This document shows positions 1-64,000 of a DNA stretch of 64,000 bases, in pieces. A model generated the notes under the pieces. That model was not told the origin of the DNA, did no database searches, and saw only the letters and a list, made by a program, of their open reading frames with translations. Position numbers and translations under genes: made by a program. Position 1 is the stretch's first letter, and the number at the start of each line of letters is the position of its first letter. Source of the stretch: Jejuia pallidilutea (GTDB taxonomy: Bacteria; Bacteroidota; Bacteroidia; Flavobacteriales; Flavobacteriaceae); NCBI RefSeq assembly GCF_002973595.1, contig NZ_PVEO01000002.1:1-64000 (forward strand), in the 5' to 3' direction.

Positions 1-95
1 TAGCCCTGGACAGCTGTTTTCGGGGTTTTTGTGTACGTTAATTTAAAAAGAAACACTCGTATTTACAAGGGATGTGATTTTTATGAATGTGCCTC

Positions 96-1409
96 TTAAA
101 CCTTATTGAAATTATTAACCACAATTTTTCTTTTTCCAGATTTTAATACTGGTATCTCTTTCACATACTCTATTTTTAAATTGGCATCTTCACCTAAGAC
201 ATTTTTGAAAAACTTTAAGAAGTGAGCTTCTTTGGTAAATTTATTATTTATACAATTTATCTTTAATATATAATCTTTCTTTCCATTTTGAATAATTTGA
301 AATTGCTCTAACTCACTATATTCATAAAGTGTGGTATGTACAACAAATGGACTTATTACATTCCCAGACGTATCTATAAGCATATCAGATATTCTGCCAT
401 GAATAGTTTTTAGTACTGGAAAATCATTATTAGTATTACATTCTCCCAAAACCCCAACGTCGCCTGTATCATATCGTATCATAGGTGTTGACAGATTGTA
501 CAAATCGGTAATTACGATACGACCTAACTCCCCTTTTTTTGCAGGATTATCAGAATGCATTTCAAGTACTTCAACAATATAACTTGCCCAGTTTATTTTA
601 AAATTATTGCTATTTTTTGTTTGTTGGGCTATTATACCATTTTCAACATTAGAATATCTAGAAACAGTAGAGCAATTAAAATAAAAATCCATTTTTTGCT
701 TAACAACGTCTGTTATTGCTTCAGACATAGCTATCGCAGAATTAATCTTACAGTCAATTTTCGCTGCATTATTTTTTTCTAAATACTTACAAATTTTTTC
801 AAAACCAGAAGCATACCCAAGCCACCCCATAGGCACTTTTGTTCTCTCTAGCTTATTCAATAATCGTTTAATACCAGCGTCATCTAAATCCTCTATATGA
901 ATTTGCTCTATATTTTGTAAATAGGCAATTATTCTATTTTTTCTGTAATATTTAGACCATAATCTTAAATACAGTAGTTTTTCACCTAAAGTAAAACCTG
1001 AGTCTTTTGCAAAATATAATGTATCAGCAGTATTTCGTATTTGTTTTAGTTTACTCTGGTATATAGAAAACGGCGTACCTGTTGAACCGCTAGTACTTAC
1101 CTTATTAAGGTCTTCCTTGTTAAGTTCTTGTAAAGTAATTGAGTTAAATTGTGCTTTAATGTCGCCTTTATTCAACACTGGGAAATCTCGTAGATTTTTA
1201 TAACCTTTATATTTTGAATAAAATATAGAACGAGTAACTGCTGTATCCAACAAAACATTTAGGACTTTTTTGTTTTTAGCTTTAAGCGCTTCGAAACTAA
1301 GATTATTTAAACTATGTTCAATATCTTTTAAATTTGTCTTAATTTTTCCTCCCTTAAGATAGTCTAAAGTCCAAAAAGCTGTATTTCTAACTCTTGTTCC
1401 AAAATGCAT
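96..1409 (-). CDS. CapK/phenylacetate-CoA ligase-like adenylate-forming enzyme
   Basis: Member of the PaaK/CapK branch of adenylate-forming enzymes (437 aa), which activate a carboxylate with ATP. Visible motifs are the P-loop-like STSGSTGTPF (residues 105-114), RYSNVENG (251-258), RYDTGD (312-317) and a C-terminal SGKRK that should carry the lysine of the adenylation half-reaction. Two close paralogues lie at 37334-38638 and 41171-42487 and share the N-terminal FW-x-x-D-Y/F-L-x-G pattern. It is the last gene of a minus-strand run behind two MBOAT/SGNH pairs, but a 279-nt gap separates it from them, so co-transcription is uncertain. Such genes are frequent in polysaccharide loci; the substrate is unknown and no CoA ligase activity should be assumed. 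Confidence 0.85.
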   Translation of the reverse strand: MHFGTRVRNTAFWTLDYLKGGKIKTNLKDIEHSLNNLSFEALKAKNKKVLNVLLDTAVTRSIFYSKYKGYKNLRDFPVLNKGDIKAQFNSITLQELNKEDLNKVSTSGSTGTPFSIYQSKLKQIRNTADTLYFAKDSGFTLGEKLLYLRLWSKYYRKNRIIAYLQNIEQIHIEDLDDAGIKRLLNKLERTKVPMGWLGYASGFEKICKYLEKNNAAKIDCKINSAIAMSEAITDVVKQKMDFYFNCSTVSRYSNVENGIIAQQTKNSNNFKINWASYIVEVLEMHSDNPAKKGELGRIVITDLYNLSTPMIRYDTGDVGVLGECNTNNDFPVLKTIHGRISDMLIDTSGNVISPFVVHTTLYEYSELEQFQIIQNGKKDYILKINCINNKFTKEAHFLKFFKNVLGEDANLKIEYVKEIPVLKSGKRKIVVNNFNKV

Positions 1410-1688
1410 AATTATATTGTGATGAAGATTTCTTGATTTATGCTAGGATAATAGTTTCTCAATAGTACGTTAATTTTACTTCATATCAAAATAATCATTT
1501 ACAAATCAATTAGACATTCCTTTTTTTAGGGCCATAAACTTGCAATAGGGTAATTTTTGGTAAAACGTTGTTATAGTTAATGATTACGCAGAAATAAGTT
1601 TGTAATGCGTGTAATAAGTGAAGTTTAATTTATAGTGAAGGTAAATTTTTTATCTACTTCTATATTAGTGCAACAAGATTAAAACAAA

Positions 1689-2648
1689 TTAATTTTTATT
1701 TATGTAGTCTGCTATAAGACGCGCAATAATACTGCGCCCATTATTGTTCCAATGCTTATCGTATAATAGGTCTGTAGGTTTATTTGATGCTTCAAGCGCT
1801 TTAGAGAAATCTATGTAACGAAAACCATTATTATCAAGGTAATCTAGAAACATTTTTGGCGTTTTACTTTTATCTATCAATAAAGTATAACGCCTTTTAT
1901 CGTATCCATATAAATGGATTAAGTTTTTAAAATTTTTTAAATATGTTTTATTGTTCTCGGTGTCTTTTAAAAGCTGTTCTTCTTCTGTAAGTTCTGTTTT
2001 CTGCTTATTGTTTCCTTTAAAAAATGATATTAGCTTACCTGGAGCTTTTCTAACGGGGTCTATTATACCTATACTTTGTGCGTAGGCCAATATTTTAATC
2101 TCACGTAGCGTTTTAAACAAAGGGGTTTCTAAGCGCATTCTATCCTTCACTACAACATATTCGCCTCTTGTTAAATCATTTTCAAATTTTAACCCAAAAA
2201 TTACATGATCAATTAAATCAAATTCCTTTTTGTATGAGTGTACTAAATGTAACTGATCTGCAAAATCATAGCCTGCATACCCAAACTCATAAATGTCAAT
2301 ATCCTTAATCCTGTTTTCAATCTTTTTACCTATGGAATTATAATAATGTTGATGAAAGCCTTCTATAAATGAGTCGCCAACAAGTGCTACCTCTATTTTA
2401 TCTTTCGTGGGATTGTACTCGCGATAAGAATTAAAACCTGAATTATTTATATGGTATTCTGAAAAATTCTGTCTTCTATTTCCTGTTACAGAGAAACCAG
2501 ATTGATTAGGCACCCACTTCTCTACCCCATAGTTGTCTATATATCGTGACGGATAATCTTTTGTTAAATGAAATGCGCGCACATACACCTCTAAAGCGAA
2601 TACTATTAAAATAGCATAAATAAAACATTTTAAAAATAGCCTTTTCAT
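1689..2648 (-). CDS. SGNH-type membrane-anchored protein, partner of MBOAT (copy B)
   Basis: 319-aa protein with one N-terminal membrane anchor (about residues 5-24) and an SGNH/GDSL-like extracytoplasmic domain. The nucleophile block is GDSF (91-94, Ser93), and a C-terminal D-K-H-W block (297-300) resembles the Asp/His box of AlgJ/AlgX-type acetyltransferases. It starts 5 nt after the MBOAT gene at 2654-4105, so the two are surely co-transcribed. In alginate-type systems the MBOAT protein moves the acyl group across the membrane and the SGNH protein transfers it to the glycan; this role is inferred here. It is a paralogue of the gene at 4127-5056, sharing the PNQ(S/T)G motif near residue 48. 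Confidence 0.8.
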   Translation of the reverse strand: MKRLFLKCFIYAILIVFALEVYVRAFHLTKDYPSRYIDNYGVEKWVPNQSGFSVTGNRRQNFSEYHINNSGFNSYREYNPTKDKIEVALVGDSFIEGFHQHYYNSIGKKIENRIKDIDIYEFGYAGYDFADQLHLVHSYKKEFDLIDHVIFGLKFENDLTRGEYVVVKDRMRLETPLFKTLREIKILAYAQSIGIIDPVRKAPGKLISFFKGNNKQKTELTEEEQLLKDTENNKTYLKNFKNLIHLYGYDKRRYTLLIDKSKTPKMFLDYLDNNGFRYIDFSKALEASNKPTDLLYDKHWNNNGRSIIARLIADYINKN

Positions 2649-2653
2649 ATGCT

Positions 2654-4105
2654 TTAAAATTGAAAATATATAAACGACCTATCAATACTACTATCATAAA
2701 ATAGTAACATTGCCATTATTACAATAGAGTAAATAATAAACCTCACAACTCTAGACTTAAATTTAAAAGGCGACCTTTCATCTTTCCTTATAATATACTC
2801 ATAAATAACAAATATAAAAATGAGTATATAGTAATCTACCATACGATAACCTAATGGGTGATAATACGGGGCATAATAAAAATTTGAAACGATGCGTTCT
2901 ATAAAATTAAAGGCATCTGTAATAGATTCTGACCTAAAAAATATTCTAGAAAATGTAACGATAGAAAACGTAAGGAGCACCTGCCCTATTTCTACTAGAG
3001 ATGGAAAAATTGAATGTTCTCCTACAACAGAATTTTTATAAATAGTATTACGTCCCATTAAAAATACTGGTATAAATGCCAAGGCATGAAATGCACCCCA
3101 AAAAATAAACGTCCAATTTGCACCATGCCAAAAACCGCTAACCAAAAATATAATACAAATGTTTCTAACCGATTTTACTTTGCTTACTCTAGATCCTCCT
3201 AAAGGAATGTAAACATAATGCCTAAACCAGGTGGATAGAGACACATGCCAACGTTGCCAATATTCTGCCACATTTCTTGAGAAATTGGGGAACTTAAAGT
3301 TAGACATTAGTTCTATACCAAAAAGCTTAGCGGTTCCTATAGCAATATCAGAATAGCCACTAAAATCTCCATACACCTGAAAACTAAATAGAGTTACTCC
3401 CAAAACTAAAGTAGAAGCGGGATAATTGCCATAATTAGAAAATATATCATCTACTATAGGCGCTATACCATCTGCAACTACAACTTTTTTAAATAAGCCC
3501 CACAATATAAGTTTTAAACCAGCAACACATTGCTCATAATTAAATGTTCTCTTAGTTAAAATCTGGGATAATAAATTGGATGCTCTTTCAATAGGACCAG
3601 CAACTAACTGGGGGAAAAAACTAACAAACGCCGCAAACCCCAAGAAATCCTTTGTAGGTTTTAATCGTTTATAATAAATATCAAACGAATAGGACATGGT
3701 TTGAAATGTATAGAACGAAATACCTACGGGAAGTAAAACACGTAGAGTCCACGTACTTTTTATGTCGTACCCAATTAAATGGCAAGCATCAATCCAAGAA
3801 TCAATAAAAAAATTAAAATATTTAAAAAAACCTAAAAGCCCAACGTTAAAGACTACACTACACCAAAGCCAAAGTTTTCTCTTGTGTTTTTCTTCATTAG
3901 CATGAATTTTTAAGCCAATTAAATAATCAACAACAGTACTCAAGAATATTAAGGAAAGAAACCTCCAGTCCCACCAGCCATAAAAAAAATAACTAGCTAA
4001 GAGCAAAAATAGGTTTTGCCCTTTTACTGTTCTTTTTAAAAAGAACCAGTATACTATAAAAACAATTGGCAAAAAGACAAAAAACTCCAGTGAATTAAAT
4101 ACCAT
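2654..4105 (-). CDS. MBOAT family O-acyltransferase, AlgI-like (copy B)
   Basis: Polytopic membrane protein of 483 aa in the AlgI/PatA/DltB branch of MBOAT acyltransferases. Diagnostic blocks are FFPQLVAGPIER (163-174), YGDFSGYSDIAIG (245-257), WQRWHVSLSTWFR (283-295) and the catalytic-histidine block GFWHGANW (324-331). These proteins take an acyl group from a cytoplasmic donor and pass it through the membrane for O-acylation of exported glycans. It begins 21 nt after the upstream SGNH gene and is followed 5 nt later by its own SGNH partner. It is about as long as AlgI and all key residues are present. Confidence 0.92.
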   Translation of the reverse strand: MVFNSLEFFVFLPIVFIVYWFFLKRTVKGQNLFLLLASYFFYGWWDWRFLSLIFLSTVVDYLIGLKIHANEEKHKRKLWLWCSVVFNVGLLGFFKYFNFFIDSWIDACHLIGYDIKSTWTLRVLLPVGISFYTFQTMSYSFDIYYKRLKPTKDFLGFAAFVSFFPQLVAGPIERASNLLSQILTKRTFNYEQCVAGLKLILWGLFKKVVVADGIAPIVDDIFSNYGNYPASTLVLGVTLFSFQVYGDFSGYSDIAIGTAKLFGIELMSNFKFPNFSRNVAEYWQRWHVSLSTWFRHYVYIPLGGSRVSKVKSVRNICIIFLVSGFWHGANWTFIFWGAFHALAFIPVFLMGRNTIYKNSVVGEHSIFPSLVEIGQVLLTFSIVTFSRIFFRSESITDAFNFIERIVSNFYYAPYYHPLGYRMVDYYILIFIFVIYEYIIRKDERSPFKFKSRVVRFIIYSIVIMAMLLFYDSSIDRSFIYFQF

Positions 4106-4126
4106 AGTTTATTGTTATTTTTATTA

Positions 4127-5056
4127 TTATTTTAAATTGGTATTTAGCAAACCTTGCTTAACTTGATTGGCAGCTTGCTCGTGGCCATAACATGTCCAAT
4201 GATGATCATAGTCAAACGTCCAGCTTTTTTCATCTTTGCTAGAGTTTAAATGAATTACCTGAAAACCTTGTTGTTTACATAGCTCAATTATCGCCTTATT
4301 TGAATTTGGGTGGAATACCAGTATTTTATCATTAATGCTATAATTCTCATTTACATATGATAAAAGAGATTGTATTTCTAAACCATATTTAAAAGATGTA
4401 TCTTCTTTTTTGGGAGCTACTACTTTCGGTTTTTTTGGCTTCCAGAAGTTAAAATTAATTGGAAACCTATTGTAGAAATAATACGCTAACTTCCAATTAT
4501 AAAGTAATTTCTTTACACCAGGAGATTTCATTTTACCGTATACAACCTTTTGTGCTTTTAAGTCTACTTGGGTTATATCTTCTAACGGTTTAATGTCTTT
4601 TATGCTTTCAATAAAATCACTATTTGTAACATAAATTAAATTTTTAACAGGTTTAAGCGAATCTAGCCGCTTAGAAATCTCGAAAGCTTCAATAAATGAA
4701 ACTCCAGACCTAGCTGCCTCTAAAAAATTATAATTATTTAGTCTTTGTTTTAACAAAACAGCTTGGTGGCATTCACTAGGGTTCATGAAGTTTTCTATGA
4801 AAGAATCCCCAATGATAGTTACCAAATTATCGTAACTATTAGGTAATTCCCCAGGCCAACCGAGTTCATTAATCTGCCAAGTATGTGTACCTTTTAACCA
4901 ATATCCTGTTTGATTAGGATAATACTTTTGAATGCCATCTTTGTCTATTCTACGTTGAGGAATATCAGACACGGCATGTGTTACACGAACTACTATTTCA
5001 CCAACAATAAGTGAAACCAAGAAAAATAAAATTATATTTCTAAAAAATTTAATCAT
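4127..5056 (-). CDS. SGNH-type membrane-anchored protein, partner of MBOAT (copy A)
   Basis: 309 aa with an N-terminal anchor (about residues 6-22) and an extracytoplasmic SGNH-like domain: GDSF at 83-86 (Ser85) and a C-terminal D-H-H-W block (284-287). It lies 2 nt downstream of the MBOAT gene at 5059-6492. The ends of the protein match the copy at 1689-2648, while the middle (about 150-260) is quite different, which would suit recognition of different acceptor glycans or different partners. Function as an O-acyltransferase partner is inferred from the pairing. Confidence 0.8.
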   Translation of the reverse strand: MIKFFRNIILFFLVSLIVGEIVVRVTHAVSDIPQRRIDKDGIQKYYPNQTGYWLKGTHTWQINELGWPGELPNSYDNLVTIIGDSFIENFMNPSECHQAVLLKQRLNNYNFLEAARSGVSFIEAFEISKRLDSLKPVKNLIYVTNSDFIESIKDIKPLEDITQVDLKAQKVVYGKMKSPGVKKLLYNWKLAYYFYNRFPINFNFWKPKKPKVVAPKKEDTSFKYGLEIQSLLSYVNENYSINDKILVFHPNSNKAIIELCKQQGFQVIHLNSSKDEKSWTFDYDHHWTCYGHEQAANQVKQGLLNTNLK

Positions 5057-5058
5057 AC

Positions 5059-6492
5059 TTAAAATTGAAAGTAAATAAACTCCTGCTGTTCCCCAGTAAA
5101 ACTAAACATTAAAACAATAATTAATATATAAAATCCCCATCTAAGCGGCTTGTTTAGAGCATCTATTTTGTCTATAGCGTATTCTCCCCTTCTTCCCATC
5201 CATTCAATACCAATAAAAAATAATATTAAATACATTATAGTGGTTGGGAATATTTGAAAATTAGAAAATAATGAAACATTAAAAATACCCTTTAAAAATA
5301 AAAAAGCATGCGTAACTGAATCTGCTCTAAAAAATACCCAAGCAATTAATGTTAAAAAGAATGTAATTGCCATTTGTGATAACTCCTTCACACTTGGCAA
5401 AACACTATGCATTGCTACCATGTCTGTATTTATCCTGTTTTTATTAGTAAGCATAAGAGGTAAGAAATAAATAGCATTTAAGGCACCCCAAACTATAAAT
5501 GTCCAATTAGCACCATGCCAAAAACCACTTACTAAAAAAATAATGAATGTATTTTTTATTTTCATGCTGGTACCACCTCTACTTCCTCCTAATGGTATAT
5601 ATAAATAATCCCTAAACCAAGTAGATAGAGAGATATGCCATCTTCTCCAAAACTCAGCAATATCTCTAGAAAAGTAAGGGAATGCGAAATTTCTTTTAAG
5701 GTTAAAACCAAATAATCTTGAAACACCTATAGCTATATCTGAGTAACCTGAAAAATCACCGTATATTTGAAATGCAAAGAAAAACGCTCCCAATAACAAT
5801 GTACTACCCGAATAATCTTCGTAGTTATTAAATATAATATTAGCGTATTTAGCACAATTATCTGCAATTACTACTTTTTTAAATAAGCCCCACAATACTT
5901 GGCGCATTCCATTTACTGCTAATTTGTAATTAAATTTGCGCTGCGTATAAAACTGAGGTAATAAATTAGTTGCACGTTCAATAGGTCCTGCTACTAACTG
6001 AGGAAAAAAGCTAACAAATGCTGTAAATGCAACAAAATCTTTTGTGGGTGTTAATTTTTTGTTATAAACGTCTATAGTATAACTTAATGTTTGAAACGTA
6101 TAAAAGCTTATACCTACCGGCAAAATAATCTTTAAAGTGCTAATTTCTAGTGGTTGCCCTAGAAGTGTAAAAGAGTCTACCAAACTTTGTACAAAAAAAT
6201 TATAATACTTAAAAAAGCCTAAAAACCCTAGATTTACACAAATGCTAATCCATAGTAACAATTTTCGTTTCTTTTTTGACTCTGATTTACTAAGAAGTAA
6301 GCCAATAGAGTAATCTACGATTGAGCTAAATGCAATTAATGAAAGAAATCTCCAATCCCACCAACCATAAAAAACATAGCTAGAAACTGCTATAAGTAGG
6401 TTTTGAGCCTTTAAATATTTTGCTGTAACAAACCAATACAAAATGAAAACTATTGGTAAGAAAACAAAAAACTCTATAGAATTAAATAACAT
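5059..6492 (-). CDS. MBOAT family O-acyltransferase, AlgI-like (copy A)
   Basis: 477-aa polytopic membrane protein and clear paralogue of the MBOAT at 2654-4105. It has the same conserved blocks FFPQLVAGPIERA, YGDFSGYSDIAIG, FWRRWHISLSTWFRDY and GFWHGANW with the catalytic histidine. First gene of the MBOAT-SGNH-MBOAT-SGNH run; nothing on the same strand lies immediately upstream except an Lrp gene ending in its own terminator (6631-6655), so its promoter should be within 6493-6630. O-acylation of an exported polysaccharide is the expected role. Confidence 0.92.
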   Translation of the reverse strand: MLFNSIEFFVFLPIVFILYWFVTAKYLKAQNLLIAVSSYVFYGWWDWRFLSLIAFSSIVDYSIGLLLSKSESKKKRKLLLWISICVNLGFLGFFKYYNFFVQSLVDSFTLLGQPLEISTLKIILPVGISFYTFQTLSYTIDVYNKKLTPTKDFVAFTAFVSFFPQLVAGPIERATNLLPQFYTQRKFNYKLAVNGMRQVLWGLFKKVVIADNCAKYANIIFNNYEDYSGSTLLLGAFFFAFQIYGDFSGYSDIAIGVSRLFGFNLKRNFAFPYFSRDIAEFWRRWHISLSTWFRDYLYIPLGGSRGGTSMKIKNTFIIFLVSGFWHGANWTFIVWGALNAIYFLPLMLTNKNRINTDMVAMHSVLPSVKELSQMAITFFLTLIAWVFFRADSVTHAFLFLKGIFNVSLFSNFQIFPTTIMYLILFFIGIEWMGRRGEYAIDKIDALNKPLRWGFYILIIVLMFSFTGEQQEFIYFQF

Positions 6493-6630
6493 ATAAAGTG
6501 AATAAGTAGGTTTTTTTGGTTATTGTAAATATGGGTAAATATCTTTTAAGTGTACAAGTATATCAAAAATTTTCTATGAATGACACAATTATTACTTTAA
6601 CAAACATAACACCTAATAAGTAAACAATAA

Positions 6631-6655
6631 AAAAGCTCCACAAAATGGAGCTTTT
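6631..6655 (-). terminator. Hairpin terminator after the Lrp gene
   Basis: Perfect 10-bp stem (AAAAGCTCCA / TGGAGCTTTT) with a 5-nt loop and a U-tract when read on the minus strand, 26 nt past the Lrp stop codon. It separates the Lrp unit from the MBOAT operon. Confidence 0.85.
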
Positions 6656-6681
6656 ATTATAATTAATGTAAAATCAATTAA

Positions 6682-7161
6682 TTACATCTCGTTGAAAATA
6701 GAATGCATTAATCGTTTCTTATCGTTTATACTTTCTTCTAAAGATATCATAGTTTCTGTACGATATACCCCGTCTATTTCATCAAGCTTAAATATTACTT
6801 CTTTTGCATGTTCTGTATTTCTGGCCCTAATTTTACAGAAAATATTAAATTTCCCTGTAGTTATATGAGCCACAGTTACAAAAGGTATTTCGTTAATACG
6901 CTCTAATACAAATTGTGTTTGAGAGGTATTGTTTAGATAAACGCCAACATATGCTATGAAGGAATATCCTAGTTTCTTGTAATCTAGCGTTAAAGAAGAG
7001 CCTCTAATTATACCAGATTCTTCCATTTTTTTAACGCGTACGTGTACTGTTCCAGCTGAAATTAAAAGTTTTTTTGCAATATCAGTGAATGGTATTCTTG
7101 TATTGTCTATCAACATATCAAGAATTTGATGATCGATTTCGTCTAGTTTGATTTTCCCCAT
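6682..7161 (-). CDS. Lrp/AsnC family transcriptional regulator
   Basis: 159 aa with the classic layout: N-terminal winged helix-turn-helix (about 5-60; blocks LDEIDHQILDML and AKKLLISAGTVHVRVKKM) and a C-terminal RAM effector/oligomerisation domain (about 70-145). These are feast/famine regulators that sense amino acids or related metabolites. The gene stands alone between its own promoter word (7186-7193) and terminator. The M14 peptidase upstream on the same strand is 70 nt away; a regulatory link is possible but not shown. Confidence 0.92.
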   Translation of the reverse strand: MGKIKLDEIDHQILDMLIDNTRIPFTDIAKKLLISAGTVHVRVKKMEESGIIRGSSLTLDYKKLGYSFIAYVGVYLNNTSQTQFVLERINEIPFVTVAHITTGKFNIFCKIRARNTEHAKEVIFKLDEIDGVYRTETMISLEESINDKKRLMHSIFNEM

Positions 7162-7185
7162 AATTCGATTTTCTTAAATAAAAAT

Positions 7186-7193
7186 CAAAATTA
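7186..7193 (-). promoter_or_regulatory. -7 promoter element of the Lrp gene
   Basis: Read on the minus strand this is TAATTTTG, matching the Bacteroidota consensus TAnnTTTG, 25 nt before the Lrp start codon. No clear -33 TTG at the usual spacing. Confidence 0.5.
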
Positions 7194-7231
7194 ATACATT
7201 TTATGTAATAATTATACATTTTTAATGCATT

Positions 7232-8386
7232 TTATTTCACAAATAATACGATTTTCTCATTATTCAATTTTACGAAAACGTTTGCGCTGTCTATTTTCAA
7301 TTCATCATTATTAATAGCCAAAACCACACTGCCATTGCCATCTATATGTTTATGAGCATAGTAATTAGTTAAATCGCCTATTTTTTTTACAATTGGCAAG
7401 AATATTACCTCCCCATGCTCTAAGCGTTCTTCAAATTGAAAAGCAATATCTACAATCGTTTCCGCTTTGGTATTAGGCCTAACGTTTTTAATAATAACAT
7501 CAAAAAAAAGTTTCTCGTTTTCTGGTATATTAAAATAATCCTGATACTTCGTACCGTCTACATTATTTTCTGCAATGTATAGCAATGAACTCATGTAAGA
7601 CATGTAAATAAGCTCTCGTGTTTTTTCTCTGGCATAATCGTTGGCAAAATGGCCAGCTTCAAATAATATAGTTGGTATGTTTTTAGATTGAAACGTATCT
7701 CCAACACAATTAATATTAAAAGCATCGTCGTAAACCCCAACTTGATTTGGAATTAATTCTTGCAAAGTTTTATTCATATTTACAATAACCTCCATTGCAA
7801 CTTTTCGTGTTGGTGTTACTGTACAATCTTTGTCTTGTGCTGGAGCTAAAAACGATATTGTTGCAGAATTGTTTGAATTTCCTGCACTAAATATGGTGCG
7901 TTGCCCGTGAAGGTTAAAACAAAAATGAGGTTTAAAATCGTTAAAAACAGTATTTAAAACCACACTTTCGGGTTGTGTTTGGTCTTGTGCGTCCCTGTTT
8001 AAATCTACCGTGTTGGCATTTACTCGTGTATAGGCCTTTGCGCCGTCTGGATTTAAAATAGGTATTATACAAAGCGTACATTCCTTCAAAATTGTAGCTG
8101 AGATATTGTTACCTGAAATACACGTATTTAAAAAGTCGAAAATTGCCTTTGTTGTTGTTGATTCATTGCCATGCATTTGAGACCACATTAATATTTTTTT
8201 TGGCCCGCTACCAATCTTTACAGAGAAAATATCATCGCCTAAAACAGATTTACCAACAATTTTTACTACCGCTTTATTTTTGTATTTAGAAAGTAACGGC
8301 TTAATTTTTTCATTAGTAATATACCTATAATAAAGCGTTTGTTCTTTATGTTTTTCAAACAATGCTTGTGTGTCTTTTATATCCAT
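7232..8386 (-). CDS. M14 family zinc carboxypeptidase-like protein
   Basis: Metallopeptidase of the M14 (carboxypeptidase A/succinylglutamate desuccinylase) fold. The zinc ligands H72-x-x-E75 are in QMHGNEST; DLNRDAQ gives substrate-binding Asn/Arg; NLHGQR supplies the third-ligand histidine; FEAGHF near residue 245 is a candidate for the catalytic Glu. The open frame extends to a TTG at 8440, but ATG codons at 8416 and 8386 are better starts. 8386 is chosen because the -7 word at 8404-8411 would leave it a normal leader, giving 384 aa. No signal peptide is visible, so it is probably cytoplasmic. It is divergent from the XRE regulator at 8679 and shares operator-like repeats with it. Confidence 0.82.
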   Translation of the reverse strand: MDIKDTQALFEKHKEQTLYYRYITNEKIKPLLSKYKNKAVVKIVGKSVLGDDIFSVKIGSGPKKILMWSQMHGNESTTTKAIFDFLNTCISGNNISATILKECTLCIIPILNPDGAKAYTRVNANTVDLNRDAQDQTQPESVVLNTVFNDFKPHFCFNLHGQRTIFSAGNSNNSATISFLAPAQDKDCTVTPTRKVAMEVIVNMNKTLQELIPNQVGVYDDAFNINCVGDTFQSKNIPTILFEAGHFANDYAREKTRELIYMSYMSSLLYIAENNVDGTKYQDYFNIPENEKLFFDVIIKNVRPNTKAETIVDIAFQFEERLEHGEVIFLPIVKKIGDLTNYYAHKHIDGNGSVVLAINNDELKIDSANVFVKLNNEKIVLFVK

Positions 8387-8401
8387 GAGTTTTATTTGGT
8401 C

Positions 8402-8474
8402 TACAAATGTAAACATTTCGTGTTTTACAATTGTAAACAAGGTTTTTTACCACTCTTGCACACATTTGTAAACA
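8402..8474. promoter_or_regulatory. Cluster of TTTACA/TGTAAA operator-like repeats
   Basis: Three related words lie close together: TACAAATGTAAAC (8402-8414), the perfect 14-bp palindrome TTTACAATTGTAAA (8424-8437) and ACATTTGTAAAC (8462-8473). A fourth, TTACATTTGTAAA, sits at the XRE gene promoter (8639-8651). Two of the copies overlap the -7 boxes of the divergent genes. Binding by the adjacent XRE protein is inferred. Confidence 0.5.
8404..8411 (-). promoter_or_regulatory. -7 element of the M14 peptidase gene
   Basis: TACATTTG on the minus strand, matching TAnnTTTG, with TTG (8428-8430) about 16 nt upstream as a -33 box. It is embedded in one of the TTTACA-type repeats of this region. Confidence 0.5.
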
Positions 8475-8639
8475 CAAATTGACGAAAAAACAATGTAAAA
8501 GTTTCAAATTATTATATATTAAACAAAAATTTATTTAAAATGTTCTTTTTCAGTATTTTAAATTATTTTATTGAAAGTTAAAATTTAATTATTTAAAAAT
8601 AAAAACTAGTGTTTTAAACAACTATATCTTACTATTTGT

Positions 8640-8647
8640 TACATTTG
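8640..8647 (+). promoter_or_regulatory. -7 element of the XRE regulator gene
   Basis: TACATTTG, matching TAnnTTTG, 31 nt before the start codon at 8679 and inside an operator-like repeat, so autoregulation is likely. Confidence 0.5.
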
Positions 8648-8678
8648 TAAAACAAATCTACATTAAAGTTAATTTACA

Positions 8679-9050
8679 ATGATAAACAGCGAAGCTTTCA
8701 CTAAACGACTGCAAAAAATCATAGAATATTATGGTGAAACCGCTTCTTCTTTTGCAGAAAAAATAGGTGTGCAACGCTCTAGTATTTCGCATATATTATC
8801 TGGGAGAAACAAACCGAGTTTAGAATTTGTTTTAAAAGTTTTATCAACTTTTCCTGAGGTAGAATTATACTGGTTGTTAAATGGCAAGGGCACTTTTCCA
8901 AATATTACTACTTCAGAAAAAATAGCGCACGCACCTACTCCTTCAAATATTTCAAAAGAAATAGTTGAAGCCAAAATAGCTTCAAATAAAAAAATAGAAC
9001 GCATTGTTATTTTTTATTCCGATGGTAGTTTTGAAAATTTCGAAAAATAA
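8679..9050 (+). CDS. XRE-family helix-turn-helix transcriptional regulator
   Basis: 123-aa DNA-binding protein. An N-terminal HTH_3/XRE domain occupies about residues 5-62 (blocks TASSFAEKIGV, RSSISHILSGRNKPSLEFV), with WLLNGKG just after it. The C-terminal half is a low-complexity linker ending in a short strand-rich tail with Ile/Val/Phe residues that may mediate dimerisation. No peptidase or sugar-binding domain is present. The promoter overlaps a TTTACA-type repeat that recurs at the divergent M14 gene, suggesting that it represses both. Confidence 0.88.
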   Translation: MINSEAFTKRLQKIIEYYGETASSFAEKIGVQRSSISHILSGRNKPSLEFVLKVLSTFPEVELYWLLNGKGTFPNITTSEKIAHAPTPSNISKEIVEAKIASNKKIERIVIFYSDGSFENFEK

Positions 9051-9062
9051 CACTGTAGTTTG

Positions 9063-9070
9063 TAGATTTG
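9063..9070 (+). promoter_or_regulatory. -7 element of the lipoprotein gene at 9089
   Basis: TAGATTTG matches TAnnTTTG and ends 18 nt before the ATG, which would give a very short leader. No -33 TTG at normal spacing. Confidence 0.4.
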
Positions 9071-9088
9071 CAATAAATACTTTTTAAA

Positions 9089-9457
9089 ATGAAAAATACC
9101 CTCCTACTATTGTCCGTATTACTTTTGTCGTCTTGTTACCAATCTGAAAGAAATTGTACAGATTTTAAAACTGGAAAATTCTACAGCGAATCAACCACTA
9201 ATGGTGTTCTATATACATCAGAATTCATTAGAACAGAAACATTGCAAATTGAGACTTACAACAATCGTGTAGATTCTTCTGAAGTAAGGTGGATAAACGA
9301 TTGTGAGGTAATTTTTAGAACTATTAACCCTAAGAACATGGCTGAACAAAAGGATATACATCTTAAAATTCTAACCACAACCGATTCGTCTTACACTTAC
9401 GAATATTCGTATGTTGGTGAGGTGAATAAAGCCAAAGGTACTGCTTACAGAAAATAA
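9089..9457 (+). CDS. Small lipoprotein of unknown function
   Basis: 122 aa beginning with a lipoprotein signal peptide (lipobox LSSC, lipidated Cys16). The mature part has two further cysteines (near residues 22 and 72), predicted beta-strand-rich. No catalytic motif is recognised. From memory, related flavobacterial proteins are sometimes wrongly labelled DNA topoisomerase IV; nothing here supports that. It lies 38 nt after the XRE gene but has its own promoter word, and it converges with the gene at 9462-9962. Confidence 0.7.
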   Translation: MKNTLLLLSVLLLSSCYQSERNCTDFKTGKFYSESTTNGVLYTSEFIRTETLQIETYNNRVDSSEVRWINDCEVIFRTINPKNMAEQKDIHLKILTTTDSSYTYEYSYVGEVNKAKGTAYRK

Positions 9458-9461
9458 CAAC

Positions 9462-9962
9462 TTAATCAAAGGGATATAAAAAAGATTCTACTGTGTTGAA
9501 CTCTACTGTTTTATCATCATTTATATAGTAGGCAACAAACACCTCGCCCCAATATTCTCCATCCGAAAAATCGGCTATTATCCATTTATGGTTTAATAGT
9601 TTTACTGTATTTATAAGCATTTTTCTACCTTCAGAAGAAGCATAAGGCACTACGGGATGCTGCCCCTTAAATTCGTTTGTACTATAAATCGCATCCTTTA
9701 TTAGCGGTATAAGTTCGCTAACATCATAACCATCTTTTTCAAAATAACTAATTGCATCTTCGTTACGCTCCAAGTTAAAGTGTGAAAGATTCAATATTTG
9801 GTCTTGCAGAATAATTAAAGAGTCTTTCAAAGCTGAAACTTTAGAGTTTGCGCTGTCCAATTTTCTATTTTGGTTTTCAAAAATACGTTTTGCATTAGCG
9901 TATTGAAAAACCACCAACAGTAACGTAAACACAAACAGGTACATAAAAATTCTTCGTTTCAT
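9462..9962 (-). CDS. Membrane-anchored coiled-coil protein of unknown function
   Basis: 166 aa. One N-terminal hydrophobic segment (about 4-22) is followed by a short coiled coil (about 30-60, heptad-like Leu/Ile spacing) and a C-terminal globular part with aromatic residues (ADFSDGEYWGEVFVAYY). Probably exported with an N-in anchor. Family not recognised. It starts only 5 nt downstream of the MBL hydrolase stop, so the two form an operon. It could be named a hydrolase by neighbour transfer, but no catalytic residues are visible. Confidence 0.7.
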   Translation of the reverse strand: MKRRIFMYLFVFTLLLVVFQYANAKRIFENQNRKLDSANSKVSALKDSLIILQDQILNLSHFNLERNEDAISYFEKDGYDVSELIPLIKDAIYSTNEFKGQHPVVPYASSEGRKMLINTVKLLNHKWIIADFSDGEYWGEVFVAYYINDDKTVEFNTVESFLYPFD

Positions 9963-9967
9963 CTTTA

Positions 9968-10729
9968 TTAAATTGTAATTTTTAAATTATCGTAGGCTAA
10001 AAACACATTTTCTGGCAATTGTTTTTGCACTTCCGCATGAAAGCCCAACATATGGCTAATATGTGTTAAATAGGCACGTTCTGGATTTATTTTTTTTATA
10101 AACTCCAAAGCCTCTTCTAAATTAAAATGAGAATAATGCGGCTCAATTCTTAGTGCATTTACCACAAGCGTTTTAACGCCTTTTATTTTATCTATTTCTT
10201 TTTTGGGCATATAGTTAATATCGGTAGTATAGCAAAAATCGTTTAACCGAAAACCAAAAACGTCTAATTTAAAGTGCAACCCCTTTACCGGCAAAACTGT
10301 TAAGTTGCCTATTTTAAATGCCTTGTTTTTTAGTTTATTAATTTTTACGGTAGGAGCTCCAGGGTACTTATTTTCAGTTTCAAAAATATAATCGAAGCGT
10401 TTTTTTAATGATTTTATTACCCTTTTGTGAGCATAAATAGAAATATCGCCCTGTTTAAAGTAAAATGGCCTAATATCGTCGAGTCCTAAAACATGATCGG
10501 AATGTTCGTGGGTAAATAAAATACCATCGATTTTCTCACAACCGCAACGCAACATTTGCTGCCTAAAGTCCGGACCACAATCTATTACATAACTATAATC
10601 ATCCCATTCTATTAAAACTGATGTTCTTAAACGTTTATCCCTAAAGTCATTACTTAAGCAAACAGGATGCTTACTCCCTATTACAGGAATACCTTGCGAT
10701 GTGCCAGTACCTAGAAAAGTAACCTTCAA
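9968..10729 (-). CDS. MBL-fold metallo-hydrolase (PhnP-like)
   Basis: 253-aa cytoplasmic metallo-beta-lactamase-fold phosphodiesterase-type enzyme. The di-zinc motif HEHSDH is at 74-79, preceded by VIDCGPDFR (48-56), with further metal ligands in YTTDINY and YLTHISH near the C-terminus. The GTGTSQGIP start (7-15) is typical of the PhnP/YcbX-like subgroup that cleaves cyclic phosphate diesters. Actual substrate unknown. First gene of a two-gene operon with 9462-9962, transcribed from a promoter word at 10748-10755. Confidence 0.88.
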   Translation of the reverse strand: MKVTFLGTGTSQGIPVIGSKHPVCLSNDFRDKRLRTSVLIEWDDYSYVIDCGPDFRQQMLRCGCEKIDGILFTHEHSDHVLGLDDIRPFYFKQGDISIYAHKRVIKSLKKRFDYIFETENKYPGAPTVKINKLKNKAFKIGNLTVLPVKGLHFKLDVFGFRLNDFCYTTDINYMPKKEIDKIKGVKTLVVNALRIEPHYSHFNLEEALEFIKKINPERAYLTHISHMLGFHAEVQKQLPENVFLAYDNLKITI

Positions 10730-10747
10730 AATGTATGGTTTTTAAAA

Positions 10748-10755
10748 CAAAAATA
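10748..10755 (-). promoter_or_regulatory. -7 element of the MBL hydrolase gene
   Basis: TATTTTTG on the minus strand matches TAnnTTTG, 19 nt before the start codon at 10729. Confidence 0.45.
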
Positions 10756-10788
10756 GGGTTATTTTTTTGTAAACTATGGTTATTTGGT

Positions 10789-10796
10789 ATCTTTAC
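10789..10796 (+). promoter_or_regulatory. -7 element of the gene at 10825
   Basis: TATCTTTA (one mismatch to TAnnTTTG), with TTG at 10767-10769 giving a 19-nt spacer, which is right for the Bacteroidota -33/-7 promoter. Confidence 0.5.
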
Positions 10797-10824
10797 GCAA
10801 AAATTGTATTAACCTATATAGCTT

Positions 10825-12309
10825 ATGGAAATTAGCATACATGGTGACAGAGAATTTGATGATATTCCTTCATTAAAATCGAAAGCTCTCAGAATAAATC
10901 TTAATCAAAATATTTACGGATCATTTGCTGAAATTGGCGCTGGACAAGAAACCGCTAGACATTTTTTTAGAGCTGGTGGTGCCTCTGGTACAATAGCCAA
11001 GGCAATGTCTGCTTACGACAAAGATTTTAGTGATGCTATCTATGGAATGGAAGATGATAGGCGCTACGTTACCGAATCTAGATTGCGCAAAATGCTTTCG
11101 CATGAAATGGCATTAATGGAAGAGCGTATTACTAGAGATAAAAACCCTGACAAAATATTTTTTACCTACGCCAACACGGTAGCAACTATAGATTTTGCTA
11201 AGCAGTTTAAAGGCCATGGCTGGGTAGGAATTAAATACCAAGTTGAAGCTGGCGCAGAGTACAACGAAATTATTCTTCATATAAGATTTAAGGAAACCGA
11301 TGCACGTTTGCAACAAGAAACCCTAGGGGTTTTAGGCACAAACCTTATTTACGGCGCATTTTACAAGTATAACGAACCAAAAAAATTACTACGTTACTTG
11401 TACGACCATTTAGATAAAGACCAACTGGAAATAGATACCATAAATTTCTCTGGCCCAGTATTTAAAAATGTAGACAACCGCTTAATGAGTTTGCAATTGG
11501 TTAAAAACGGTATGACGGATGCCGTAATGTTTGGCCCTGACGGAAACAACGTTTTACCCGCTCGCATATTCTACAAGAAAAATATACTTGCACTTAGAGG
11601 TAGTTTTAGGCCTGTTACAAAGGTGAATATGGCTATGTATGAGAAATCATACGAGATATTTGTAAAAGAAAATAAAGTAGACCCTGAAAAAACAGTTGTT
11701 GTTTTTGAAATAACGCTTTCTAACCTTCGTGCTGAAGGCAAAATAGATGAACAAGATTTTATTGATAGAGCAGATTTATTATGTGCTCTGGGACAATCTG
11801 TAATGATTTCGAATTTCCAGGAATATTACAAAGTGGTAGAATACTTCTCTAAATATACCAAAGCAAGAATGGGACTAGCTATGGGAGTTAGTAATTTGGT
11901 GGATATTTTTGACGAAAAATACTATAGGCACATTAGTGGTGGTATTCTAGAAGCATTTGGCAAATTATTCTTTAAGGATTTAAAAGTATACCTATACCCA
12001 ATGTTTGATCCTGAAACAGGAGAATTGATAAATAGTGAGAATCTTAAGGTTTATCCGCGTATGAAAGAACTATACAAATTCTTTAAATACAATGGCAAGG
12101 TAATAGACATTAAAGATTACGATGAAAGCATTATGAATATTTTCTCTAGAGAAGCATTACAAATGATAGAGACAGGAGAACCTGGTTGGGAAGAAATGCT
12201 TCCAGAGGGTACCGCAGATTTAATAAAAGACTTTAGATTATTTGGTTATACCAGAAGACCTTTAAAACCTCTTACCTTAAAGCGCAGAACTGTTGCAAAG
12301 AAAAAATAG
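10825..12309 (+). CDS. Conserved cytoplasmic protein of unknown function
   Basis: 494 aa without signal peptide or membrane segment. The N-terminal block with FAEIGAGQETARHFFRAGG (about 34-53) followed by SGTIAKAMSAYDKDFSDAIYG is highly characteristic of a protein family I know from many Bacteroidota and some other phyla, but no activity has been established to my knowledge. Database labels such as nicotinate-nucleotide adenylyltransferase or TonB-dependent receptor appear to be transferred errors: there is no nucleotidyltransferase HxGH motif and no beta-barrel. The C-terminus is very basic (LKRRTVAKKK). Single-gene unit, convergent with bcp. Confidence 0.75.
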   Translation: MEISIHGDREFDDIPSLKSKALRINLNQNIYGSFAEIGAGQETARHFFRAGGASGTIAKAMSAYDKDFSDAIYGMEDDRRYVTESRLRKMLSHEMALMEERITRDKNPDKIFFTYANTVATIDFAKQFKGHGWVGIKYQVEAGAEYNEIILHIRFKETDARLQQETLGVLGTNLIYGAFYKYNEPKKLLRYLYDHLDKDQLEIDTINFSGPVFKNVDNRLMSLQLVKNGMTDAVMFGPDGNNVLPARIFYKKNILALRGSFRPVTKVNMAMYEKSYEIFVKENKVDPEKTVVVFEITLSNLRAEGKIDEQDFIDRADLLCALGQSVMISNFQEYYKVVEYFSKYTKARMGLAMGVSNLVDIFDEKYYRHISGGILEAFGKLFFKDLKVYLYPMFDPETGELINSENLKVYPRMKELYKFFKYNGKVIDIKDYDESIMNIFSREALQMIETGEPGWEEMLPEGTADLIKDFRLFGYTRRPLKPLTLKRRTVAKKK

Positions 12310-12315
12310 AAAATA

Positions 12316-12358
12316 AGGTCTGAAGCGTATTATTTTACACAATAAACTTTTCAGACCT
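12316..12358. terminator. Long-loop hairpin between convergent genes
   Basis: AGGTCTGAA (12316-12324) pairs with TTCAGACCT (12350-12358) across a 25-nt loop between the stops of the gene at 10825 and bcp. It is a plausible bidirectional terminator, but the loop is long. Confidence 0.45.
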
Positions 12359-12363
12359 ATATT

Positions 12364-12819
12364 TTATGCATCTAGTATTTGTGCTGCGTGTGCCTTAGTT
12401 TTTACTTTTAATATTACATCTTCAATTACTCCGTTCTCATCAATTACAAAAGTAGTTCTATGAATACCATCGTATTCCTTACCCATAAATTTTTTAGGGC
12501 CCCAAACACCAAAAGCCTCAATTACCGATTTATCTTCATCTGCTAAAAGCGGATATTTAAATCCGTATTTGTTTTTAAAATTAGATTGTCGTTTAGCGCT
12601 ATCTGCACTTACACCCAAAATTTCATAACCCTGAGCCTGAAAACGCTCAAAATTATCATTTAGATCGCATGCTTCTGCTGTACACCCTGGCGTACTTGCC
12701 TTTGGATAAAAGAATACCACAAGTTTCTTTCCTTTATAATCACTTAATTGAACTGTGTTTCCTTGCTCATCTAAGGCTTTAAAATCGGGTGCCTTATCCC
12801 CTGCTTTTAATGTTGTCAT
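12364..12819 (-). CDS. bcp: Thioredoxin-dependent thiol peroxidase (Bcp/PrxQ)
   Basis: 151-aa peroxiredoxin of the Bcp/PrxQ class, which reduces hydroperoxides using thioredoxin. The active block YPKASTPGCTAEACDLND contains peroxidatic Cys46 and resolving Cys51, the spacing typical of atypical 2-Cys PrxQ. Full length. It is divergent from nth across a 53-nt gap that holds a -7 word for each gene; promoters this close are likely to interfere or be co-regulated, which suits two oxidative-damage genes. Confidence 0.93.
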   Translation of the reverse strand: MTTLKAGDKAPDFKALDEQGNTVQLSDYKGKKLVVFFYPKASTPGCTAEACDLNDNFERFQAQGYEILGVSADSAKRQSNFKNKYGFKYPLLADEDKSVIEAFGVWGPKKFMGKEYDGIHRTTFVIDENGVIEDVILKVKTKAHAAQILDA

Positions 12820-12844
12820 ATCTTTTTTTTGTTTAATAATTCAT

Positions 12845-12852
12845 TAACTTTG
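12845..12852 (+). promoter_or_regulatory. -7 element of nth
   Basis: TAACTTTG matches TAnnTTTG, 20 nt before the nth ATG. Confidence 0.5.
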
Positions 12853-12857
12853 TTTGA

Positions 12858-12865
12858 CAAAAATA
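12858..12865 (-). promoter_or_regulatory. -7 element of bcp
   Basis: TATTTTTG on the minus strand, 39 nt before the bcp start and only 5 nt from the nth -7 element on the other strand. Confidence 0.45.
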
Positions 12866-12872
12866 CAACCTA

Positions 12873-13532
12873 ATGACCAAACAAGAAAGTGTAGCCTTCG
12901 TTATAAAAACGTTAAATGATATTTACCCACATATTCCTATTCCTTTAGACCATAAAGATCCTTACACATTATTAATAGCCGTTTTACTATCTGCCCAAAG
13001 TACCGATGTTCGCGTAAACCAAATCACGCCGCTTTTATTTGAAATTGCCGATAATCCCTATGATATGGTAAAACTATCTGTGGAAGAAATTAGAGATATT
13101 ATAAAACCCGTAGGTTTATCGCCAATGAAAAGCAAAGGTATTTATGGTTTATCAAATATTTTAATTGAAAAGCATAACGGAAAAGTTCCTAAAAGTTTTG
13201 AAGCGCTAGAAGCACTTCCAGCTGTTGGCCACAAAACAGCAAGTGTAGTAATGTCTCAAGCCTTTGGTGTTCCTGCGTTTCCTGTAGACACCCATATTCA
13301 CCGATTAATGTATAGATGGAATTTAAGCTCGGGCAAAAACGTGGTTCAAACCGAGAAGGATGCTAAACGACTGTTTCCTAAAGAGCTATGGAACGACTTA
13401 CATTTACAAATTATTTGGTATGGACGTGAATACTCTCCTGCCCGTGGTTGGGATTTAGAGAAAGATGTGATTACTAAAACTATTGGCAGAAAATCGGTTA
13501 TAAAAGACTATTATAAAAAGAAAAAATCCTGA
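12873..13532 (+). CDS. nth: Endonuclease III, cysteine-free form lacking the Fe-S cluster
   Basis: 219-aa HhH-GPD DNA glycosylase/AP lyase of base excision repair, removing oxidised pyrimidines. The helix-hairpin-helix LPAVGHKTA carries catalytic Lys121, and VDTHIHRL carries Asp139. In Escherichia coli Nth the C-terminus holds four cysteines binding a 4Fe-4S cluster; here the equivalent region reads YGREYSPARGW and the whole protein contains no cysteine, so the cluster must be absent. The catalytic core is otherwise intact and full length. Confidence 0.92.
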   Translation: MTKQESVAFVIKTLNDIYPHIPIPLDHKDPYTLLIAVLLSAQSTDVRVNQITPLLFEIADNPYDMVKLSVEEIRDIIKPVGLSPMKSKGIYGLSNILIEKHNGKVPKSFEALEALPAVGHKTASVVMSQAFGVPAFPVDTHIHRLMYRWNLSSGKNVVQTEKDAKRLFPKELWNDLHLQIIWYGREYSPARGWDLEKDVITKTIGRKSVIKDYYKKKKS

Positions 13533-13549
13533 TTTTCAAGTCAGGATTT
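13524..13549. terminator. Bidirectional terminator between nth and a 48-aa ORF
   Basis: Nine-base-pair stem AAATCCTGA / TCAGGATTT with an 8-nt loop, beginning inside the last codons of nth and flanked by A- and T-rich runs. It can serve both convergent genes. Confidence 0.75.
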
Positions 13550-13558
13550 CTTTAAATA

Positions 13559-13705
13559 TCAATTAAGAAGTATTTCAAATTTCTTCTCTTTGCCTTTAAC
13601 TACATCTAAAGCCTTAGAATAATTTAAAAGAAAATTAATTGTTTCGTCTTTAGGCTTAAGAGGCTTTGTATTTTCAATTGAGTTTTCGGAGTAAAGTTTT
13701 GCCAT
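13559..13705 (-). CDS. Small conserved-looking protein, 48 aa
   Basis: Short frame ATG at 13705 to TGA at 13559. It begins MAKLYSENS and has the central segment TINFLLNYSKALDV, a pattern I recall from small uncharacterised proteins near nth or elsewhere in Flavobacteriaceae. It is hydrophilic and lysine-rich, has no signal peptide and ends next to the terminator shared with nth. The function is unknown. Expression is supported only by coding appearance, the terminator and the recalled family resemblance. Confidence 0.6.
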   Translation of the reverse strand: MAKLYSENSIENTKPLKPKDETINFLLNYSKALDVVKGKEKKFEILLN

Positions 13706-14010
13706 TTTACTAATTTAAGGGTTAATTCAAAATAATAACGCAGCAAACTTTTTTATATTGTATAGTATTTTTGTTTTGTATTAAGAGACATTCTGGAAAG
13801 CAGCATTTCTATTGGCTATAACTACACCTAAAACTCTAGACTTAACTTGTAGACTATACGTAACCGCATTAGGGATTGCAGTGGAAAGCCCACAGCGGAG
13901 CCATAGCGGAGTGAGGACTTGCAACGGAAAGCGCGACCCGAGTACGTATGTTTATTGAAAATTTCTAGAGGAACATCGAGGGGAATGCCCAAAATATTTT
14001 GTATACCTGA
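13706..14010. repeat. Non-coding stretch with a GC-rich REP-like repeat
   Basis: No gene seen. Within an AT-rich spacer, 13860-13945 is strikingly GC-rich and contains two imperfect direct copies of TTGCAGTGGAAAGC (13876-13889) and TTGCAACGGAAAGC (13919-13932), separated by GGAGCCATAGCGGAGTGAGG. I recall similar GGAAAGC-type elements scattered between genes in flavobacterial genomes. It may be a mobile REP-like element or a structured RNA. It lies downstream of the ECF sigma gene stop. Confidence 0.45.
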
Positions 14011-14595
14011 TTAATTGGTTAAAACAATATTATGCTTATCAATTATCTTTCTTAAATTAATAAGAGCATAACGCATGCGCCCTAATGCTGTATTGATGCT
14101 AACCCCAGTGCGGTCTGATATTTCCTTAAAACTCATATCATTGTAAATACGCATCATAAGTACTTCTTTTTGGTCTTCTGGCAACTCATCTACCAAACGT
14201 CTCACATCGTTTTCTACTTGTTCCTTAATAATACTTTTTTCTGCATTTAACGTGCTATCGCTTAGTACTGAAAAAATACTAAACTCTCCTGTATTATCAA
14301 ATTTTGGCATCCTATTGCTTTTTCTAAAATAATCGATCACCAAATTATGCGCTATACGCATCACCCATGGTAAAAATTTACCTTCTTCATTATAAGCGCC
14401 ACGTTTTAAGGTACGTATTACTTTAATAAATGTATCTTGAAAAATATCTTCGGCTACATCCTTGTCGTATACCTTAGAATAAATAAAACTGTAAATTTTG
14501 TGTTTGTGTCTACCTATAAGTGTTTCTAGTGCGCTTTCTTGTCCTGCAATGTAGTTGCTAACCAAAGTAGCATCAGTAATAAGTTCTTTTTGCAT
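14011..14595 (-). CDS. ECF-type RNA polymerase sigma factor
   Basis: 194 aa with sigma-70 region 2 (about 20-90; DVAEDIFQDTFIKV, RIAHNLVIDYFR) and region 4 (about 130-185; LPEDQKEVLMMRIYNDMSFKEIS). Only these two regions are present, as in ECF factors. The open frame reaches a TTG at 14622, but the ATG at 14595 (MQKEL) is the natural start. No anti-sigma gene is adjacent. It is divergent from uvrA. Homologues in this position are common in Flavobacteriia, so it is probably a core rather than an acquired regulator. Confidence 0.9.
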   Translation of the reverse strand: MQKELITDATLVSNYIAGQESALETLIGRHKHKIYSFIYSKVYDKDVAEDIFQDTFIKVIRTLKRGAYNEEGKFLPWVMRIAHNLVIDYFRKSNRMPKFDNTGEFSIFSVLSDSTLNAEKSIIKEQVENDVRRLVDELPEDQKEVLMMRIYNDMSFKEISDRTGVSINTALGRMRYALINLRKIIDKHNIVLTN

Positions 14596-14802
14596 AATAT
14601 TTACTTTTAATGCACGAAGCAATACTTCTTCGAGGCTTGGGGTTATTCGTTTTTAAAAGTAATATTATGCTATAGGCTAGTGTTTTAATGAGTTATTAAC
14701 AATTCAAATATAACAACAATCATTCCTAAAAAGCAAAAATTAATACCTTTTTTTAACATTTCACTTAACTATTCTTCATTTTTTAAGCTCACATAGTTAT
14801 AG

Positions 14803-14810
14803 TATCTTTG
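14803..14810 (+). promoter_or_regulatory. -7 element of uvrA
   Basis: TATCTTTG matches TAnnTTTG exactly, 23 nt before the uvrA ATG. No SOS-like palindrome was recognised around it. Confidence 0.5.
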
Positions 14811-14833
14811 CAAAATTATTCCCTTTAAAGCCT

Positions 14834-17617
14834 ATGAATACTGCTATTTCTAAAGTAAACCCAAAAGAAAATATTATTATAAAAGGTGCAAAATTGCACA
14901 ACTTAAAAAATATTGATGTTGTTATTCCAAGAAATAAATTAGTGGTGATTACTGGGCTATCGGGCTCTGGAAAGTCTAGTTTAGCTTTTGATACACTATA
15001 TGCAGAGGGACAAAGACGTTATGTGGAAAGCTTATCTAGTTATGCACGCCAATTTTTGGGAAGACTCAATAAACCAAAGGTAGATTACATTAAAGGTATT
15101 GCCCCCGCTATTGCCATAGAGCAAAAGGTAAACTCTACTAATCCGCGCTCTACTGTTGGCACTACAACAGAGATTTATGATTATTTAAAGTTACTTTTTG
15201 CTAGAATTGGAAAAACATACTCCCCCATTTCTGGTGAAGAAGTTAAAAAGAATACAGTTAACGATGTACTTAACCATATTATGTCGTTTCAAGAGCGCGA
15301 TAAATTATTGCTCCTTGCCCCTATTTATTTAGAAGAAGGTCGCACTATGGCAGACAAATTGAAAACCCTACAACAACAAGGATATGCCAGAGTAAAAGTA
15401 AATAATGACGTTGTAAGGATTGATGATATAAAAACCGCTCCTGAACAAGAAAAGGTTTTGTTGGTTGTGGATAGAATTATTGTAAAACATGAGGAAGATT
15501 TTAAAAATAGACTAGCAGATGCCATACAAACAGCTTTTTTTGAAGGCAAAGGCGAATGTATTGTTGAAAACCTTAATGATAGCAAGCAACACACATTTAG
15601 CAATAAATTTGAACTAGATGGTATGTCGTTTTTAGAACCTAATGTTCATCTTTTTAGTTTTAACAATCCTTACGGCGCATGCCCAAAATGCGAAGGCTAC
15701 GGCGATATTATTGGTATAGATGAAGATTTGGTAATACCTAATACAGGTCTTTCGGTATATGAAAATGCTATTTTTCCATGGCGAGGCGACAGCATGAGCT
15801 GGTATAAAGAGCAATTGGTTAATAAATCCCATAAATTTAATTTTCCAATACATAAACCTTATTTCGAACTCTCAGCTGAACAAAAACAATTAATATGGGA
15901 TGGCAATCAGTATTTTGAAGGTTTAAATTCTTTTTTTGCAGAATTAGAAGCCAAGGCCTATAAAATTCAAAATCGGGTAATGCTATCGCGCTACCGCGGA
16001 AAAACCAAATGTAAAACCTGTAATGGCAAGCGTTTACGCCCTGAAGCTAATTATGTTAAAATTAATGGTGTTACCATAACCGATTTGGTAGAAATGCCAA
16101 TAAAAAAATTGATTCAGTTTTTTAAAGAACTAGAGCTTAACGACTATGACACACAAATTGCAAATCGCCTTTTAAAAGAGATTAATAATAGATTGTCTTT
16201 TCTTGCCAATGTTGGATTAGATTATTTGACTTTAAACCGAAAATCGAATACACTCTCTGGTGGTGAAAGCCAACGTATTAATCTAGCGACTTCGTTAGGC
16301 AGTAGTCTAGTAGGTTCTATGTATATTCTAGATGAACCTAGTATTGGTCTTCACCCAAAAGATACGGAACGATTGATTTCAGTTTTACAATCGTTGCGTG
16401 ATTTAGGGAATACGGTTATTGTGGTTGAACACGATGAAGATATTATGAAAGCTGCCGATAGCATTATTGATATTGGTCCAGAAGCTGGTACTTTTGGTGG
16501 TAATGTAGTAGCCAATGGAACTTTTGAAGAAATTTTAGCATCTGCTTCTTTAACTGCAAAGTATTTAAATGAGCGTTTAAAAATTGAAGTCCCAAAAAAA
16601 AGGAGAACTTCAAAATACTACGTTGATATTAAAGGGGCTCGTGAAAATAACTTAAAAAATATTGATGTACGTTTTCCTTTGGAAATGCTAACTGTAATAA
16701 CAGGTGTTTCTGGAAGTGGTAAAAGTACTTTGGTAAAAAAGATTTTATATCCAGCTTTACAAAAAAAACTAACTGATTTTAGCGATAAGGCTGGACAATT
16801 TTCTAGCTTAGAAGGTAATTTTAGCAATATTAAAAACATCGAATTTATAGATCAAAACCCTATAGGCAGGTCTTCACGCTCAAATCCAGTTACCTACATT
16901 AAGGCTTATGATGATATTCGCGCTTTATATTCTAAACAAAAGCTTAGCAAGATTAGAAATTACCAAGCTAAACATTTTTCGTTTAACGTAGATGGCGGAC
17001 GCTGTGAGACTTGTAAAGGCGAAGGTGAAGTAACAATTGAAATGCAATTTATGGCCGATGTGCATCTAGAATGCGAAACCTGTGGTGGCAAACGCTTCAA
17101 AAAAGAAGTATTAGAAGTAACATTTGCCAATAAAACCATTGATGATATTTTAAATTTAACAATAGATGACGCTATAACTTTTTTTAACGCCAACCAACAA
17201 GACAAAATAAAAAACAAATTGCAACCTTTACAAGATGTTGGATTAGGCTATGTAACCCTTGGCCAAAGTTCCTCTACACTTTCTGGTGGCGAAGCCCAAC
17301 GTATAAAACTAGCTACCTTTTTAGGAAAAGGCAACACTAAAGATAAAGCACTTTTTATTTTTGATGAACCTACCACAGGACTTCACTTTCATGACATACA
17401 AAAGCTATTAAAGTCCTTTAATGCTTTAATAGCAAAAGGACACTCCATTATTGTAGTTGAACACAATTTAGAGTTAATTAAATGCGCTGATTATATTATT
17501 GATTTAGGACCCGATGGCGGTGAAGAAGGCGGACATTTAGTTGCCTATGGCACACCGGAAGATATTGTTAGAGTAAAAACTTCTGAAACTGGGAAATATT
17601 TAAAGGACAAACTCTAA
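14834..17617 (+). CDS. uvrA: Excinuclease ABC subunit A
   Basis: 927-aa damage-sensing ATPase of nucleotide excision repair, acting with UvrB on DNA. It has two ABC modules: Walker A GLSGSGKSS (41-49) and GVSGSGKST (about 625), signature motifs LSGGESQR and LSGGEAQR, and Walker B ILDEPSIGLH and IFDEPTTGLH. The zinc modules CPKCEGYG, CKTCNGKR, CETCKGEG and CETCGGKR are all present. Length matches the family. It stands alone, divergent from the ECF sigma gene. Flavobacteria often carry a second UvrA; which paralogue this is cannot be settled here. Confidence 0.96.
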   Translation: MNTAISKVNPKENIIIKGAKLHNLKNIDVVIPRNKLVVITGLSGSGKSSLAFDTLYAEGQRRYVESLSSYARQFLGRLNKPKVDYIKGIAPAIAIEQKVNSTNPRSTVGTTTEIYDYLKLLFARIGKTYSPISGEEVKKNTVNDVLNHIMSFQERDKLLLLAPIYLEEGRTMADKLKTLQQQGYARVKVNNDVVRIDDIKTAPEQEKVLLVVDRIIVKHEEDFKNRLADAIQTAFFEGKGECIVENLNDSKQHTFSNKFELDGMSFLEPNVHLFSFNNPYGACPKCEGYGDIIGIDEDLVIPNTGLSVYENAIFPWRGDSMSWYKEQLVNKSHKFNFPIHKPYFELSAEQKQLIWDGNQYFEGLNSFFAELEAKAYKIQNRVMLSRYRGKTKCKTCNGKRLRPEANYVKINGVTITDLVEMPIKKLIQFFKELELNDYDTQIANRLLKEINNRLSFLANVGLDYLTLNRKSNTLSGGESQRINLATSLGSSLVGSMYILDEPSIGLHPKDTERLISVLQSLRDLGNTVIVVEHDEDIMKAADSIIDIGPEAGTFGGNVVANGTFEEILASASLTAKYLNERLKIEVPKKRRTSKYYVDIKGARENNLKNIDVRFPLEMLTVITGVSGSGKSTLVKKILYPALQKKLTDFSDKAGQFSSLEGNFSNIKNIEFIDQNPIGRSSRSNPVTYIKAYDDIRALYSKQKLSKIRNYQAKHFSFNVDGGRCETCKGEGEVTIEMQFMADVHLECETCGGKRFKKEVLEVTFANKTIDDILNLTIDDAITFFNANQQDKIKNKLQPLQDVGLGYVTLGQSSSTLSGGEAQRIKLATFLGKGNTKDKALFIFDEPTTGLHFHDIQKLLKSFNALIAKGHSIIVVEHNLELIKCADYIIDLGPDGGEEGGHLVAYGTPEDIVRVKTSETGKYLKDKL

Positions 17618-17952
17618 TGTTTAAAATACCAAGATTTATATGGTATAAAGCAAAATGCATCTACAGACTTATAATTGGTGATGGTACCATTTTTTAAACA
17701 CATATTTTAACAAAAAACCAGTACTGGTTACCAATTTGAGCCTTCTAACTCTAAAAACTATTGACGAATACGTAAGCGGCAATAATAAGAGTATTTAACT
17801 AAATTTAGTTTTAGATAATGCTTCACGAGTTAGTGTAATTGGCCATTGAAAACTAAACACTTTAATCATTGATGTTAAAATATTAAGCGAGTTTCTAAAT
17901 ATTCCCATACAACATAGCAGTTTTAATAAAAAGCTACAAAACATCACATATT
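17618..17952 (+). other. Non-coding spacer, possibly holding a decayed coding remnant
   Basis: No intact gene. One plus-strand frame from about 17719 to the spacer end reads through with only two stops and protein-like composition (for example LKTIDEYVSGNNKS, then LIIDVKILSEFLNIP). This could be a degraded gene or chance. No start, homologue or promoter was recognised. Confidence 0.2.
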
Positions 17953-19053
17953 CTAATAAAACAAGAAAGCAAAAGCCCCAAGTAAAACAAATGTAATTGG
18001 CGTTACAATAGAAAGAAATATAAATGATGCTACAGCACCCTTTAAAAAACTTTTAAATAAGCCTTGAACATAGAATCGTTTTAACGCTAATACTAAGTAA
18101 ATAAAAGTAGAAAACATTACTAATAAATCTAACCAATCTGGCATGTCGAAGATAAAATTTACTCCTAGCACAATACTAAAAACAGTAAAAAGAAAGGAAA
18201 AATAGTAAAAGCTAAACACTAAATGATGTGCATACCTGCCTTTTCTTAAATGAAATAACTTTAAAATTAAAGCAAAAATTGGCAATAAGAAAAACATGGC
18301 AATGGGAATAGCATCATAAAAAGCCTGTAGAATACTTCCGCCCTTTCTTGTTTTGTAAAATTTTAGTGCTTGGGCATATAATCTACGTTGTAAGTATCCT
18401 GCATCATCATGCATCCCCATTTCTTTATAAATAACAGCTTCTGTTGCACCAATATTCAATAAAGAATCTACAGAATTTGTATTAAAGTCAAAACTTGTAA
18501 TATCATTTTTCCTAAAATCATCTGCAGCAACCAAAGAATCTATTTCCTTATCGGTAAAACCTGTAATAAACGCATTGTTTTTTAGAGTATTACGTATTTC
18601 AGCACGAGCAATAGAATCTTTGGCTTGCTTTTGTAACTGGCTTATCTTAAGAATAGAGTCCTTTACACGCTCATCAATAATTTTATCAATAACACTTGTG
18701 TCGTTTAACGTTTCTGAAAGTTTTTCATCCAAACTTCTTACCTGATTGCGTTGTACAAAAGAAAACAGAAAGAAAAATACAACAGCTATGAAAAGATACA
18801 TCTGCGCAGGGTGTAAATATAGCAAACGCTTACCTTCAATAAATTTTAAAGCTAAGTATCCTGGTTTAAATAGTAGTGGAAAAAAACTTTTAAAAAACCT
18901 AGCGTCAAAAGAAAAGTAGTTGCTTATAGTGTTATAAAACAACACTTTTACTGTTAATTCATCTTTTGCTTGTTGTCCGCAATGTGGACAAAAATTAAAT
19001 GAAGCATTAAACTGTTGCTCACAATTTTTACAAGTCTCAAGATGTTTTGCCAT
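17953..19053 (-). CDS. DUF3667 membrane protein with N-terminal zinc ribbon
   Basis: 366 aa. An N-terminal zinc ribbon with C8-x2-C11 and C22-x2-C25 is followed by the DUF3667 signature region FDARFFKSFFPLLFKPGYLALKFI, written here in part (FKPGYLALKFIEGKR, about 66-80). Then come a transmembrane segment, a long charged extramembrane region (about 100-240) rich in Asp/Lys, and about four C-terminal transmembrane helices. The family is widespread in Bacteroidota and has no known function. Monocistronic. Confidence 0.82.
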   Translation of the reverse strand: MAKHLETCKNCEQQFNASFNFCPHCGQQAKDELTVKVLFYNTISNYFSFDARFFKSFFPLLFKPGYLALKFIEGKRLLYLHPAQMYLFIAVVFFFLFSFVQRNQVRSLDEKLSETLNDTSVIDKIIDERVKDSILKISQLQKQAKDSIARAEIRNTLKNNAFITGFTDKEIDSLVAADDFRKNDITSFDFNTNSVDSLLNIGATEAVIYKEMGMHDDAGYLQRRLYAQALKFYKTRKGGSILQAFYDAIPIAMFFLLPIFALILKLFHLRKGRYAHHLVFSFYYFSFLFTVFSIVLGVNFIFDMPDWLDLLVMFSTFIYLVLALKRFYVQGLFKSFLKGAVASFIFLSIVTPITFVLLGAFAFLFY

Positions 19054-19135
19054 ACTATTTAGTAAAATATAAATTTAATAAAAGATTTTTGAGTAAAAAA
19101 AGTAATTTAAACTTGAAAATCAACACTTTATGTTT

Positions 19136-19151
19136 TTGGCACGCTGTTTGA
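19136..19151 (+). promoter_or_regulatory. Sigma-54 (RpoN)-type -24/-12 promoter
   Basis: TTGGCAC-N5-TTGA, with GG at 19138-19139 and the -12 G at 19150, exactly 12 nt apart as sigma-54 requires. Predicted transcription start near 19162, leaving a leader of about 25 nt to the ATG at 19187. The -12 dinucleotide is GA rather than the preferred GC. Confidence 0.6.
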
Positions 19152-19186
19152 TTTTCATTAAGTGTTCAATATTAAAACACACAATT

Positions 19187-20413
19187 ATGAAAAAGTTTAT
19201 ATTCTTAATAGCAAGTTTAATCCTTGGAGGATTTACTGCTACAGCAGCCACAACCAACCTAAACGACAACTCCGTTTCAACATTTTACAGAGGTTATGGT
19301 AACTCTTTCATTTTTGTTGAAAATGGTATTGAATTTTCTGTATTCCCTGACGGACAGTTCGATTTCAATATTTTGAGATACCAACCAGATTTAAGTATTT
19401 CAATAGGCTCACGTAATGCTAACATTACATTTAATTCTGGTTTTAACTATAATGCATATGTGCAGTACGATGAGTTTGGTGCCATTATTCAAATTGAAAA
19501 CACACCAATTTTTTACGATTTTTATGGACGTATTGTTCAAGCTGGAAATGTAGATATTTATTACAATAATTTTGGTCGCATAAACCGAATAGGCGGCTTA
19601 TATGTTCATTACAACAGGTTTAATAGATTTTCGCATTACACTGGGTTCATAAACAGGTATAACCGCGCTTATGTGTTTAGACCTTGGCATAGGTTTTATA
19701 GCATTCCTGCTCTAGATTACTGTGTGGTTTACAACAGGCCTTATAGACGTTATTACAACCCTGTGAGGTATGTGTACAACAGACCATTTCATAATAACTT
19801 TAGGCCAAGAACTGCAATAGCTAGTAGAAGAGGAAATACTATTATTAGAAATAGAAGTTATGCAACTGTTAATAGAAGCGCTAGAAACAGAACTAAGATT
19901 AACAACATTGCAAATACAAGACGATCTGTTTCGCGAAATAACGCTGTAAGAAAAAACGATGCTAGAAGAATAGCGAGTACTAATGATAGAAACACAAACA
20001 ATAGAACTATAAATAGAGGAAATGCTCGGGTTGAGAATAGAAGCAATAGTACTAACTATAAAAACAACAGAAACTCAACTTATAGAAATAGAAGCAACAA
20101 CAATGCAGATGTTAGAAACAAATCTAACAATACCGTAAGGCAAGCTCCTAACAGAAGCACTTCTAGAGAAGTTACAAGAAACAGAAACACAACGGTTGTT
20201 AAAAAACCAAAAACGAATAATACTCGTACATATAATAGAAATAACACAACTAAAAAGTCTGAGCAAACAATAAACAGACCTTCAAGAAGCTACTCAAAAC
20301 CTGCTTCGCGTGTTACAAAAAGTACAAGACAAACTAATTCTAGAGCAACACAAAGTAGAAGTACCTCTAGAAATAACAATACAACATCTAATTCTACTCG
20401 TAGAAGAAGATAA
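19187..20413 (+). CDS. Secreted Arg/Asn-rich low-complexity protein
   Basis: Begins MKKFIFLIASLILGGFTATAA, a Sec signal peptide, giving 408 aa. The open frame extends upstream to 19130, but that start lies before the sigma-54-like promoter. The N-terminal half (about 30-190) is Tyr/Phe/Asn-rich with predicted short beta repeats (YNNFGRINRIGGLYVHYN). The C-terminal 190 residues are almost entirely Arg, Asn, Ser and Thr with scattered Lys, highly positively charged and probably disordered. Likely exported and able to bind polyanions such as DNA or acidic glycans; this is inference. Function unknown, single-gene unit with its own terminator. Confidence 0.7.
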   Translation: MKKFIFLIASLILGGFTATAATTNLNDNSVSTFYRGYGNSFIFVENGIEFSVFPDGQFDFNILRYQPDLSISIGSRNANITFNSGFNYNAYVQYDEFGAIIQIENTPIFYDFYGRIVQAGNVDIYYNNFGRINRIGGLYVHYNRFNRFSHYTGFINRYNRAYVFRPWHRFYSIPALDYCVVYNRPYRRYYNPVRYVYNRPFHNNFRPRTAIASRRGNTIIRNRSYATVNRSARNRTKINNIANTRRSVSRNNAVRKNDARRIASTNDRNTNNRTINRGNARVENRSNSTNYKNNRNSTYRNRSNNNADVRNKSNNTVRQAPNRSTSREVTRNRNTTVVKKPKTNNTRTYNRNNTTKKSEQTINRPSRSYSKPASRVTKSTRQTNSRATQSRSTSRNNNTTSNSTRRRR

Positions 20414-20434
20414 AATTTTGGTTGGTTAGTTGGA

Positions 20435-20486
20435 AAGCCCTGCGATATGTATGCCTCAAAGCAACATCGTGGGGTTTTCTTTTTTT
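20435..20486 (+). terminator. Terminator after the Arg/Asn-rich protein gene
   Basis: A stem of about 13 bp (AAAGCCCTGCGAT pairing with ATCGTGGGGTTTT, including G-T pairs), followed by a run of T residues that overlaps the end of the convergent flippase gene. Confidence 0.65.
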
Positions 20487-21954
20487 ATTTTGATCTTTTG
20501 ATACTTCTCAAGGTTTTATGTATCAAATCGTTTATTTCTTCAGAAAAATTTAGCCTGTAAATTATACCCAAAAAAACCACTACTATAAGTGCAGACTTTA
20601 AAAGAATATTAACAATTGCGTTAAAACCAAAATCCCAAAAATAACCAGCAAGTGTTAGCGCAGTTAACGAAACTCCCATTTTTAGTGTGTTTGCAGAAAA
20701 TGGAGTAATACCAAACACTTTATACACTACAACAACTTTAGCCGTATTATAAAAAAACATGGCTATAAACGTAGCTATTGCAGCACCATGTAATCCGTAA
20801 AGCGGTATTAAAAAAACATTAAGCAAAACCATTACAATTACTAAAATAACTCCCAACACCAAAACAACCCTGTAATAATTACTATTAAAGAGAATTGCAT
20901 TGTTACTGCCTAAAATTGCATCATACAATTTAGCTACACTAATTAACAACACTATATACAATCCAATACTATATTCGGGCGCAATCAACGTATAAAGTTG
21001 ATTAATATTAAGTATAATTAATAAAAAGATTAATCCAGAAACAACAAAAAGGTTTATAGAACTACGCTTGTATAAATTGGCTAAACTATCCATATCGTTT
21101 TCATTAAGATATTTGGCCGATAGTGGTAGTAATATTTGATGCATTGCACGCTGTGGCACTGCAATTACAGTAGCTATAAATACAGCGACATTATAATATG
21201 CTATATTTTCTATAGAAATATATTTTCCAAGCATTACTTTATCAATATCTAGAAGCACTGTGGCTATTGAGCCTGCTACAATTATTAGAAAAGAGTATTT
21301 TAAAATGTTTGTAAGCCCATTTACCTTTTTAAAGATAAGTACTGGTAGTTTTATACTAAATGCATACAGCATCATAACCAACATTCTTAAAATGTAAACA
21401 ATTACGAGACTAACCATAAACTGCTCAATATCTATAATTTTAAGATAAAGCAAAAGCAAACACACCATGGCGCCTACTCTATGAAAAACCTCTTTCATAA
21501 AATTACCGAAAACCGTTTGAAATTGCACTTTTACCCAAGCATAAAACACTTCAAAATAGGCTAAAGCCCCAGCAATAATAATGGTGTGCCACAAATAGTT
21601 TTTAATCATGGCATTCTCTGAAGCTAGAAATCCGCCAATGGCTTCATAACCCACATAACCAATTATGCTAGTGGGTATTATAATGCACAAGGGCAAGAAT
21701 AACATTAAGGTTAAAAAACTATTTAAGGATAATCTTGTTTTAAAAGATGAATAGAATTTTACTATGGTATTATGAACGCCAAAAGCCATAAGTGGCATCA
21801 TCACATAGGCAGCAGATAGCATAAACCCAACCATACCGTAGTATGTATCGCTCATAAAGTTAACATACAGAAACAATGTATTTATGGCTCCTACTAAAAA
21901 ACCTAAATAAGAAGAGAGAATATTTTTAAATGATTGTGCAGCTACAATCCCCAT
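20485..21954 (-). CDS. Polysaccharide flippase (Wzx/MATE-like, MOP superfamily)
   Basis: 489-aa polytopic membrane protein with about 14 predicted helices and no soluble domain, of the RfbX/Wzx type that flips lipid-linked glycans across the inner membrane. Block SYLGFLVGAINTLFLY at the N-terminus is typical. Its ATG overlaps the TAA of the upstream glycosyltransferase (TAATG), so translation is coupled. Last gene of the operon DUF4834-YfhO-GT4-flippase. The substrate is not deducible. Confidence 0.88.
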   Translation of the reverse strand: MGIVAAQSFKNILSSYLGFLVGAINTLFLYVNFMSDTYYGMVGFMLSAAYVMMPLMAFGVHNTIVKFYSSFKTRLSLNSFLTLMLFLPLCIIIPTSIIGYVGYEAIGGFLASENAMIKNYLWHTIIIAGALAYFEVFYAWVKVQFQTVFGNFMKEVFHRVGAMVCLLLLYLKIIDIEQFMVSLVIVYILRMLVMMLYAFSIKLPVLIFKKVNGLTNILKYSFLIIVAGSIATVLLDIDKVMLGKYISIENIAYYNVAVFIATVIAVPQRAMHQILLPLSAKYLNENDMDSLANLYKRSSINLFVVSGLIFLLIILNINQLYTLIAPEYSIGLYIVLLISVAKLYDAILGSNNAILFNSNYYRVVLVLGVILVIVMVLLNVFLIPLYGLHGAAIATFIAMFFYNTAKVVVVYKVFGITPFSANTLKMGVSLTALTLAGYFWDFGFNAIVNILLKSALIVVVFLGIIYRLNFSEEINDLIHKTLRSIKRSK

Positions 21955-23231
21955 TATAACAAATTTGATAATGAATGCGTAAGCGACTTTCTGTGGTATT
22001 TCTGCAAACCAATTGGGCTAGTTTTTAAGTGGCCTTGTTGGTAAGCCTTATAATGGTCTAATATAGTTTTTTTTAACGATTCAAAATCGTGATAACCAAA
22101 GAATTTACCTGTATTAGTATTTTTAATGATTTGCTCTACATCTGACGCTTTTGGCCCTATTGCAATTATGGGTCTATTAGAAACCATGTACTCAAAAAGT
22201 TTACCCGGAATAATACATCTTGTGTCTTCAGAATCTATTTCTATTAACAACAATACCTGAGACTTTTTTTGAAATTTAATAGACTCTAAATGTGAAACAT
22301 AACCAACTTTATTTACATAATTAATTAAATTGTATTTTTTAATGCTTTCCAGTATGTTTTCACTAATAAAACCAACCAAATTTAATTGAAAATCGGTTTT
22401 AAAATCATCATTCTCTTTAATAAGTTCTGAAAGTGCTTTCCATAAAATTTCAGGATTTCGTTTTGCTAAAAAAGAGCCAATGTGTGCTAAAGAAAATTTA
22501 GAATCCATTGTCACAACTTGCGATGTTTCATTATCGTAGCCATTAGTAATTACAGCTATAGGCTTATGTGTTATTTGCTGAAATTCTTGTTTAGTTACAG
22601 ACGATGTTACTATTATTTGATTTGCTTTAGTTAAAACTTGCTTTTCAAGGGCCTTATGTTTTTGTTGTGAGGTTTTGGTTAATTTTAATTGCTTATGGTA
22701 CCCTATTGTTGTCCAAGGATCCCTAAAATCTGCCAACCATTTTAACCCCAGCTTTTGTTTTAAATTTAAGCCAATTAAATGCATGCTGTGAGGTGGCCCC
22801 GTGGTTATAATCGTTTCAATATTATTATTTTTAATATAATCTAAAAGAAATGATGTGGCAGGCTTTACCCAACCCACTCTAGCATCTGGTATAAAAAAAT
22901 TACCCCTTATAAAAAGTAATAGTTTTTCAATTAGCGATTGTTTTTTATTTTCGTTTATAATACCTCTACTAATTGTATTTGTTTTTCCTTTTGAAAAGAA
23001 TCTAGCAAAAGTATAAGGTTCTGTTATGGGTAGTTTAATAACCTCTAAATCTTTAGAAACTTCTACTGATAGCGTTTTGTCAATAATTGGATAATTTGCG
23101 TTTTCTGGCACAAAAACAATAGGCTGAATGTTAAACTCTGGCAAATACTTTACAAACTTTAACCAACGTTGTACACCTGGTCCTCCTGCAGGCGGCCAAT
23201 AATAGGTTAATATAAGTACTTTTTTACGCAC
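21954..23231 (-). CDS. Glycosyltransferase family 4-like
   Basis: 425 aa starting at a GTG (23231) that overlaps the end of the YfhO gene by 8 nt; the reading MRKKVLILTYYWPPAGGPGVQRW is the normal start of this family. GT-B fold with N-terminal acceptor domain and C-terminal nucleotide-sugar domain (block GKLFEYMVSNRPIIAIGP, about 360-377; the EYM glutamate is the expected donor-phosphate contact). Cytoplasmic. Co-transcribed with YfhO and a flippase, so probably involved in lipid-linked glycan assembly. The further upstream frame to 23267 lies inside YfhO and is not used. Confidence 0.85.
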   Translation of the reverse strand: MRKKVLILTYYWPPAGGPGVQRWLKFVKYLPEFNIQPIVFVPENANYPIIDKTLSVEVSKDLEVIKLPITEPYTFARFFSKGKTNTISRGIINENKKQSLIEKLLLFIRGNFFIPDARVGWVKPATSFLLDYIKNNNIETIITTGPPHSMHLIGLNLKQKLGLKWLADFRDPWTTIGYHKQLKLTKTSQQKHKALEKQVLTKANQIIVTSSVTKQEFQQITHKPIAVITNGYDNETSQVVTMDSKFSLAHIGSFLAKRNPEILWKALSELIKENDDFKTDFQLNLVGFISENILESIKKYNLINYVNKVGYVSHLESIKFQKKSQVLLLIEIDSEDTRCIIPGKLFEYMVSNRPIIAIGPKASDVEQIIKNTNTGKFFGYHDFESLKKTILDHYKAYQQGHLKTSPIGLQKYHRKSLTHSLSNLL

Positions 23232-25650
23232 CCTTTTTAGTCTTAAACTCAAAAAACAATCCTGCAAGCAACAAAAGCCCTAATAATATTGAACTCGCTA
23301 GCGAAATAGAACTTCCTGTTTTAACCACTTCCGGATCAAAGGTAAACTCAATAATATGTGTTCCTGCTGGCACTTTCATTCCCCTTAAAATATAGTTTAC
23401 ACGGGTAAACTTAGCGTCTTCACCATCAATAGTAACTTTCCAGCCTTTTGGATAGTATATTTCAGAGAATACAGCAAATCCATCGTTAGGGTTATTAGTT
23501 TTGTATTTTATGTAATTAGGCTGGTACGTTACAACTTCTATGTTAGCTAAACTATCCACTTCAAAATCACTTTTGCCAATAACTGCACCCATCATACTTT
23601 GGTCTATCAGCGCTACGCGTTTTGTGTTTAAACTATCCAACCCCTTAATTTCTGCATTTGCGTTTTCAACTAGTTTTAGTTTTTCCACAAACCAAGCATT
23701 ACCATTGGCCTCCTCATTAACATAAGGAAATATAGCACCTTCTTCATTTTGTGCAATAATATACTTTGTATTCAGCATATTTAGCACATTAATATTGTTT
23801 TGGGACACGTACCAATTAAAGACTTCTCTGTACCGCTTTAATTCAGCTGCATTATAGCCGTTCAATGAGTTATGGAAATATGAGGGTTTTGATGGGCCCG
23901 ACACCAAATCAAAAACCCTAAAATGCGATGTATCACTTTGTATTTGTTTATCAACTGCATTGGCCGTAAAAGGCTTGTTCATTTTAATAGAAGACACAAA
24001 ATCATCTTCATTAACATAACGTCTGTCTACACCAACTAAATCAAATAAAATTAAAGCTGCAAAACCAAGAATAACCCATTGGTCTTTAATTTTTTGTTTT
24101 AAATATCCGAAAATTAAACCTGCAGAAAGCAGTACCAAAACAAAAGACCTAATGCTATCGGCAGTGAAAATCGATTTTCTATCTTCCTTAACAGCACGAA
24201 TAAAATCTTGCCCTAAAGCCTGAATATACCTACCATCGTTAGCGCCAACAAAATCGAACATAGACGTTCCAAAGAGCAAGAACAACAAAGCTAAACCACC
24301 TGTAATTGAAGATGCATATTTTAAAGCTTTTAGTTTTTCTTCGTTTTTATTAAAGTCGTTAAACAATTTTACCAATCCAAAAATTGCAAGCACGGGAACA
24401 CACAATTCTAATATGACCTGTATTGATGTTACCGCTCTAAATTTGTTATAAAGCGGTACATAATCGATAAAAAAGTCGGTCAAAAAGTTTAAATTCTTTC
24501 CATAAGATAGTAACAAAGACATAACTGTTCCTGCTACCAGCCACCATTTTAAGCGTCCTTTTACCAAAAACAGAGCAAATACAAATAGAAACAAAACTAC
24601 GGCCCCTATGTAAGCAGGCGCTTCTACTATAGGCTGTTCACCCCAATACATAGGGGCGTTTTCAGCTTGATCTAAAGCTTGTGTGTGAGTAGCACCTAGT
24701 TTTCTAACAGCGTTATATATGTTAGAATCTTTTCCTAAATTTTCAGCATTACCTCCACCCATAAACCTCGGGATAAACAAATTAAAAGTTTCCCAACCAC
24801 CGTAGCTAAATTGAGTGATATAATCTTTATCTAAACCAGAGGTTATCGCTTTTGGAGAGCCATCTGGATGTATGGTAAGTTCACTTTTCCCCCTTGTACT
24901 ATACTTTACATATTCTTTGGTAGCCATAACATTAGTGGCATTTAACCCAATGGCTAAAACAACCGCAGCAACCAAAATTGCTATAGACTTAAAATAATGA
25001 GGTAACATTTGTTTTTTATATGCATCAATAAGATATACCACTCCCAAAACTATTACAAGCAAGAGCAGATAGTACGTCATTTGAAAATGGTTAGCCACCA
25101 ACTCTAGCCCCATAGCCAAAGCGGTTAATAAAAAACCAAGAATATATCGTTTTTGAAACACCAAAAGTATACCACTTAAAACTAAGGGCATATAAGCAAT
25201 AGCATGGGCTTTACTATTGTGGCCCACACCAAGAATTATTATTAAGTACGTAGAAAAACCAAAGGCCAACGCTCCTAAAGCTGCAAGTTTAAAGTCTACC
25301 TTTAAAACCAGAAGTAAAATGTAGAAACTTAATAAATACAGAAACAAATAATCGGCTGGTCTCGGTAAAAAACGTAATGTTAAATCTAGTTTTTTTATAT
25401 AGTTATGGGGGTATCTTGCGCCTAATTGATAGGTTGGCATACCAGCAAAGGCACCGTTAGTCCAATAAGTTTCCTTTCCTGTTTGGGCTTTAAAATCTTT
25501 TTGTTGCTTAGACATGCCAATATACTGTACAATATCGCTTTGGTATATTTGCTTTCCTTGTAAAACAGGATTAAAATAGGCTAGTGAAACAAAAATAAAA
25601 CCTAATAAAATGAGTAAATGAGAAAGTGATTTCTTAAATAAAAGTTGCAT
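23224..25650 (-). CDS. YfhO family membrane protein (GT-C-like)
   Basis: 808 aa. About 12-13 transmembrane helices fill the first 530 residues, followed by a large extracytoplasmic domain (about 540-770) and a last helix near the C-terminus. It resembles YfhO, a GT-C-type protein implicated in glycosylation of teichoic acids or lipids in Gram-positives; the Bacteroidota members are uncharacterised. Early Asp in the first loop (QSDIVQYIG, about 38-46) fits the GT-C catalytic position. Starts 31 nt after the DUF4834 stop and overlaps the GT4 gene. Confidence 0.8.
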   Translation of the reverse strand: MQLLFKKSLSHLLILLGFIFVSLAYFNPVLQGKQIYQSDIVQYIGMSKQQKDFKAQTGKETYWTNGAFAGMPTYQLGARYPHNYIKKLDLTLRFLPRPADYLFLYLLSFYILLLVLKVDFKLAALGALAFGFSTYLIIILGVGHNSKAHAIAYMPLVLSGILLVFQKRYILGFLLTALAMGLELVANHFQMTYYLLLLVIVLGVVYLIDAYKKQMLPHYFKSIAILVAAVVLAIGLNATNVMATKEYVKYSTRGKSELTIHPDGSPKAITSGLDKDYITQFSYGGWETFNLFIPRFMGGGNAENLGKDSNIYNAVRKLGATHTQALDQAENAPMYWGEQPIVEAPAYIGAVVLFLFVFALFLVKGRLKWWLVAGTVMSLLLSYGKNLNFLTDFFIDYVPLYNKFRAVTSIQVILELCVPVLAIFGLVKLFNDFNKNEEKLKALKYASSITGGLALLFLLFGTSMFDFVGANDGRYIQALGQDFIRAVKEDRKSIFTADSIRSFVLVLLSAGLIFGYLKQKIKDQWVILGFAALILFDLVGVDRRYVNEDDFVSSIKMNKPFTANAVDKQIQSDTSHFRVFDLVSGPSKPSYFHNSLNGYNAAELKRYREVFNWYVSQNNINVLNMLNTKYIIAQNEEGAIFPYVNEEANGNAWFVEKLKLVENANAEIKGLDSLNTKRVALIDQSMMGAVIGKSDFEVDSLANIEVVTYQPNYIKYKTNNPNDGFAVFSEIYYPKGWKVTIDGEDAKFTRVNYILRGMKVPAGTHIIEFTFDPEVVKTGSSISLASSILLGLLLLAGLFFEFKTKKGA

Positions 25651-25681
25651 GAAAAAAGATTAAATACACTAAGGGATGAAA

Positions 25682-25954
25682 TTAGTCAATTTCTTCGTAA
25701 TCCACATAATCACCAACATCTTTATTTGATTGTTTTTGCCGTGGCATTTTATCTATGGTAACTTCACCTTCCTTTTTAGCAGGTTCTGCGCGTTGGTTAT
25801 TAAACTGTCCACCAAATTTTTCCTCTGCTTTTTTACTAACATAGCGCAATAAAAAAGGCGCAAACAAACGAGATAAAACCTTTACCACGTAGTAAACAAG
25901 CACTATAATTCCTAAAGTTTTAATTAATCCCACGACCGATGCTTCTTGTAGCAT
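25682..25954 (-). CDS. DUF4834 family small membrane protein
   Basis: 90 aa from the ATG at 25954; the longer frame begins at TTG. One hydrophobic N-terminal helix (about 6-35), then a short basic/acidic cytoplasmic tail with GGQF and a terminal YVDYEEID. This DUF4834 pattern is common and uncharacterised in Flavobacteriia. First gene of the YfhO-GT4-flippase operon. Confidence 0.78.
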   Translation of the reverse strand: MLQEASVVGLIKTLGIIVLVYYVVKVLSRLFAPFLLRYVSKKAEEKFGGQFNNQRAEPAKKEGEVTIDKMPRQKQSNKDVGDYVDYEEID

Positions 25955-26031
25955 AATTAATAATTTGTACAAAAATACAATTCTACAGATTTAAAAAACA
26001 TTGAAAAAACATAAAAAAAAGATAAAATATC

Positions 26032-26039
26032 TATATTTG
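26032..26039 (+). promoter_or_regulatory. -7 element of the gene at 26100
   Basis: TATATTTG matches TAnnTTTG, 61 nt before the start codon. The nearest TTG (26001-26003) is slightly too far upstream. Confidence 0.4.
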
Positions 26040-26099
26040 GTATTATTGAAAACCAGCTAAACCCAAATAATCCAATACAACTTACCCTAAATCATTTAT

Positions 26100-27116
26100 A
26101 TGAAAGCTTTTAAATACTTTTTTTTAATTTCAGTTTTAATAAGCAGCAATGTGCTTTTTGCACAATATACCGAAGTTATAAATTCTAACAGACCGGGAAT
26201 GTCCAAAAGTGCTTTTTCAGTTGGGACTAATGTTCTTCAATTTGAAGTTGGCCCAAATTATATAAAAGAAGAAAGAACACCTTTACCTAAATATGAAGTT
26301 TCAGGTTTTGGAGCAGATTTTTCGGTAAGATATGGTTTGTTTTTTGAAGCGTTGGAAATAAATATTGAAGGTAATTATCAAAACGACACAAAAACTAATT
26401 TTTCAACCTTTAATACCGAGGATAAACGCTCTAATTTTAAGTACCTTACTTTAGGCGCTAAGTATTTAATTTACGATCCTTACAAGGATATAGAGAGTGA
26501 AAAACCAAACCTTTACAGTTGGAAAGCAAATCGTGGTTTTAAATGGAAATCACTTATTCCTGCCATAGCCGTTTATGCAGGCGTTAATTACGACACCGAA
26601 AATAACCCATACACAGCCGCAGGAATAGAAGGCTTAAGTCCTAAAATAATGATAGCAACCCAAAACAACTTTAATGGTGGTTGGGTGTTTGTAATGAATT
26701 TAATAAAAGACAGAATTGGCACAGACCAGTCAGATTTCACATATATACTTACTTTAACCCATGCGTTTAGTCCACAATGGGTTATATTTGGGGAAACACA
26801 AGGCATTAAAAGTGATTTTTATGCAGATAATTTGCTTAGGTTTGGAGGGGCTTATCTATTTGATAAAAATTTCCAGTTAGATACTGCTGTAACATTTAAT
26901 ACAAAAGACACACCATCTGTTCTTAATCTTACATTAGGCGCCTCGTATAGGTTTGATTTTCATAAAGATAAAAATATAAACAATGGAAATTCTGCCGAGG
27001 ATGAACTAGAGAGAAAATTAAGAGGAAAGGGAGCTAGGAAAGAAAAAAAACGTAAGAATATTAATTCTGAAAAGAAGAAAGAAAAAAAACGCAAAAGAAA
27101 AGATGAAGATTTTTAA
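26100..27116 (+). CDS. Outer-membrane beta-barrel protein, transporter-like
   Basis: 338 aa with a signal peptide (cleavage likely after residue 21, VLFA-Q) and alternating amphipathic strands throughout. It opens with INSNRPGMSKSAFSVG, the start typical of the phenol-degradation MetA-like/transporter outer-membrane family of Bacteroidota. A very basic tail (last about 35 residues, Lys/Arg-rich with KKEKKRKRKDEDF) extends beyond the barrel, probably periplasmic. Function unknown. 25 nt before the acetyltransferase-like gene, so probably co-transcribed. Confidence 0.72.
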   Translation: MKAFKYFFLISVLISSNVLFAQYTEVINSNRPGMSKSAFSVGTNVLQFEVGPNYIKEERTPLPKYEVSGFGADFSVRYGLFFEALEINIEGNYQNDTKTNFSTFNTEDKRSNFKYLTLGAKYLIYDPYKDIESEKPNLYSWKANRGFKWKSLIPAIAVYAGVNYDTENNPYTAAGIEGLSPKIMIATQNNFNGGWVFVMNLIKDRIGTDQSDFTYILTLTHAFSPQWVIFGETQGIKSDFYADNLLRFGGAYLFDKNFQLDTAVTFNTKDTPSVLNLTLGASYRFDFHKDKNINNGNSAEDELERKLRGKGARKEKKRKNINSEKKKEKKRKRKDEDF

Positions 27117-27141
27117 CTACCGAATCTATTTCACATAGTTT

Positions 27142-28263
27142 ATGATTACAATAAGAGAAGTTACTTCGAAAAAAGATTTAAAAGCTTTTATAAAATTTCC
27201 ATTTAAGCTATACAAAACATCTAAATACTGGACACCCCCTATAATAAGCCAAGAATTAAAAACCTTTGATAAAAAAGAAAACCCCGTTTTTAGAGATGCC
27301 GATGCTCGTTTGTTTTTAGCTTATAAGAATAATGAAATTGTAGGGCGTGTTGCAGCAATAATTAATTGGCTAGAAGTAAAAAACCAAGACCAAAAGAAAA
27401 TGCGTTTTGGATGGTTTGATTTTATTGACGATTTACAGGTCTCTAAAGCATTGCTAAATAAGGTTGAAACTATTGGAAAAGAGAATAAACTTACATTTGC
27501 CGAAGGCCCTGTTGGATTTTCCAATTTAGATAAAGTTGGAGTTATAGACGAAGGTTACGATGCTATTGCGCCAATGGTAACCTGGTATAACTACCCCTAT
27601 TACATAAAGCATTACGAAGCAGCAGGATATACAATAGAAAAAGGCTATATAGAAAGCAGATTTCCATTTTCTAACGTTAAGCCAGAAACATTTTTTAAAG
27701 CCCAAGAACTTATTAAGAAACGTTATCAGCTAAAAGCATTAAAGTTTACTAAAACAGAAGACGTAATGCCTTATGCCGATAAAATGTTCGATTTATTTAA
27801 CAAAACTTATGCGGAGCTATCTAGCTTCGTGGCTATTACAGACATTCAAAAAGAATATTTTAAAAAGAAATTTATAAGTTTTATAAATCCTGAATACATA
27901 AAATTTGTTGTAGACAAAAATGATGATTTAATTGGTTTCGCTATTGTAATGCCCGGTTATGCTAAAGCGTTACAAAAAGCAAAAGGCAAATTGTTTCCGT
28001 TTGGTTTTGCTCATATTTTAAGAGCCAGAAAACAAAGTAAAGATGTAATGTTCTATCTTATTGGAATTCATCCAGATTATCAAAACAAGGGAGTGCATGC
28101 TGTAATTTTTAACGAGTATTACAATATATTTACTAAAAAAGGTATTCAAACTTGTTATAGGACACCTGAATTAGAGGACAACCTCGCTATACAGAAAATA
28201 TGGAAACATTTTAATCCTGAGGTTTTCAGAAAACGAAAAACATACAGAAAGAATTTACAGTAA
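27142..28263 (+). CDS. GNAT-like N-acetyltransferase fold protein
   Basis: 373-aa cytoplasmic protein with a GNAT-like fold: N-terminal ITIREVTSKKDLKAFIKFP, a central part with GRVAAIIN, and a C-terminal acceptor/CoA half containing IGIHPDYQNKGV (about 310-321), which resembles the acetyl-CoA pyrophosphate loop (Q/R-x-x-G-x-G/A). It is sometimes labelled GTP cyclohydrolase in databases, without support in the sequence. The substrate is unknown. Ends at a strong hairpin terminator. Confidence 0.7.
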   Translation: MITIREVTSKKDLKAFIKFPFKLYKTSKYWTPPIISQELKTFDKKENPVFRDADARLFLAYKNNEIVGRVAAIINWLEVKNQDQKKMRFGWFDFIDDLQVSKALLNKVETIGKENKLTFAEGPVGFSNLDKVGVIDEGYDAIAPMVTWYNYPYYIKHYEAAGYTIEKGYIESRFPFSNVKPETFFKAQELIKKRYQLKALKFTKTEDVMPYADKMFDLFNKTYAELSSFVAITDIQKEYFKKKFISFINPEYIKFVVDKNDDLIGFAIVMPGYAKALQKAKGKLFPFGFAHILRARKQSKDVMFYLIGIHPDYQNKGVHAVIFNEYYNIFTKKGIQTCYRTPELEDNLAIQKIWKHFNPEVFRKRKTYRKNLQ

Positions 28264-28267
28264 AAAA

Positions 28268-28292
28268 AAGGTTCGGAATTATACCGAACCTT
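28268..28292 (+). terminator. Terminator after the GNAT-like gene
   Basis: Perfect 9-bp stem AAGGTTCGG / CCGAACCTT, 7-nt loop, then T-rich. It can also serve the convergent PLP enzyme gene. Confidence 0.85.
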
Positions 28293-28316
28293 TTATATTA
28301 AAATTTTTACAACCTT

Positions 28317-29576
28317 TTACTCGCCCATGGCAGACATAACTGCCGCCGATAAACGTTTGTAAGTTCCATTATGTAATCTATCTCTAATAGCATCAAAGGC
28401 ATCTAATGTTTCTCTTACATCTTCTAATGTATGAGTAGCCGTAGGAATCATTCTAAGTAAAATTAATCCTTTAGGTATTACAGGGTAGACCACTATAGAA
28501 CAAAATATTCCGTAGTTTTCACGCAAGTCTTTAACAAGTGCCATGGCCTCTGGAATACTACCCTTTAAATATACGGGCGTAACACAACTTTGGGTTGTAC
28601 CAATATCAAAACCTCTTTCTTTAAGACCTGATTGTAAAGCATCAACAATTTTCCAAAGATTTTGTTTTAGTTCTGGCATAGACCTTAACATATCTAAACG
28701 CTTTAAAGCCCCTTTCACCAGTTGCATTTGCAAAGATTTTGCGAACATTTGAGAACGCAAATTGTATTTTAAGTAGTCTATAATTTCTTGGTCTGCTGCA
28801 ATAAAAGCTCCAGTACTCGCCATAGATTTAGCAAAAGTTGCAAAATATACATCTATATCGTCTTGAACACCTTGCTCCTCGCCTGCTCCTGCGCCTGTAG
28901 CACCTAAAGTACCAAAACCATGAGCATCATCAACAAATAGTCTAAAATTAAACTTCTTTTTAAGTGCAACTATCTCCTTCAAACGTCCTTGTTCGCCTCG
29001 CATACCAAATACGCCTTCAGAAATTACAAGAATACCTCCACCGGTTTGTTCTGCCATTTTTGTAGCACGTTCCAAGTTTTTTTCCAAACTCTCAACATCG
29101 TTATGCTTATATGTAAAACGCTTACCCATATGTAAACGTACACCATCTATAATGCATGCATGCGCATCAACATCGTATACAATAATATCATCTTTTGCAA
29201 CTAAAGCATCAATAGTAGATACCATACCTTGATAACCAAAATTCAGCAAATATGCTGCTTCTTTCTTTACAAAGGCAGCTAGCTCGTTCTGTAGTTGCTC
29301 GTGTAGATTTGTATGACCAGACATCATACGCGCTCCCATAGGATAAGCCGAACCGTATTCTGCTGCAGCTTCAGCGTCTACCTTTCTTACTTCTGGATGA
29401 TTTGCTAACCCCAAATAATCGTTTATACTCCAAGTAATTACTTCTTTACCTTGAAATTTCATTCTGTTAGAAATCTCTCCTTCTAGTTTAGGGAACACGA
29501 AATAGCCTTCTGCATGAGCCGCCCATTTCCCTAAAGGCCCTTTATCCTTGTAAATCTTATCAAATAAATCTTTCAT
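28317..29576 (-). CDS. Alpha-oxoamine synthase-family PLP enzyme
   Basis: 419 aa, fold-type I PLP enzyme of the AONS/KBL/serine palmitoyltransferase group that condenses an amino acid with an acyl-CoA. PLP-binding Lys250 lies in FAKSMAS; the DDAHGFG motif (216-222) and SGHTNLHEQLQ (86-96) are typical. Serine palmitoyltransferase for sphingolipids is a candidate because Bacteroidota make them, but 8-amino-7-oxononanoate synthase or an uncharacterised member is equally possible from sequence alone. Upstream on the same strand is a second PLP enzyme (29807-30847), but a terminator separates them. Confidence 0.8.
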   Translation of the reverse strand: MKDLFDKIYKDKGPLGKWAAHAEGYFVFPKLEGEISNRMKFQGKEVITWSINDYLGLANHPEVRKVDAEAAAEYGSAYPMGARMMSGHTNLHEQLQNELAAFVKKEAAYLLNFGYQGMVSTIDALVAKDDIIVYDVDAHACIIDGVRLHMGKRFTYKHNDVESLEKNLERATKMAEQTGGGILVISEGVFGMRGEQGRLKEIVALKKKFNFRLFVDDAHGFGTLGATGAGAGEEQGVQDDIDVYFATFAKSMASTGAFIAADQEIIDYLKYNLRSQMFAKSLQMQLVKGALKRLDMLRSMPELKQNLWKIVDALQSGLKERGFDIGTTQSCVTPVYLKGSIPEAMALVKDLRENYGIFCSIVVYPVIPKGLILLRMIPTATHTLEDVRETLDAFDAIRDRLHNGTYKRLSAAVMSAMGE

Positions 29577-29691
29577 CTACTATTAAATATATACACTTAA
29601 GTTAAACATAAATTTTAGAACAAGTTTTTATTGTTCAATTATGTTTAGATTTTGAAGTTTTTAGTTCTTAGTTAGTTGCTGCAAAATTAAA

Positions 29692-29699
29692 TATTTATC
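29692..29699 (-). promoter_or_regulatory. -7 element of the alpha-oxoamine synthase gene
   Basis: TAATTTTG on the minus strand fits TAnnTTTG. It would give a leader of about 110 nt to the start at 29576. Confidence 0.3.
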
Positions 29700-29749
29700 T
29701 GGTTTAAGCCCAATTTTTGCCCTTCAATTATTGACAAATTAAAAAAAGA

Positions 29750-29781
29750 AATGGTTTTTTGTGATAAAACAAAAAACCATT
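29750..29781 (-). terminator. Terminator after the cysteine synthase-family gene
   Basis: Perfect 12-bp stem (AATGGTTTTTTG / CAAAAAACCATT) with an 8-nt loop and flanking A/T runs, 26 nt after the stop codon. Confidence 0.85.
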
Positions 29782-29806
29782 CTTTAAAAAAGTATTTATT
29801 TACTTA

Positions 29807-30847
29807 CTATTTTATGTATTCAATAGATTGCAGGGTCTCTTCATGAATACTATCAAAAAAGCCTTGGTCGTTCATCCATTTATCAGAATACACCTTACTC
29901 ATGTAACGTGAGCCGTGATCTGGAAAAATCACCACTACAACATCGTCTTTTTTAAACCTTTTCTCTTCTCCTAATTGCTTAATAGCCTGTATGGCTGCTC
30001 CAGAGGTGTAACCTACAAACATGCCTTCTGTTCTTGCTATTTCTCTTGCTGTGTGTGCACTATCTTCATCGGTTACCTTTACAAACTCGTCTATAGTATC
30101 AAAATCTGTTGCTGTTGGAATTAAGTTTTTACCCAATCCTTCTATACGGTATGGGTAAATTTCCTTTTCATCAAACTCTCTGGTTTCGTGATATTTTTTT
30201 ATAACCGAACCAAAAGCATCCACACCAATAATTTTAATATCTGGATTTTGCTCTTTTAAATATTTGGCTGTACCCGAGATGGTTCCTCCTGTACCACTAC
30301 ATGCTACTAAATGTGTTATTTTACCTTCGGTCTGTTCCCATATTTCTGGACCAGTAGAAGCATAATGCGCATCTATATTCAACTGATTAAAATATTGGTT
30401 GATGTAAACGGAGCCTTTCATTTCCTCATGCAAACGCTTAGCTACTTGGTAATAAGATCGAGGATCGTCGGCACTTACATGGGCTGGACAAACATAAACT
30501 TTTGCACCCATGGTTTTTAACATATCTATTTTATCGGCAGAAGATTTAGAACTAACAGCGAGAATACACTCGTAACCTTTTATTATACTAACCATTGCCA
30601 AACTAAATCCTGTGTTTCCAGATGTAGTTTCTATAATGGTATCTCCTGGTTTTAAAATACCCTGCTTTTCAGCTTGTTCTATAATATAAAGTGCAATTCT
30701 ATCTTTTGAAGATTGACCGGGATTGAAAGATTCTATCTTTGCGTAAAACGCTCCTTTTAGCTTTGAAGTGATGCGATTAAGTTTAACAAGCGGTGTGTTG
30801 CCCACTAAATCTAATACATTATCAAAAACTTTATTTTTTTGTTTCAT
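29807..30847 (-). CDS. Cystathionine beta-synthase/cysteine synthase-like PLP enzyme
   Basis: 346 aa, fold-type II PLP enzyme. Lys48 in SSKDRIA is the Schiff-base lysine; TSGNTG (75-80) binds the substrate carboxylate; GTGGT (about 190) binds the PLP phosphate. The late blocks [11 protein letters not shown] and [18 protein letters not shown] resemble cystathionine beta-synthase more than CysK, but the regulatory CBS domain is absent. Catalyses beta-replacement with serine or O-acetylserine; which donor is used is not resolved. Confidence 0.85.
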
Positions 30848-30902
30848 AAATGTAATTTATCAGCAATTTGATAATAACACCAAATAGATGACTTAAACTT
30901 GG

Positions 30903-30910
30903 CAAAAATA
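30903..30910 (-). promoter_or_regulatory. -7 element of the CBS-like gene
   Basis: TATTTTTG on the minus strand, 56 nt before the start at 30847 and just past the stop of the upstream peptidase gene. Confidence 0.35.
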
Positions 30911-30924
30911 AGGATTTTTTTTTA

Positions 30925-33066
30925 CTAGTGCTTAATGCCCTCTAAATCTAGCAAAAATGCATATTCTAAGGCTACTTCCTTTAAGCTTTCAAATCTTCCT
31001 GAGGCACCACCGTGTCCAGCATCCATATCTGTATGCAATAATAATTTATTATCATCTGTTTTCAATTCCCTAAGTTTTGCAACCCATTTTGCTGGCTCCC
31101 AATATTGTACTTGCGAATCGTGCAAGCCAGTTGTAACCAACATGTTTGGATAGTTTTGTGACTTTATATTGTCGTACGGCGAATAAGACTTCATATAGGT
31201 ATAAAATTCTTCCTCGTTTGGGTTTCCCCATTCGTCGTACTCTCCAGTAGTTAAAGGAATACTTTCATCTAGCATTGTAGTAACTACATCTACAAAAGGT
31301 ACTGCCGCTAAAACACCATTATATAATTCTGGATTCATATTAATTATAACGCCCATTAACAACCCTCCAGCAGAACCACCGTAAGCATACAAATGTTTTT
31401 TCGAGGTATACCCTTCTGAAATTAAATGCTTTGAACAATCTATAAAGTCGGTAAATGTATTTTTCTTTGTTAATAATTTTCCGTTTTCATACCAATTTCT
31501 ACCTAAATACTCACCACCTCTAATGTGGCTAATTGCATATATAAAGCCACGATCTAGCAAACTTAATCTTATGCTAGAAAATGATGGATCTATAGTGGCG
31601 CCATAAGAACCATAAGCGTATTGTAGTAATGGGTTAGAGCCATTTAATTTTATACCCTTTTTATAAACGATTGATATGGGTATTTTTACACCGTCTCTAG
31701 CAGTAGCCCAAAGCCGCTTAGATTCGTAATTTTCTTTTTTAAAGACTCCACCTAAAACCTCTTGCTCTTTTTTTACTTCCTTGGTTTTAGTTTTAAAATT
31801 GTAATCTATAACAGAACTTGGTGTTGTTAAAGCATTGTAGCCATAACGTAAAATTTCACTTTCAAAATCAGGATTATTACCCAAATAGGCATTATACGTT
31901 TCGTTATCAAATGGTAAATAGTAATCTTCTTTACCATTCCAGCTTATTATTCGTATAGTATTTAATCCATTTTGGCGCTCATTTACAACTAAGTAATCTT
32001 TAAAAATCTCGATATCCTCAACCAAAACATTGGTTCTGTGAGGTAATAAATCTTGCCAGTTCTCCTTACTTGTTTTGGTTTCGGGTGTTTTACAAACCTT
32101 AAAGTTTGTAGCGTTATCTGCATTAGTTATGATGTAAAAACTATCATTAAAATGCGCAATGGAATATTCTAAATCTTTTACACGCTCTTGAAAAACCTTA
32201 AAATCATCGTTTGGGGTATCAGCGTTTAAAATTCTATATTCTGTAGAAAGTGTACTAGAAGAACCTATTACTAAATATTTTTTTGACTTTGTTTTATATA
32301 TAAACGTATTGAAAGTATCATCAGTTTCATGAAACACTTCAATATCATCACTAGAATTTGTTCCTAAAACATGCTTATAAATTTTATACGAACGTAGGGT
32401 TACTTCATCTTTTTTAGCATAAAATAAGGTTTTATTATCATTAGCCCAAGTTATGCTACCTGTTGTATTTTCTATTTCATCTTTATAAACCTCGCCTGTA
32501 TTAAGATTTTTAATTCTAATAGTATATTGCCTTCTACTTACAGTATCGGTAGAATAGGCTGCCATTGTGTTATCTGGACTTATGGAAATACCGCCTAATT
32601 TAAAATAATTATGTGGTTTTGCCATTTCGTTACAATCAAACAACAACTGCTCGGGCGTGTTCAAGCTTTCCTTTTTTCTAATATACAGCGGGTAATCCTT
32701 ACCTGCCATAAATTTTGTTTGGTACCAATAGCCATTTAATTTGTATGGTACGGAAGTATCGTCTTCTTTTATTCTAGCTTTCATTTCCTCAAAAAGCTGC
32801 TTTTGGAACGCCTCTGTGTGTTGCATAACAGTTTTTGTATATGTGTTTTCTGCATGCAAATACTCTAAAACTTCTTTATCTTCCCTGTTATTTAACCAAT
32901 AATAATTGTCGATTCGGGTATCGTTATGTACCGTAATTGTATGTGGTTTTTTTTTAGCTACAGGCGGTTGCACTGCTATACCAATAGGTTTTGCCATTTC
33001 TTTATTATCTTTACAAGAAGCAGCAAAAATAATGCTTAAGATGAGAATTATAAGGTGTTTTTTCAC
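30925..33066 (-). CDS. Prolyl oligopeptidase family (S9A, oligopeptidase B-like) lipoprotein
   Basis: 713-aa serine peptidase. A lipoprotein signal peptide ends in AASC (Cys18), so it is exported to the envelope. A seven-bladed propeller spans about 60-440, and the alpha/beta-hydrolase domain carries Ser565 (GGSAGG), Asp650 (LHDSQV) and His685 (AGHGGASGR), the full triad. The block GEYDEWGNP is typical of the oligopeptidase B/PtrB subgroup, which cuts after basic residues in peptides. Monocistronic, divergent from the YbaB gene. Confidence 0.92.
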   Translation of the reverse strand: MKKHLIILILSIIFAASCKDNKEMAKPIGIAVQPPVAKKKPHTITVHNDTRIDNYYWLNNREDKEVLEYLHAENTYTKTVMQHTEAFQKQLFEEMKARIKEDDTSVPYKLNGYWYQTKFMAGKDYPLYIRKKESLNTPEQLLFDCNEMAKPHNYFKLGGISISPDNTMAAYSTDTVSRRQYTIRIKNLNTGEVYKDEIENTTGSITWANDNKTLFYAKKDEVTLRSYKIYKHVLGTNSSDDIEVFHETDDTFNTFIYKTKSKKYLVIGSSSTLSTEYRILNADTPNDDFKVFQERVKDLEYSIAHFNDSFYIITNADNATNFKVCKTPETKTSKENWQDLLPHRTNVLVEDIEIFKDYLVVNERQNGLNTIRIISWNGKEDYYLPFDNETYNAYLGNNPDFESEILRYGYNALTTPSSVIDYNFKTKTKEVKKEQEVLGGVFKKENYESKRLWATARDGVKIPISIVYKKGIKLNGSNPLLQYAYGSYGATIDPSFSSIRLSLLDRGFIYAISHIRGGEYLGRNWYENGKLLTKKNTFTDFIDCSKHLISEGYTSKKHLYAYGGSAGGLLMGVIINMNPELYNGVLAAVPFVDVVTTMLDESIPLTTGEYDEWGNPNEEEFYTYMKSYSPYDNIKSQNYPNMLVTTGLHDSQVQYWEPAKWVAKLRELKTDDNKLLLHTDMDAGHGGASGRFESLKEVALEYAFLLDLEGIKH

Positions 33067-33104
33067 TTTAACAATTTTTGAACTAAATTTAGTCCATATT
33101 TTAA

Positions 33105-33112
33105 TAATTTTG
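33105..33112 (+). promoter_or_regulatory. -7 element of the ybaB homologue
   Basis: TAATTTTG matches TAnnTTTG, with TTG at 33078-33080 (24-nt spacer), 29 nt before the start codon. Confidence 0.5.
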
Positions 33113-33141
33113 CCTAATAATTTATTCTTAAATAAGATGCT

Positions 33142-33465
33142 ATGTTTGGAGACATGATGAGTATGATGGGGAAACTAAAAGAAACCCAGAAAAGAGTTGA
33201 AGAGACTAAAAGACGTTTAGATAAGGTTTTAGTTGACGAGGAAAGCAATGATGGAAAACTTAAAATTACGTTAACAGCCAATAGAACTATAAAATCTATT
33301 GAAATAGATGATGAACTATTAGAAGATAAAGAGCAACTAGAGGACTACTTAATTTTAACGCTTAATAAAGCCATAGCGAAAGCAACAAAAGTTAATGAAA
33401 CAGAGCTTGCTGCGGTTGCTAAAGAAGGTATGCCAAACATTCCTGGAATGGACATGTTTAAGTAA
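33142..33465 (+). CDS. YbaB/EbfC family nucleoid-associated protein
   Basis: 107-aa small DNA-binding dimer. The N-terminus [22 protein letters not shown] is a long helix, followed by the family strand block [21 protein letters not shown] and a C-terminal helix ending in MPNIPGM. In most bacteria ybaB lies beside dnaX/recR; here it stands alone between a peptidase and a threonine aldolase gene. Confidence 0.9.
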
Positions 33466-33474
33466 TATATTGGG

Positions 33475-34506
33475 TTATAACTTTATTTTTTTGATTGTAT
33501 TTAGCAATACTTCATGCATATTGTTTGTATAATCTAAATGCGTTACCATACGAAGTTTGCCACTTCCCATACTTATAATAAGTATGTTATTATCTTTTAA
33601 TTTTTGAACAAATTGGGTTTCATCTACATCGGGGTTTAATTCGAAGATAACAATATTGGTTTCTATAGGTTCTATTTGCTTAACGAATGAAAGTTTAGAT
33701 AACTCCCGCCCTATTTCCTTCGCTTTTTTATGGTCTTCGTTCAAACGGTTTATATTATTATCTAAAGCATAAAGAGCAGCAGCTGCCAAATAACCAACTT
33801 GGCGCATATTACCTCCAAATATTTTTCGAATTCTAATGGCTTCTTGCATAATTTTATGGTTTCCAACCAAAATTGATCCAACAGGACATCCCAAACCTTT
33901 GCTAAAACAAACAGAAATGGTATCAAAAACATCTCCGTATTGTTTCGCAGTTTCATTTTTTGCTACTAGGGCATTCCATAAGCGCGCACCATCTAAGTGA
34001 AACCCCAAATTATTTTCTTCACAAACTTTTCTAATTTTTAAAATCTCATTAAAGTCCCAACACGCACCACCGCCTTTATTAGTAGTATTCTCTACTTCAA
34101 CCAAACTAGTTTTACTGTAATAATAAGCATTTGGGTTTATGGCTTGCTCTACTTGTTTAGCCGTAAACATACCGCGCTTACCATCTATTAAGTTACAAGA
34201 TACACCACTATTGAATGATGCACCACCCGATTCGTAGTTATATATATGAGCATATTTATCGCAAATTACCTGATCTCCTGGGTTTGTATGCAATTTCAAA
34301 GCTGTTTGGTTAGCCATTGTACCACTTGGAAAAAATAGCGCTTCTTCTTTTCCAAAAAGTTGTGCCACACGAAATTCTAATTCATTTACAGTAGCATCCT
34401 CTCTAAATACATCATCACCAACATTTGCTTTCATCATAGTGCCCAACATTTCTGGTGTTGGCTTAGTAACTGTATCGCTTCTTAAATCTATTAACATCAT
34501 ATCCAT
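33475..34506 (-). CDS. ltaE: Low-specificity L-threonine aldolase
   Basis: 343 aa PLP enzyme splitting threonine/allo-threonine to glycine and acetaldehyde. IDLRSDTVTKPT at the N-terminus, DDVFREDATVNELE (31-44), HLDGARLWNA (170-179) and Lys203 in FSKGLGCPVGS are all family landmarks. The start could be any of the first three Met codons; the annotated ATG is 34506. Converges with ybaB with only 9 nt between the stops. Confidence 0.9.
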   Translation of the reverse strand: MDMMLIDLRSDTVTKPTPEMLGTMMKANVGDDVFREDATVNELEFRVAQLFGKEEALFFPSGTMANQTALKLHTNPGDQVICDKYAHIYNYESGGASFNSGVSCNLIDGKRGMFTAKQVEQAINPNAYYYSKTSLVEVENTTNKGGGACWDFNEILKIRKVCEENNLGFHLDGARLWNALVAKNETAKQYGDVFDTISVCFSKGLGCPVGSILVGNHKIMQEAIRIRKIFGGNMRQVGYLAAAALYALDNNINRLNEDHKKAKEIGRELSKLSFVKQIEPIETNIVIFELNPDVDETQFVQKLKDNNILIISMGSGKLRMVTHLDYTNNMHEVLLNTIKKIKL

Positions 34507-34806
34507 AAAATAGTTACAACTAAACTAATAATTATATCATCAATAATTGTAAACGTTTTAAAAGTAAATATAAACACTTAGATGAAAAGTACTAAAAACA
34601 AACTCATTATGTATACCTCATTAAAAAGACTAAAAAATTACGATTTATCTAAAAAAAAAGCTTTTAATCTATTGAACCTCAAAAATTTGGGTTTTATCTA
34701 TTAATCGAAAAAATATTTCTTTTAACAAAAATTTAATAGGTGAGATAACTCTTTTTATACTTTTATCCCAGTTAACTATTAATCTGATAAACACAAATTT
34801 TAAATT
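34507..34806. other. Intergenic spacer without recognised gene
   Basis: 300 nt, very AT-rich, between divergent genes. It must hold the promoters of the threonine aldolase and of the lipoprotein at 34807, but no TAnnTTTG word stands out. A 40-codon frame (34582-34704) is Lys/Leu/Asn-rich and unconvincing. Confidence 0.5.
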
Positions 34807-36066
34807 ATGAAAAAAAATCTATTATTGCTACTAGGTGTAGCCGTTATGTTCTTCTCTTGTCAAAACGAGAGTACAGAGGCAGAAGAACAGCAACAAACAG
34901 CTTTTGAAGCTGAAATAGCTGCTGAAGCAGATATTTTAACATCTGAAATTGAAGTTGCCGGTATTGATGAGGGCGATGACGCACTTCAAATGAATGCCGA
35001 AAGTGAAATTTTGGTAAAAAGACCATCAAAAAACAGTGGTTTAACGTTTAGTACTGCTAGCAAATCTCAATCTACACAATGTGAAGCAGATATTGAAGGT
35101 TTGGTTGCTAGTTTACCTGAAAGCGTAACCCTCACTACTACTTCTAAAAGAGGTCCTGATGCTTATTTTACATTAGATATAGTTGATGGTTATTTAGCTG
35201 GAAATGAACAACTTGCTTGGTGCGCTGACATTGATCTTAACTTAGAAGTTGAAGGTCCATTAGATTTTGATGTATATTCAAGCTATGGTGATAATATTCC
35301 TGAAACTGTTTTTGCTCAACCCGAAAATTTAGATTTAGTTAATTGGATTCTAAATCAAGATTATGTTGGTAAACAAAGTCCAAACGAAAGTGGTGTATAT
35401 ACTTTTGGTCACGTACAATGGGCTATATGGGAACTACTAAATAGTTATAATTGTAATATTTGTGAAAACTTAACTAACCCTACAGGTACATGGAGATATG
35501 ATTCTACAAACCTAAAAAAAGCTCAAGAAATTCTTCAAGCAGCATTAGAAAACGGAGAAGGTTACACTCCTGGATGTGGTGAAAAAATTGGAGTAGTTCT
35601 TGTGCCAGATGGAAAACAACCACTTATCATAATGAAAGAAGTTCCTTCTAAGGAACAAGAGTGTGATGATTGTGAAGGCGATGTGGACCAATTAACTATG
35701 GAATTCGATTGGCATAGAGCTAAACGTGTAAGAATCTACCAGAAAAAAGAAAATACATGCTGGGGTGCTAAAGTTTTTGATAAAGTTTTACAACCAGGAG
35801 AAGAATTTTCTATTGAAGGTGTTAATCATGATGGTTCCTTTGGTAAGTATGTATACATCTATATTGATAACTGTTATTACACTAAAATAAAAACAAACTG
35901 TTACCTAAATATAGGCCCAGGATACGAAAAAGGTGTATTTAATGTAATAAGCGGAACTAGCACACATGGCGGCGAACTTTGTGAATATATTAAGCCAGAA
36001 CAAAGATGTTATAGACACTGGAGTTGCTACTACTACTATAAATCTTGTAGATACAAAAAACATTAA
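34807..36066 (+). CDS. Secreted lipoprotein with a thioester-domain-like region and a DUF7467-like domain
   Basis: 419 aa; lipobox FFSC with Cys18. An acidic linker (20-65) leads to a domain (about 90-275) resembling Gram-positive thioester domains: W138-C139 (YC-type motif), VQWAIW (203-208, cf. TQxAIW) and a late K-Q271-P-L-I-I (cf. QxxLI), so C139-Q271 could form an internal thioester. The second domain (about 288-393) fits, from memory, the Cys-bounded DUF7467 pattern of Bacteroidota surface proteins (CEGDVDQLT ... GTSTHGGELC). The tail is Cys/Tyr/basic-rich (401-419). Assignment is by motif recall; covalent adhesion to host or algal amines is inference. Monocistronic with its own terminator. 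Confidence 0.6.
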   Translation: MKKNLLLLLGVAVMFFSCQNESTEAEEQQQTAFEAEIAAEADILTSEIEVAGIDEGDDALQMNAESEILVKRPSKNSGLTFSTASKSQSTQCEADIEGLVASLPESVTLTTTSKRGPDAYFTLDIVDGYLAGNEQLAWCADIDLNLEVEGPLDFDVYSSYGDNIPETVFAQPENLDLVNWILNQDYVGKQSPNESGVYTFGHVQWAIWELLNSYNCNICENLTNPTGTWRYDSTNLKKAQEILQAALENGEGYTPGCGEKIGVVLVPDGKQPLIIMKEVPSKEQECDDCEGDVDQLTMEFDWHRAKRVRIYQKKENTCWGAKVFDKVLQPGEEFSIEGVNHDGSFGKYVYIYIDNCYYTKIKTNCYLNIGPGYEKGVFNVISGTSTHGGELCEYIKPEQRCYRHWSCYYYYKSCRYKKH

Positions 36067-36084
36067 TAAAATTTTGATGGACAT

Positions 36085-36118
36085 AAAAAAACCTAGAGCA
36101 TTAACTCTAGGTTTTTTT
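36085..36118 (+). terminator. Strong terminator after the thioester-like lipoprotein gene
   Basis: Fourteen-base-pair stem (seven A, CCTAGAG / CTCTAGG, seven T) with a 6-nt loop, 18 nt after the stop. It may act in both directions against the convergent ATP-grasp gene. Confidence 0.88.
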
Positions 36119-36166
36119 TATTATTAATTTGTCCTGTCCTTAAATAGCGTTACACAGATAAAAAAA

Positions 36167-37294
36167 TTAATTACTTCCAAAGACTATATTTTTAGTCCTC
36201 CATAAAAATTTATGAATCATTGGCATAGGATCAGAAAAAGCATAAAATAAAGGAGTTTGTTTTTGTAAAAATCTAATTTTGAAAATTATTAAAGGATTCT
36301 TTTTAAATTTTTTTATGAATCCTTTTAAATTGTAGAAAGTTATTAAATTAATATCTTGAGTTGGTATATCCTGTTTCAAAAAATTAATACAACTTAAGTA
36401 TGGAAAATTAACACCTACAATAGCAGAAGCATCAGTGTTATACCAATATCTTGGATTTATCTCAATAACTCTAAATTCGTTAGAGTCTATATCATAGCGC
36501 CAATCTATGTTAGCCACTCCCATCCAGTTTAAACTTTTCATAAGAGACAAAGTATTCTCGTACAAGTCTTTGTTATCAATAAAATCGAATGCTACTTGAT
36601 ATGTTTCCTCTCCATTCTCATAAGCAATACCTTTTTGCATTGTACAAGCTAGTATTTCTCCATTTTCACATAACACATTAGAACACACATCATAACCATT
36701 AATATATTCTTGAAATATTATATTACATTCAAAAGGGTTTCGCTCACAATATTGTAGTACTTCGTTATAATTTTTTAAAACTTTAATTCCTACTCCTCCC
36801 CCTGATCCATTCACAGGTTTTGCGATTATTGGGTACTTTAAATTATTAAGATTAGGAATCTCTCCAGGTTTAGCAACTGAACCTAAAGGATAGGACAAGT
36901 TGGTATTTAAAAGGTGTTTGTATAAAAATTCTTTATCACATGCTGCATCAAAATTTTGTAAACTTGGCAAAGCATAAAGTTTATCTCTATTTTTTAATTT
37001 ATCTCTATTTTTAATTAAAGACCTAATCGCCGTTTCAAAAATTGGAAAGACTAAGTCTATATTATACTTTTCAACATTCTCGTCTATAACCTTGATCCAT
37101 CTAGACTCTTTATTATTTTCAGTATGATATAGAAACTTTTGTATATGTCTTGAATAGCGCATATAATTATTTTTTTTATCTGACATGACATAAAGTTTTA
37201 CACCTCCAGATTTAGCAAAACAATTAACAACATAATACAAAACATGACTTTCACCGTCAGGAATTAATATTGATATTTTTGTGTTAGATTTCAA
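36167..37294 (-). CDS. ATP-grasp ligase, type 1 (copy A)
   Basis: 375-aa cytoplasmic ATP-grasp enzyme, forming an acyl-phosphate and then an amide, peptide or thioester bond. The N-terminal Rossmann-like part contains ISILIPDGESH and RYSRHIQKF; the glycine-rich nucleotide loop is KPVNGSGGGVGI (159-170), the lid region IIFQEYINGYDVCSN, and the metal-binding EINPRYW (about 287-293). Closely related to the gene at 39420-40559 over the full length. It follows the CapK gene at 37334 by 39 nt, so they form an operon. Substrates unknown; the pairing with an adenylate-forming enzyme suggests activation and ligation in one pathway. Confidence 0.85.
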   Translation of the reverse strand: MKSNTKISILIPDGESHVLYYVVNCFAKSGGVKLYVMSDKKNNYMRYSRHIQKFLYHTENNKESRWIKVIDENVEKYNIDLVFPIFETAIRSLIKNRDKLKNRDKLYALPSLQNFDAACDKEFLYKHLLNTNLSYPLGSVAKPGEIPNLNNLKYPIIAKPVNGSGGGVGIKVLKNYNEVLQYCERNPFECNIIFQEYINGYDVCSNVLCENGEILACTMQKGIAYENGEETYQVAFDFIDNKDLYENTLSLMKSLNWMGVANIDWRYDIDSNEFRVIEINPRYWYNTDASAIVGVNFPYLSCINFLKQDIPTQDINLITFYNLKGFIKKFKKNPLIIFKIRFLQKQTPLFYAFSDPMPMIHKFLWRTKNIVFGSN

Positions 37295-37333
37295 ATATAT
37301 TTTAATTAAAAAGTTATCATTTTAAACAAGAGA

Positions 37334-38638
37334 TTAATATATCATGGTATTTATAGTTAACTTTCGTTTACCAGAAGATAGCTCGGGAATCTCGTCAACA
37401 TACTCTACTTTAATTATAGCGTCTTCACCTAAAAAGCTTTTTAGAAGGGTTGTCATTTTTTGTTCTTGCTTAAAATGCCCATCTATGTTTATTTTAACTA
37501 AATAAATTTTTTTATCCTTTTGAATTAATTGAAATTGCTTTATTTCTGGAAAGTACTCCAACTCATATACAACAGTTGTCATAACTCTTCCATCAGTACT
37601 GTAAATAGTATCCATTTTTCTCCCCTCTACCTTAGTAAAAGCAGGAGCATTGTTAAAAGTATTACTTATATCCATTACTGCCAAATCTCCAGTATCGTAC
37701 CTAATTAATGGCATATTATAATTGAATAAATCTGTTACTACTACTCTACCTAAATTTCCATAATCAGCTGGTTTATCTTCTTTTAGATCTAAAACTTCAA
37801 TATAATAGCTTGCCCAATTTATATGAAAGAAACTTCCACCATTTGTTATTTGCTGTGATAGAATACCGTTTTCCATATTTGAATATCTAGATAAAATATT
37901 AAAGTCAAAATATTTTTTTATAGAGTTTTTAATTGGGTCTCCCAAAGGTTCTGCATTAGCAATCATAGATGAAATTTTTGCTTTAATTGGTTTAGCTTCT
38001 ATAGCATCTAAAAATTTACATATTTCTTTAAAAGCTGAAGGGTACCCAATAAAAGCATTGTTTGAGCTCCCTTTTTCAATCTCTTTTATAATACCAGAAA
38101 TCGATTCATAATTTAAGTTTTTTACATTAATCATTCTAATATTTTGTAATAAAGTAGTTAACCTACTTTTGCTAATTACTTTACTCCATGCCCTTATGTA
38201 AAAAAGTTTATGGCCTATTTTGTAACCAGCCTTCTCGCCAAAAAACAATGTATCTGCCGTATTTCTGTTTTTTTTGTTTTTATCTTGAAATACAACAAAA
38301 GGTGTACCCGTTGAACCACTAGTGCTAACTTCGTAACTAGATTTGTCTTTAAATTTATTAGAAATAAAATCGTTAACTGATTCTCTTAAAAGCATTTTAT
38401 CTACAATAGGAAAATCGTAGATGGAATTATACCCTTTATAATCTTTGTAAAATGGAACTGTTTTTATTGCATGATCCATTAGGGACGAAAGATGATAATT
38501 TCGTTGTTTTATAGATTTGTCAGTATTAAAATTTTCTAAAATGAATTTAATATCATTATAATGAGATTTAACTTTACCTCCTTTAAGAAAATCAATAAAC
38601 CAAAACGAATGGCTTCTTATTTTTTCAGACAATAGCAT
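37334..38638 (-). CDS. CapK/phenylacetate-CoA ligase-like adenylate-forming enzyme
   Basis: 434 aa, with the same architecture as the paralogues at 96 and 41171: FWFIDFLKGGKVK near the N-terminus, STSGSTGTPF (about 104-113), RYSNMENG, RYDTGD and a terminal LSSGKRK lysine block. Expected to adenylate a carboxylic acid. It is the first gene of a two-gene unit with the ATP-grasp ligase at 36167. Upstream lies a 781-nt non-coding gap. The substrate is unknown; an acyl or aryl acid for glycan decoration is the working guess. Confidence 0.85.
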   Translation of the reverse strand: MLLSEKIRSHSFWFIDFLKGGKVKSHYNDIKFILENFNTDKSIKQRNYHLSSLMDHAIKTVPFYKDYKGYNSIYDFPIVDKMLLRESVNDFISNKFKDKSSYEVSTSGSTGTPFVVFQDKNKKNRNTADTLFFGEKAGYKIGHKLFYIRAWSKVISKSRLTTLLQNIRMINVKNLNYESISGIIKEIEKGSSNNAFIGYPSAFKEICKFLDAIEAKPIKAKISSMIANAEPLGDPIKNSIKKYFDFNILSRYSNMENGILSQQITNGGSFFHINWASYYIEVLDLKEDKPADYGNLGRVVVTDLFNYNMPLIRYDTGDLAVMDISNTFNNAPAFTKVEGRKMDTIYSTDGRVMTTVVYELEYFPEIKQFQLIQKDKKIYLVKINIDGHFKQEQKMTTLLKSFLGEDAIIKVEYVDEIPELSSGKRKLTINTMIY

Positions 38639-39419
38639 AATTAAATTATTTCTTAGGCAACAAATCTAATAAAATTATAAAGCTAAGTTAGTTATTACAT
38701 TTCAAGTTTTTCTAAAAAAACAATTCTTCATATTGATAGTGAAACTCTTTTTGAAATAATAAACTTTGTTCTCTTTAATATGGTATACAATGTTTAGATA
38801 TCATTAAAATAAGGTTTTCAATAAAACAACTCTTTATAATTTATAAGTATTATTGCGACTTGATAACTGTCTTTTCAAACAATTATACTTGAAGCGTTTA
38901 CAGAGAAAAATCAAGTGTAGAGAATTACAAATATTTTGAACAAGTTTTTAATTAGACAAATATTATTCATTGTAGCTAATTCTATTAAAGATTTAATTTC
39001 ACCAAATAAATTGGAATGGAATACAATTTTCTTAACGGATCATGATTAAACATACAAAGACAGAACTTTTCTTCAATAAAAAAAGCCAGTTATCCGCAAT
39101 ATCAAATCACTAAATTTTTAGATTTATTTCATATCAGTATTTTAGCGTTTAAACTATAATAAGTAGTATATATAGTTGAGCTTTGCAGTATTAAAAAAAC
39201 TCTTAAAATTTCGAAGATATTTTTTTTAAACTGTTGGTATATTAAAACCTAAAACAAGGCATTTCGAAGACAAATGTTGTATATTCATCGTATTTTGCAT
39301 TGTAACATATTAATTAACTCTATTTTTAATGCTTATTAAAAAGAGTGGTTTGTGAATTTTTTTAATCTACACCACTTAGGTTCTATTTTTAAAAAGTTCG
39401 GTTTAGGAGAAACTTACAA
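38639..39419. other. Large divergent intergenic region
   Basis: 781 nt, among the most AT-rich stretches in the window, between the divergent CapK (37334-38638) and ATP-grasp (39420-40559) genes. No frame with protein-like features, no tRNA, no terminator-like hairpin and no clear TAnnTTTG promoter were found. Two promoters and perhaps long leaders or a small RNA could be hidden here; a decayed insertion is also possible. Confidence 0.5.
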
Positions 39420-40559
39420 ATGAAAAAACAAAAAACATCAATTTTAATACCCGATGGAGAAAGTCATATTTTAATTCATGTAATAAATTGCTTGTCCAAA
39501 GTGAATGAATTAAATATTTATGTAATGTCCAATACTAAGAATAATCCATTACGTTATTCTAGACACATAAAAAAGTTTACTTATTACAAAAAGTCTGACT
39601 CAGACATTGATTGGATTAACAACATAAATAAAGAAGTTCAAAATCACAATATTGATGTTGTCATGCCTATTTTCGAAGTTGGTATAAGGATTTTGATAAA
39701 ACACAAAGAAGATATATTACTAAAAAATAAATTAGGGTTATTACCAAAACTAAAAGATTTTGATACTGCTATAAACAAAGGAAAACTAGCTAAACATTTA
39801 TATATAAATAAAATACCTGGACCTAAAAGTCTTATCCTTGAGTCTAACAAAAACTTAGAAAAGGTAATAAATCTAAATTTCCCCACAATTATAAAGCCCC
39901 TTGAAGGTTTTGGTGGTGGTATTGGCATAAAAAAATTCAAAACCTTTGAAAGCCTTAAGAACCATTATACAAATAATAACATTAATTATACAACTATTGT
40001 GCAAGAATACATTGAAGGTTATGATATAGATTGTAGTGTTTTATGTCGCAACGGAAACATATTAGCTTTTACAATACAAAAAGGAAATATGATGGGAGCT
40101 AGTGAATTTACACCACAGGTTGGACTTAGTTTTTTGTACCAACAAGAACTATATAATGTTGTTGAAAAGTTAATGAGATCTCTGGACTGGAGTGGTGTAG
40201 CACATATAGACATGAGGTACGATAAAAACACAAAAGAATATAAAGTAATAGAAATCAACACAAGATTTTGGGCTACTTTAGATGCATCTTTAATAGCCAA
40301 TGTAAATTTTCCAAATTTATATTGTAAGGCTAGTATGGGAGATACCTTTAAAAAGCCCGATTATTCACATATAGAATACTTGAATTTAAAAGGCTTGATA
40401 AAGCGAATAAAAAGTGATTTTAAATTTATTTTTGAATTAAAATTTATTTTAAACAATACTCCTCTAATATTTGCTTTAAAAGATCCATTACCTATGATCT
40501 ATAAGTTTATTACCAGAACAAAAAATAATTTAATTTCTAAGTTTAGTAAAACTCCTTAA
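39420..40559 (+). CDS. ATP-grasp ligase, type 1 (copy B)
   Basis: 379 aa and full-length paralogue of 36167-37294 (shared ILIPDGESH, YVMS, RYSRHIKKF). Glycine-rich loop KPLEGFGGGIGI (159-170), IVQEYIEGYDID, and the metal motif EINTRFW, where the usual Asn-Pro is Asn-Thr. It is the only plus-strand gene of the locus, opposite to its CapK neighbours, and its 3' end overlaps the convergent membrane-protein gene by 30 nt. The substrate is unknown. The flipped orientation suggests local rearrangement after duplication. Confidence 0.85.
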   Translation: MKKQKTSILIPDGESHILIHVINCLSKVNELNIYVMSNTKNNPLRYSRHIKKFTYYKKSDSDIDWINNINKEVQNHNIDVVMPIFEVGIRILIKHKEDILLKNKLGLLPKLKDFDTAINKGKLAKHLYINKIPGPKSLILESNKNLEKVINLNFPTIIKPLEGFGGGIGIKKFKTFESLKNHYTNNNINYTTIVQEYIEGYDIDCSVLCRNGNILAFTIQKGNMMGASEFTPQVGLSFLYQQELYNVVEKLMRSLDWSGVAHIDMRYDKNTKEYKVIEINTRFWATLDASLIANVNFPNLYCKASMGDTFKKPDYSHIEYLNLKGLIKRIKSDFKFIFELKFILNNTPLIFALKDPLPMIYKFITRTKNNLISKFSKTP

Positions 40560-41165
40560 GAGAAATTTATAAGATGTTAATGTGAAGTATAGCATCCAAC
40601 TAAAAATACCAATAAACTTAAAACTATCTTCTATGAAATACTTCATATTTGTTTCATTTTTAAGAAAAAAATCAATAAATACTGATGATCCTAGAAAAGT
40701 AAACGCTATTCCTAATACATAAAAAATAGTTTCTTTAAATATTAATTTCACGAATGAAGCTGTATACCAAAAAACCAATATAGCATAAAAAACATATGTA
40801 ATAGACTGTGTAATTTTAAACGCCTTAAATGAGTAAAGTATATAATCATGGAACATAAAAAAATCATCAATCAATAAAATAAAAGATATAAAACCAGAAC
40901 CAATTAAAAATTTAGCTTCTAAGTTTTGTTTCAGTTTTCTTAAAACAATACCCGAGAAAAAACAAATACAAGCTGTAGCACACCATACCAATACCCCTAT
41001 ATTAGATATAATTCCCGTAAACGGATGAGCATTAAATATTAATGCCATATCTCCAGTTATGTGAGAAAAAGGTATATTGTATTTAGTTCCTAAAATAAAG
41101 GCTGTAATTAATAAACCTAAACATGTAGCATAAGTTAAAATTATAAACAAGTACTTTTTTAGCAT
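40530..41165 (-). CDS. Polytopic membrane protein of unknown function
   Basis: 211 aa with about six hydrophobic helices and short loops, and no recognised family. Charged/aromatic residues sit in the loop IDDFFMFHDYILYS (about 98-111), which is unusual for a simple structural protein: acidic plus histidine residues at a membrane face can be catalytic. It begins 5 nt after the CapK gene at 41171-42487, so it is co-transcribed with it, and its last 30 nt overlap the opposing ATP-grasp gene. Confidence 0.65.
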   Translation of the reverse strand: MLKKYLFIILTYATCLGLLITAFILGTKYNIPFSHITGDMALIFNAHPFTGIISNIGVLVWCATACICFFSGIVLRKLKQNLEAKFLIGSGFISFILLIDDFFMFHDYILYSFKAFKITQSITYVFYAILVFWYTASFVKLIFKETIFYVLGIAFTFLGSSVFIDFFLKNETNMKYFIEDSFKFIGIFSWMLYFTLTSYKFLLRSFTKLRN

Positions 41166-41170
41166 AATAG

Positions 41171-42487
41171 TTATTTCTTATAATTATTTACCACCTTTTT
41201 ACGTTTACCAGAAGAGAGCAGCGGTATTTCGTCTACGTAAGTTATGATAACCGTAGCATCACTACCAAAATCTTTTTTTACACTTTCAATTAATTCTTTT
41301 TCATAAGGAAATTTATCATGAACATTCAGCTTAATTTCATATCTTTTTTCATCTTGTTGTATAAATTGGTATTGTTTTAGTAACCTATAGTAATTGTAAA
41401 ATTTGGTGTAAACCACAAAGGAAGAAATAATATTTCCTTTAGTATCAAAAATTAAATCCATTTTCCTTCCTTCAATTTCCTCAAACATTGTCTTACCATT
41501 CTCAAGTACGACAAGTTTAGCAATGTCGCCAGTGTCATATCTAATAATAGGCATGCAATAGTTAAATAAATCGGTTACTACTATTCTTCCATACCTTCCT
41601 GGTTTAGCAGGTTTATCCTCCTCTAAGTCTAACAATTCCACATAATAACTAGCGTGATTTATTACAAAATATTCTACCGATTTATTTGTTTGATGCGCTA
41701 CAATACCAACTTCCTCACTTGAGTATCTAGACAAAACTGGGGTATTAAGGTGTTTACTTAAAGAGGTTTTTGTATAGTGATTGAGATACTCAGAATTAGC
41801 GACAACAGAGTTAATATTTAAGCTTTTTAGTGGTATTTCATTTTTATCTAAATATTGTGTAATTTGTTCTAAAGAAGATGCAAAACCAATAATGTTTTTT
41901 TCTTGCTTGGTGTTACTTAGTAAATCCAAAAATTTTTCAATACGATTATCGGTTAATTTAGAAATATCAAATTGAACAATGTTTTGGAGTGTAGATTTAA
42001 TAAAACTCTTTTTATTGTGATTTCTCCAAACCTCAAGTTCATATAGCCTATTACCTATTTTAAAATTGCATTCCCCTAAAAAATACAAAACGTCTGCATG
42101 GTTTCTATTTCTCTTATTTTTATTTTGGTAAAGAAAAAAAGGAGTACCTGTAGAGCCACTAGTAGATACTTTATAATTATTGTCTTTAAGATATAGTTTG
42201 GATTGAAAATCATCGAAATTTTCTTGAATAACGGTCTTTCGAATTACTGGAAACTCATTTATATCATCTATATTTTTATAATCTAAATAAAAAGGAGTTG
42301 TTTTTGATGCATGATTTAATAAGTTTTTAATATGTGTAATTTTTATTTTTTCAGCGTAAGTACTTGTTGGATCATTATTAACCAAAGAAATTTCATTAAA
42401 ATGATTTTTTATTGGAGAACCATTTAAATAGTCCATAAACCAAAACGATTTATTTCTTAAATAATTAACTATCTTCATCTGTTGCAA
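41171..42487 (-). CDS. CapK/phenylacetate-CoA ligase-like adenylate-forming enzyme
   Basis: 438 aa, third paralogue of the window. FWFMDYLNGSPIK, STSGSTGTPF (about 108-117), RYSSEEVG (here Ser-Glu-Glu replaces Asn-Val/Met-Glu of the others), RYDTGD and the terminal LSSGKRK are present. The substrate pocket sequence differs most from the other two, so a different acid is likely. The alternative start two codons downstream (MKIVNYLRNK) is also possible. A TG dinucleotide repeat lies 46-60 nt upstream of the start. Confidence 0.85.
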   Translation of the reverse strand: MQQMKIVNYLRNKSFWFMDYLNGSPIKNHFNEISLVNNDPTSTYAEKIKITHIKNLLNHASKTTPFYLDYKNIDDINEFPVIRKTVIQENFDDFQSKLYLKDNNYKVSTSGSTGTPFFLYQNKNKRNRNHADVLYFLGECNFKIGNRLYELEVWRNHNKKSFIKSTLQNIVQFDISKLTDNRIEKFLDLLSNTKQEKNIIGFASSLEQITQYLDKNEIPLKSLNINSVVANSEYLNHYTKTSLSKHLNTPVLSRYSSEEVGIVAHQTNKSVEYFVINHASYYVELLDLEEDKPAKPGRYGRIVVTDLFNYCMPIIRYDTGDIAKLVVLENGKTMFEEIEGRKMDLIFDTKGNIISSFVVYTKFYNYYRLLKQYQFIQQDEKRYEIKLNVHDKFPYEKELIESVKKDFGSDATVIITYVDEIPLLSSGKRKKVVNNYKK

Positions 42488-42532
42488 TTTTATTATATAT
42501 TTATCTTAAACTTTTTTAATCTACTATACTAA

Positions 42533-42547
42533 TGTGTGTGTGTGTGT
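42533..42547. repeat. TG dinucleotide microsatellite
   Basis: Seven TG units plus one T, in the 64-nt gap between the ATP-grasp stop (42552) and the CapK start (42487). Simple repeats this pure are otherwise absent from the window. Confidence 0.9.
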
Positions 42548-42551
42548 AATA

Positions 42552-43574
42552 CTATGATTGAAGCTTAACCAATAGCTCGTATTTAGAAAACACAATACCA
42601 CATTTATAATTAATATGCTTTTTTAAATTATTATCATTCCCCAAAAGCCAATCCACATAAACTGCGGCAGTATTGGCACCTGCTTCATGAGAAAATGGGT
42701 AACCTCCACCAAATCTGGGATTTAATTCTAGAACAAACCAGTTATTATCTACTAGAAATACATCACCATCCATACTACCTATATGTTTAAGACTATTTCC
42801 TATTTTTTCGGCCAGTATATTAAAAGATGGGTTGATTCTAGAAATAGCTTTATCGGTTTCTCCAAAACGCATCGCTATTTTTTCTCTTAAGTATGCATCA
42901 CAGAAATTGCCCTTAAAATCATTCAATATATCAAATCCAAATTCTACACCTTGTAGTTTTTCTTGAATTAAAATAGAATGGGCAATATCAGCAGCACTAT
43001 CTTTATTAAAAATAGATTTTTTTATTTTTATATTTTGAAGTTTGTAGGCTAATTTTAATTCTTCTATGTCATCACAAATTTCTAAACCAATAGAACCGCT
43101 ACCAAACCTAGGCTTTAAAACTACTGGAAAGTTCAAAACCCCCGCTTCAATATCTTTTATTGCGAGATTAAAATCTATGTAAGTTTTTGGTGTATTTAAA
43201 CCAATACTTTTAATGAAAATATGGGTTTGCCACTTATCATAAGTTGTATTAATTACGCTATTATTAGACAATAAAACCTTTACACCTAGTTGCTCTAAAT
43301 ACGCTTTTTGCTTTGATAATATAGGTAGCTCTAAATCGTTTAACGATATTAAGGCTCTAACATTATGATGTCGTATTATAACTTCTAGTTTAGAGACATA
43401 GGTTTTATCATAAATATTTGGGACCTGTATAAAAACATCTGCGTCTGCAGAAGCCGCAGCATATTTATGGTTATCTACCGCTATAATTTTGCCTTTCCCT
43501 TTTAATGCTTCTTTAAAATATCTTAAGAGATAATTACGCTTTCCAGCACATGTAAAAAGTATGTTACATTCCAT
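42552..43574 (-). CDS. ATP-grasp ligase, type 2 (PylC/CarB-like, copy A)
   Basis: 340 aa with a different N-terminus from type 1: NILFTCAGKRNYLLRYFKEAL, a Rossmann-like pre-ATP-grasp domain. Nucleotide loop PRFGSGSIG (about 154-162) and the metal motif LELNPRFGGGYPFSHEAGAN (about 279-298), as in carbamoyl-phosphate synthase-like and PylC-like enzymes. It therefore ligates a carboxylate to an amine. It starts 15 nt after the sugar transferase gene, so it belongs to the same operon. Confidence 0.87.
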   Translation of the reverse strand: MECNILFTCAGKRNYLLRYFKEALKGKGKIIAVDNHKYAAASADADVFIQVPNIYDKTYVSKLEVIIRHHNVRALISLNDLELPILSKQKAYLEQLGVKVLLSNNSVINTTYDKWQTHIFIKSIGLNTPKTYIDFNLAIKDIEAGVLNFPVVLKPRFGSGSIGLEICDDIEELKLAYKLQNIKIKKSIFNKDSAADIAHSILIQEKLQGVEFGFDILNDFKGNFCDAYLREKIAMRFGETDKAISRINPSFNILAEKIGNSLKHIGSMDGDVFLVDNNWFVLELNPRFGGGYPFSHEAGANTAAVYVDWLLGNDNNLKKHINYKCGIVFSKYELLVKLQS

Positions 43575-43589
43575 TATTTCAGTTAAAGT

Positions 43590-44201
43590 TTAGCTGTTTT
43601 TTCTTAATTCATCTAAATCTAGTGTTTCAGACGATAATTCTATCTTTTCATTACCAGAAAAGACTTTTTTAAATGTTTTTATTAAAATTTTAAAATCATT
43701 TAAAAACGTAATGGTATGTACATATTTAATATCCAAGGCCAACTTATCGTCCCAACTTAAAGCATTTCTTCCAGATACTTGTGCTAACCCTGTTACACCA
43801 GGTTTAACTGTATGTCTTACAGCTTCTTCTTTTGTATAATAAGGCAAATAGTGTACACGTAAAGGTCTTGGTCCTATAAGGCTCATGTCTCCTTTTAAAA
43901 TGTTTATTAATTGTGGTATCTCATCTAGGGATGTACGCCTTAAAAAACTACCAAAAGTTGTCATGCGATCTTCATTAGGCAGCAAATTACCATTAGAATC
44001 TTTCTTGTCCGTCATGGTTTTAAATTTCATTATTTTAAAAATACGTTCGTTCTTACCAGGACGCTCTTGAAAGAAAAAGGGCTTACCATTGTTTATAAAT
44101 AATAATATGATAAAGATTATTAGAAATAAAGGAAGTAAAATTACAATACCAACAAATGCTATAAGAAAATCTAATATACTCTTAAAAAAAAACTTATACA
44201 T
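43590..44201 (-). CDS. Small phosphoglycosyl transferase (PglC-like sugar transferase)
   Basis: 203 aa, monotopic phosphoglycosyl transferase that starts a lipid-linked glycan by moving a sugar-phosphate to undecaprenyl phosphate. One N-terminal re-entrant/transmembrane segment (about 8-32), then PFFFQERPGK, FKTMTD, RTSLDEIPQLINI (catalytic Asp-Glu pair), GDMSLIGPRPL and PGVTGLAQVSGRN. Length matches the compact PglC class rather than the large WbaP class. It marks the locus as glycan-assembly machinery. Confidence 0.93.
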   Translation of the reverse strand: MYKFFFKSILDFLIAFVGIVILLPLFLIIFIILLFINNGKPFFFQERPGKNERIFKIMKFKTMTDKKDSNGNLLPNEDRMTTFGSFLRRTSLDEIPQLINILKGDMSLIGPRPLRVHYLPYYTKEEAVRHTVKPGVTGLAQVSGRNALSWDDKLALDIKYVHTITFLNDFKILIKTFKKVFSGNEKIELSSETLDLDELRKNS

Positions 44202-44742
44202 AATAAAACAGGTATAATACAGCCAAAATTTGTAAAATAAAAATTAGTTTTTTATGTGTTTACCGTATAATTTGGCATAACATTTCTGAGAAAGACAATT
44301 TTACAATAACACGTAAATGCTCCATAACAGCAAAACTATTAATACTTTTAAAAGTAGGTTGTACAATTCTATAAATTTGGTTAGCGGCCAAAAATAGATT
44401 TATAAATGTTAAAACTTTAAAAAAATCGATAATTATACAATAATCGTCTTTAAGTCTACAATAACTATTGCAAGGTTACCATAAAACTGAGCTTTTAATA
44501 AAAAAAACTTAATTAATGATGATTAAAACGCAATTATGCTCTTATCTTTAATTAAAGACGAAAATAAATTTTATTAATCTGGTACACTACAAAAAAACGA
44601 TGAATCTACAGCAATTGTCTTCAAAATGTCGTATTTTGAAGATTACAGCTTATTCAAACTTAACTTTGATAAGTAAGAGATTACTATTATTTTACAAAAC
44701 TAAAAGCTAGATATATTTTATCAGAAATTATAGCTTCAATAC
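44202..44742. other. Intergenic region with an inverted repeat
   Basis: 541 nt with no gene seen, between the HAD gene and the sugar transferase gene (both minus). A perfect 9-bp inverted repeat CTTCAAAAT / ATTTTGAAG (44619-44627 and 44633-44641, 5-nt loop) lacks a T-run, so it is more likely an operator or RNA hairpin than a terminator. The sugar transferase promoter must lie here; no TAnnTTTG word was found. Confidence 0.45.
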
Positions 44743-45414
44743 TTAATTTATAATATCTAAAACATCTAAAAATTTATTGATTGTATGTTGGGGTAAACAG
44801 GCTTCATTTACCAAAGAAAAGTTCTGCCTATGTATATTCAAACCATGGTCCATCAAGCAAACTGTGTGCCATCCCAATTTATTTGGTGAAATAAAATCTT
44901 TACTAATGTTATCTCCAATATAGTAGTATTTACCTAATCCAAAAACTTGTTCAAAATATTTATAATTCTTTACGTTTGGCTTTTCACTACCAAACTCTTC
45001 TGATATAATTATTTTAGAAAACCAATTGTCTAGCTGTAAAGCTTTTATTTTATTTCGTTGTTGAACACTTCTACCGTCTGTTAACAAGCCTAAGTTTATA
45101 TTTTTACTTTTAAGATGGTTTAAAGTTACTTTTCTATCTTTAGATAGTTTTATTTCGGGTTTATGATTTCGATAAATATTTAATAATTCTAAAGTGCTAA
45201 AAGAAGCTTGATATTCTGATAAAATTTCTTGAAAAATATTTTTTTTATCAAAAAAGTATTCCAACATTTTGTTATAGACTAACACATTAGAGACACCAAT
45301 ATTTGCAGCAATTTTTACAGCTATCTCTTTGTAAGCAGATTTTAAAAAATCAACCTCGTAATATAAGGTATCGTCTAGGTCGAAAATAACATTTGTATTA
45401 TTCTTTATAGTCAT
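44743..45414 (-). CDS. HAD-superfamily hydrolase
   Basis: 223-aa cytoplasmic phosphatase-like protein. FDLDDTL supplies Asp11 and Asp13 (motif I), LLTDGR gives motif II Thr, EKPNVKNY carries the motif III lysine and YYIGDNISKDF the motif IV aspartates. The set is complete, so it should be active. Its start overlaps the ATP-grasp gene upstream by 17 nt, a sign of translational coupling. It may dephosphorylate a sugar or amino-sugar intermediate. Confidence 0.87.
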   Translation of the reverse strand: MTIKNNTNVIFDLDDTLYYEVDFLKSAYKEIAVKIAANIGVSNVLVYNKMLEYFFDKKNIFQEILSEYQASFSTLELLNIYRNHKPEIKLSKDRKVTLNHLKSKNINLGLLTDGRSVQQRNKIKALQLDNWFSKIIISEEFGSEKPNVKNYKYFEQVFGLGKYYYIGDNISKDFISPNKLGWHTVCLMDHGLNIHRQNFSLVNEACLPQHTINKFLDVLDIIN

Positions 45415-46366
45415 TTACTAAAATTTCATGATCATATCTTAACATCAATAAATTTTCCTTCCAACCATCAAACGCTTCAATCTTTTTGTTAAAAAAATAC
45501 TCATTAATAATCCAACGAGGATAATTAGCCCCAGCAAAGTATGAGAGAGGAAACCCTCCGCCAAATCGAGGGTTTATCTCAATGCCCTTAATGTCTTTTG
45601 TTCTTTTATGCATAAATAATTGTAAGGTCAAACAACCTCTAGCTCCTTCTAGATATGAAAATTTATCTTTAACAAAATCGAAAATTTCATTTTTAATTGT
45701 TAATCCCTTACTAACTTCTCCACCTCTTACTTCTATACGTTTTCTTGGTACTACGCACTTCAAAATACTTGTTTTATCATAGTACATATCGCAGGTATAT
45801 TCATCATAGTCATCATGATCTAAATATTCAAAAAAACATAATGATTTGTTTTCTAAATGATATTTTGAAATCTTAGACTTGCTTTTAATAATATAGTTAT
45901 TTAAACTGCTAGAACCCTTAATTGGTTTAATGTACAAAGGTAACTCGTAACTGTCCTTTTGGTAAATCTTTGCTGTAGGCAGTCCTTTTTCTCTAAAAAA
46001 AAGATGCGTCTCTAATTTATTAGATGTTATTTTAATAATAGATTCATTTGAAAGCAAAATATGAATGTTAGCCTTATTAAATTTCTTTATGTATTTAGAC
46101 AATTTTAATAGTTCTGTATCAATAGTAGGAATTACAAGTTTTATATTATGCTTTATGCAAAGATTAAGAAGTGAATCTATATAAAGATCATTATCGATTC
46201 TACATATTTCTAATGCTTCATCAGCAACATGTGCTGCTGCTGAAAGCGATGGACTCATATCTGTTATAAAAACTTTTGATTCTAAACCAATATGTTTTAA
46301 TTCATTAACAAACGCTCTAACTAATGATACCCTTCTACCCGCAGAGGTTATTAATATATTACCCAT
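45398..46366 (-). CDS. ATP-grasp ligase, type 2 (PylC/CarB-like, copy B)
   Basis: 322 aa, related to 42552-43574: begins NILITSAGRRVSLVRAFVNEL, has a short glycine-poor nucleotide segment (IKPIKGSSSLN, about 147-157) and the metal block GIEINPRFGGGFPLSYFAGANY (about 272-293). The weakened glycine loop, SSSLN instead of GSGSIG, is odd and may lower ATP affinity or give different specificity. Overlaps the HAD gene by 17 nt, so the two enzymes act in one step or sequence. Confidence 0.86.
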   Translation of the reverse strand: MGNILITSAGRRVSLVRAFVNELKHIGLESKVFITDMSPSLSAAAHVADEALEICRIDNDLYIDSLLNLCIKHNIKLVIPTIDTELLKLSKYIKKFNKANIHILLSNESIIKITSNKLETHLFFREKGLPTAKIYQKDSYELPLYIKPIKGSSSLNNYIIKSKSKISKYHLENKSLCFFEYLDHDDYDEYTCDMYYDKTSILKCVVPRKRIEVRGGEVSKGLTIKNEIFDFVKDKFSYLEGARGCLTLQLFMHKRTKDIKGIEINPRFGGGFPLSYFAGANYPRWIINEYFFNKKIEAFDGWKENLLMLRYDHEILVNDYKE

Positions 46367-46419
46367 ATTTTTATTTAATTATTAATAAGTCCTAAAAAAA
46401 TAAAACAACTTAAATTAGT

Positions 46420-47451
46420 TTAATTTTTAATTTTTAAAAATGTATTAAAAACTATAAATAATAAATAGTAAATCCATTTAATACTAAAGACTTTTGTTAA
46501 GGTAGTGTAAACAAATCCATTATAATCTTTACCTATAAAATTATGCAAAGGATAAGCTTTCGCTTTAGTCATTGTTTTTAAGATTGCCTTAACCTCTTTA
46601 AAAGAAATTCTAGATTTTAGTATCCTTACCATCAAGAAAAACACAAAAGACTCTTGTCTAGCTTTTAGCCTCTTATAAACGTTTTTATTTATAGAATTTT
46701 CGTTGTGCAATTTGTTAATGATTCCGCCATAAACTTGAGCCGCATTCGCATTATCATAAATTACTTTTATATAATGTTTAGGCTCTTTACTAGTCATTGC
46801 AGAGCCTTTTACTTTTACGTGTCTATGAACATCATAGGAAAGGTGAGCTATTCTACTGCAATTAACCAACAAATTAAGGGTGAATATGGCGTCTTCCATC
46901 CATCTATCCTCTATAAAACGCAGACCTATTCTTTTTATAAAATCTTTTTCGATGATATACCACCATACTTCATTTTTGTATGGATTCTTATCGATATAAT
47001 CAATTCCGTTCATTATTTCAACAGCAATAGTTTTATCTTCAATAGAGGCAGACTCTTTCAAATGTATAGAATTAGTACCTACTGATAAAAATGTTAAAAC
47101 CTCAAGGTTATTAACTTCTATAGAGCTTAGAATAGTTTTTAAAACGTTTGAAGCTAGATAATCGTCAGGATCAATAAAATAGATGTACTTTCCTTTAGCT
47201 AAGTCTAAGCCTTTATTCCTTGCACTTCCAACACCACCATTTGTTTTACTGTAAGCCCTTATGTTGATTTCTCTTGCTTCAAAAGCTTTTGCTATTACTA
47301 AACTATTGTCTGTCGACCCATCATCGATAATTAAAATCTCATAATCATTTTTAGAAATATTTTGTTCTAAAAGGCTATCGATACAGTAAGTAATGTACTT
47401 TTCTACATTATAGGTTGGGATGATTATACTTAACTTCAAAGATTCATTCAC
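46420..47451 (-). CDS. Glycosyltransferase family 2
   Basis: 343 aa, GT-A fold. LSIIIPTYNVEKYI at the N-terminus, the nucleotide-sugar part DDGSTDNS (42-49), GGVGSARNKGLDLAKGKYI, FIDPDDYL (DxD-type metal site, about 92-99), then W-x-E-D-A-type acceptor residues (RWMEDAIFT). The C-terminal third has a hydrophobic helix near the end, which may dock it to the membrane. First gene of the locus operon reading leftward; extends a lipid-linked glycan. Confidence 0.9.
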   Translation of the reverse strand: MNESLKLSIIIPTYNVEKYITYCIDSLLEQNISKNDYEILIIDDGSTDNSLVIAKAFEAREINIRAYSKTNGGVGSARNKGLDLAKGKYIYFIDPDDYLASNVLKTILSSIEVNNLEVLTFLSVGTNSIHLKESASIEDKTIAVEIMNGIDYIDKNPYKNEVWWYIIEKDFIKRIGLRFIEDRWMEDAIFTLNLLVNCSRIAHLSYDVHRHVKVKGSAMTSKEPKHYIKVIYDNANAAQVYGGIINKLHNENSINKNVYKRLKARQESFVFFLMVRILKSRISFKEVKAILKTMTKAKAYPLHNFIGKDYNGFVYTTLTKVFSIKWIYYLLFIVFNTFLKIKN

Positions 47452-47642
47452 ATTAAAAATTATTAATATTTACCAAACAATTATCCTTTCAATTGTATTT
47501 GAGTTGTTATTAATTAGTAGTGCTTTTATATAACGATGAATCAAAGATATATTAAGCCTTAAAACTTTTAGAAAGAAATTCGATGAATAACGTATTTCCT
47601 TCTTCGAACTTATATTTATCGATGAATCTAATTTTTTAATAT

Positions 47643-47650
47643 TATTTTTG
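47643..47650 (+). promoter_or_regulatory. -7 element of prfB
   Basis: TATTTTTG matches TAnnTTTG, 20 nt before the prfB ATG at 47670. Confidence 0.45.
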
Positions 47651-47669
47651 TTAAAAACAATAATAAAAC

Positions 47670-48780
47670 ATGATAACTACCGATCAAATTAAAGATCTAA
47701 ATACCCGCCTTGACAAACTAAGGCACTATCTTTGACATAGATGCCAAACTTATAGAAATACAAAACGAAGAAGAACAAACCTTCGATCCTAACTTTTGGA
47801 ACGACCCCAAAGCTGCCGAAGCTGTAATGAAATCGCTTAGAGTTAAGAAAAAGTGGATACAAGATTACAGGAATGTAAAAACTCTTATTGAGGATTTAGA
47901 AGTTATATACGAGTTCTTTAAAGAAGGTGAATCTACCCAACAAGATGTAGAAACACGTTATAAAAAAGCGGCTACACTACTAGAAGACATAGAGTTTAGA
48001 AATATGCTTTCGGAAGAAGGAGATAGCCTAAGTGCAGTACTACAAATTACAGCTGGTGCTGGTGGTACAGAGAGTTGCGATTGGGCTAGCATGCTTATGC
48101 GCATGTATTTAATGTACGCTGAAAAAAGCGGGTTTAAAGTAAAAGAACTCAACTTCCAAGAAGGCGATGTAGCTGGTATTAAAACTGTAACCCTAGAAAT
48201 TGAGGGCGATTTTGCCTTTGGTTGGCTAAAAGGAGAAAATGGCGTACATCGTTTGGTACGCATCTCCCCTTTTGATAGTAATGCGAAACGCCACACCAGT
48301 TTTGCATCGGTTTATGTATACCCGTTAGTTGACGATACTATTGAAATTGAAATTAACCCCGCGGATATAGAGATTACTACTGCACGATCTAGTGGTGCTG
48401 GTGGACAAAATGTTAATAAAGTGGAAACTAAAGTACAACTAACGCATAAGCCAACGGGCATACAAATTTCATGTTCAGAAACACGATCGCAGCACGATAA
48501 CAGATCTAGGGCTATGCAAATGCTAAAATCGCAATTATACGAAATTGAACTACAAAAACAATTATCCCAACGTGAAGATATTGAAGCTAGTAAGATGAAA
48601 ATTGAGTGGGGAAGCCAAATCCGCAACTATGTTATGCATCCTTACAAACTTGTTAAAGATGTTAGAACAGGACACGAAACTGGTAATGTAGATGCAGTAA
48701 TGGACGGAAATATTGATGCATTTTTAAAATCGTACTTAATGACTATGGGACAAAAAGTTGAAGACAATAATACGCTATAA
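47670..48780 (+). CDS. prfB: Peptide chain release factor 2, expressed by programmed +1 frameshift
   Basis: RF2 (369 aa after shifting), which reads UGA and UAA stop codons. The ORF opens with ATG at 47670, and after 21 codons meets an in-frame TGA at 47733-47735 in the slippery context CTT TGA C (47730-47736). Shifting +1 at CTT continues into the long frame at GAC 47734. An AAGG six nt before the CTT is the internal Shine-Dalgarno-like spur seen in other prfB genes. The body carries the hydrolysis motif GGQ in [11 protein letters not shown]. The frame that starts at 47827 misses the N-terminus. Confidence 0.95.
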
Positions 48781-48809
48781 TTAAATATCATAAAAAGGTT
48801 TATATAATT

Positions 48810-49427
48810 ATGACCAAAATAGAGGCTATTATATTCGATTTGGGTGGTGTTCTTATAGATTGGAATCCAGAATATGTATTCTTAGATGCCTTTAACGGAG
48901 ATCGAGAAAAAATGCAATGGTTTTTAAACAACATTTGCACTATGAACTGGAACGAAAACCAAGATGCAGGTTATCCTTTAGTAAAAGCTACAAATGATTT
49001 AGTAAAACAGTTTCCTGAGTACGAAAACTACATTAAAATGTATTACGGCAACTGGGAGCAAATGCTTGGAGGTGCTATTGAAGGTTCAGTTAAAATTTTA
49101 AAACACCTTATTGATAATAGAGCATATAAAGTAGTAGCACTAACAAATTGGAGCTCAGAAACTTTCCCAATCGCCAAAAAACAATTTGATTTTTTAAAAT
49201 GGTTTGAAGGCATTGTTGTTTCAGGTGAAGAAAAAACCAGAAAACCTTACAAGGAAATTTTCAATATTACATTAAACCGTTTTAAGATTAAACCCGAAAC
49301 ATCAATTTTTATTGATGATAATCTTAAAAATATTCAAACTGCAAATTCTTTAAATATTAATACTATTCATTTTAAAAACCCAAAACAGTTAGCTTCAGAA
49401 CTAAAAAACTATAATATTTACTTATAA
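48810..49427 (+). CDS. HAD-superfamily hydrolase (YihX-like)
   Basis: 205 aa. Motif I is FDLGGVLID (Asp10 with Gly in place of the second Asp, as in the YihX/alpha-D-glucose-1-phosphatase-like group), motif II is VALTNWS, motif III EEKTRKPYKEIF and motif IV FIDDNLKNI. All key residues but the second motif-I Asp are present. Lies 29 nt after prfB and overlaps the next gene by 1 nt (TAATG), so it is likely in an operon with it. Confidence 0.87.
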   Translation: MTKIEAIIFDLGGVLIDWNPEYVFLDAFNGDREKMQWFLNNICTMNWNENQDAGYPLVKATNDLVKQFPEYENYIKMYYGNWEQMLGGAIEGSVKILKHLIDNRAYKVVALTNWSSETFPIAKKQFDFLKWFEGIVVSGEEKTRKPYKEIFNITLNRFKIKPETSIFIDDNLKNIQTANSLNINTIHFKNPKQLASELKNYNIYL

Positions 49428-49768
49428 TGATTAAAATTTACCATAATAATCGCTGTAGAAAATCTCGTGAAGGTCTTCAAATATTAGAAAATGCAGGTAC
49501 TTCTTTTAAAGTCATTAAATATTTGGAAGATGTACCTTCTGAAAAAGAAATTAAAGATATTATTAACCTGCTAGGAATTAAACCCATTGAGTTAGTAAGA
49601 AAGAATGAAGCTATTTGGAAATCTGATTTTAAAGACAAAAACCTTACTGATGATGAGATTATAACTGCTATGGCAAACAACCCAAAGCTTATTGAGCGCC
49701 CCATAGTTATTAACGGAAACAATGCCGTAATTGGTAGACCACCTTCCCTAATATTAAATATTATTTAG
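49427..49768 (+). CDS. ArsC/Spx-family arsenate reductase-like protein
   Basis: 113 aa thioredoxin-fold protein. The redox site is Cys10 in NNRCRKSREGL (C-x-x-S), with the anion-binding arginine in LIERPIVI and RPPSLI near the end, as in glutaredoxin-linked ArsC/YffB. Many such proteins are not true arsenate reductases; no ars genes are nearby. Start codon overlaps the stop of the HAD gene. Confidence 0.82.
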   Translation: MIKIYHNNRCRKSREGLQILENAGTSFKVIKYLEDVPSEKEIKDIINLLGIKPIELVRKNEAIWKSDFKDKNLTDDEIITAMANNPKLIERPIVINGNNAVIGRPPSLILNII

Positions 49769-49824
49769 AAACACTCTAAACGTCTTTTAACAAGCTTTTA
49801 ACCAAAATAGGGGTTGCGAAGCGA

Positions 49825-49832
49825 TAATTTTG
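49825..49832 (+). promoter_or_regulatory. -7 element of the TonB receptor gene
   Basis: TAATTTTG matches TAnnTTTG, 17 nt before the start codon. Confidence 0.4.
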
Positions 49833-49848
49833 CAAAAAAACTTGCAGA

Positions 49849-52374
49849 ATGATTATGCTTAGAAATATAACCTTTATTATTTTTTATTGTATCACATCGG
49901 TTTTAATAGCACAAAATGTTAAACAAAAAGAAGTTACCATAACCGGACAGGTTTTAGACAAAGAAACCAAACAGCCTCTAGAATATGCCACTATTGCTTT
50001 TTTTAACAAAAGTCTAAATAAAATTGAAACTGGAGGTATAACTGATGGTAATGGAAACTTTAGTATCCCAATAAATACAGGTCTTTACGATATATCAATA
50101 GAATACATCTCCTTTAAAACCATTAAGCTATTAAACAGAAATATAACAAAATCAGAAAATATAGGTGTGTTTAGTTTAGAGCTAGATACAGAAACTTTGG
50201 ATGCAGTAGAAATTGTTGCAGAAAAAACTACTGTAGACATTAGGCTAGATAAAAAAATATACAATATTGGTAAAGACCTAACCACTGCTGGCGGTACAGT
50301 TAGCGATGCGTTAAATAATGTACCATCGGTTTCTGTTGATGTTGAAGGAGGCATTAGCCTGCGAGGAAACGAAAATGTTAGGATTTTAATTAATGGAAAA
50401 CCATCGGCATTGGCAGGGTTTGGAGATTCTAATATTTTAAGCCAACTACCAGCTGATGCCATAGAGCGCGTAGAGGTTATTACATCTCCATCAGCAAGAT
50501 ATGATGCCGAAGGTACAGCAGGTATATTAAATATTATTTTACGAAAAAAAGAAATATTAGGGTTTAACGGTGCGCTAAACCTTACAGCTGGACAACCAGA
50601 TAATGTTGGGCTATCTGCTAACCTAAATTTTAGAACAGAAAAATTCAATATATTTTCAAACATTGGCTATCGTTATTTTGATGCGCCTAGAACCAACTAT
50701 ACGGATATAACGTACTTTGATAGAGTTGTTGACGGTACTACAATTTCACCAGAATACCAGAGAATTATAGAAGATGAAGACGTAACGCGTTTAAACAGAA
50801 ATTATAATGCAAATGTTGGTGTTGAATATTTTTTAAGCGAAAAAACATCAATTACTGGGAGTCTGTTTTATAGATATGGTGAAGATGCCGACCTATCTAA
50901 AAACAATAGTGATAGGTTTAATAACGAAGCCATCGTAGAAAGAACACTTCGTAACGAAAGGCAAAATGAGGAAGATAATAGCTATCAAATATCACTTAAT
51001 TACATTACTAAGTTTAATGATGATGGACATGAATTAACAGCCGATTTTCAATATGAAAATGATGCTGAAAATCAACGTTTAAATATAGATGAAGCTTATG
51101 TCTTTACAGATAAAACAGACCCTGACCCATTTCAAAACGAGCGTGTATTTGCTACAGAAGACCAAACAGAATACTTAATACAAGCCGATTACGTTCTCCC
51201 TATTGGCGAAAATGCAAGATTTGAAGCTGGTTACCGTGGTAGATTTGAAAATGAAATTACAGACTATAACCTAGAGCAAGAAAACCTTCAGGACAATACA
51301 TTTTTTGTTAATGATACCATTTCTAACGTGTTTGATTATACACAAAATGTAAATGCATTCTACACCCAATATGGTACAAAATTTGGTAAATTTTCTTTTT
51401 TGTTAGGATTACGTTTAGAAAACACACAACTAAAAGGTAAAATAGATTCAAGACTTACCGACGAAGAACTAGAAGAAGCTTTTGGATTTCCTATAGAAAC
51501 CGACTTTGATAATAATTTTTTAGGATTATTTCCTACTTTAAATATAATCTACAACTTAAGACCTGAAGATAGCGATATTGAAGAAAGTATAACTTTTGGT
51601 TACAACAGGAGGATTAACCGCCCTAGAGGTTGGTTTTTAAATCCTTTTCCATCAAGGTCTAGTAGAACTAACGTTTTTCAAGGAAACCCAAACCTAGACC
51701 CCGCGTTTGCCAGTACTTTTGATTTAGGATATTTAAAACGACTTGATAAAATAACGCTTACCACTTCTATCTATTATCAATACGAAACAGGAGCTTTTGA
51801 GCGTATTAGAGAAAACACAGGGCAACAAACCTCTGATGGTATAGACATTATTAGACGCATACCTGTTAATCTCTCCACAAACGAGCGTACAGGAGGAGAA
51901 TTTGGTATTCTGTATAACCCAAACGATTGGTTAAGGCTAAACAGTAGTTTTAATATTTTTCAATTTAAAACAAAGGGCCAATTTAATGGCGTAGATTATG
52001 GTGCAAACAATTTAAGTTGGTTCACAAGGTTTAGTGGAAAAGTTACGCTGCCATACGCTATAGATTGGCAAACAAACGCTTATTATATGGGCCCTAGACA
52101 AAATGCACAAAATAAAACAAAAGGTTTATTTTCTATGGATGTAGCTTTTAGTAAAGAAGTATTTAAAGATAAAGCTACCTTATCTCTTAATGTAAGGGAT
52201 GTTTTTAATTCCAGAATACTTAGAAGAACTACTGAAACCGAATCCTTTTTTAGTAATAACGAGTCGCAATGGAGAGTGCGACAAATTAACCTATCGCTAC
52301 TATATAGATTTAATCAGCAGAAAAAAAGATCTAGAAGTGATTTTGAAGATAACGAATTTGACGAGGAAGGTTAA
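49849..52374 (+). CDS. TonB-dependent receptor-like outer-membrane protein (OMP_b-brl_3)
   Basis: 841 aa. Signal peptide (about 1-21, VLIAQ), carboxypeptidase-regulatory-like domain (VTITGQVLDKETKQPLEYATI, about 28-110), then a plug (GGTVSDALNNVPSVSVDVEGG, about 150-230) and a large outer-membrane barrel to the C-terminus, ending in a final strand LSLLYRFN. Typical of the beta-barrel receptor group without TonB box conservation. The cargo is unknown; no SusD partner is adjacent. Second possible start at ATG 49855. Monocistronic with a strong terminator. Confidence 0.88.
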   Translation: MIMLRNITFIIFYCITSVLIAQNVKQKEVTITGQVLDKETKQPLEYATIAFFNKSLNKIETGGITDGNGNFSIPINTGLYDISIEYISFKTIKLLNRNITKSENIGVFSLELDTETLDAVEIVAEKTTVDIRLDKKIYNIGKDLTTAGGTVSDALNNVPSVSVDVEGGISLRGNENVRILINGKPSALAGFGDSNILSQLPADAIERVEVITSPSARYDAEGTAGILNIILRKKEILGFNGALNLTAGQPDNVGLSANLNFRTEKFNIFSNIGYRYFDAPRTNYTDITYFDRVVDGTTISPEYQRIIEDEDVTRLNRNYNANVGVEYFLSEKTSITGSLFYRYGEDADLSKNNSDRFNNEAIVERTLRNERQNEEDNSYQISLNYITKFNDDGHELTADFQYENDAENQRLNIDEAYVFTDKTDPDPFQNERVFATEDQTEYLIQADYVLPIGENARFEAGYRGRFENEITDYNLEQENLQDNTFFVNDTISNVFDYTQNVNAFYTQYGTKFGKFSFLLGLRLENTQLKGKIDSRLTDEELEEAFGFPIETDFDNNFLGLFPTLNIIYNLRPEDSDIEESITFGYNRRINRPRGWFLNPFPSRSSRTNVFQGNPNLDPAFASTFDLGYLKRLDKITLTTSIYYQYETGAFERIRENTGQQTSDGIDIIRRIPVNLSTNERTGGEFGILYNPNDWLRLNSSFNIFQFKTKGQFNGVDYGANNLSWFTRFSGKVTLPYAIDWQTNAYYMGPRQNAQNKTKGLFSMDVAFSKEVFKDKATLSLNVRDVFNSRILRRTTETESFFSNNESQWRVRQINLSLLYRFNQQKKRSRSDFEDNEFDEEG

Positions 52375-52395
52375 TACAAACATTTGTTAAACAAG

Positions 52396-52429
52396 AAAGG
52401 GGAATTTAAGTAGTATTAAATTCCCCTTT
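52396..52429 (+). terminator. Terminator after the TonB receptor gene
   Basis: Perfect 14-bp stem (AAAGGGGAATTTAA / TTAAATTCCCCTTT), 6-nt loop, followed by T residues. Also usable by the convergent small gene. Confidence 0.9.
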
Positions 52430-52447
52430 TTTAGCACTTATATATGT

Positions 52448-52624
52448 TTAAGCATTTCGTTTTGCTTTCTTTTCTTCTTTAATTTCTTTTAATCTTTCAA
52501 TTAAAGAGCCTCCAATCCAGTAAGGAATAACAAAGGTTAACAAAAAAATCATTAACCAAAATCCTATAGTTAAAATTGTTAAGAAAGCTAAAAATCCTAA
52601 ATACTGATCAAATTCGAATAACAT
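52448..52624 (-). CDS. Small membrane protein, 58 aa
   Basis: Short minus-strand frame, ATG 52624 to TAA 52448. A hydrophobic stretch (about 8-38, LGFLAFLTILTIGFW) forms one or two helices, then a strongly charged tail (LIERLKEIKEEKKAKRNA). The shape resembles small single-pass regulators or assembly factors. Unknown function; real coding is supported by the clean membrane-plus-charged-tail pattern, but no homologue was checked. Confidence 0.6.
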   Translation of the reverse strand: MLFEFDQYLGFLAFLTILTIGFWLMIFLLTFVIPYWIGGSLIERLKEIKEEKKAKRNA

Positions 52625-52713
52625 CGTATATGTTTTTATTAATGTTTTGCAAAGTTACTACAAAGTGCTTTGTTTTACAATACCAAATTAAAAATTATTA
52701 ACAGTTTTTTTAA

Positions 52714-53355
52714 CTAATCTAAATTTGGCTGGGGCGTAGTTCGCAAATATGGTTTTATAACCTTGTGCCCTTTTGGGAACATGCTAGGTATATCTTCAGT
52801 AGCAATTGCTGGCGATACAACTACATCTTCACCATTATTCCAGTTTGGAGGTGTAGCTACCTTATGGTAGGCGGTAAGTTGTAAAGAATCTATCACTCTA
52901 AGCAGTTCATCAAAATTTCTACCGGTAGACGCTGGATACGTAATAATTAATTTTACTTTTTTATCATCACCAATAACAAAAACCGATCTAACGGTAAGGT
53001 TACTGTCTGCATTTGGGTGAATCATATCATAAAGTTCAGAAACCTTTTTATCTTCATCTGCTATAATTGGGAAATTAACCGTAGTGCCTTGCGTTTCGTT
53101 AATATCACCAATCCACCCTTTATGAGATTCAAGACCATCAACACTTAAAGCTACAACTTTTACATTGCGTTTATCAAATTCGTCTTTATATTTTGCCACA
53201 GTTCCTAGCTCGGTAGTACAAACAGGTGTATAATCTGCAGGGTGAGAAAACAAAATACCCCAACTGTTACCTAACCATTCGTGAAAATTTATTTCGCCTT
53301 CAGTAGTCTTCGCATTAAAATTTGGAGCTTTGTCTCCCAATCTAATTGTTGCCAT
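52714..53355 (-). CDS. Peroxiredoxin, Prx6-type (1-Cys)
   Basis: 213 aa. Peroxidatic Cys46 lies in FSHPADYTPVCTTELG, the Prx6 signature, and the long C-terminal extension (about 165-213, WNNGEDVVVSP) is typical for this class. No resolving cysteine partner is visible, so it is probably 1-Cys and recycled by an external thiol. Monocistronic; a second thiol peroxidase (bcp) is present at 12364. Confidence 0.93.
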   Translation of the reverse strand: MATIRLGDKAPNFNAKTTEGEINFHEWLGNSWGILFSHPADYTPVCTTELGTVAKYKDEFDKRNVKVVALSVDGLESHKGWIGDINETQGTTVNFPIIADEDKKVSELYDMIHPNADSNLTVRSVFVIGDDKKVKLIITYPASTGRNFDELLRVIDSLQLTAYHKVATPPNWNNGEDVVVSPAIATEDIPSMFPKGHKVIKPYLRTTPQPNLD

Positions 53356-53510
53356 AATATTATATGTTTATTAAATTAATAAAATACGTTTTTAATCCTA
53401 CTAAATTAATAGATTTAAGACACTTATCTACATGAAATTAGTTATATAAATGTTAAAAAAAGATATACAAAAACTAACAAAAATCATAATTAAAACCGTT
53501 ATAAAAAAAG

Positions 53511-53518
53511 TAACTTTG
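53511..53518 (+). promoter_or_regulatory. -7 element of fumC
   Basis: TAACTTTG fits TAnnTTTG, 26 nt before the start codon. Confidence 0.5.
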
Positions 53519-53543
53519 TAGCTTACTCTTAATACATAATAAA

Positions 53544-54941
53544 ATGGGTTTTAGAATAGAAAAAGATACAATGGGCGAAGTAAAAGTGCCTGCAGATAAG
53601 CTTTGGGGAGCGCAAACCGAGCGTTCTAGAAATAACTTTAAAATTGGCCCAAGTGCCTCAATGCCTTTAGAAATTGTTTATGGATTTGCTTATTTAAAAA
53701 AAGCCGCTGCATATACAAATTGTGAACTTGGTGTATTAGATATTGAAAAACGTGATTTAATAGCTAAAGCCTGTGATGAAATTTTAGAGGGCAAGCACGA
53801 CGACCAATTTCCGTTAGTAATTTGGCAAACAGGTTCTGGTACCCAAAGTAATATGAACGTAAACGAGGTTATTGCTAATAGAGCGCACCAATTAGCAGGC
53901 AAGGTTATTGGTGAAGGCGAAAAGACCATACAACCTAACGACGATGTTAATAAGTCTCAATCATCAAACGACACCTTCCCTACTGGCATGCACATTGCAG
54001 CCTACAAAAAAATAGTAGAAACTACCATTCCTGGTGTTAAACAACTAAGAAATACACTTAGTAAAAAATCTGAAGATTTTAAAAATGTTGTAAAAATAGG
54101 GAGAACACATTTAATGGATGCCACACCGTTAACCCTTGGACAGGAAATTTCAGGATATGTAGCACAATTAGATCATGGTCTCAATGCGCTTCAAAATACA
54201 TTAGCACATTTAAGCGAACTTGCTTTGGGTGGTACCGCTGTTGGTACTGGTTTAAATACGCCAAAAGGTTACAGCAAGCGTGTTGCTGAATATATAGCAG
54301 AATTTACAGGCTTACCTTTTATTACTGCACCTAATAAGTTTGAAGCTTTAGCGGCACACGATGCCTTAGTGGAAACTCATGGCGCTTTAAAGCAATTAGC
54401 TGTATCCTTAAATAAAATAGCCAATGATATTAGAATGATGGCCTCTGGTCCTCGCTCTGGTATTGGAGAAATAATTATCCCTGCTAACGAACCTGGAAGT
54501 TCTATAATGCCTGGTAAAGTTAACCCAACCCAATGCGAAGCTTTAACTATGGTTTGTGCACAAGTTATGGGTAATGATGTAGCTGTTTCTGTAGGAGGGC
54601 TACAAGGACACTACGAGCTAAATGTGTTTAAACCTGTAATGGCTGCCAATGTTTTACAATCGGCACAATTATTAGGAGATGCCTGTGTGAGTTTTGATGT
54701 AAACTGTGCCGTTGGTATTGAGCCTAACCATGAAGTTATTACCAAACTACTAAACAACTCATTAATGCTTGTTACAGCGCTAAATACTAAAATTGGATAT
54801 TATAAAGCCGCAGAAATTGCAAATACAGCGCATAAAAATGGTACAACACTTAAAGAAGAAGCTATTAATTTAGGTTATGTTACAGCCGAAGACTATGATG
54901 CTTGGGTTAAACCAGAAGATATGGTTGGTGCTTTAAAATAA
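53544..54941 (+). CDS. fumC: Class II fumarate hydratase
   Basis: 465 aa, homotetrameric TCA-cycle enzyme interconverting fumarate and malate. [22 protein letters not shown] at the N-terminus, [16 protein letters not shown] mid-protein and the signature [15 protein letters not shown], with the catalytic loop serine, are all standard; no Fe-S cysteine cluster, so it is the oxygen-tolerant class. Full length. Own promoter word and terminator. Confidence 0.96.
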
Positions 54942-54963
54942 GAACTAAACTCCCATACAAATA

Positions 54964-54993
54964 AAAAAAGCAGGTATTAATACCTGCTTTTTT
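54964..54993 (+). terminator. Terminator after fumC
   Basis: Perfect palindrome AGCAGGTATTAATACCTGCT with flanking A and T runs. Confidence 0.88.
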
Positions 54994-55091
54994 GGTCGGT
55001 TAGCTATTAATCCTCCTAAAATCTATATCTGGAAGATATCCAAACAAATATATAATTATCAAACGTTAAAAAGGTTAACATTTGTTAAGCT

Positions 55092-55667
55092 TTACGATTC
55101 TTTAAGTTTTTTCCTTATTCTGCTTAATTGAACAGGTGTTATACTTAAATATGAAGCTATATGATATTGGGGCACTAATTTATCTATATCTGGTATATCA
55201 CTCTTTAGCTTTAAATAACGTTGGGAGGCATTCATGGAAATTAACTCCAGTTGTCTTTTTTCATACCGCATAAAAACCTTTTCTAAAATACCTGTGTACA
55301 AATTGCTTATTACTATATCGGTTTCACACATCGCCTTTAATTTCTTATAGTCTATCTCATAAAGACTGCATTCTGTAATAGTTTCGTAAACTATTTCAGA
55401 AGGTGCGTTTTTTATAAGTGCTGTAAGCGAACCGGCAAAATTCATAGGAAAAAAAAAGCGCTTGTTAAACTCTTTTCCAGATTCTGAAATTACATAACAT
55501 CGCATGACTCCAGACAGGAGTAAATACAATTTGGAGGGTACTTTTCCTAAGGCATCTAGTTGAATGTTAGGACCAAACTTTTTAAATTTAGATATTGCTT
55601 TTACTTTTAAAAAAGACTCTTCTGGCACATTGCCAAATGAGTCTGAGAATTCATCATTTTCAAACAT
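55092..55667 (-). CDS. Crp/Fnr-family transcriptional regulator
   Basis: 191 aa: N-terminal cyclic-nucleotide-binding-like beta-roll (about 20-130) and a short C-terminal helix-turn-helix (PQYHIASYLSITPVQLSRIRKKL, about 166-188). No cysteine tetrad of Fnr and no clear cAMP-binding arginine-serine pair, so the effector is unknown. Homologues act as global or stress regulators in Bacteroidota. Stands alone between fumC and the coiled-coil gene. Confidence 0.85.
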   Translation of the reverse strand: MFENDEFSDSFGNVPEESFLKVKAISKFKKFGPNIQLDALGKVPSKLYLLLSGVMRCYVISESGKEFNKRFFFPMNFAGSLTALIKNAPSEIVYETITECSLYEIDYKKLKAMCETDIVISNLYTGILEKVFMRYEKRQLELISMNASQRYLKLKSDIPDIDKLVPQYHIASYLSITPVQLSRIRKKLKES

Positions 55668-55765
55668 GGGTTAAATGGGTTGGTTGGTAGTTGCAATATA
55701 AAATTTGTTTTCTAAACACCGAAAAAAACTCTACATATAACTAGAATTTCCCATGTAGAAATAAA

Positions 55766-55795
55766 AAAGCCCAAAAGCAGAAACTTTTGGGCTTT
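55766..55795 (-). terminator. Terminator after the coiled-coil gene
   Basis: Perfect 12-bp stem (AAAGCCCAAAAG / CTTTTGGGCTTT), 6-nt loop, about 20 nt past the stop codon. Confidence 0.88.
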
Positions 55796-55815
55796 AATTA
55801 TAGAAAAATAGGTGT

Positions 55816-56697
55816 TTACTTTAGTGTAAATTCTGAAGTTGACACTAAATCTTTTTTATTGAAAATATTTACAACATAGCGTCCTTTTTCAAAATCATTA
55901 TCATTATTTGATGTTACAAACTCGCATACGTTTAAGTTAGAATTTTCGTAGTTAAACTTACTAACAACACTATAATTTAACATTTTATCCTCGAAAACTA
56001 TTTGCTCGTTAGCACCTAAAATATTGTTGTTTGGATCTATTACCTGAACATACAGCTCTTGGTCTCCAGCTTGTACTAGGGCGTTTTTAGCTACGGTAAA
56101 ACAAACTCTAATTTTATCGGCTCTTCTTGCTCTTTCTGTAGGAATTAATTTTCCTGATGTTCTTTCAATTACACCAAAACCTTTTAAATCTACTGTATTT
56201 AAAATCGATGCATTTTCAACTACTTCAGCAAGCGCTGTGTTTTGAACCAATAGCGAGTCTGTAAACATAGTACGTTCTTCTAATCTAACTCTAGTACTAT
56301 CTAAAGAGGTTGCCAAATAAGAGTTTTCTATTCTAAGCGAATCGTTCTGCGCCAATAAAATATCCATCTCTTTCTGAAGGTTTCTATATTTTGTTTTGTA
56401 ACGCCATAAACTTTTTACGTTAGTCTCTGAAATTCTTAAAGAATCTATTAAGCCTTGTATACGCTCTCTAGCATTAATTAAATCTTTATTAGCTACATCG
56501 TTTTCAGCTATTGCCTCATCATATTGTTTCGCCATGGCATTTAAATCATTCATTACCATTTGCTTTTCTTCGTTGAGTTCTTTCTTAGTTTCGTTACTTT
56601 CTCTGTACAAATTCATTGTATAAAACCCAGTAGCCAAAAACAAAACTAGCGCTATACCCAATGCCACTTTTAAACCTGTGCTGCTCTTATTTTCCAT
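55816..56697 (-). CDS. Membrane-anchored coiled-coil protein of unknown function
   Basis: 293 aa. One transmembrane helix (about 10-28), a long coiled coil (about 30-165; repeated LNEEK, NDLNAM, KEMDILLAQNDSL heptads) and a C-terminal beta-rich domain (about 180-293). The topology suggests an envelope spacer or scaffold. Sometimes named chromosome-partitioning protein in databases, which the sequence does not support. Monocistronic. Confidence 0.75.
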   Translation of the reverse strand: MENKSSTGLKVALGIALVLFLATGFYTMNLYRESNETKKELNEEKQMVMNDLNAMAKQYDEAIAENDVANKDLINARERIQGLIDSLRISETNVKSLWRYKTKYRNLQKEMDILLAQNDSLRIENSYLATSLDSTRVRLEERTMFTDSLLVQNTALAEVVENASILNTVDLKGFGVIERTSGKLIPTERARRADKIRVCFTVAKNALVQAGDQELYVQVIDPNNNILGANEQIVFEDKMLNYSVVSKFNYENSNLNVCEFVTSNNDNDFEKGRYVVNIFNKKDLVSTSEFTLK

Positions 56698-56911
56698 AAT
56701 TGTTTATTGTTTTTAGTGTTAATAATTAACTACGCTTAAGTAGTATTAGTTTTCTTTAATTTGAAATATATTAATTAATAATCTCGTACAATATCATATA
56801 CGAACAAGTAGTTTTTTTAGATGTTAATAATATCAAAAATATCTCAAATCTATAAATAAAATACTGATTTATGTAGCGCAAACCCAATAAAACTAAACAT
56901 AACTTTACGTA

Positions 56912-58231
56912 CTATGATATAGTAATGGTTTCATATTTTTTAAAAACAAGAAAACCATACCAAGCTATGTAAACAAAACACAACAGTGGTAATATAAAAG
57001 AAAAATTAACCTCTGAAACGCCAAGAACTGTAGTATCTGCTACCCCGTTCCCTCCTATATCAATAATAATACCTTGCAATTTTGGCATTAAAGCGCCTCC
57101 AACTATGGCCATTACAAGGCCTGCAGAACCAACTTTAGACTGTTCTTCTGTTAAATCGCCTAAAGCAATTCCATAAATAGTTGGAAACATTAAAGACATA
57201 CAGAAAGAAACCCCTACTAAGCTGTATAAACCAAATATATTTTGAATGAATATGGTGCCTAATACAAACAGAATTGCTAAAACTGAAAAAGACATCAATA
57301 ATCTTCCAGAACTCATAAACCTTAACATATATGTACCTATTGCCCTACCAATAGTAAAAATTATAAAAGCAGCCATTTGATAATAACCTGCTGTAACACT
57401 ATCTATGTCTATAGCTTCAGCATATTGATAAATGTAGGTCCAACACATAATTTGCCCTCCCACATATAAAACTTGTGCCAATACTCCTAGTACATACTTT
57501 TTGTTTTTGGCTAACACTTTAAAAGTATCTCTAATACTAGGCATATCGCCTTCTTCTTTAGATTGAGGCATTTTTATAACTAAAAACAGCACGAATACCA
57601 CTAAAAGTACTAATCCTAAAATTACGTACGGATTACGAATTACCATTAAATCTGATGTTTTAATTAATGTTTTAGAAGCTTCATCTAAAGCACTAAAATC
57701 TGTAATATCATCAGATTGTAAATTCTTCAAAACAAATTGTTGTGCCACAAACAAGCCAACAATCAGCCCTAATGGATTAAAGGCTTGTGCTAAATTTAAG
57801 CGTTGAGTTGCAGTATCTTTAGCTCCCATAGCCAGAATATATGGGTTTGCAGCCGTTTCTAAGAAAGCTAAACCAAAAGTTAATATGTATAAACCTAAAC
57901 AAAAAAACCAAAATAACTCTGTAACAGCAGCCGGATAAAATAATAATGCGCCTCCTGCATATAGACCTAAGCCAATTAAAATACCTACTTTATAAGAATA
58001 TTTTCGCATAAACATTGCTGCTGGTAAAGCCATACAAAAATATCCGCCATAAAAGGCCATTTGTACCCAAGCAGCTTGAGAATTGCTAAGCTCTAAAACC
58101 TTTTTAAACGCTTGTACCATAGGATCTGTAACTGCGTTTGCAAATCCCCACAACGCAAATAATAATGTTACTAAAATAAAAGGCACTACTATTTTTTTTG
58201 AAACTACAGGAGATTTGTGAATATTTTCCAT
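56912..58231 (-). CDS. FucP-family sugar:H+ symporter (MFS)
   Basis: 439 aa with about 12 membrane helices and the FucP/glucose-galactose-type block FLETAANPYILAMG (about 123-136). Imports a monosaccharide with protons; Bacteroidota members use L-fucose, glucose/galactose or N-acetylglucosamine, and the residue set here does not decide which. It is downstream of GH92, GH20 and sulfatase genes on the same strand (110-nt gap), so uptake of sugars released by those enzymes is likely. Confidence 0.87.
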   Translation of the reverse strand: MENIHKSPVVSKKIVVPFILVTLLFALWGFANAVTDPMVQAFKKVLELSNSQAAWVQMAFYGGYFCMALPAAMFMRKYSYKVGILIGLGLYAGGALLFYPAAVTELFWFFCLGLYILTFGLAFLETAANPYILAMGAKDTATQRLNLAQAFNPLGLIVGLFVAQQFVLKNLQSDDITDFSALDEASKTLIKTSDLMVIRNPYVILGLVLLVVFVLFLVIKMPQSKEEGDMPSIRDTFKVLAKNKKYVLGVLAQVLYVGGQIMCWTYIYQYAEAIDIDSVTAGYYQMAAFIIFTIGRAIGTYMLRFMSSGRLLMSFSVLAILFVLGTIFIQNIFGLYSLVGVSFCMSLMFPTIYGIALGDLTEEQSKVGSAGLVMAIVGGALMPKLQGIIIDIGGNGVADTTVLGVSEVNFSFILPLLCFVYIAWYGFLVFKKYETITIS

Positions 58232-58341
58232 ATACTATTTTTAATTAATTGATTAGTTAATATTATCTATTTTTAATAGATGATAAATTAGGTGTTTAAA
58301 TTAACATTATAATACTATTGCGAGTTATTGTATGTTAAGTT

Positions 58342-60567
58342 TTAGTTTTTTTGTGCTATGTGTTTATTTGGTGCACTACCCAATACAAAATGCAAAACAC
58401 CTCCTTTTATAATGTCTTGATGACTTATGGTTAACTTATTATAAGGCGCTCCATTTAAAGTCATGGCTTGGATATAGGTATTCTCGTCCGATTGATTTTC
58501 GGTAGTTATTTTAAATTGTTTGCCATTTTCTAAATTAATCGTGGCTTCTTTTACATAGGGTGATGTTAAACTATATACACCATCTGCTGGATTTATAGGG
58601 TACATGCCCATTGACGAAAACACTAACCACGCACTCATTTGTCCGCAATCCTCGTTACCACAATATCCATCTGGTTCGGTGCTGTATTGGGTTTTTATTA
58701 TTCTTCTAACCATTTCCTGTGTTTTCCATGGTTGTCCAATATTGTTGTAGAGATATGCTACATGATGACTAGGCTCGTTACCATGCGCGTATTGCCCAAT
58801 CATGCCTGTGCTGAATATAGGCAATCTATCATCTTTCGAGGGATAATAGGTGAACATAGAATCTAACTTTGTGGCGAATTGTTCTTTACCCACAATTTGC
58901 TCTAAACCATTAATATCGTGCGGCACAAACCAAAAGTATTGCCATGCGTTGCTTTCACAAAATTCTTTTGAATATTCTTTGGGGGAAAACGGACTGATAA
59001 AATTTCTATTTGCATCTTTCGGGCGGAAAAATGTGGATTCTGAATCGTACAAATTCTTCCAATTGTCGGCTCTTTCGGCAAACGTTTTAGCTATATCATC
59101 TTCACCTAAATCTTTCGCTAATTGGGCAATACACCAATCGTTATAAGCATACTCCAATGTTTTAGATACCGACCAATTTTCGTGATGTTCACCAGTGGGC
59201 ACATAGCCTAATTCTCTGTAAACATCTATTTGTCTGCCATCTTCATTTGCCGAGGCTACACAAGCTTCCAATACTTTTTTAGCATCCATAGGAATGCCTT
59301 TAAAATAGGCATCTACAATTACAGGAACCGCATGATAACCAATCATCATATTGGTTTCATTTCCTGCTAAAGACCACACGGGAAGTAATCCCGTTTCGTC
59401 GTAATGCGAAAGGAAAGACTTAATCATATCTTCGGTTTCTTTCTGTGCAATAATGGTGTATAACGGATGCGTTGCTCTAAAGGTGTCCCAAAGTGAAAAC
59501 GTATCATATTTGTTATAGCCTTCGGCTAAATGGTTTTCGCCATCGGCACCTTTGTAAGCTCCATCAACATCACTGTGCAACGATGGTGTTAAAAACACAT
59601 GGTACAAATTGGTGTAAAACAATTCTTTTTGAGCTTCGCTGGCTTCAATTGTAATTTTAGAAAGATATTTTTCCCAAACAGCATCGGCATCATCAACTGT
59701 TTTTTCGAAATCCCAATGTGGTAATTCGGCTTCTAAATTTTTTCTAGCACCTTCTATACTTGCAGAAGACAACGCCACTTTCACTTTTATTTTTTCGCCT
59801 TCGGAAGTTTTATAGAACGCAACAATTTTGGTAAACTGACCTTCAACAGAATTCTCATTTATTTTTTCTGAATCTTTAAAGAGTTGTGCGTCATCAAATG
59901 GTTTAGAAAATTGCATTACGAAATATACCCTTTGGTCGGCTGCCCACCCTTTAGATTTTCTATATCCCACAATAGTTTGTTGGTCTTCAATAGTGATTTT
60001 AGTGTCAACCGGTTTGTCCCAATTCAAACTATAACCTAAATCGAGAATTATTTGACTTTCATCATCCTTTGGAAAGGTATATTGATGAAACCCGACCCGC
60101 TCCGTAGCAGTTAATTCGGCTTTAATACCAGAGCTCAGTAAATCTACCGCATAATACCCTGGGCTAGCTTCTTCCCTATCATGGGAAAATTTAGAATAAG
60201 GTCTGTAAGCTCCTTCTGGGGTTAAACTTTCAGTAAACCTACTGTTTAAAGGCATCACCAATAAATCGTACATATCGCCTGCACCTGTACCAGAAAGATG
60301 GGTATGACTAAATCCTGCAATGGTAGAATCTGGATAAAAATACCCCGCAATCCTATCCCAACCCGGTAATCCGTTGTCTGGACTTAATTGTACCATCCCA
60401 AAAGGCACAACAGCACCAGGATAGGTGTTTCCAGGACCATCTGTCCCAGTGAATGTATTCACATAACTGGTTAATCTTTTAGCTGAAAGTTTATCTGGCG
60501 TTTTTTCTGATTTACAAGCAAAAAAACCAAAACTTAAAACAACCAATAAAAAACTATATAATTTCAT
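58342..60567 (-). CDS. GH92 alpha-mannosidase lipoprotein
   Basis: 741 aa; lipobox FFAC (Cys18), so surface or periplasmic. GH92 blocks are visible: NTFTGTDGPGNTYPG, HTHLSGTGAGDMYDL, GYHAVPVIVDAYFKG and the C-terminal EDCGQMSAWLVFSSMGMYP. Family activity is calcium-dependent exo-alpha-mannosidase cleavage, mostly of N-glycans or fungal mannan. Follows GH20 after an 11-nt gap, so it is in one operon with it. Confidence 0.93.
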   Translation of the reverse strand: MKLYSFLLVVLSFGFFACKSEKTPDKLSAKRLTSYVNTFTGTDGPGNTYPGAVVPFGMVQLSPDNGLPGWDRIAGYFYPDSTIAGFSHTHLSGTGAGDMYDLLVMPLNSRFTESLTPEGAYRPYSKFSHDREEASPGYYAVDLLSSGIKAELTATERVGFHQYTFPKDDESQIILDLGYSLNWDKPVDTKITIEDQQTIVGYRKSKGWAADQRVYFVMQFSKPFDDAQLFKDSEKINENSVEGQFTKIVAFYKTSEGEKIKVKVALSSASIEGARKNLEAELPHWDFEKTVDDADAVWEKYLSKITIEASEAQKELFYTNLYHVFLTPSLHSDVDGAYKGADGENHLAEGYNKYDTFSLWDTFRATHPLYTIIAQKETEDMIKSFLSHYDETGLLPVWSLAGNETNMMIGYHAVPVIVDAYFKGIPMDAKKVLEACVASANEDGRQIDVYRELGYVPTGEHHENWSVSKTLEYAYNDWCIAQLAKDLGEDDIAKTFAERADNWKNLYDSESTFFRPKDANRNFISPFSPKEYSKEFCESNAWQYFWFVPHDINGLEQIVGKEQFATKLDSMFTYYPSKDDRLPIFSTGMIGQYAHGNEPSHHVAYLYNNIGQPWKTQEMVRRIIKTQYSTEPDGYCGNEDCGQMSAWLVFSSMGMYPINPADGVYSLTSPYVKEATINLENGKQFKITTENQSDENTYIQAMTLNGAPYNKLTISHQDIIKGGVLHFVLGSAPNKHIAQKN

Positions 60568-60578
60568 TTTTATCCGCT

Positions 60579-62879
60579 TTAAAAACCTGTTACTTTTGAG
60601 TCTATCGGTTTTAATTTTTCACCTTGTAAACCGTACCACGCATTAATCACCCTTGGATTATCACTCGGTCTGTATTTTATAGTAATTGGGTGCCAACCGG
60701 CTTTAAGGGCTACGTTTCCGTAACGTTTTCTTGGTCCGTGCCAACCGCTATTATCCACTACAAGCGTATCCCCTATGTACAAATAATCACCACCATCAGA
60801 ACGCGTTTCAAACTGATAAATTCCATCTTTTTCAGCTTTAAAATATCCAGAAAACACCATGTTTACAGGTTTTTTTCCTTTAAACTCTGCAATATCAATA
60901 CTATCTACTGCAACCCATTTTGATGCGCTTTTAATATTTACATCTGTTACACTTTTTAATTTGCCTTGTATTAAATAACGCTTTAACCCCTTTTCAGTAG
61001 GTGATATATTAACAGAAGATATATATTCTTTTCTTACAACTTTGGTTTTCTTTATATCGTTATAAATATCGCCTTTATAGGCTCTCGCTTTAATTTCAAC
61101 GGTATCATTCACCGTAAATGGTTCGGTATATTTGTTGGTCTCTTTTGTTGGAATAGACCCATTGGTAGTATAATATATGTCAACACCTTCTAACGGATAA
61201 GCCAATTCTAACTTTACCATAGTGCTATCGACCAAACCGATGGTTTTATCCAACCCTTTTACAATAGGAATGTAATAGTATATGCCGAGTTCTTCAAGTC
61301 TTGGATAATGTTGTTCTACTCTGGTATTAAACGCTTCAAAATCTTTATTTTCTTTTGATGCCCAAGCATTTTCCGCAACCGCTAACATACGAGGAAAAGC
61401 TTGATATTGCAGGCGTGTAAAACTTGGAATCCACTCAGACCATAAATTGGCTTGAATCCCTAAAACATTGGCTTCTTCTTCGGCAGTAAAGCTTTCTGGT
61501 ACGGGTTCGTAATTATAAACTTTTTCTAAGCTATTTCCGTCATTTAAATAATCGAAATAATAAGCATCGGTTGGTGTGATTACTAATTCGTTTCCATTTT
61601 CAGCAGCCTTTTTCGGTGCTTCTGGTCGCCAACCTCTCCACCACATTACGGCTGCATCTTTGGTTAAACCGCCTTCAACAATTTCGTCCCAGCCCATCAA
61701 TTTTTTTCCTTTAGAATGTAAAAACTGTTCTATATCACGGTTAAAATGCGATTGCAATTCATGCTCGTCTTTCAAATTATTGTCTTTAATGGCTTTTTGG
61801 CAACGCGGACATTCTTCCCATGATCTAATGTTTACTTCGTCACCTCCAATATGGATGTATTCGTAAGGGAACAACTCTACCACTTCGCTTAAAATGTTCT
61901 TCATAAACTCATACGTGGTTTCTTTCCCTAAACATGACGGATGTGTAAACACGGTATCCCAACCCGACTCACCAGTACATGATAAAAATGGATAATTATC
62001 TATGGCTGCCTTGAAATGCCCAGGCATATCAATTTCCGGAACTACGGTAATGCATCTTTCTTCGGCGTAGGCCACAATTTCTTTTATTTGTTCTTGTGTA
62101 AAGAAACCGCCGTATTTGCGCTCGCCATCAATGGTTTTAAACTTAGCTTCATCGATGGTATAAAGCTTGTTTTCTTGGGCACGTTCCATACAAATAGAAT
62201 CTTGATTATTTGGTGTTCTCCACGCTCCTTTTTCGGTTAATAACGGATATTCTTTAATTTCAATTCTCCAACCTTGGTCGTCGGTTAAATGCATGTGATA
62301 CGTGTTCATTTTATACAATGCCAAATAATCTAAAAAAGACTTTACCTCATCAATATCAATAAAATGGCGGCTAAAATCGTTATGCATACCACGCCATTTA
62401 AAACGTGGCTCGTCCTCTATAACTACCGACGGTACATACCATTCTGCCGAAACTTTTTCCTTACTTTCTATCTCTATAGGCAATAATTGACGAATGGTTT
62501 GAATAGCATTAAAAAATCCGCTTTCATCTGATGCACTAATGTTTATTAACATAGGGTTAACCACCAATTTATAAGCTCCTTTTTTTAACCCCGTAACACT
62601 TTCAAATATCACAGATGCATCGGTTTCAGAATTCACTTCAGTAAAATTATATCCTGCAGCTGATGCAAATAACCCTTTCAAATAATTAGCTGCCTTTTGT
62701 TGGCTGTTATCTTGTACAACCAGCTTTGTATCGGCATTAAATTCAAAAGAACCAGCATTTATTTGCAAACTTGTGGGTTTGGGTATTAAAGCAATATCTT
62801 GCTTATTAAAAGAAGGATTTGTTTGCGTGCATGAAATAATTAATACTACTAAAATTAAAAATGTTAAGAGGTTTTTCAT
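60579..62879 (-). CDS. GH20 beta-N-acetylhexosaminidase with C-terminal PA14-like domain
   Basis: 766 aa; lipobox IISC (Cys17). GH20b-type domain (about 28-145), TIM-barrel catalytic domain (about 160-510) with Asp347-Glu348 in HIGGDEV, then a chitobiase C-terminal-like segment (about 540-620) and a PA14-like module (about 650-755, FETRSDGGDYLYIGD, WHGPRKR). Removes terminal GlcNAc/GalNAc. The PA14 module suggests glycan binding. Starts 10 nt after the sulfatase. Confidence 0.93.
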   Translation of the reverse strand: MKNLLTFLILVVLIISCTQTNPSFNKQDIALIPKPTSLQINAGSFEFNADTKLVVQDNSQQKAANYLKGLFASAAGYNFTEVNSETDASVIFESVTGLKKGAYKLVVNPMLINISASDESGFFNAIQTIRQLLPIEIESKEKVSAEWYVPSVVIEDEPRFKWRGMHNDFSRHFIDIDEVKSFLDYLALYKMNTYHMHLTDDQGWRIEIKEYPLLTEKGAWRTPNNQDSICMERAQENKLYTIDEAKFKTIDGERKYGGFFTQEQIKEIVAYAEERCITVVPEIDMPGHFKAAIDNYPFLSCTGESGWDTVFTHPSCLGKETTYEFMKNILSEVVELFPYEYIHIGGDEVNIRSWEECPRCQKAIKDNNLKDEHELQSHFNRDIEQFLHSKGKKLMGWDEIVEGGLTKDAAVMWWRGWRPEAPKKAAENGNELVITPTDAYYFDYLNDGNSLEKVYNYEPVPESFTAEEEANVLGIQANLWSEWIPSFTRLQYQAFPRMLAVAENAWASKENKDFEAFNTRVEQHYPRLEELGIYYYIPIVKGLDKTIGLVDSTMVKLELAYPLEGVDIYYTTNGSIPTKETNKYTEPFTVNDTVEIKARAYKGDIYNDIKKTKVVRKEYISSVNISPTEKGLKRYLIQGKLKSVTDVNIKSASKWVAVDSIDIAEFKGKKPVNMVFSGYFKAEKDGIYQFETRSDGGDYLYIGDTLVVDNSGWHGPRKRYGNVALKAGWHPITIKYRPSDNPRVINAWYGLQGEKLKPIDSKVTGF

Positions 62880-62889
62880 TGCTTAGGTT

Positions 62890-64000
62890 TTATTTTTCGT
62901 TTGTTTGCGTACTACTCAACTTTAAAAATTGTTCTTCTGTTGCTAAGCCCATCATGTTATTTTTTCTATGCTTAACACGTTCGGCAGCCTTGTTTAAAAA
63001 TTCCAAATCTACATCGGTTGGCAAACCTTTTGTTTTGATATACTTTGGGTTATTATCTAAACTCGGTAAAGCATTAACCTTTTTTTGAAATTCGCTTACT
63101 ACAGATTGTAAGTTTGCATCATCTATTAAATTTTCAATTTCGTACGGGTCTGCTTTTAAATCGTAAAGTCTATGTACTTTTTGAAGCGTGTCCACATATA
63201 CTTTATACTGCTCGTTGCGCAACACACGATCTCTAAATTGAATAGCATTTACTAGCCATCCTTCTTTATTTATGTGCCCTGGTAAACCACCCATTGAAAG
63301 GATGTAATCACGATTGGTATGTGGAGCTTCTTCGTTTAACACCTTGGCAAACGAATGTCCGTCGAGGTTTAACTCAGATTCACTTTTTATACCAGCCAAC
63401 TCTAAAAACGTCGGCAAAATATCCGTAAAATCAACCAAAGCATCAGTTTCAAAATGTTTATCATCTGGAGTTTTCACAATAAACGGTGCATTAATTCCAT
63501 TCTCTGACAAGTAGGCTTTTCCGCCTCTAATATACTTACCTTCTCTTTTTCCTATGATGGCCGGCGAGGTACCGTTATCTGTGGTAAATACTAAATATGT
63601 GTTATCAGAAACTCCTGATTTTTTTAGATTATCAATAATCTTTCCGATGATAAAATCGGTATAACGCACCATAGCCAAGTGCTTTTCATATTTAGTTTTT
63701 ACATTTGGTTCTAAAGGTGTGTGTACGAATGGCGAGTGTGTTAAAACCATGGGATAATAAACACAAAACGGATTGTTTTTATTCTCATTTATAAAGTCGA
63801 TTATAAAATCTGAGAAAATATCTGGACCAAATTTACCTTCGTAAGTTTTGCTTCCTTCCTTTGTAAAAATGTAGGGGTCCCAATAACGTTTACCGCTCGG
63901 TGCGTTACCTGACTCAAAGCCCGTCCACACACAAAATTCATCGAAACCCACTTTTTCCATCACATTGGGTTCTATTCTAAAGTCGTTTATTTGCCATTTA
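62890..64000 (-). CDS. Sulfatase (arylsulfatase family), C-terminal part; cut by the window edge
   Basis: The frame stays open to base 64000, so the gene begins beyond the edge and the internal GTG/ATG near 63960 is not its start. Visible: KWQINDFRIEP, a block with YYPMVLTHSPF, the metal/phosphate-type residues DNGTSPAIIGKREGKYIRGGK, and DFTDILPTFLELAGI. The formylglycine site (C/S-x-P-S-R) is upstream and cannot be seen. Desulfates sugars before GH20/GH92 attack. First visible gene of the operon. Confidence 0.88.
   Translation of the reverse strand, partial: KWQINDFRIEPNVMEKVGFDEFCVWTGFESGNAPSGKRYWDPYIFTKEGSKTYEGKFGPDIFSDFIIDFINENKNNPFCVYYPMVLTHSPFVHTPLEPNVKTKYEKHLAMVRYTDFIIGKIIDNLKKSGVSDNTYLVFTTDNGTSPAIIGKREGKYIRGGKAYLSENGINAPFIVKTPDDKHFETDALVDFTDILPTFLELAGIKSESELNLDGHSFAKVLNEEAPHTNRDYILSMGGLPGHINKEGWLVNAIQFRDRVLRNEQYKVYVDTLQKVHRLYDLKADPYEIENLIDDANLQSVVSEFQKKVNALPSLDNNPKYIKTKGLPTDVDLEFLNKAAERVKHRKNNMMGLATEEQFLKLSSTQTNEK

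Follow-up and report, generated by a model that had tools for sequence, protein, structure and literature searches.

Do the ten genes for ligases, transferases, and a membrane protein that lie next to each other in Jejuia pallidilutea form a single pathway for decorating a surface glycan, or are they the contents of a variable chromosomal site? In the 64,000-nucleotide stretch of DNA analyzed here (the window), ten open reading frames occupy positions 36167-47451, of which only AgA2 is encoded on the plus strand. We find that the ten genes are several separable cassettes rather than one conserved pathway, and that a variable site, flanked by a threonine-aldolase-like gene and prfB, carries the 36-47 kb stretch as its cargo. 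The account that we favor, with modest confidence, is a mosaic surface-variation island in which cassettes were inserted, exchanged, and probably once inverted, and whose enzymes have the surface-glycan and amide roles proposed below. Direct support for it comes from the gene content, the recurring separable sets, the variability of the site, the catalytic motifs, and the predicted AgA fold.

The site and its borders

On one side, the island is bordered by a gene that we take to be threonine-aldolase-like (33475..34506, minus strand). On the other side lies a gene that we take to be prfB (47670..48780, plus strand; start placed by eye at 47670, compared with 47827 in the ORF list); a frameshift-like CTTTGAC sequence is present at 47730. 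The two borders are 13.3 kb apart in this genome, whereas the distance to the prfB ORF as listed is 246-309 bp in 8 of the 20 additional relatives that were fetched. Of the 26 best prfB matches, 20 make up this set; the six excluded genomes (G000, G009, G078, G095, G196, and G208) carry AgA, CapK, or the lipoprotein TED described below, so the 8/20 count of empty sites is a biased rate. The G+C content is 0.25-0.29 across 36-48 kb, compared with about 0.32-0.36 in the flanking 8-10 kb on each side. The whole window was searched for tRNAs and RNA families as potential insertion landmarks; it contains no tRNA, and nothing in it reaches an Rfam gathering score. Among the AgA neighbors scanned with Pfam, a transposase-like gene was present at one locus (L065).

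Within the island, a decayed inverted copy of the 3' part of the HAD gene and the intergenic DNA that follows it occupies 38872..39326 (plus strand), matching 45021-44561 at 71.6% over 471 columns; more inverted arms were found as well. No ORF longer than 37 amino acids appears in this relic among the ORFs listed. Two other loci, with the orders AgA-TM-CapK (L091) and AgA-CapK (L090), point the opposite way with respect to prfB. The relic, at 72% identity, and the order of genes at these few loci suggest an old inversion within the island, probably a single one; several cassettes would have been inserted and exchanged between the threonine-aldolase-like gene and prfB.

Enzyme families of the island

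The first-pass annotation had described four ATP-grasp ligases in two families, and profile searches bear this out. The first family, AgA, is represented by AgA1 (36167..37294, minus strand; PF02655 at 42.3 bits, cut-off 23.2) and AgA2 (39420..40559, plus strand; 43.8 bits, same cut-off), which are 45% identical. Because the two proteins fall in different AgA clades, tandem duplication was ruled out as the origin of the pair. The AgA1 clade (support, 98) has 16 members, all at the prfB site, and the AgA tree contains at least nine changes of chromosomal site by a quick method, with fewer forced by well-supported branches alone. The predicted structure of AgA2 (pLDDT, 95.4) has 598 Foldseek matches at E<=0.001, and the 50 listed are all ATP-grasp enzymes. 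Members of this superfamily carry a characteristic lysine and Mg-binding E/N residues. K159, D264, E278, N280, and R282 are invariant across all 50 rows of the AgA alignment, and the fold together with K159, E278, and N280 places AgA in the superfamily. The best AgA2 matches are the L-amino acid ligases BL00235 (3vot; E 5e-20) and RizA (4wd3; E 5e-19), at an identity of just 16-17%. Unlike these ligases, AgA has its own C-terminal helices in the model and nearly invariant C205, V207, L208, and C209 in the alignment. Since biotin carboxylases and PurK-type enzymes match at E-values close to those of the L-amino acid ligases, an amino acid is the first among several options for the AgA substrate. 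AgA would convert a carboxylate to an acyl phosphate and then couple it to an amine; one of the substrates would most likely be an amino acid.

The second ATP-grasp family comprises AgB1 (42552..43574, minus strand; PF21360 at 88.0 bits) and AgB2 (45398..46366, minus strand; 80.0 bits; cut-off 27 for both), each with a PylC-like N domain, an EIN/ELN stretch, and membership in the ATP-grasp superfamily by Pfam. AgB1 exceeds the cut-off of NF009404 (PRK12767 subgroup 3; 361.9 vs 316), and AgB2 misses that of NF009405 (PRK12767 subgroup 4; 358.8 vs 390). The PglC-like, GT2, and HAD assignments made at first pass also agree with Pfam. PglC-type phosphoglycosyl transferases are recognized by an Asp-Glu dyad; the protein encoded at 43590..44201 (minus strand) combines a match to PF02397 (Bac_transf; 205 bits, cut-off 27) with DEIPQ at residue 93, and its gene is one of six Bac_transf matches in the genome. 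The HAD phosphatase-like gene (44743..45414, minus strand; PF13419, HAD_2, at 67.8 bits; DLDDT stretch) overlaps with its start the end of the AgB2 gene, and the GT2 glycosyltransferase gene (46420..47451, minus strand; PF00535 at 110.5 bits) is proximal to prfB.

Two further genes encode the adenylate-forming enzymes CapK1 (37334..38638, minus strand) and CapK2 (41171..42487, minus strand), which are 42% identical. Their annotation as CapK-type is upheld by TSGSTG and SGK motifs in both proteins and by a family profile that matches solved PaaK and PaaK-like ligases in the PDB (9s3l, 4r1l, 6siw, and 6wuq; E 8e-17 to 7e-6) and shares their adenylation motifs. The TSGST, Y317, G320, D321, and SGK columns are invariant in 22/22 rows. 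Neither protein matches a Pfam model at E<=0.01. They differ from the PaaK-like families in that both fall short of all curated NCBIfam cut-offs (best scores, 74.5 and 79.1 bits vs 300); membership is assigned by motifs and PaaK profile similarity. CapK would adenylate a second acid. A third CapK gene is present at 96-1409, beside two MBOAT genes at 2654-4105 and 5059-6492; the partner proteins of 309 and 319 amino acids have no family match.

The remaining gene, TM (40530..41165, minus strand), encodes a membrane protein convergent with AgA2. It had been called an unknown six-helix protein. Pfam gave no convincing match (best, EbsA, in 2/11 members at E 0.0014), and five hydropathy segments exceed the threshold, which makes the count of six helices uncertain. 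D100, D101, H106, D107, E179, and D180 are invariant in an 11-row alignment. TM lies just 3' of AgA, in convergent orientation, for 11 of 86 AgA genes. Among 179 genomes, 7 of 8 with TM also carry AgA (P 8e-7, kinship ignored). Because this co-occurrence leans on five diverged homologues away from AgA (80-134 bits, compared with 298-313 bits for the three that adjoin it), only the AgA-TM adjacency (3/3) is firm.

Recurrence of the cassettes in other genomes

Co-occurrence was analyzed in 179 genomes of the family, representing 178 genera, with P values that ignore phylogeny. AgA and CapK share 9 genomes vs 3.05 expected (P 7e-4), CapK and AgB2 share 11 vs 4.50 (P 1e-3), and AgA and AgB2 share 8 vs 3.64. 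Seven of the 20 relatives have the order GT2-AgB2-HAD at the prfB site, AgB1-PglC and CapK-AgA also recur as small sets, and of the 14 CapK stretches that were fetched from other genomes, 7 contain a PglC-type gene. Conserved co-occurrence, which the first-pass annotation had named as a check, thus holds for these sets but not for the whole, as the parts are separable. The excess of shared genomes and the PglC-type genes near CapK are what one integrated pathway would predict, in which CapK-activated acids and ATP-grasp amides are put on one lipid-linked glycan started by PglC. Such chemistry has a counterpart in the amino-acid amides on uronic acids that a passage of PMC4663550 reports for the exopolysaccharide of a marine Vibrio. 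We nevertheless consider a single pathway improbable. At the same prfB site, the parts occur alone or otherwise combined, as CapK and AgA only (L063) or AgA and the membrane protein only (L066). Further sets are TED, AgA, AgB1, and PglC (L076) and TED, CapK, AgA, and PglC (L027). Of 21 genomes with AgA, 12 have no CapK of the same subfamily and 13 no AgB2 (E<=1e-60). What survives of the single conserved decoration locus is that some sets recur together.

AgA itself is a stand-alone ATP-grasp family, sometimes next to CapK, a membrane protein, or a lipoprotein, and often convergent with its neighbor; since AgA genomes lacking CapK or TED exist, a requirement of AgA for either was ruled out. 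A clade of 18 AgA genes lies at the yidC site, and its 18 loci have no match to the CapK, AgB, PglC, or TED profiles. Pfam neighbors at one of these loci (L077) include a nitronate monooxygenase, a subtilase, and a tRNA-modification gene, and a weak GT2-like match (22-37 bits) lies several genes off in 9 of the 18. This clade, free of the other island genes, and the similarity of the predicted AgA fold to dipeptide ligases would fit a role of AgA and CapK outside glycans, in making a small molecule, a lipid, or a dipeptide, with the site shared with glycan genes by chance. To this explanation we assign the same low probability as to the integrated pathway: AgA and CapK are each found with a surface lipoprotein above expectation, and MBOAT or PglC-type genes lie near some of them, the latter as plain proximity without a chance expectation.

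Under the mosaic account, the island enzymes probably decorate surface sugars. Its GT2-AgB2-HAD and PglC-AgB1 part would most likely add sugar residues to a lipid-linked surface glycan and place on it an amide or peptide bond made by ATP-grasp. In the second part, the two AgA ligases would form cassettes in which CapK or the membrane protein is the partner. Amide decoration, like the surface glycan as acceptor, the amino acid as substrate, and the inversion, is a step that we infer. AgA with its alternative partners is a small, testable unit that marine flavobacteria carry at several chromosomal sites, and one that probably alters the cell surface, the point of contact with phages and neighbors; natural islands of two genes suit clean genetics.

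The adjoining lipoprotein and comparison with known systems

Beside the island lies a gene for TED (34807..36066, plus strand), a lipoprotein with a thioester-domain-like region (C139, Q204..W208, and Q271) and a C-terminal domain common to other surface proteins. Its PF08341 score of 20.5 bits is just below the curated cut-off of 22. In alignment A3, which omits two of 25 profile matches (L090, 26.5 bits, and the longer of two in L130), C18, C139, Q204, W208, and Q271 are invariant in 24/24 rows; C139 and Q271 are each found in 25/26 of a wider set. Passages of PMC6194298 describe a TQxx(hydrophobic)W motif in thioester domains and call only the bond-forming Cys and Gln universally conserved. 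At the position of this motif, Q204 and W208 are invariant, and Q204 is preceded by V, I, L, or F rather than T. By position, C139 and Q271 would be the bond-forming pair. The model is of moderate confidence (pLDDT, 72.4), and its 14 best Foldseek matches in the PDB are all thioester-type adhesins, 8 of them at E<=0.001. A search of the PDB sequences with the TED profile gave nothing up to E 1, so these relatives come from the fold search only.

Among them are the thioester domains of Cpa (4c0z), SfbI (5a0l), and C. perfringens (5a0g), which match the predicted fold at E 1.4e-4 to 7e-4 and have in common with TED the invariant Cys and Gln and the Q..IW stretch. Identity to known thioester domains is 11-14%, TM-scores by target length are 0.45-0.53 for the eight best, and the Cys is preceded by W in the TED of this window vs Y/F/L in known domains. 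TED is moreover a Bacteroidota lipoprotein, unlike these relatives. As modeled, it is similar to the covalent "harpoon" adhesins known from Gram-positive bacteria, to which, according to a passage of PMC4450167, the hits of the founding survey were confined. TED lipoproteins would extend this reactive adhesin class past the Gram-positives of that survey.

Full TED is present in 8 and AgA in 21 of the 179 genomes, with both in 5 (P 6e-4, kinship ignored), where they are adjacent in 5/5. By site, TED accompanies AgA at 15 of 22 prfB, 7 of 10 rplT, 0 of 15 yidC, and 1 of 33 other loci; matches in L180 and L187, which cover the C-terminal domain but not the thioester part, were not counted. Of the 8 TED genomes, 6 also have CapK (P 1e-4, kinship ignored). 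One could read these associations as self-capture, in which AgA and CapK equip the cell's own glycan with amine-bearing groups and TED binds that glycan covalently through an amide, anchoring a capsule or matrix to the outer membrane. We regard this as very improbable: full TED is absent from 16 of 21 AgA genomes, 3 of 8 TED genomes have no AgA, the pairing is virtually confined to two chromosomal sites, and for the prfB site taken by itself the association does not reach significance (P 0.16-0.056, on the assumption that the site is present in 20-35 genomes). The adjacency may come from shared use of variable sites. As TED lipoproteins adjoin a ligase, the covalent-attachment hypothesis is directly testable.

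Neither these cassettes nor Bacteroidota lipoproteins with a thioester domain turned up as the subject of a paper in the open-licence literature. The mosaic island can be set beside two known kinds of locus. MBOAT-type membrane acyltransferase loci, of which AlgI and DltB are the points of comparison, are echoed by CapK and the two MBOAT genes together at the start of the window and by the MBOAT gene that adjoins AgA at three other loci (L098, L110, and L136). The MBOAT genes of the window lie outside the 36167-47451 island. Surface polysaccharide loci for O-antigen or capsule that contain ATP-grasp and PaaK-like genes are a known type, and a passage of PMC4431377 mentions linked peptide ligases in O-antigen and teichuronopeptide synthesis. 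The island differs from O-antigen and capsule loci in having no flippase, polymerase, or, as the first-pass annotation had stated, sugar-nucleotide gene among its ten in Pfam and NCBIfam scans, and in that its parts are separable and occur partly without glycan genes. It shares with them the presence, side by side, of a PglC-type transferase, a GT2, ATP-grasp ligases, and adenylating enzymes.

Gene content and the variable site beside prfB

The best reading of the stretch at 36167-47451 is a modular island for surface variation that combines ATP-grasp and adenylating enzymes with glycosyl-transfer components. ORF positions reproduced the coordinates of its ten genes in the first-pass annotation, and Pfam and NCBIfam matches upheld the families: ATP-grasp proteins of two kinds (AgA1, AgA2; AgB1, AgB2), PglC, HAD, and GT2. 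A membrane protein and two PaaK/CapK-type enzymes (CapK1, CapK2) make up the ten; both CapK proteins lack a Pfam match and were assigned by a PaaK profile match. The CapK family profile matches solved PaaK ligases, with the TSGST, Y317, G320, D321, and SGK columns kept in 22 of 22 aligned members. PglC contains DEIPQ, HAD contains DLDDT, GT2 contains DDGSTD, and all four ATP-grasp proteins contain EIN or ELN, the signature stretches of these enzymes. The AgA2 model (high confidence, pLDDT 95.4) best matches two L-amino acid ligases in the PDB, closely followed by biotin carboxylases and PurK-type enzymes. The G+C content of the stretch is below that of both flanks.

In five loci (L063, L066, L076, L085, L086), the genes flanking the stretch are conserved and the content between them differs. 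We surveyed this site in 20 further relatives, drawn from the top 26 matches to prfB; the six excluded were the window's own genome or genomes carrying AgA, CapK, or the lipoprotein. The threonine-aldolase-like border gene directly adjoins prfB in eight (246-309 bp from the listed prfB ORF), versus 13.3 kb between the same genes in the window (33475-34506; 47670-48780). Seven relatives hold GT2-AgB2-HAD in conserved order, on the prfB side in six and on the opposite side in L174, and five hold other genes. Core-2/I-branching-type genes turned up in each of the three GT2-AgB2-HAD islands searched for this family, and the single island searched for an additional GT2 also had one (L170, L172, L175). 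In L180, GT2-AgB2-HAD at this site is accompanied by a protein of 940 aa (8406-11228) that contains DUF7467 four times and is matched by the C-terminal part of the window's lipoprotein. Two longer lipoprotein relatives (718 and 971 aa) lie in tandem between CapK and prfB in L085 (13358-19043; genome G196). The early part of the window's prfB (within 47670-47840) carries CTTTGAC at 47730; since this resembles a typical programmed frameshift site, prfB probably starts upstream of the listed ORF.

Separable gene sets and a proposed inversion

Subsets of the stretch recur elsewhere: CapK and AgA alone (L063); AgA and the membrane protein alone (L066); lipoprotein, AgA, AgB1, and PglC (L076); lipoprotein, CapK, and AgA with PglC (L027) or as a trio (L026); AgA, membrane protein, and CapK (L091); and CapK and AgA with HAD-AgB2-GT2 (L090). 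The first-pass annotation, which had proposed one glycan decoration system, was partly right: its genes and families are real, but the parts are separable and recur in other mixtures.

An AgA profile scan of named genomes confirmed 185 loci. The best 80, with 86 AgA genes above 200 bits, fell at the prfB site (22), at rplT-dnaB (10), near yidC (15), or elsewhere (33). The opposite-strand gene just 3′ of AgA encodes the membrane protein in 11 of 86 cases, the lipoprotein in seven, and CapK in four. On an AgA tree built by a quick method, chromosomal site changes at least nine times, and adjacency at least 10 (lipoprotein), seven (membrane protein), and five (CapK) times. AgA1 falls in a clade of 16 entirely from the prfB site and AgA2 in another clade, nearest L090 and L091. 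The yidC group, 18 genes after three partial loci were added, gave no match to CapK, AgB, PglC, or lipoprotein profiles; nine of the 18 had a weak GT2-like match (22-37 bits) several genes off. In L069 (G017), a cupin-8/JmjC-type gene (8541-9383) adjoins AgA. At the start of the window's contig (96-6492), a third CapK (42% to CapK1/CapK2) is accompanied by a pair of MBOAT genes and by two proteins of 309-319 aa that match no family; relatives of MBOAT1 or the 319 aa protein adjoin AgA in L098, L110, L119, L123, and L136.

The window contains two copies of the HAD 3′ part and the DNA following it, facing opposite ways: the intact one at 44743-45414, and a decayed one (72%) at 38872-39326. AgA-TM-CapK of L091 (TM, the membrane protein) and AgA-CapK of L090 have the other orientation relative to prfB. 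From the decayed relic and these few gene orders, we infer an old inversion of ~39.3-44.6 kb between the HAD copies, which would explain AgA2 as the sole + strand gene of the ten.

Co-occurrence across the family

In a family-wide set of 179 genomes from 178 genera, AgA (>200 bits) was found in 21, CapK in 26 and AgB2 in 31 (both E ≤ 1e-60), the membrane protein (E ≤ 1e-10) in eight, and the full thioester lipoprotein (TED; >150 bits across the Cys-Gln region) in eight. Treating genera as independent and without correction for the ten pairs, observed versus expected counts were 7 versus 0.94 (AgA-TM), 6 versus 1.16 (CapK-TED), 9 versus 3.05 (AgA-CapK), 5 versus 0.94 (AgA-TED), 11 versus 4.50 (CapK-AgB2), 8 versus 3.64 (AgA-AgB2), 4 versus 1.39 (AgB2-TM), and 2 versus 0.36 (TED-TM); TED-AgB2 (2 versus 1.39) and CapK-TM (2 versus 1.16) were not significant. 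The membrane protein (40530-41165) adjoins AgA in three of the eight genomes having it. The other five (L190-L194) carry diverged relatives at unrelated places, and recurrence there of similar DD and ED stretches suggests a membrane enzyme.

The lipoprotein and known systems

The lipoprotein gene (34807-36066, +) adjoins AgA1. Among the best 80 of 185 AgA loci, the lipoprotein occurs at 15 of 22 prfB, seven of 10 rplT, none of 15 yidC, and one of 33 other loci, and in the five of 179 genomes with both, the genes are adjacent in every case. The association is significant at the rplT site even if only 30 genomes have that site (P 0.022). Because the full lipoprotein is missing from 16 of 21 AgA genomes and the association at the prfB site is not significant if 20-35 genomes have it (P 0.16-0.056), we consider a functional link between lipoprotein and AgA only possible.

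The island's enzymes are of known kinds; their combination is new. That they would decorate a glycan with amide or acyl groups can reasonably be inferred, and amino-acid-decorated polysaccharides (PMC4663550) offer a precedent. The lipoprotein model (moderate confidence, pLDDT 72.4) has thioester-type adhesins as its 14 best PDB matches (eight at E ≤ 0.001; modest TM-scores), followed by unrelated folds. All 24 aligned rows keep Cys139, Gln204, Trp208, and Gln271; in a wider 26-row set, these residues are found in 25, 26, 25, and 25 rows, respectively. PF08341 membership may already extend beyond Gram-positives. PMC6194298 lists a bond-forming pair and a Gln/Trp motif for thioester domains; Cys139 and Gln271 are consistent with the former, and Gln204..Trp208 with the latter except at its first residue.
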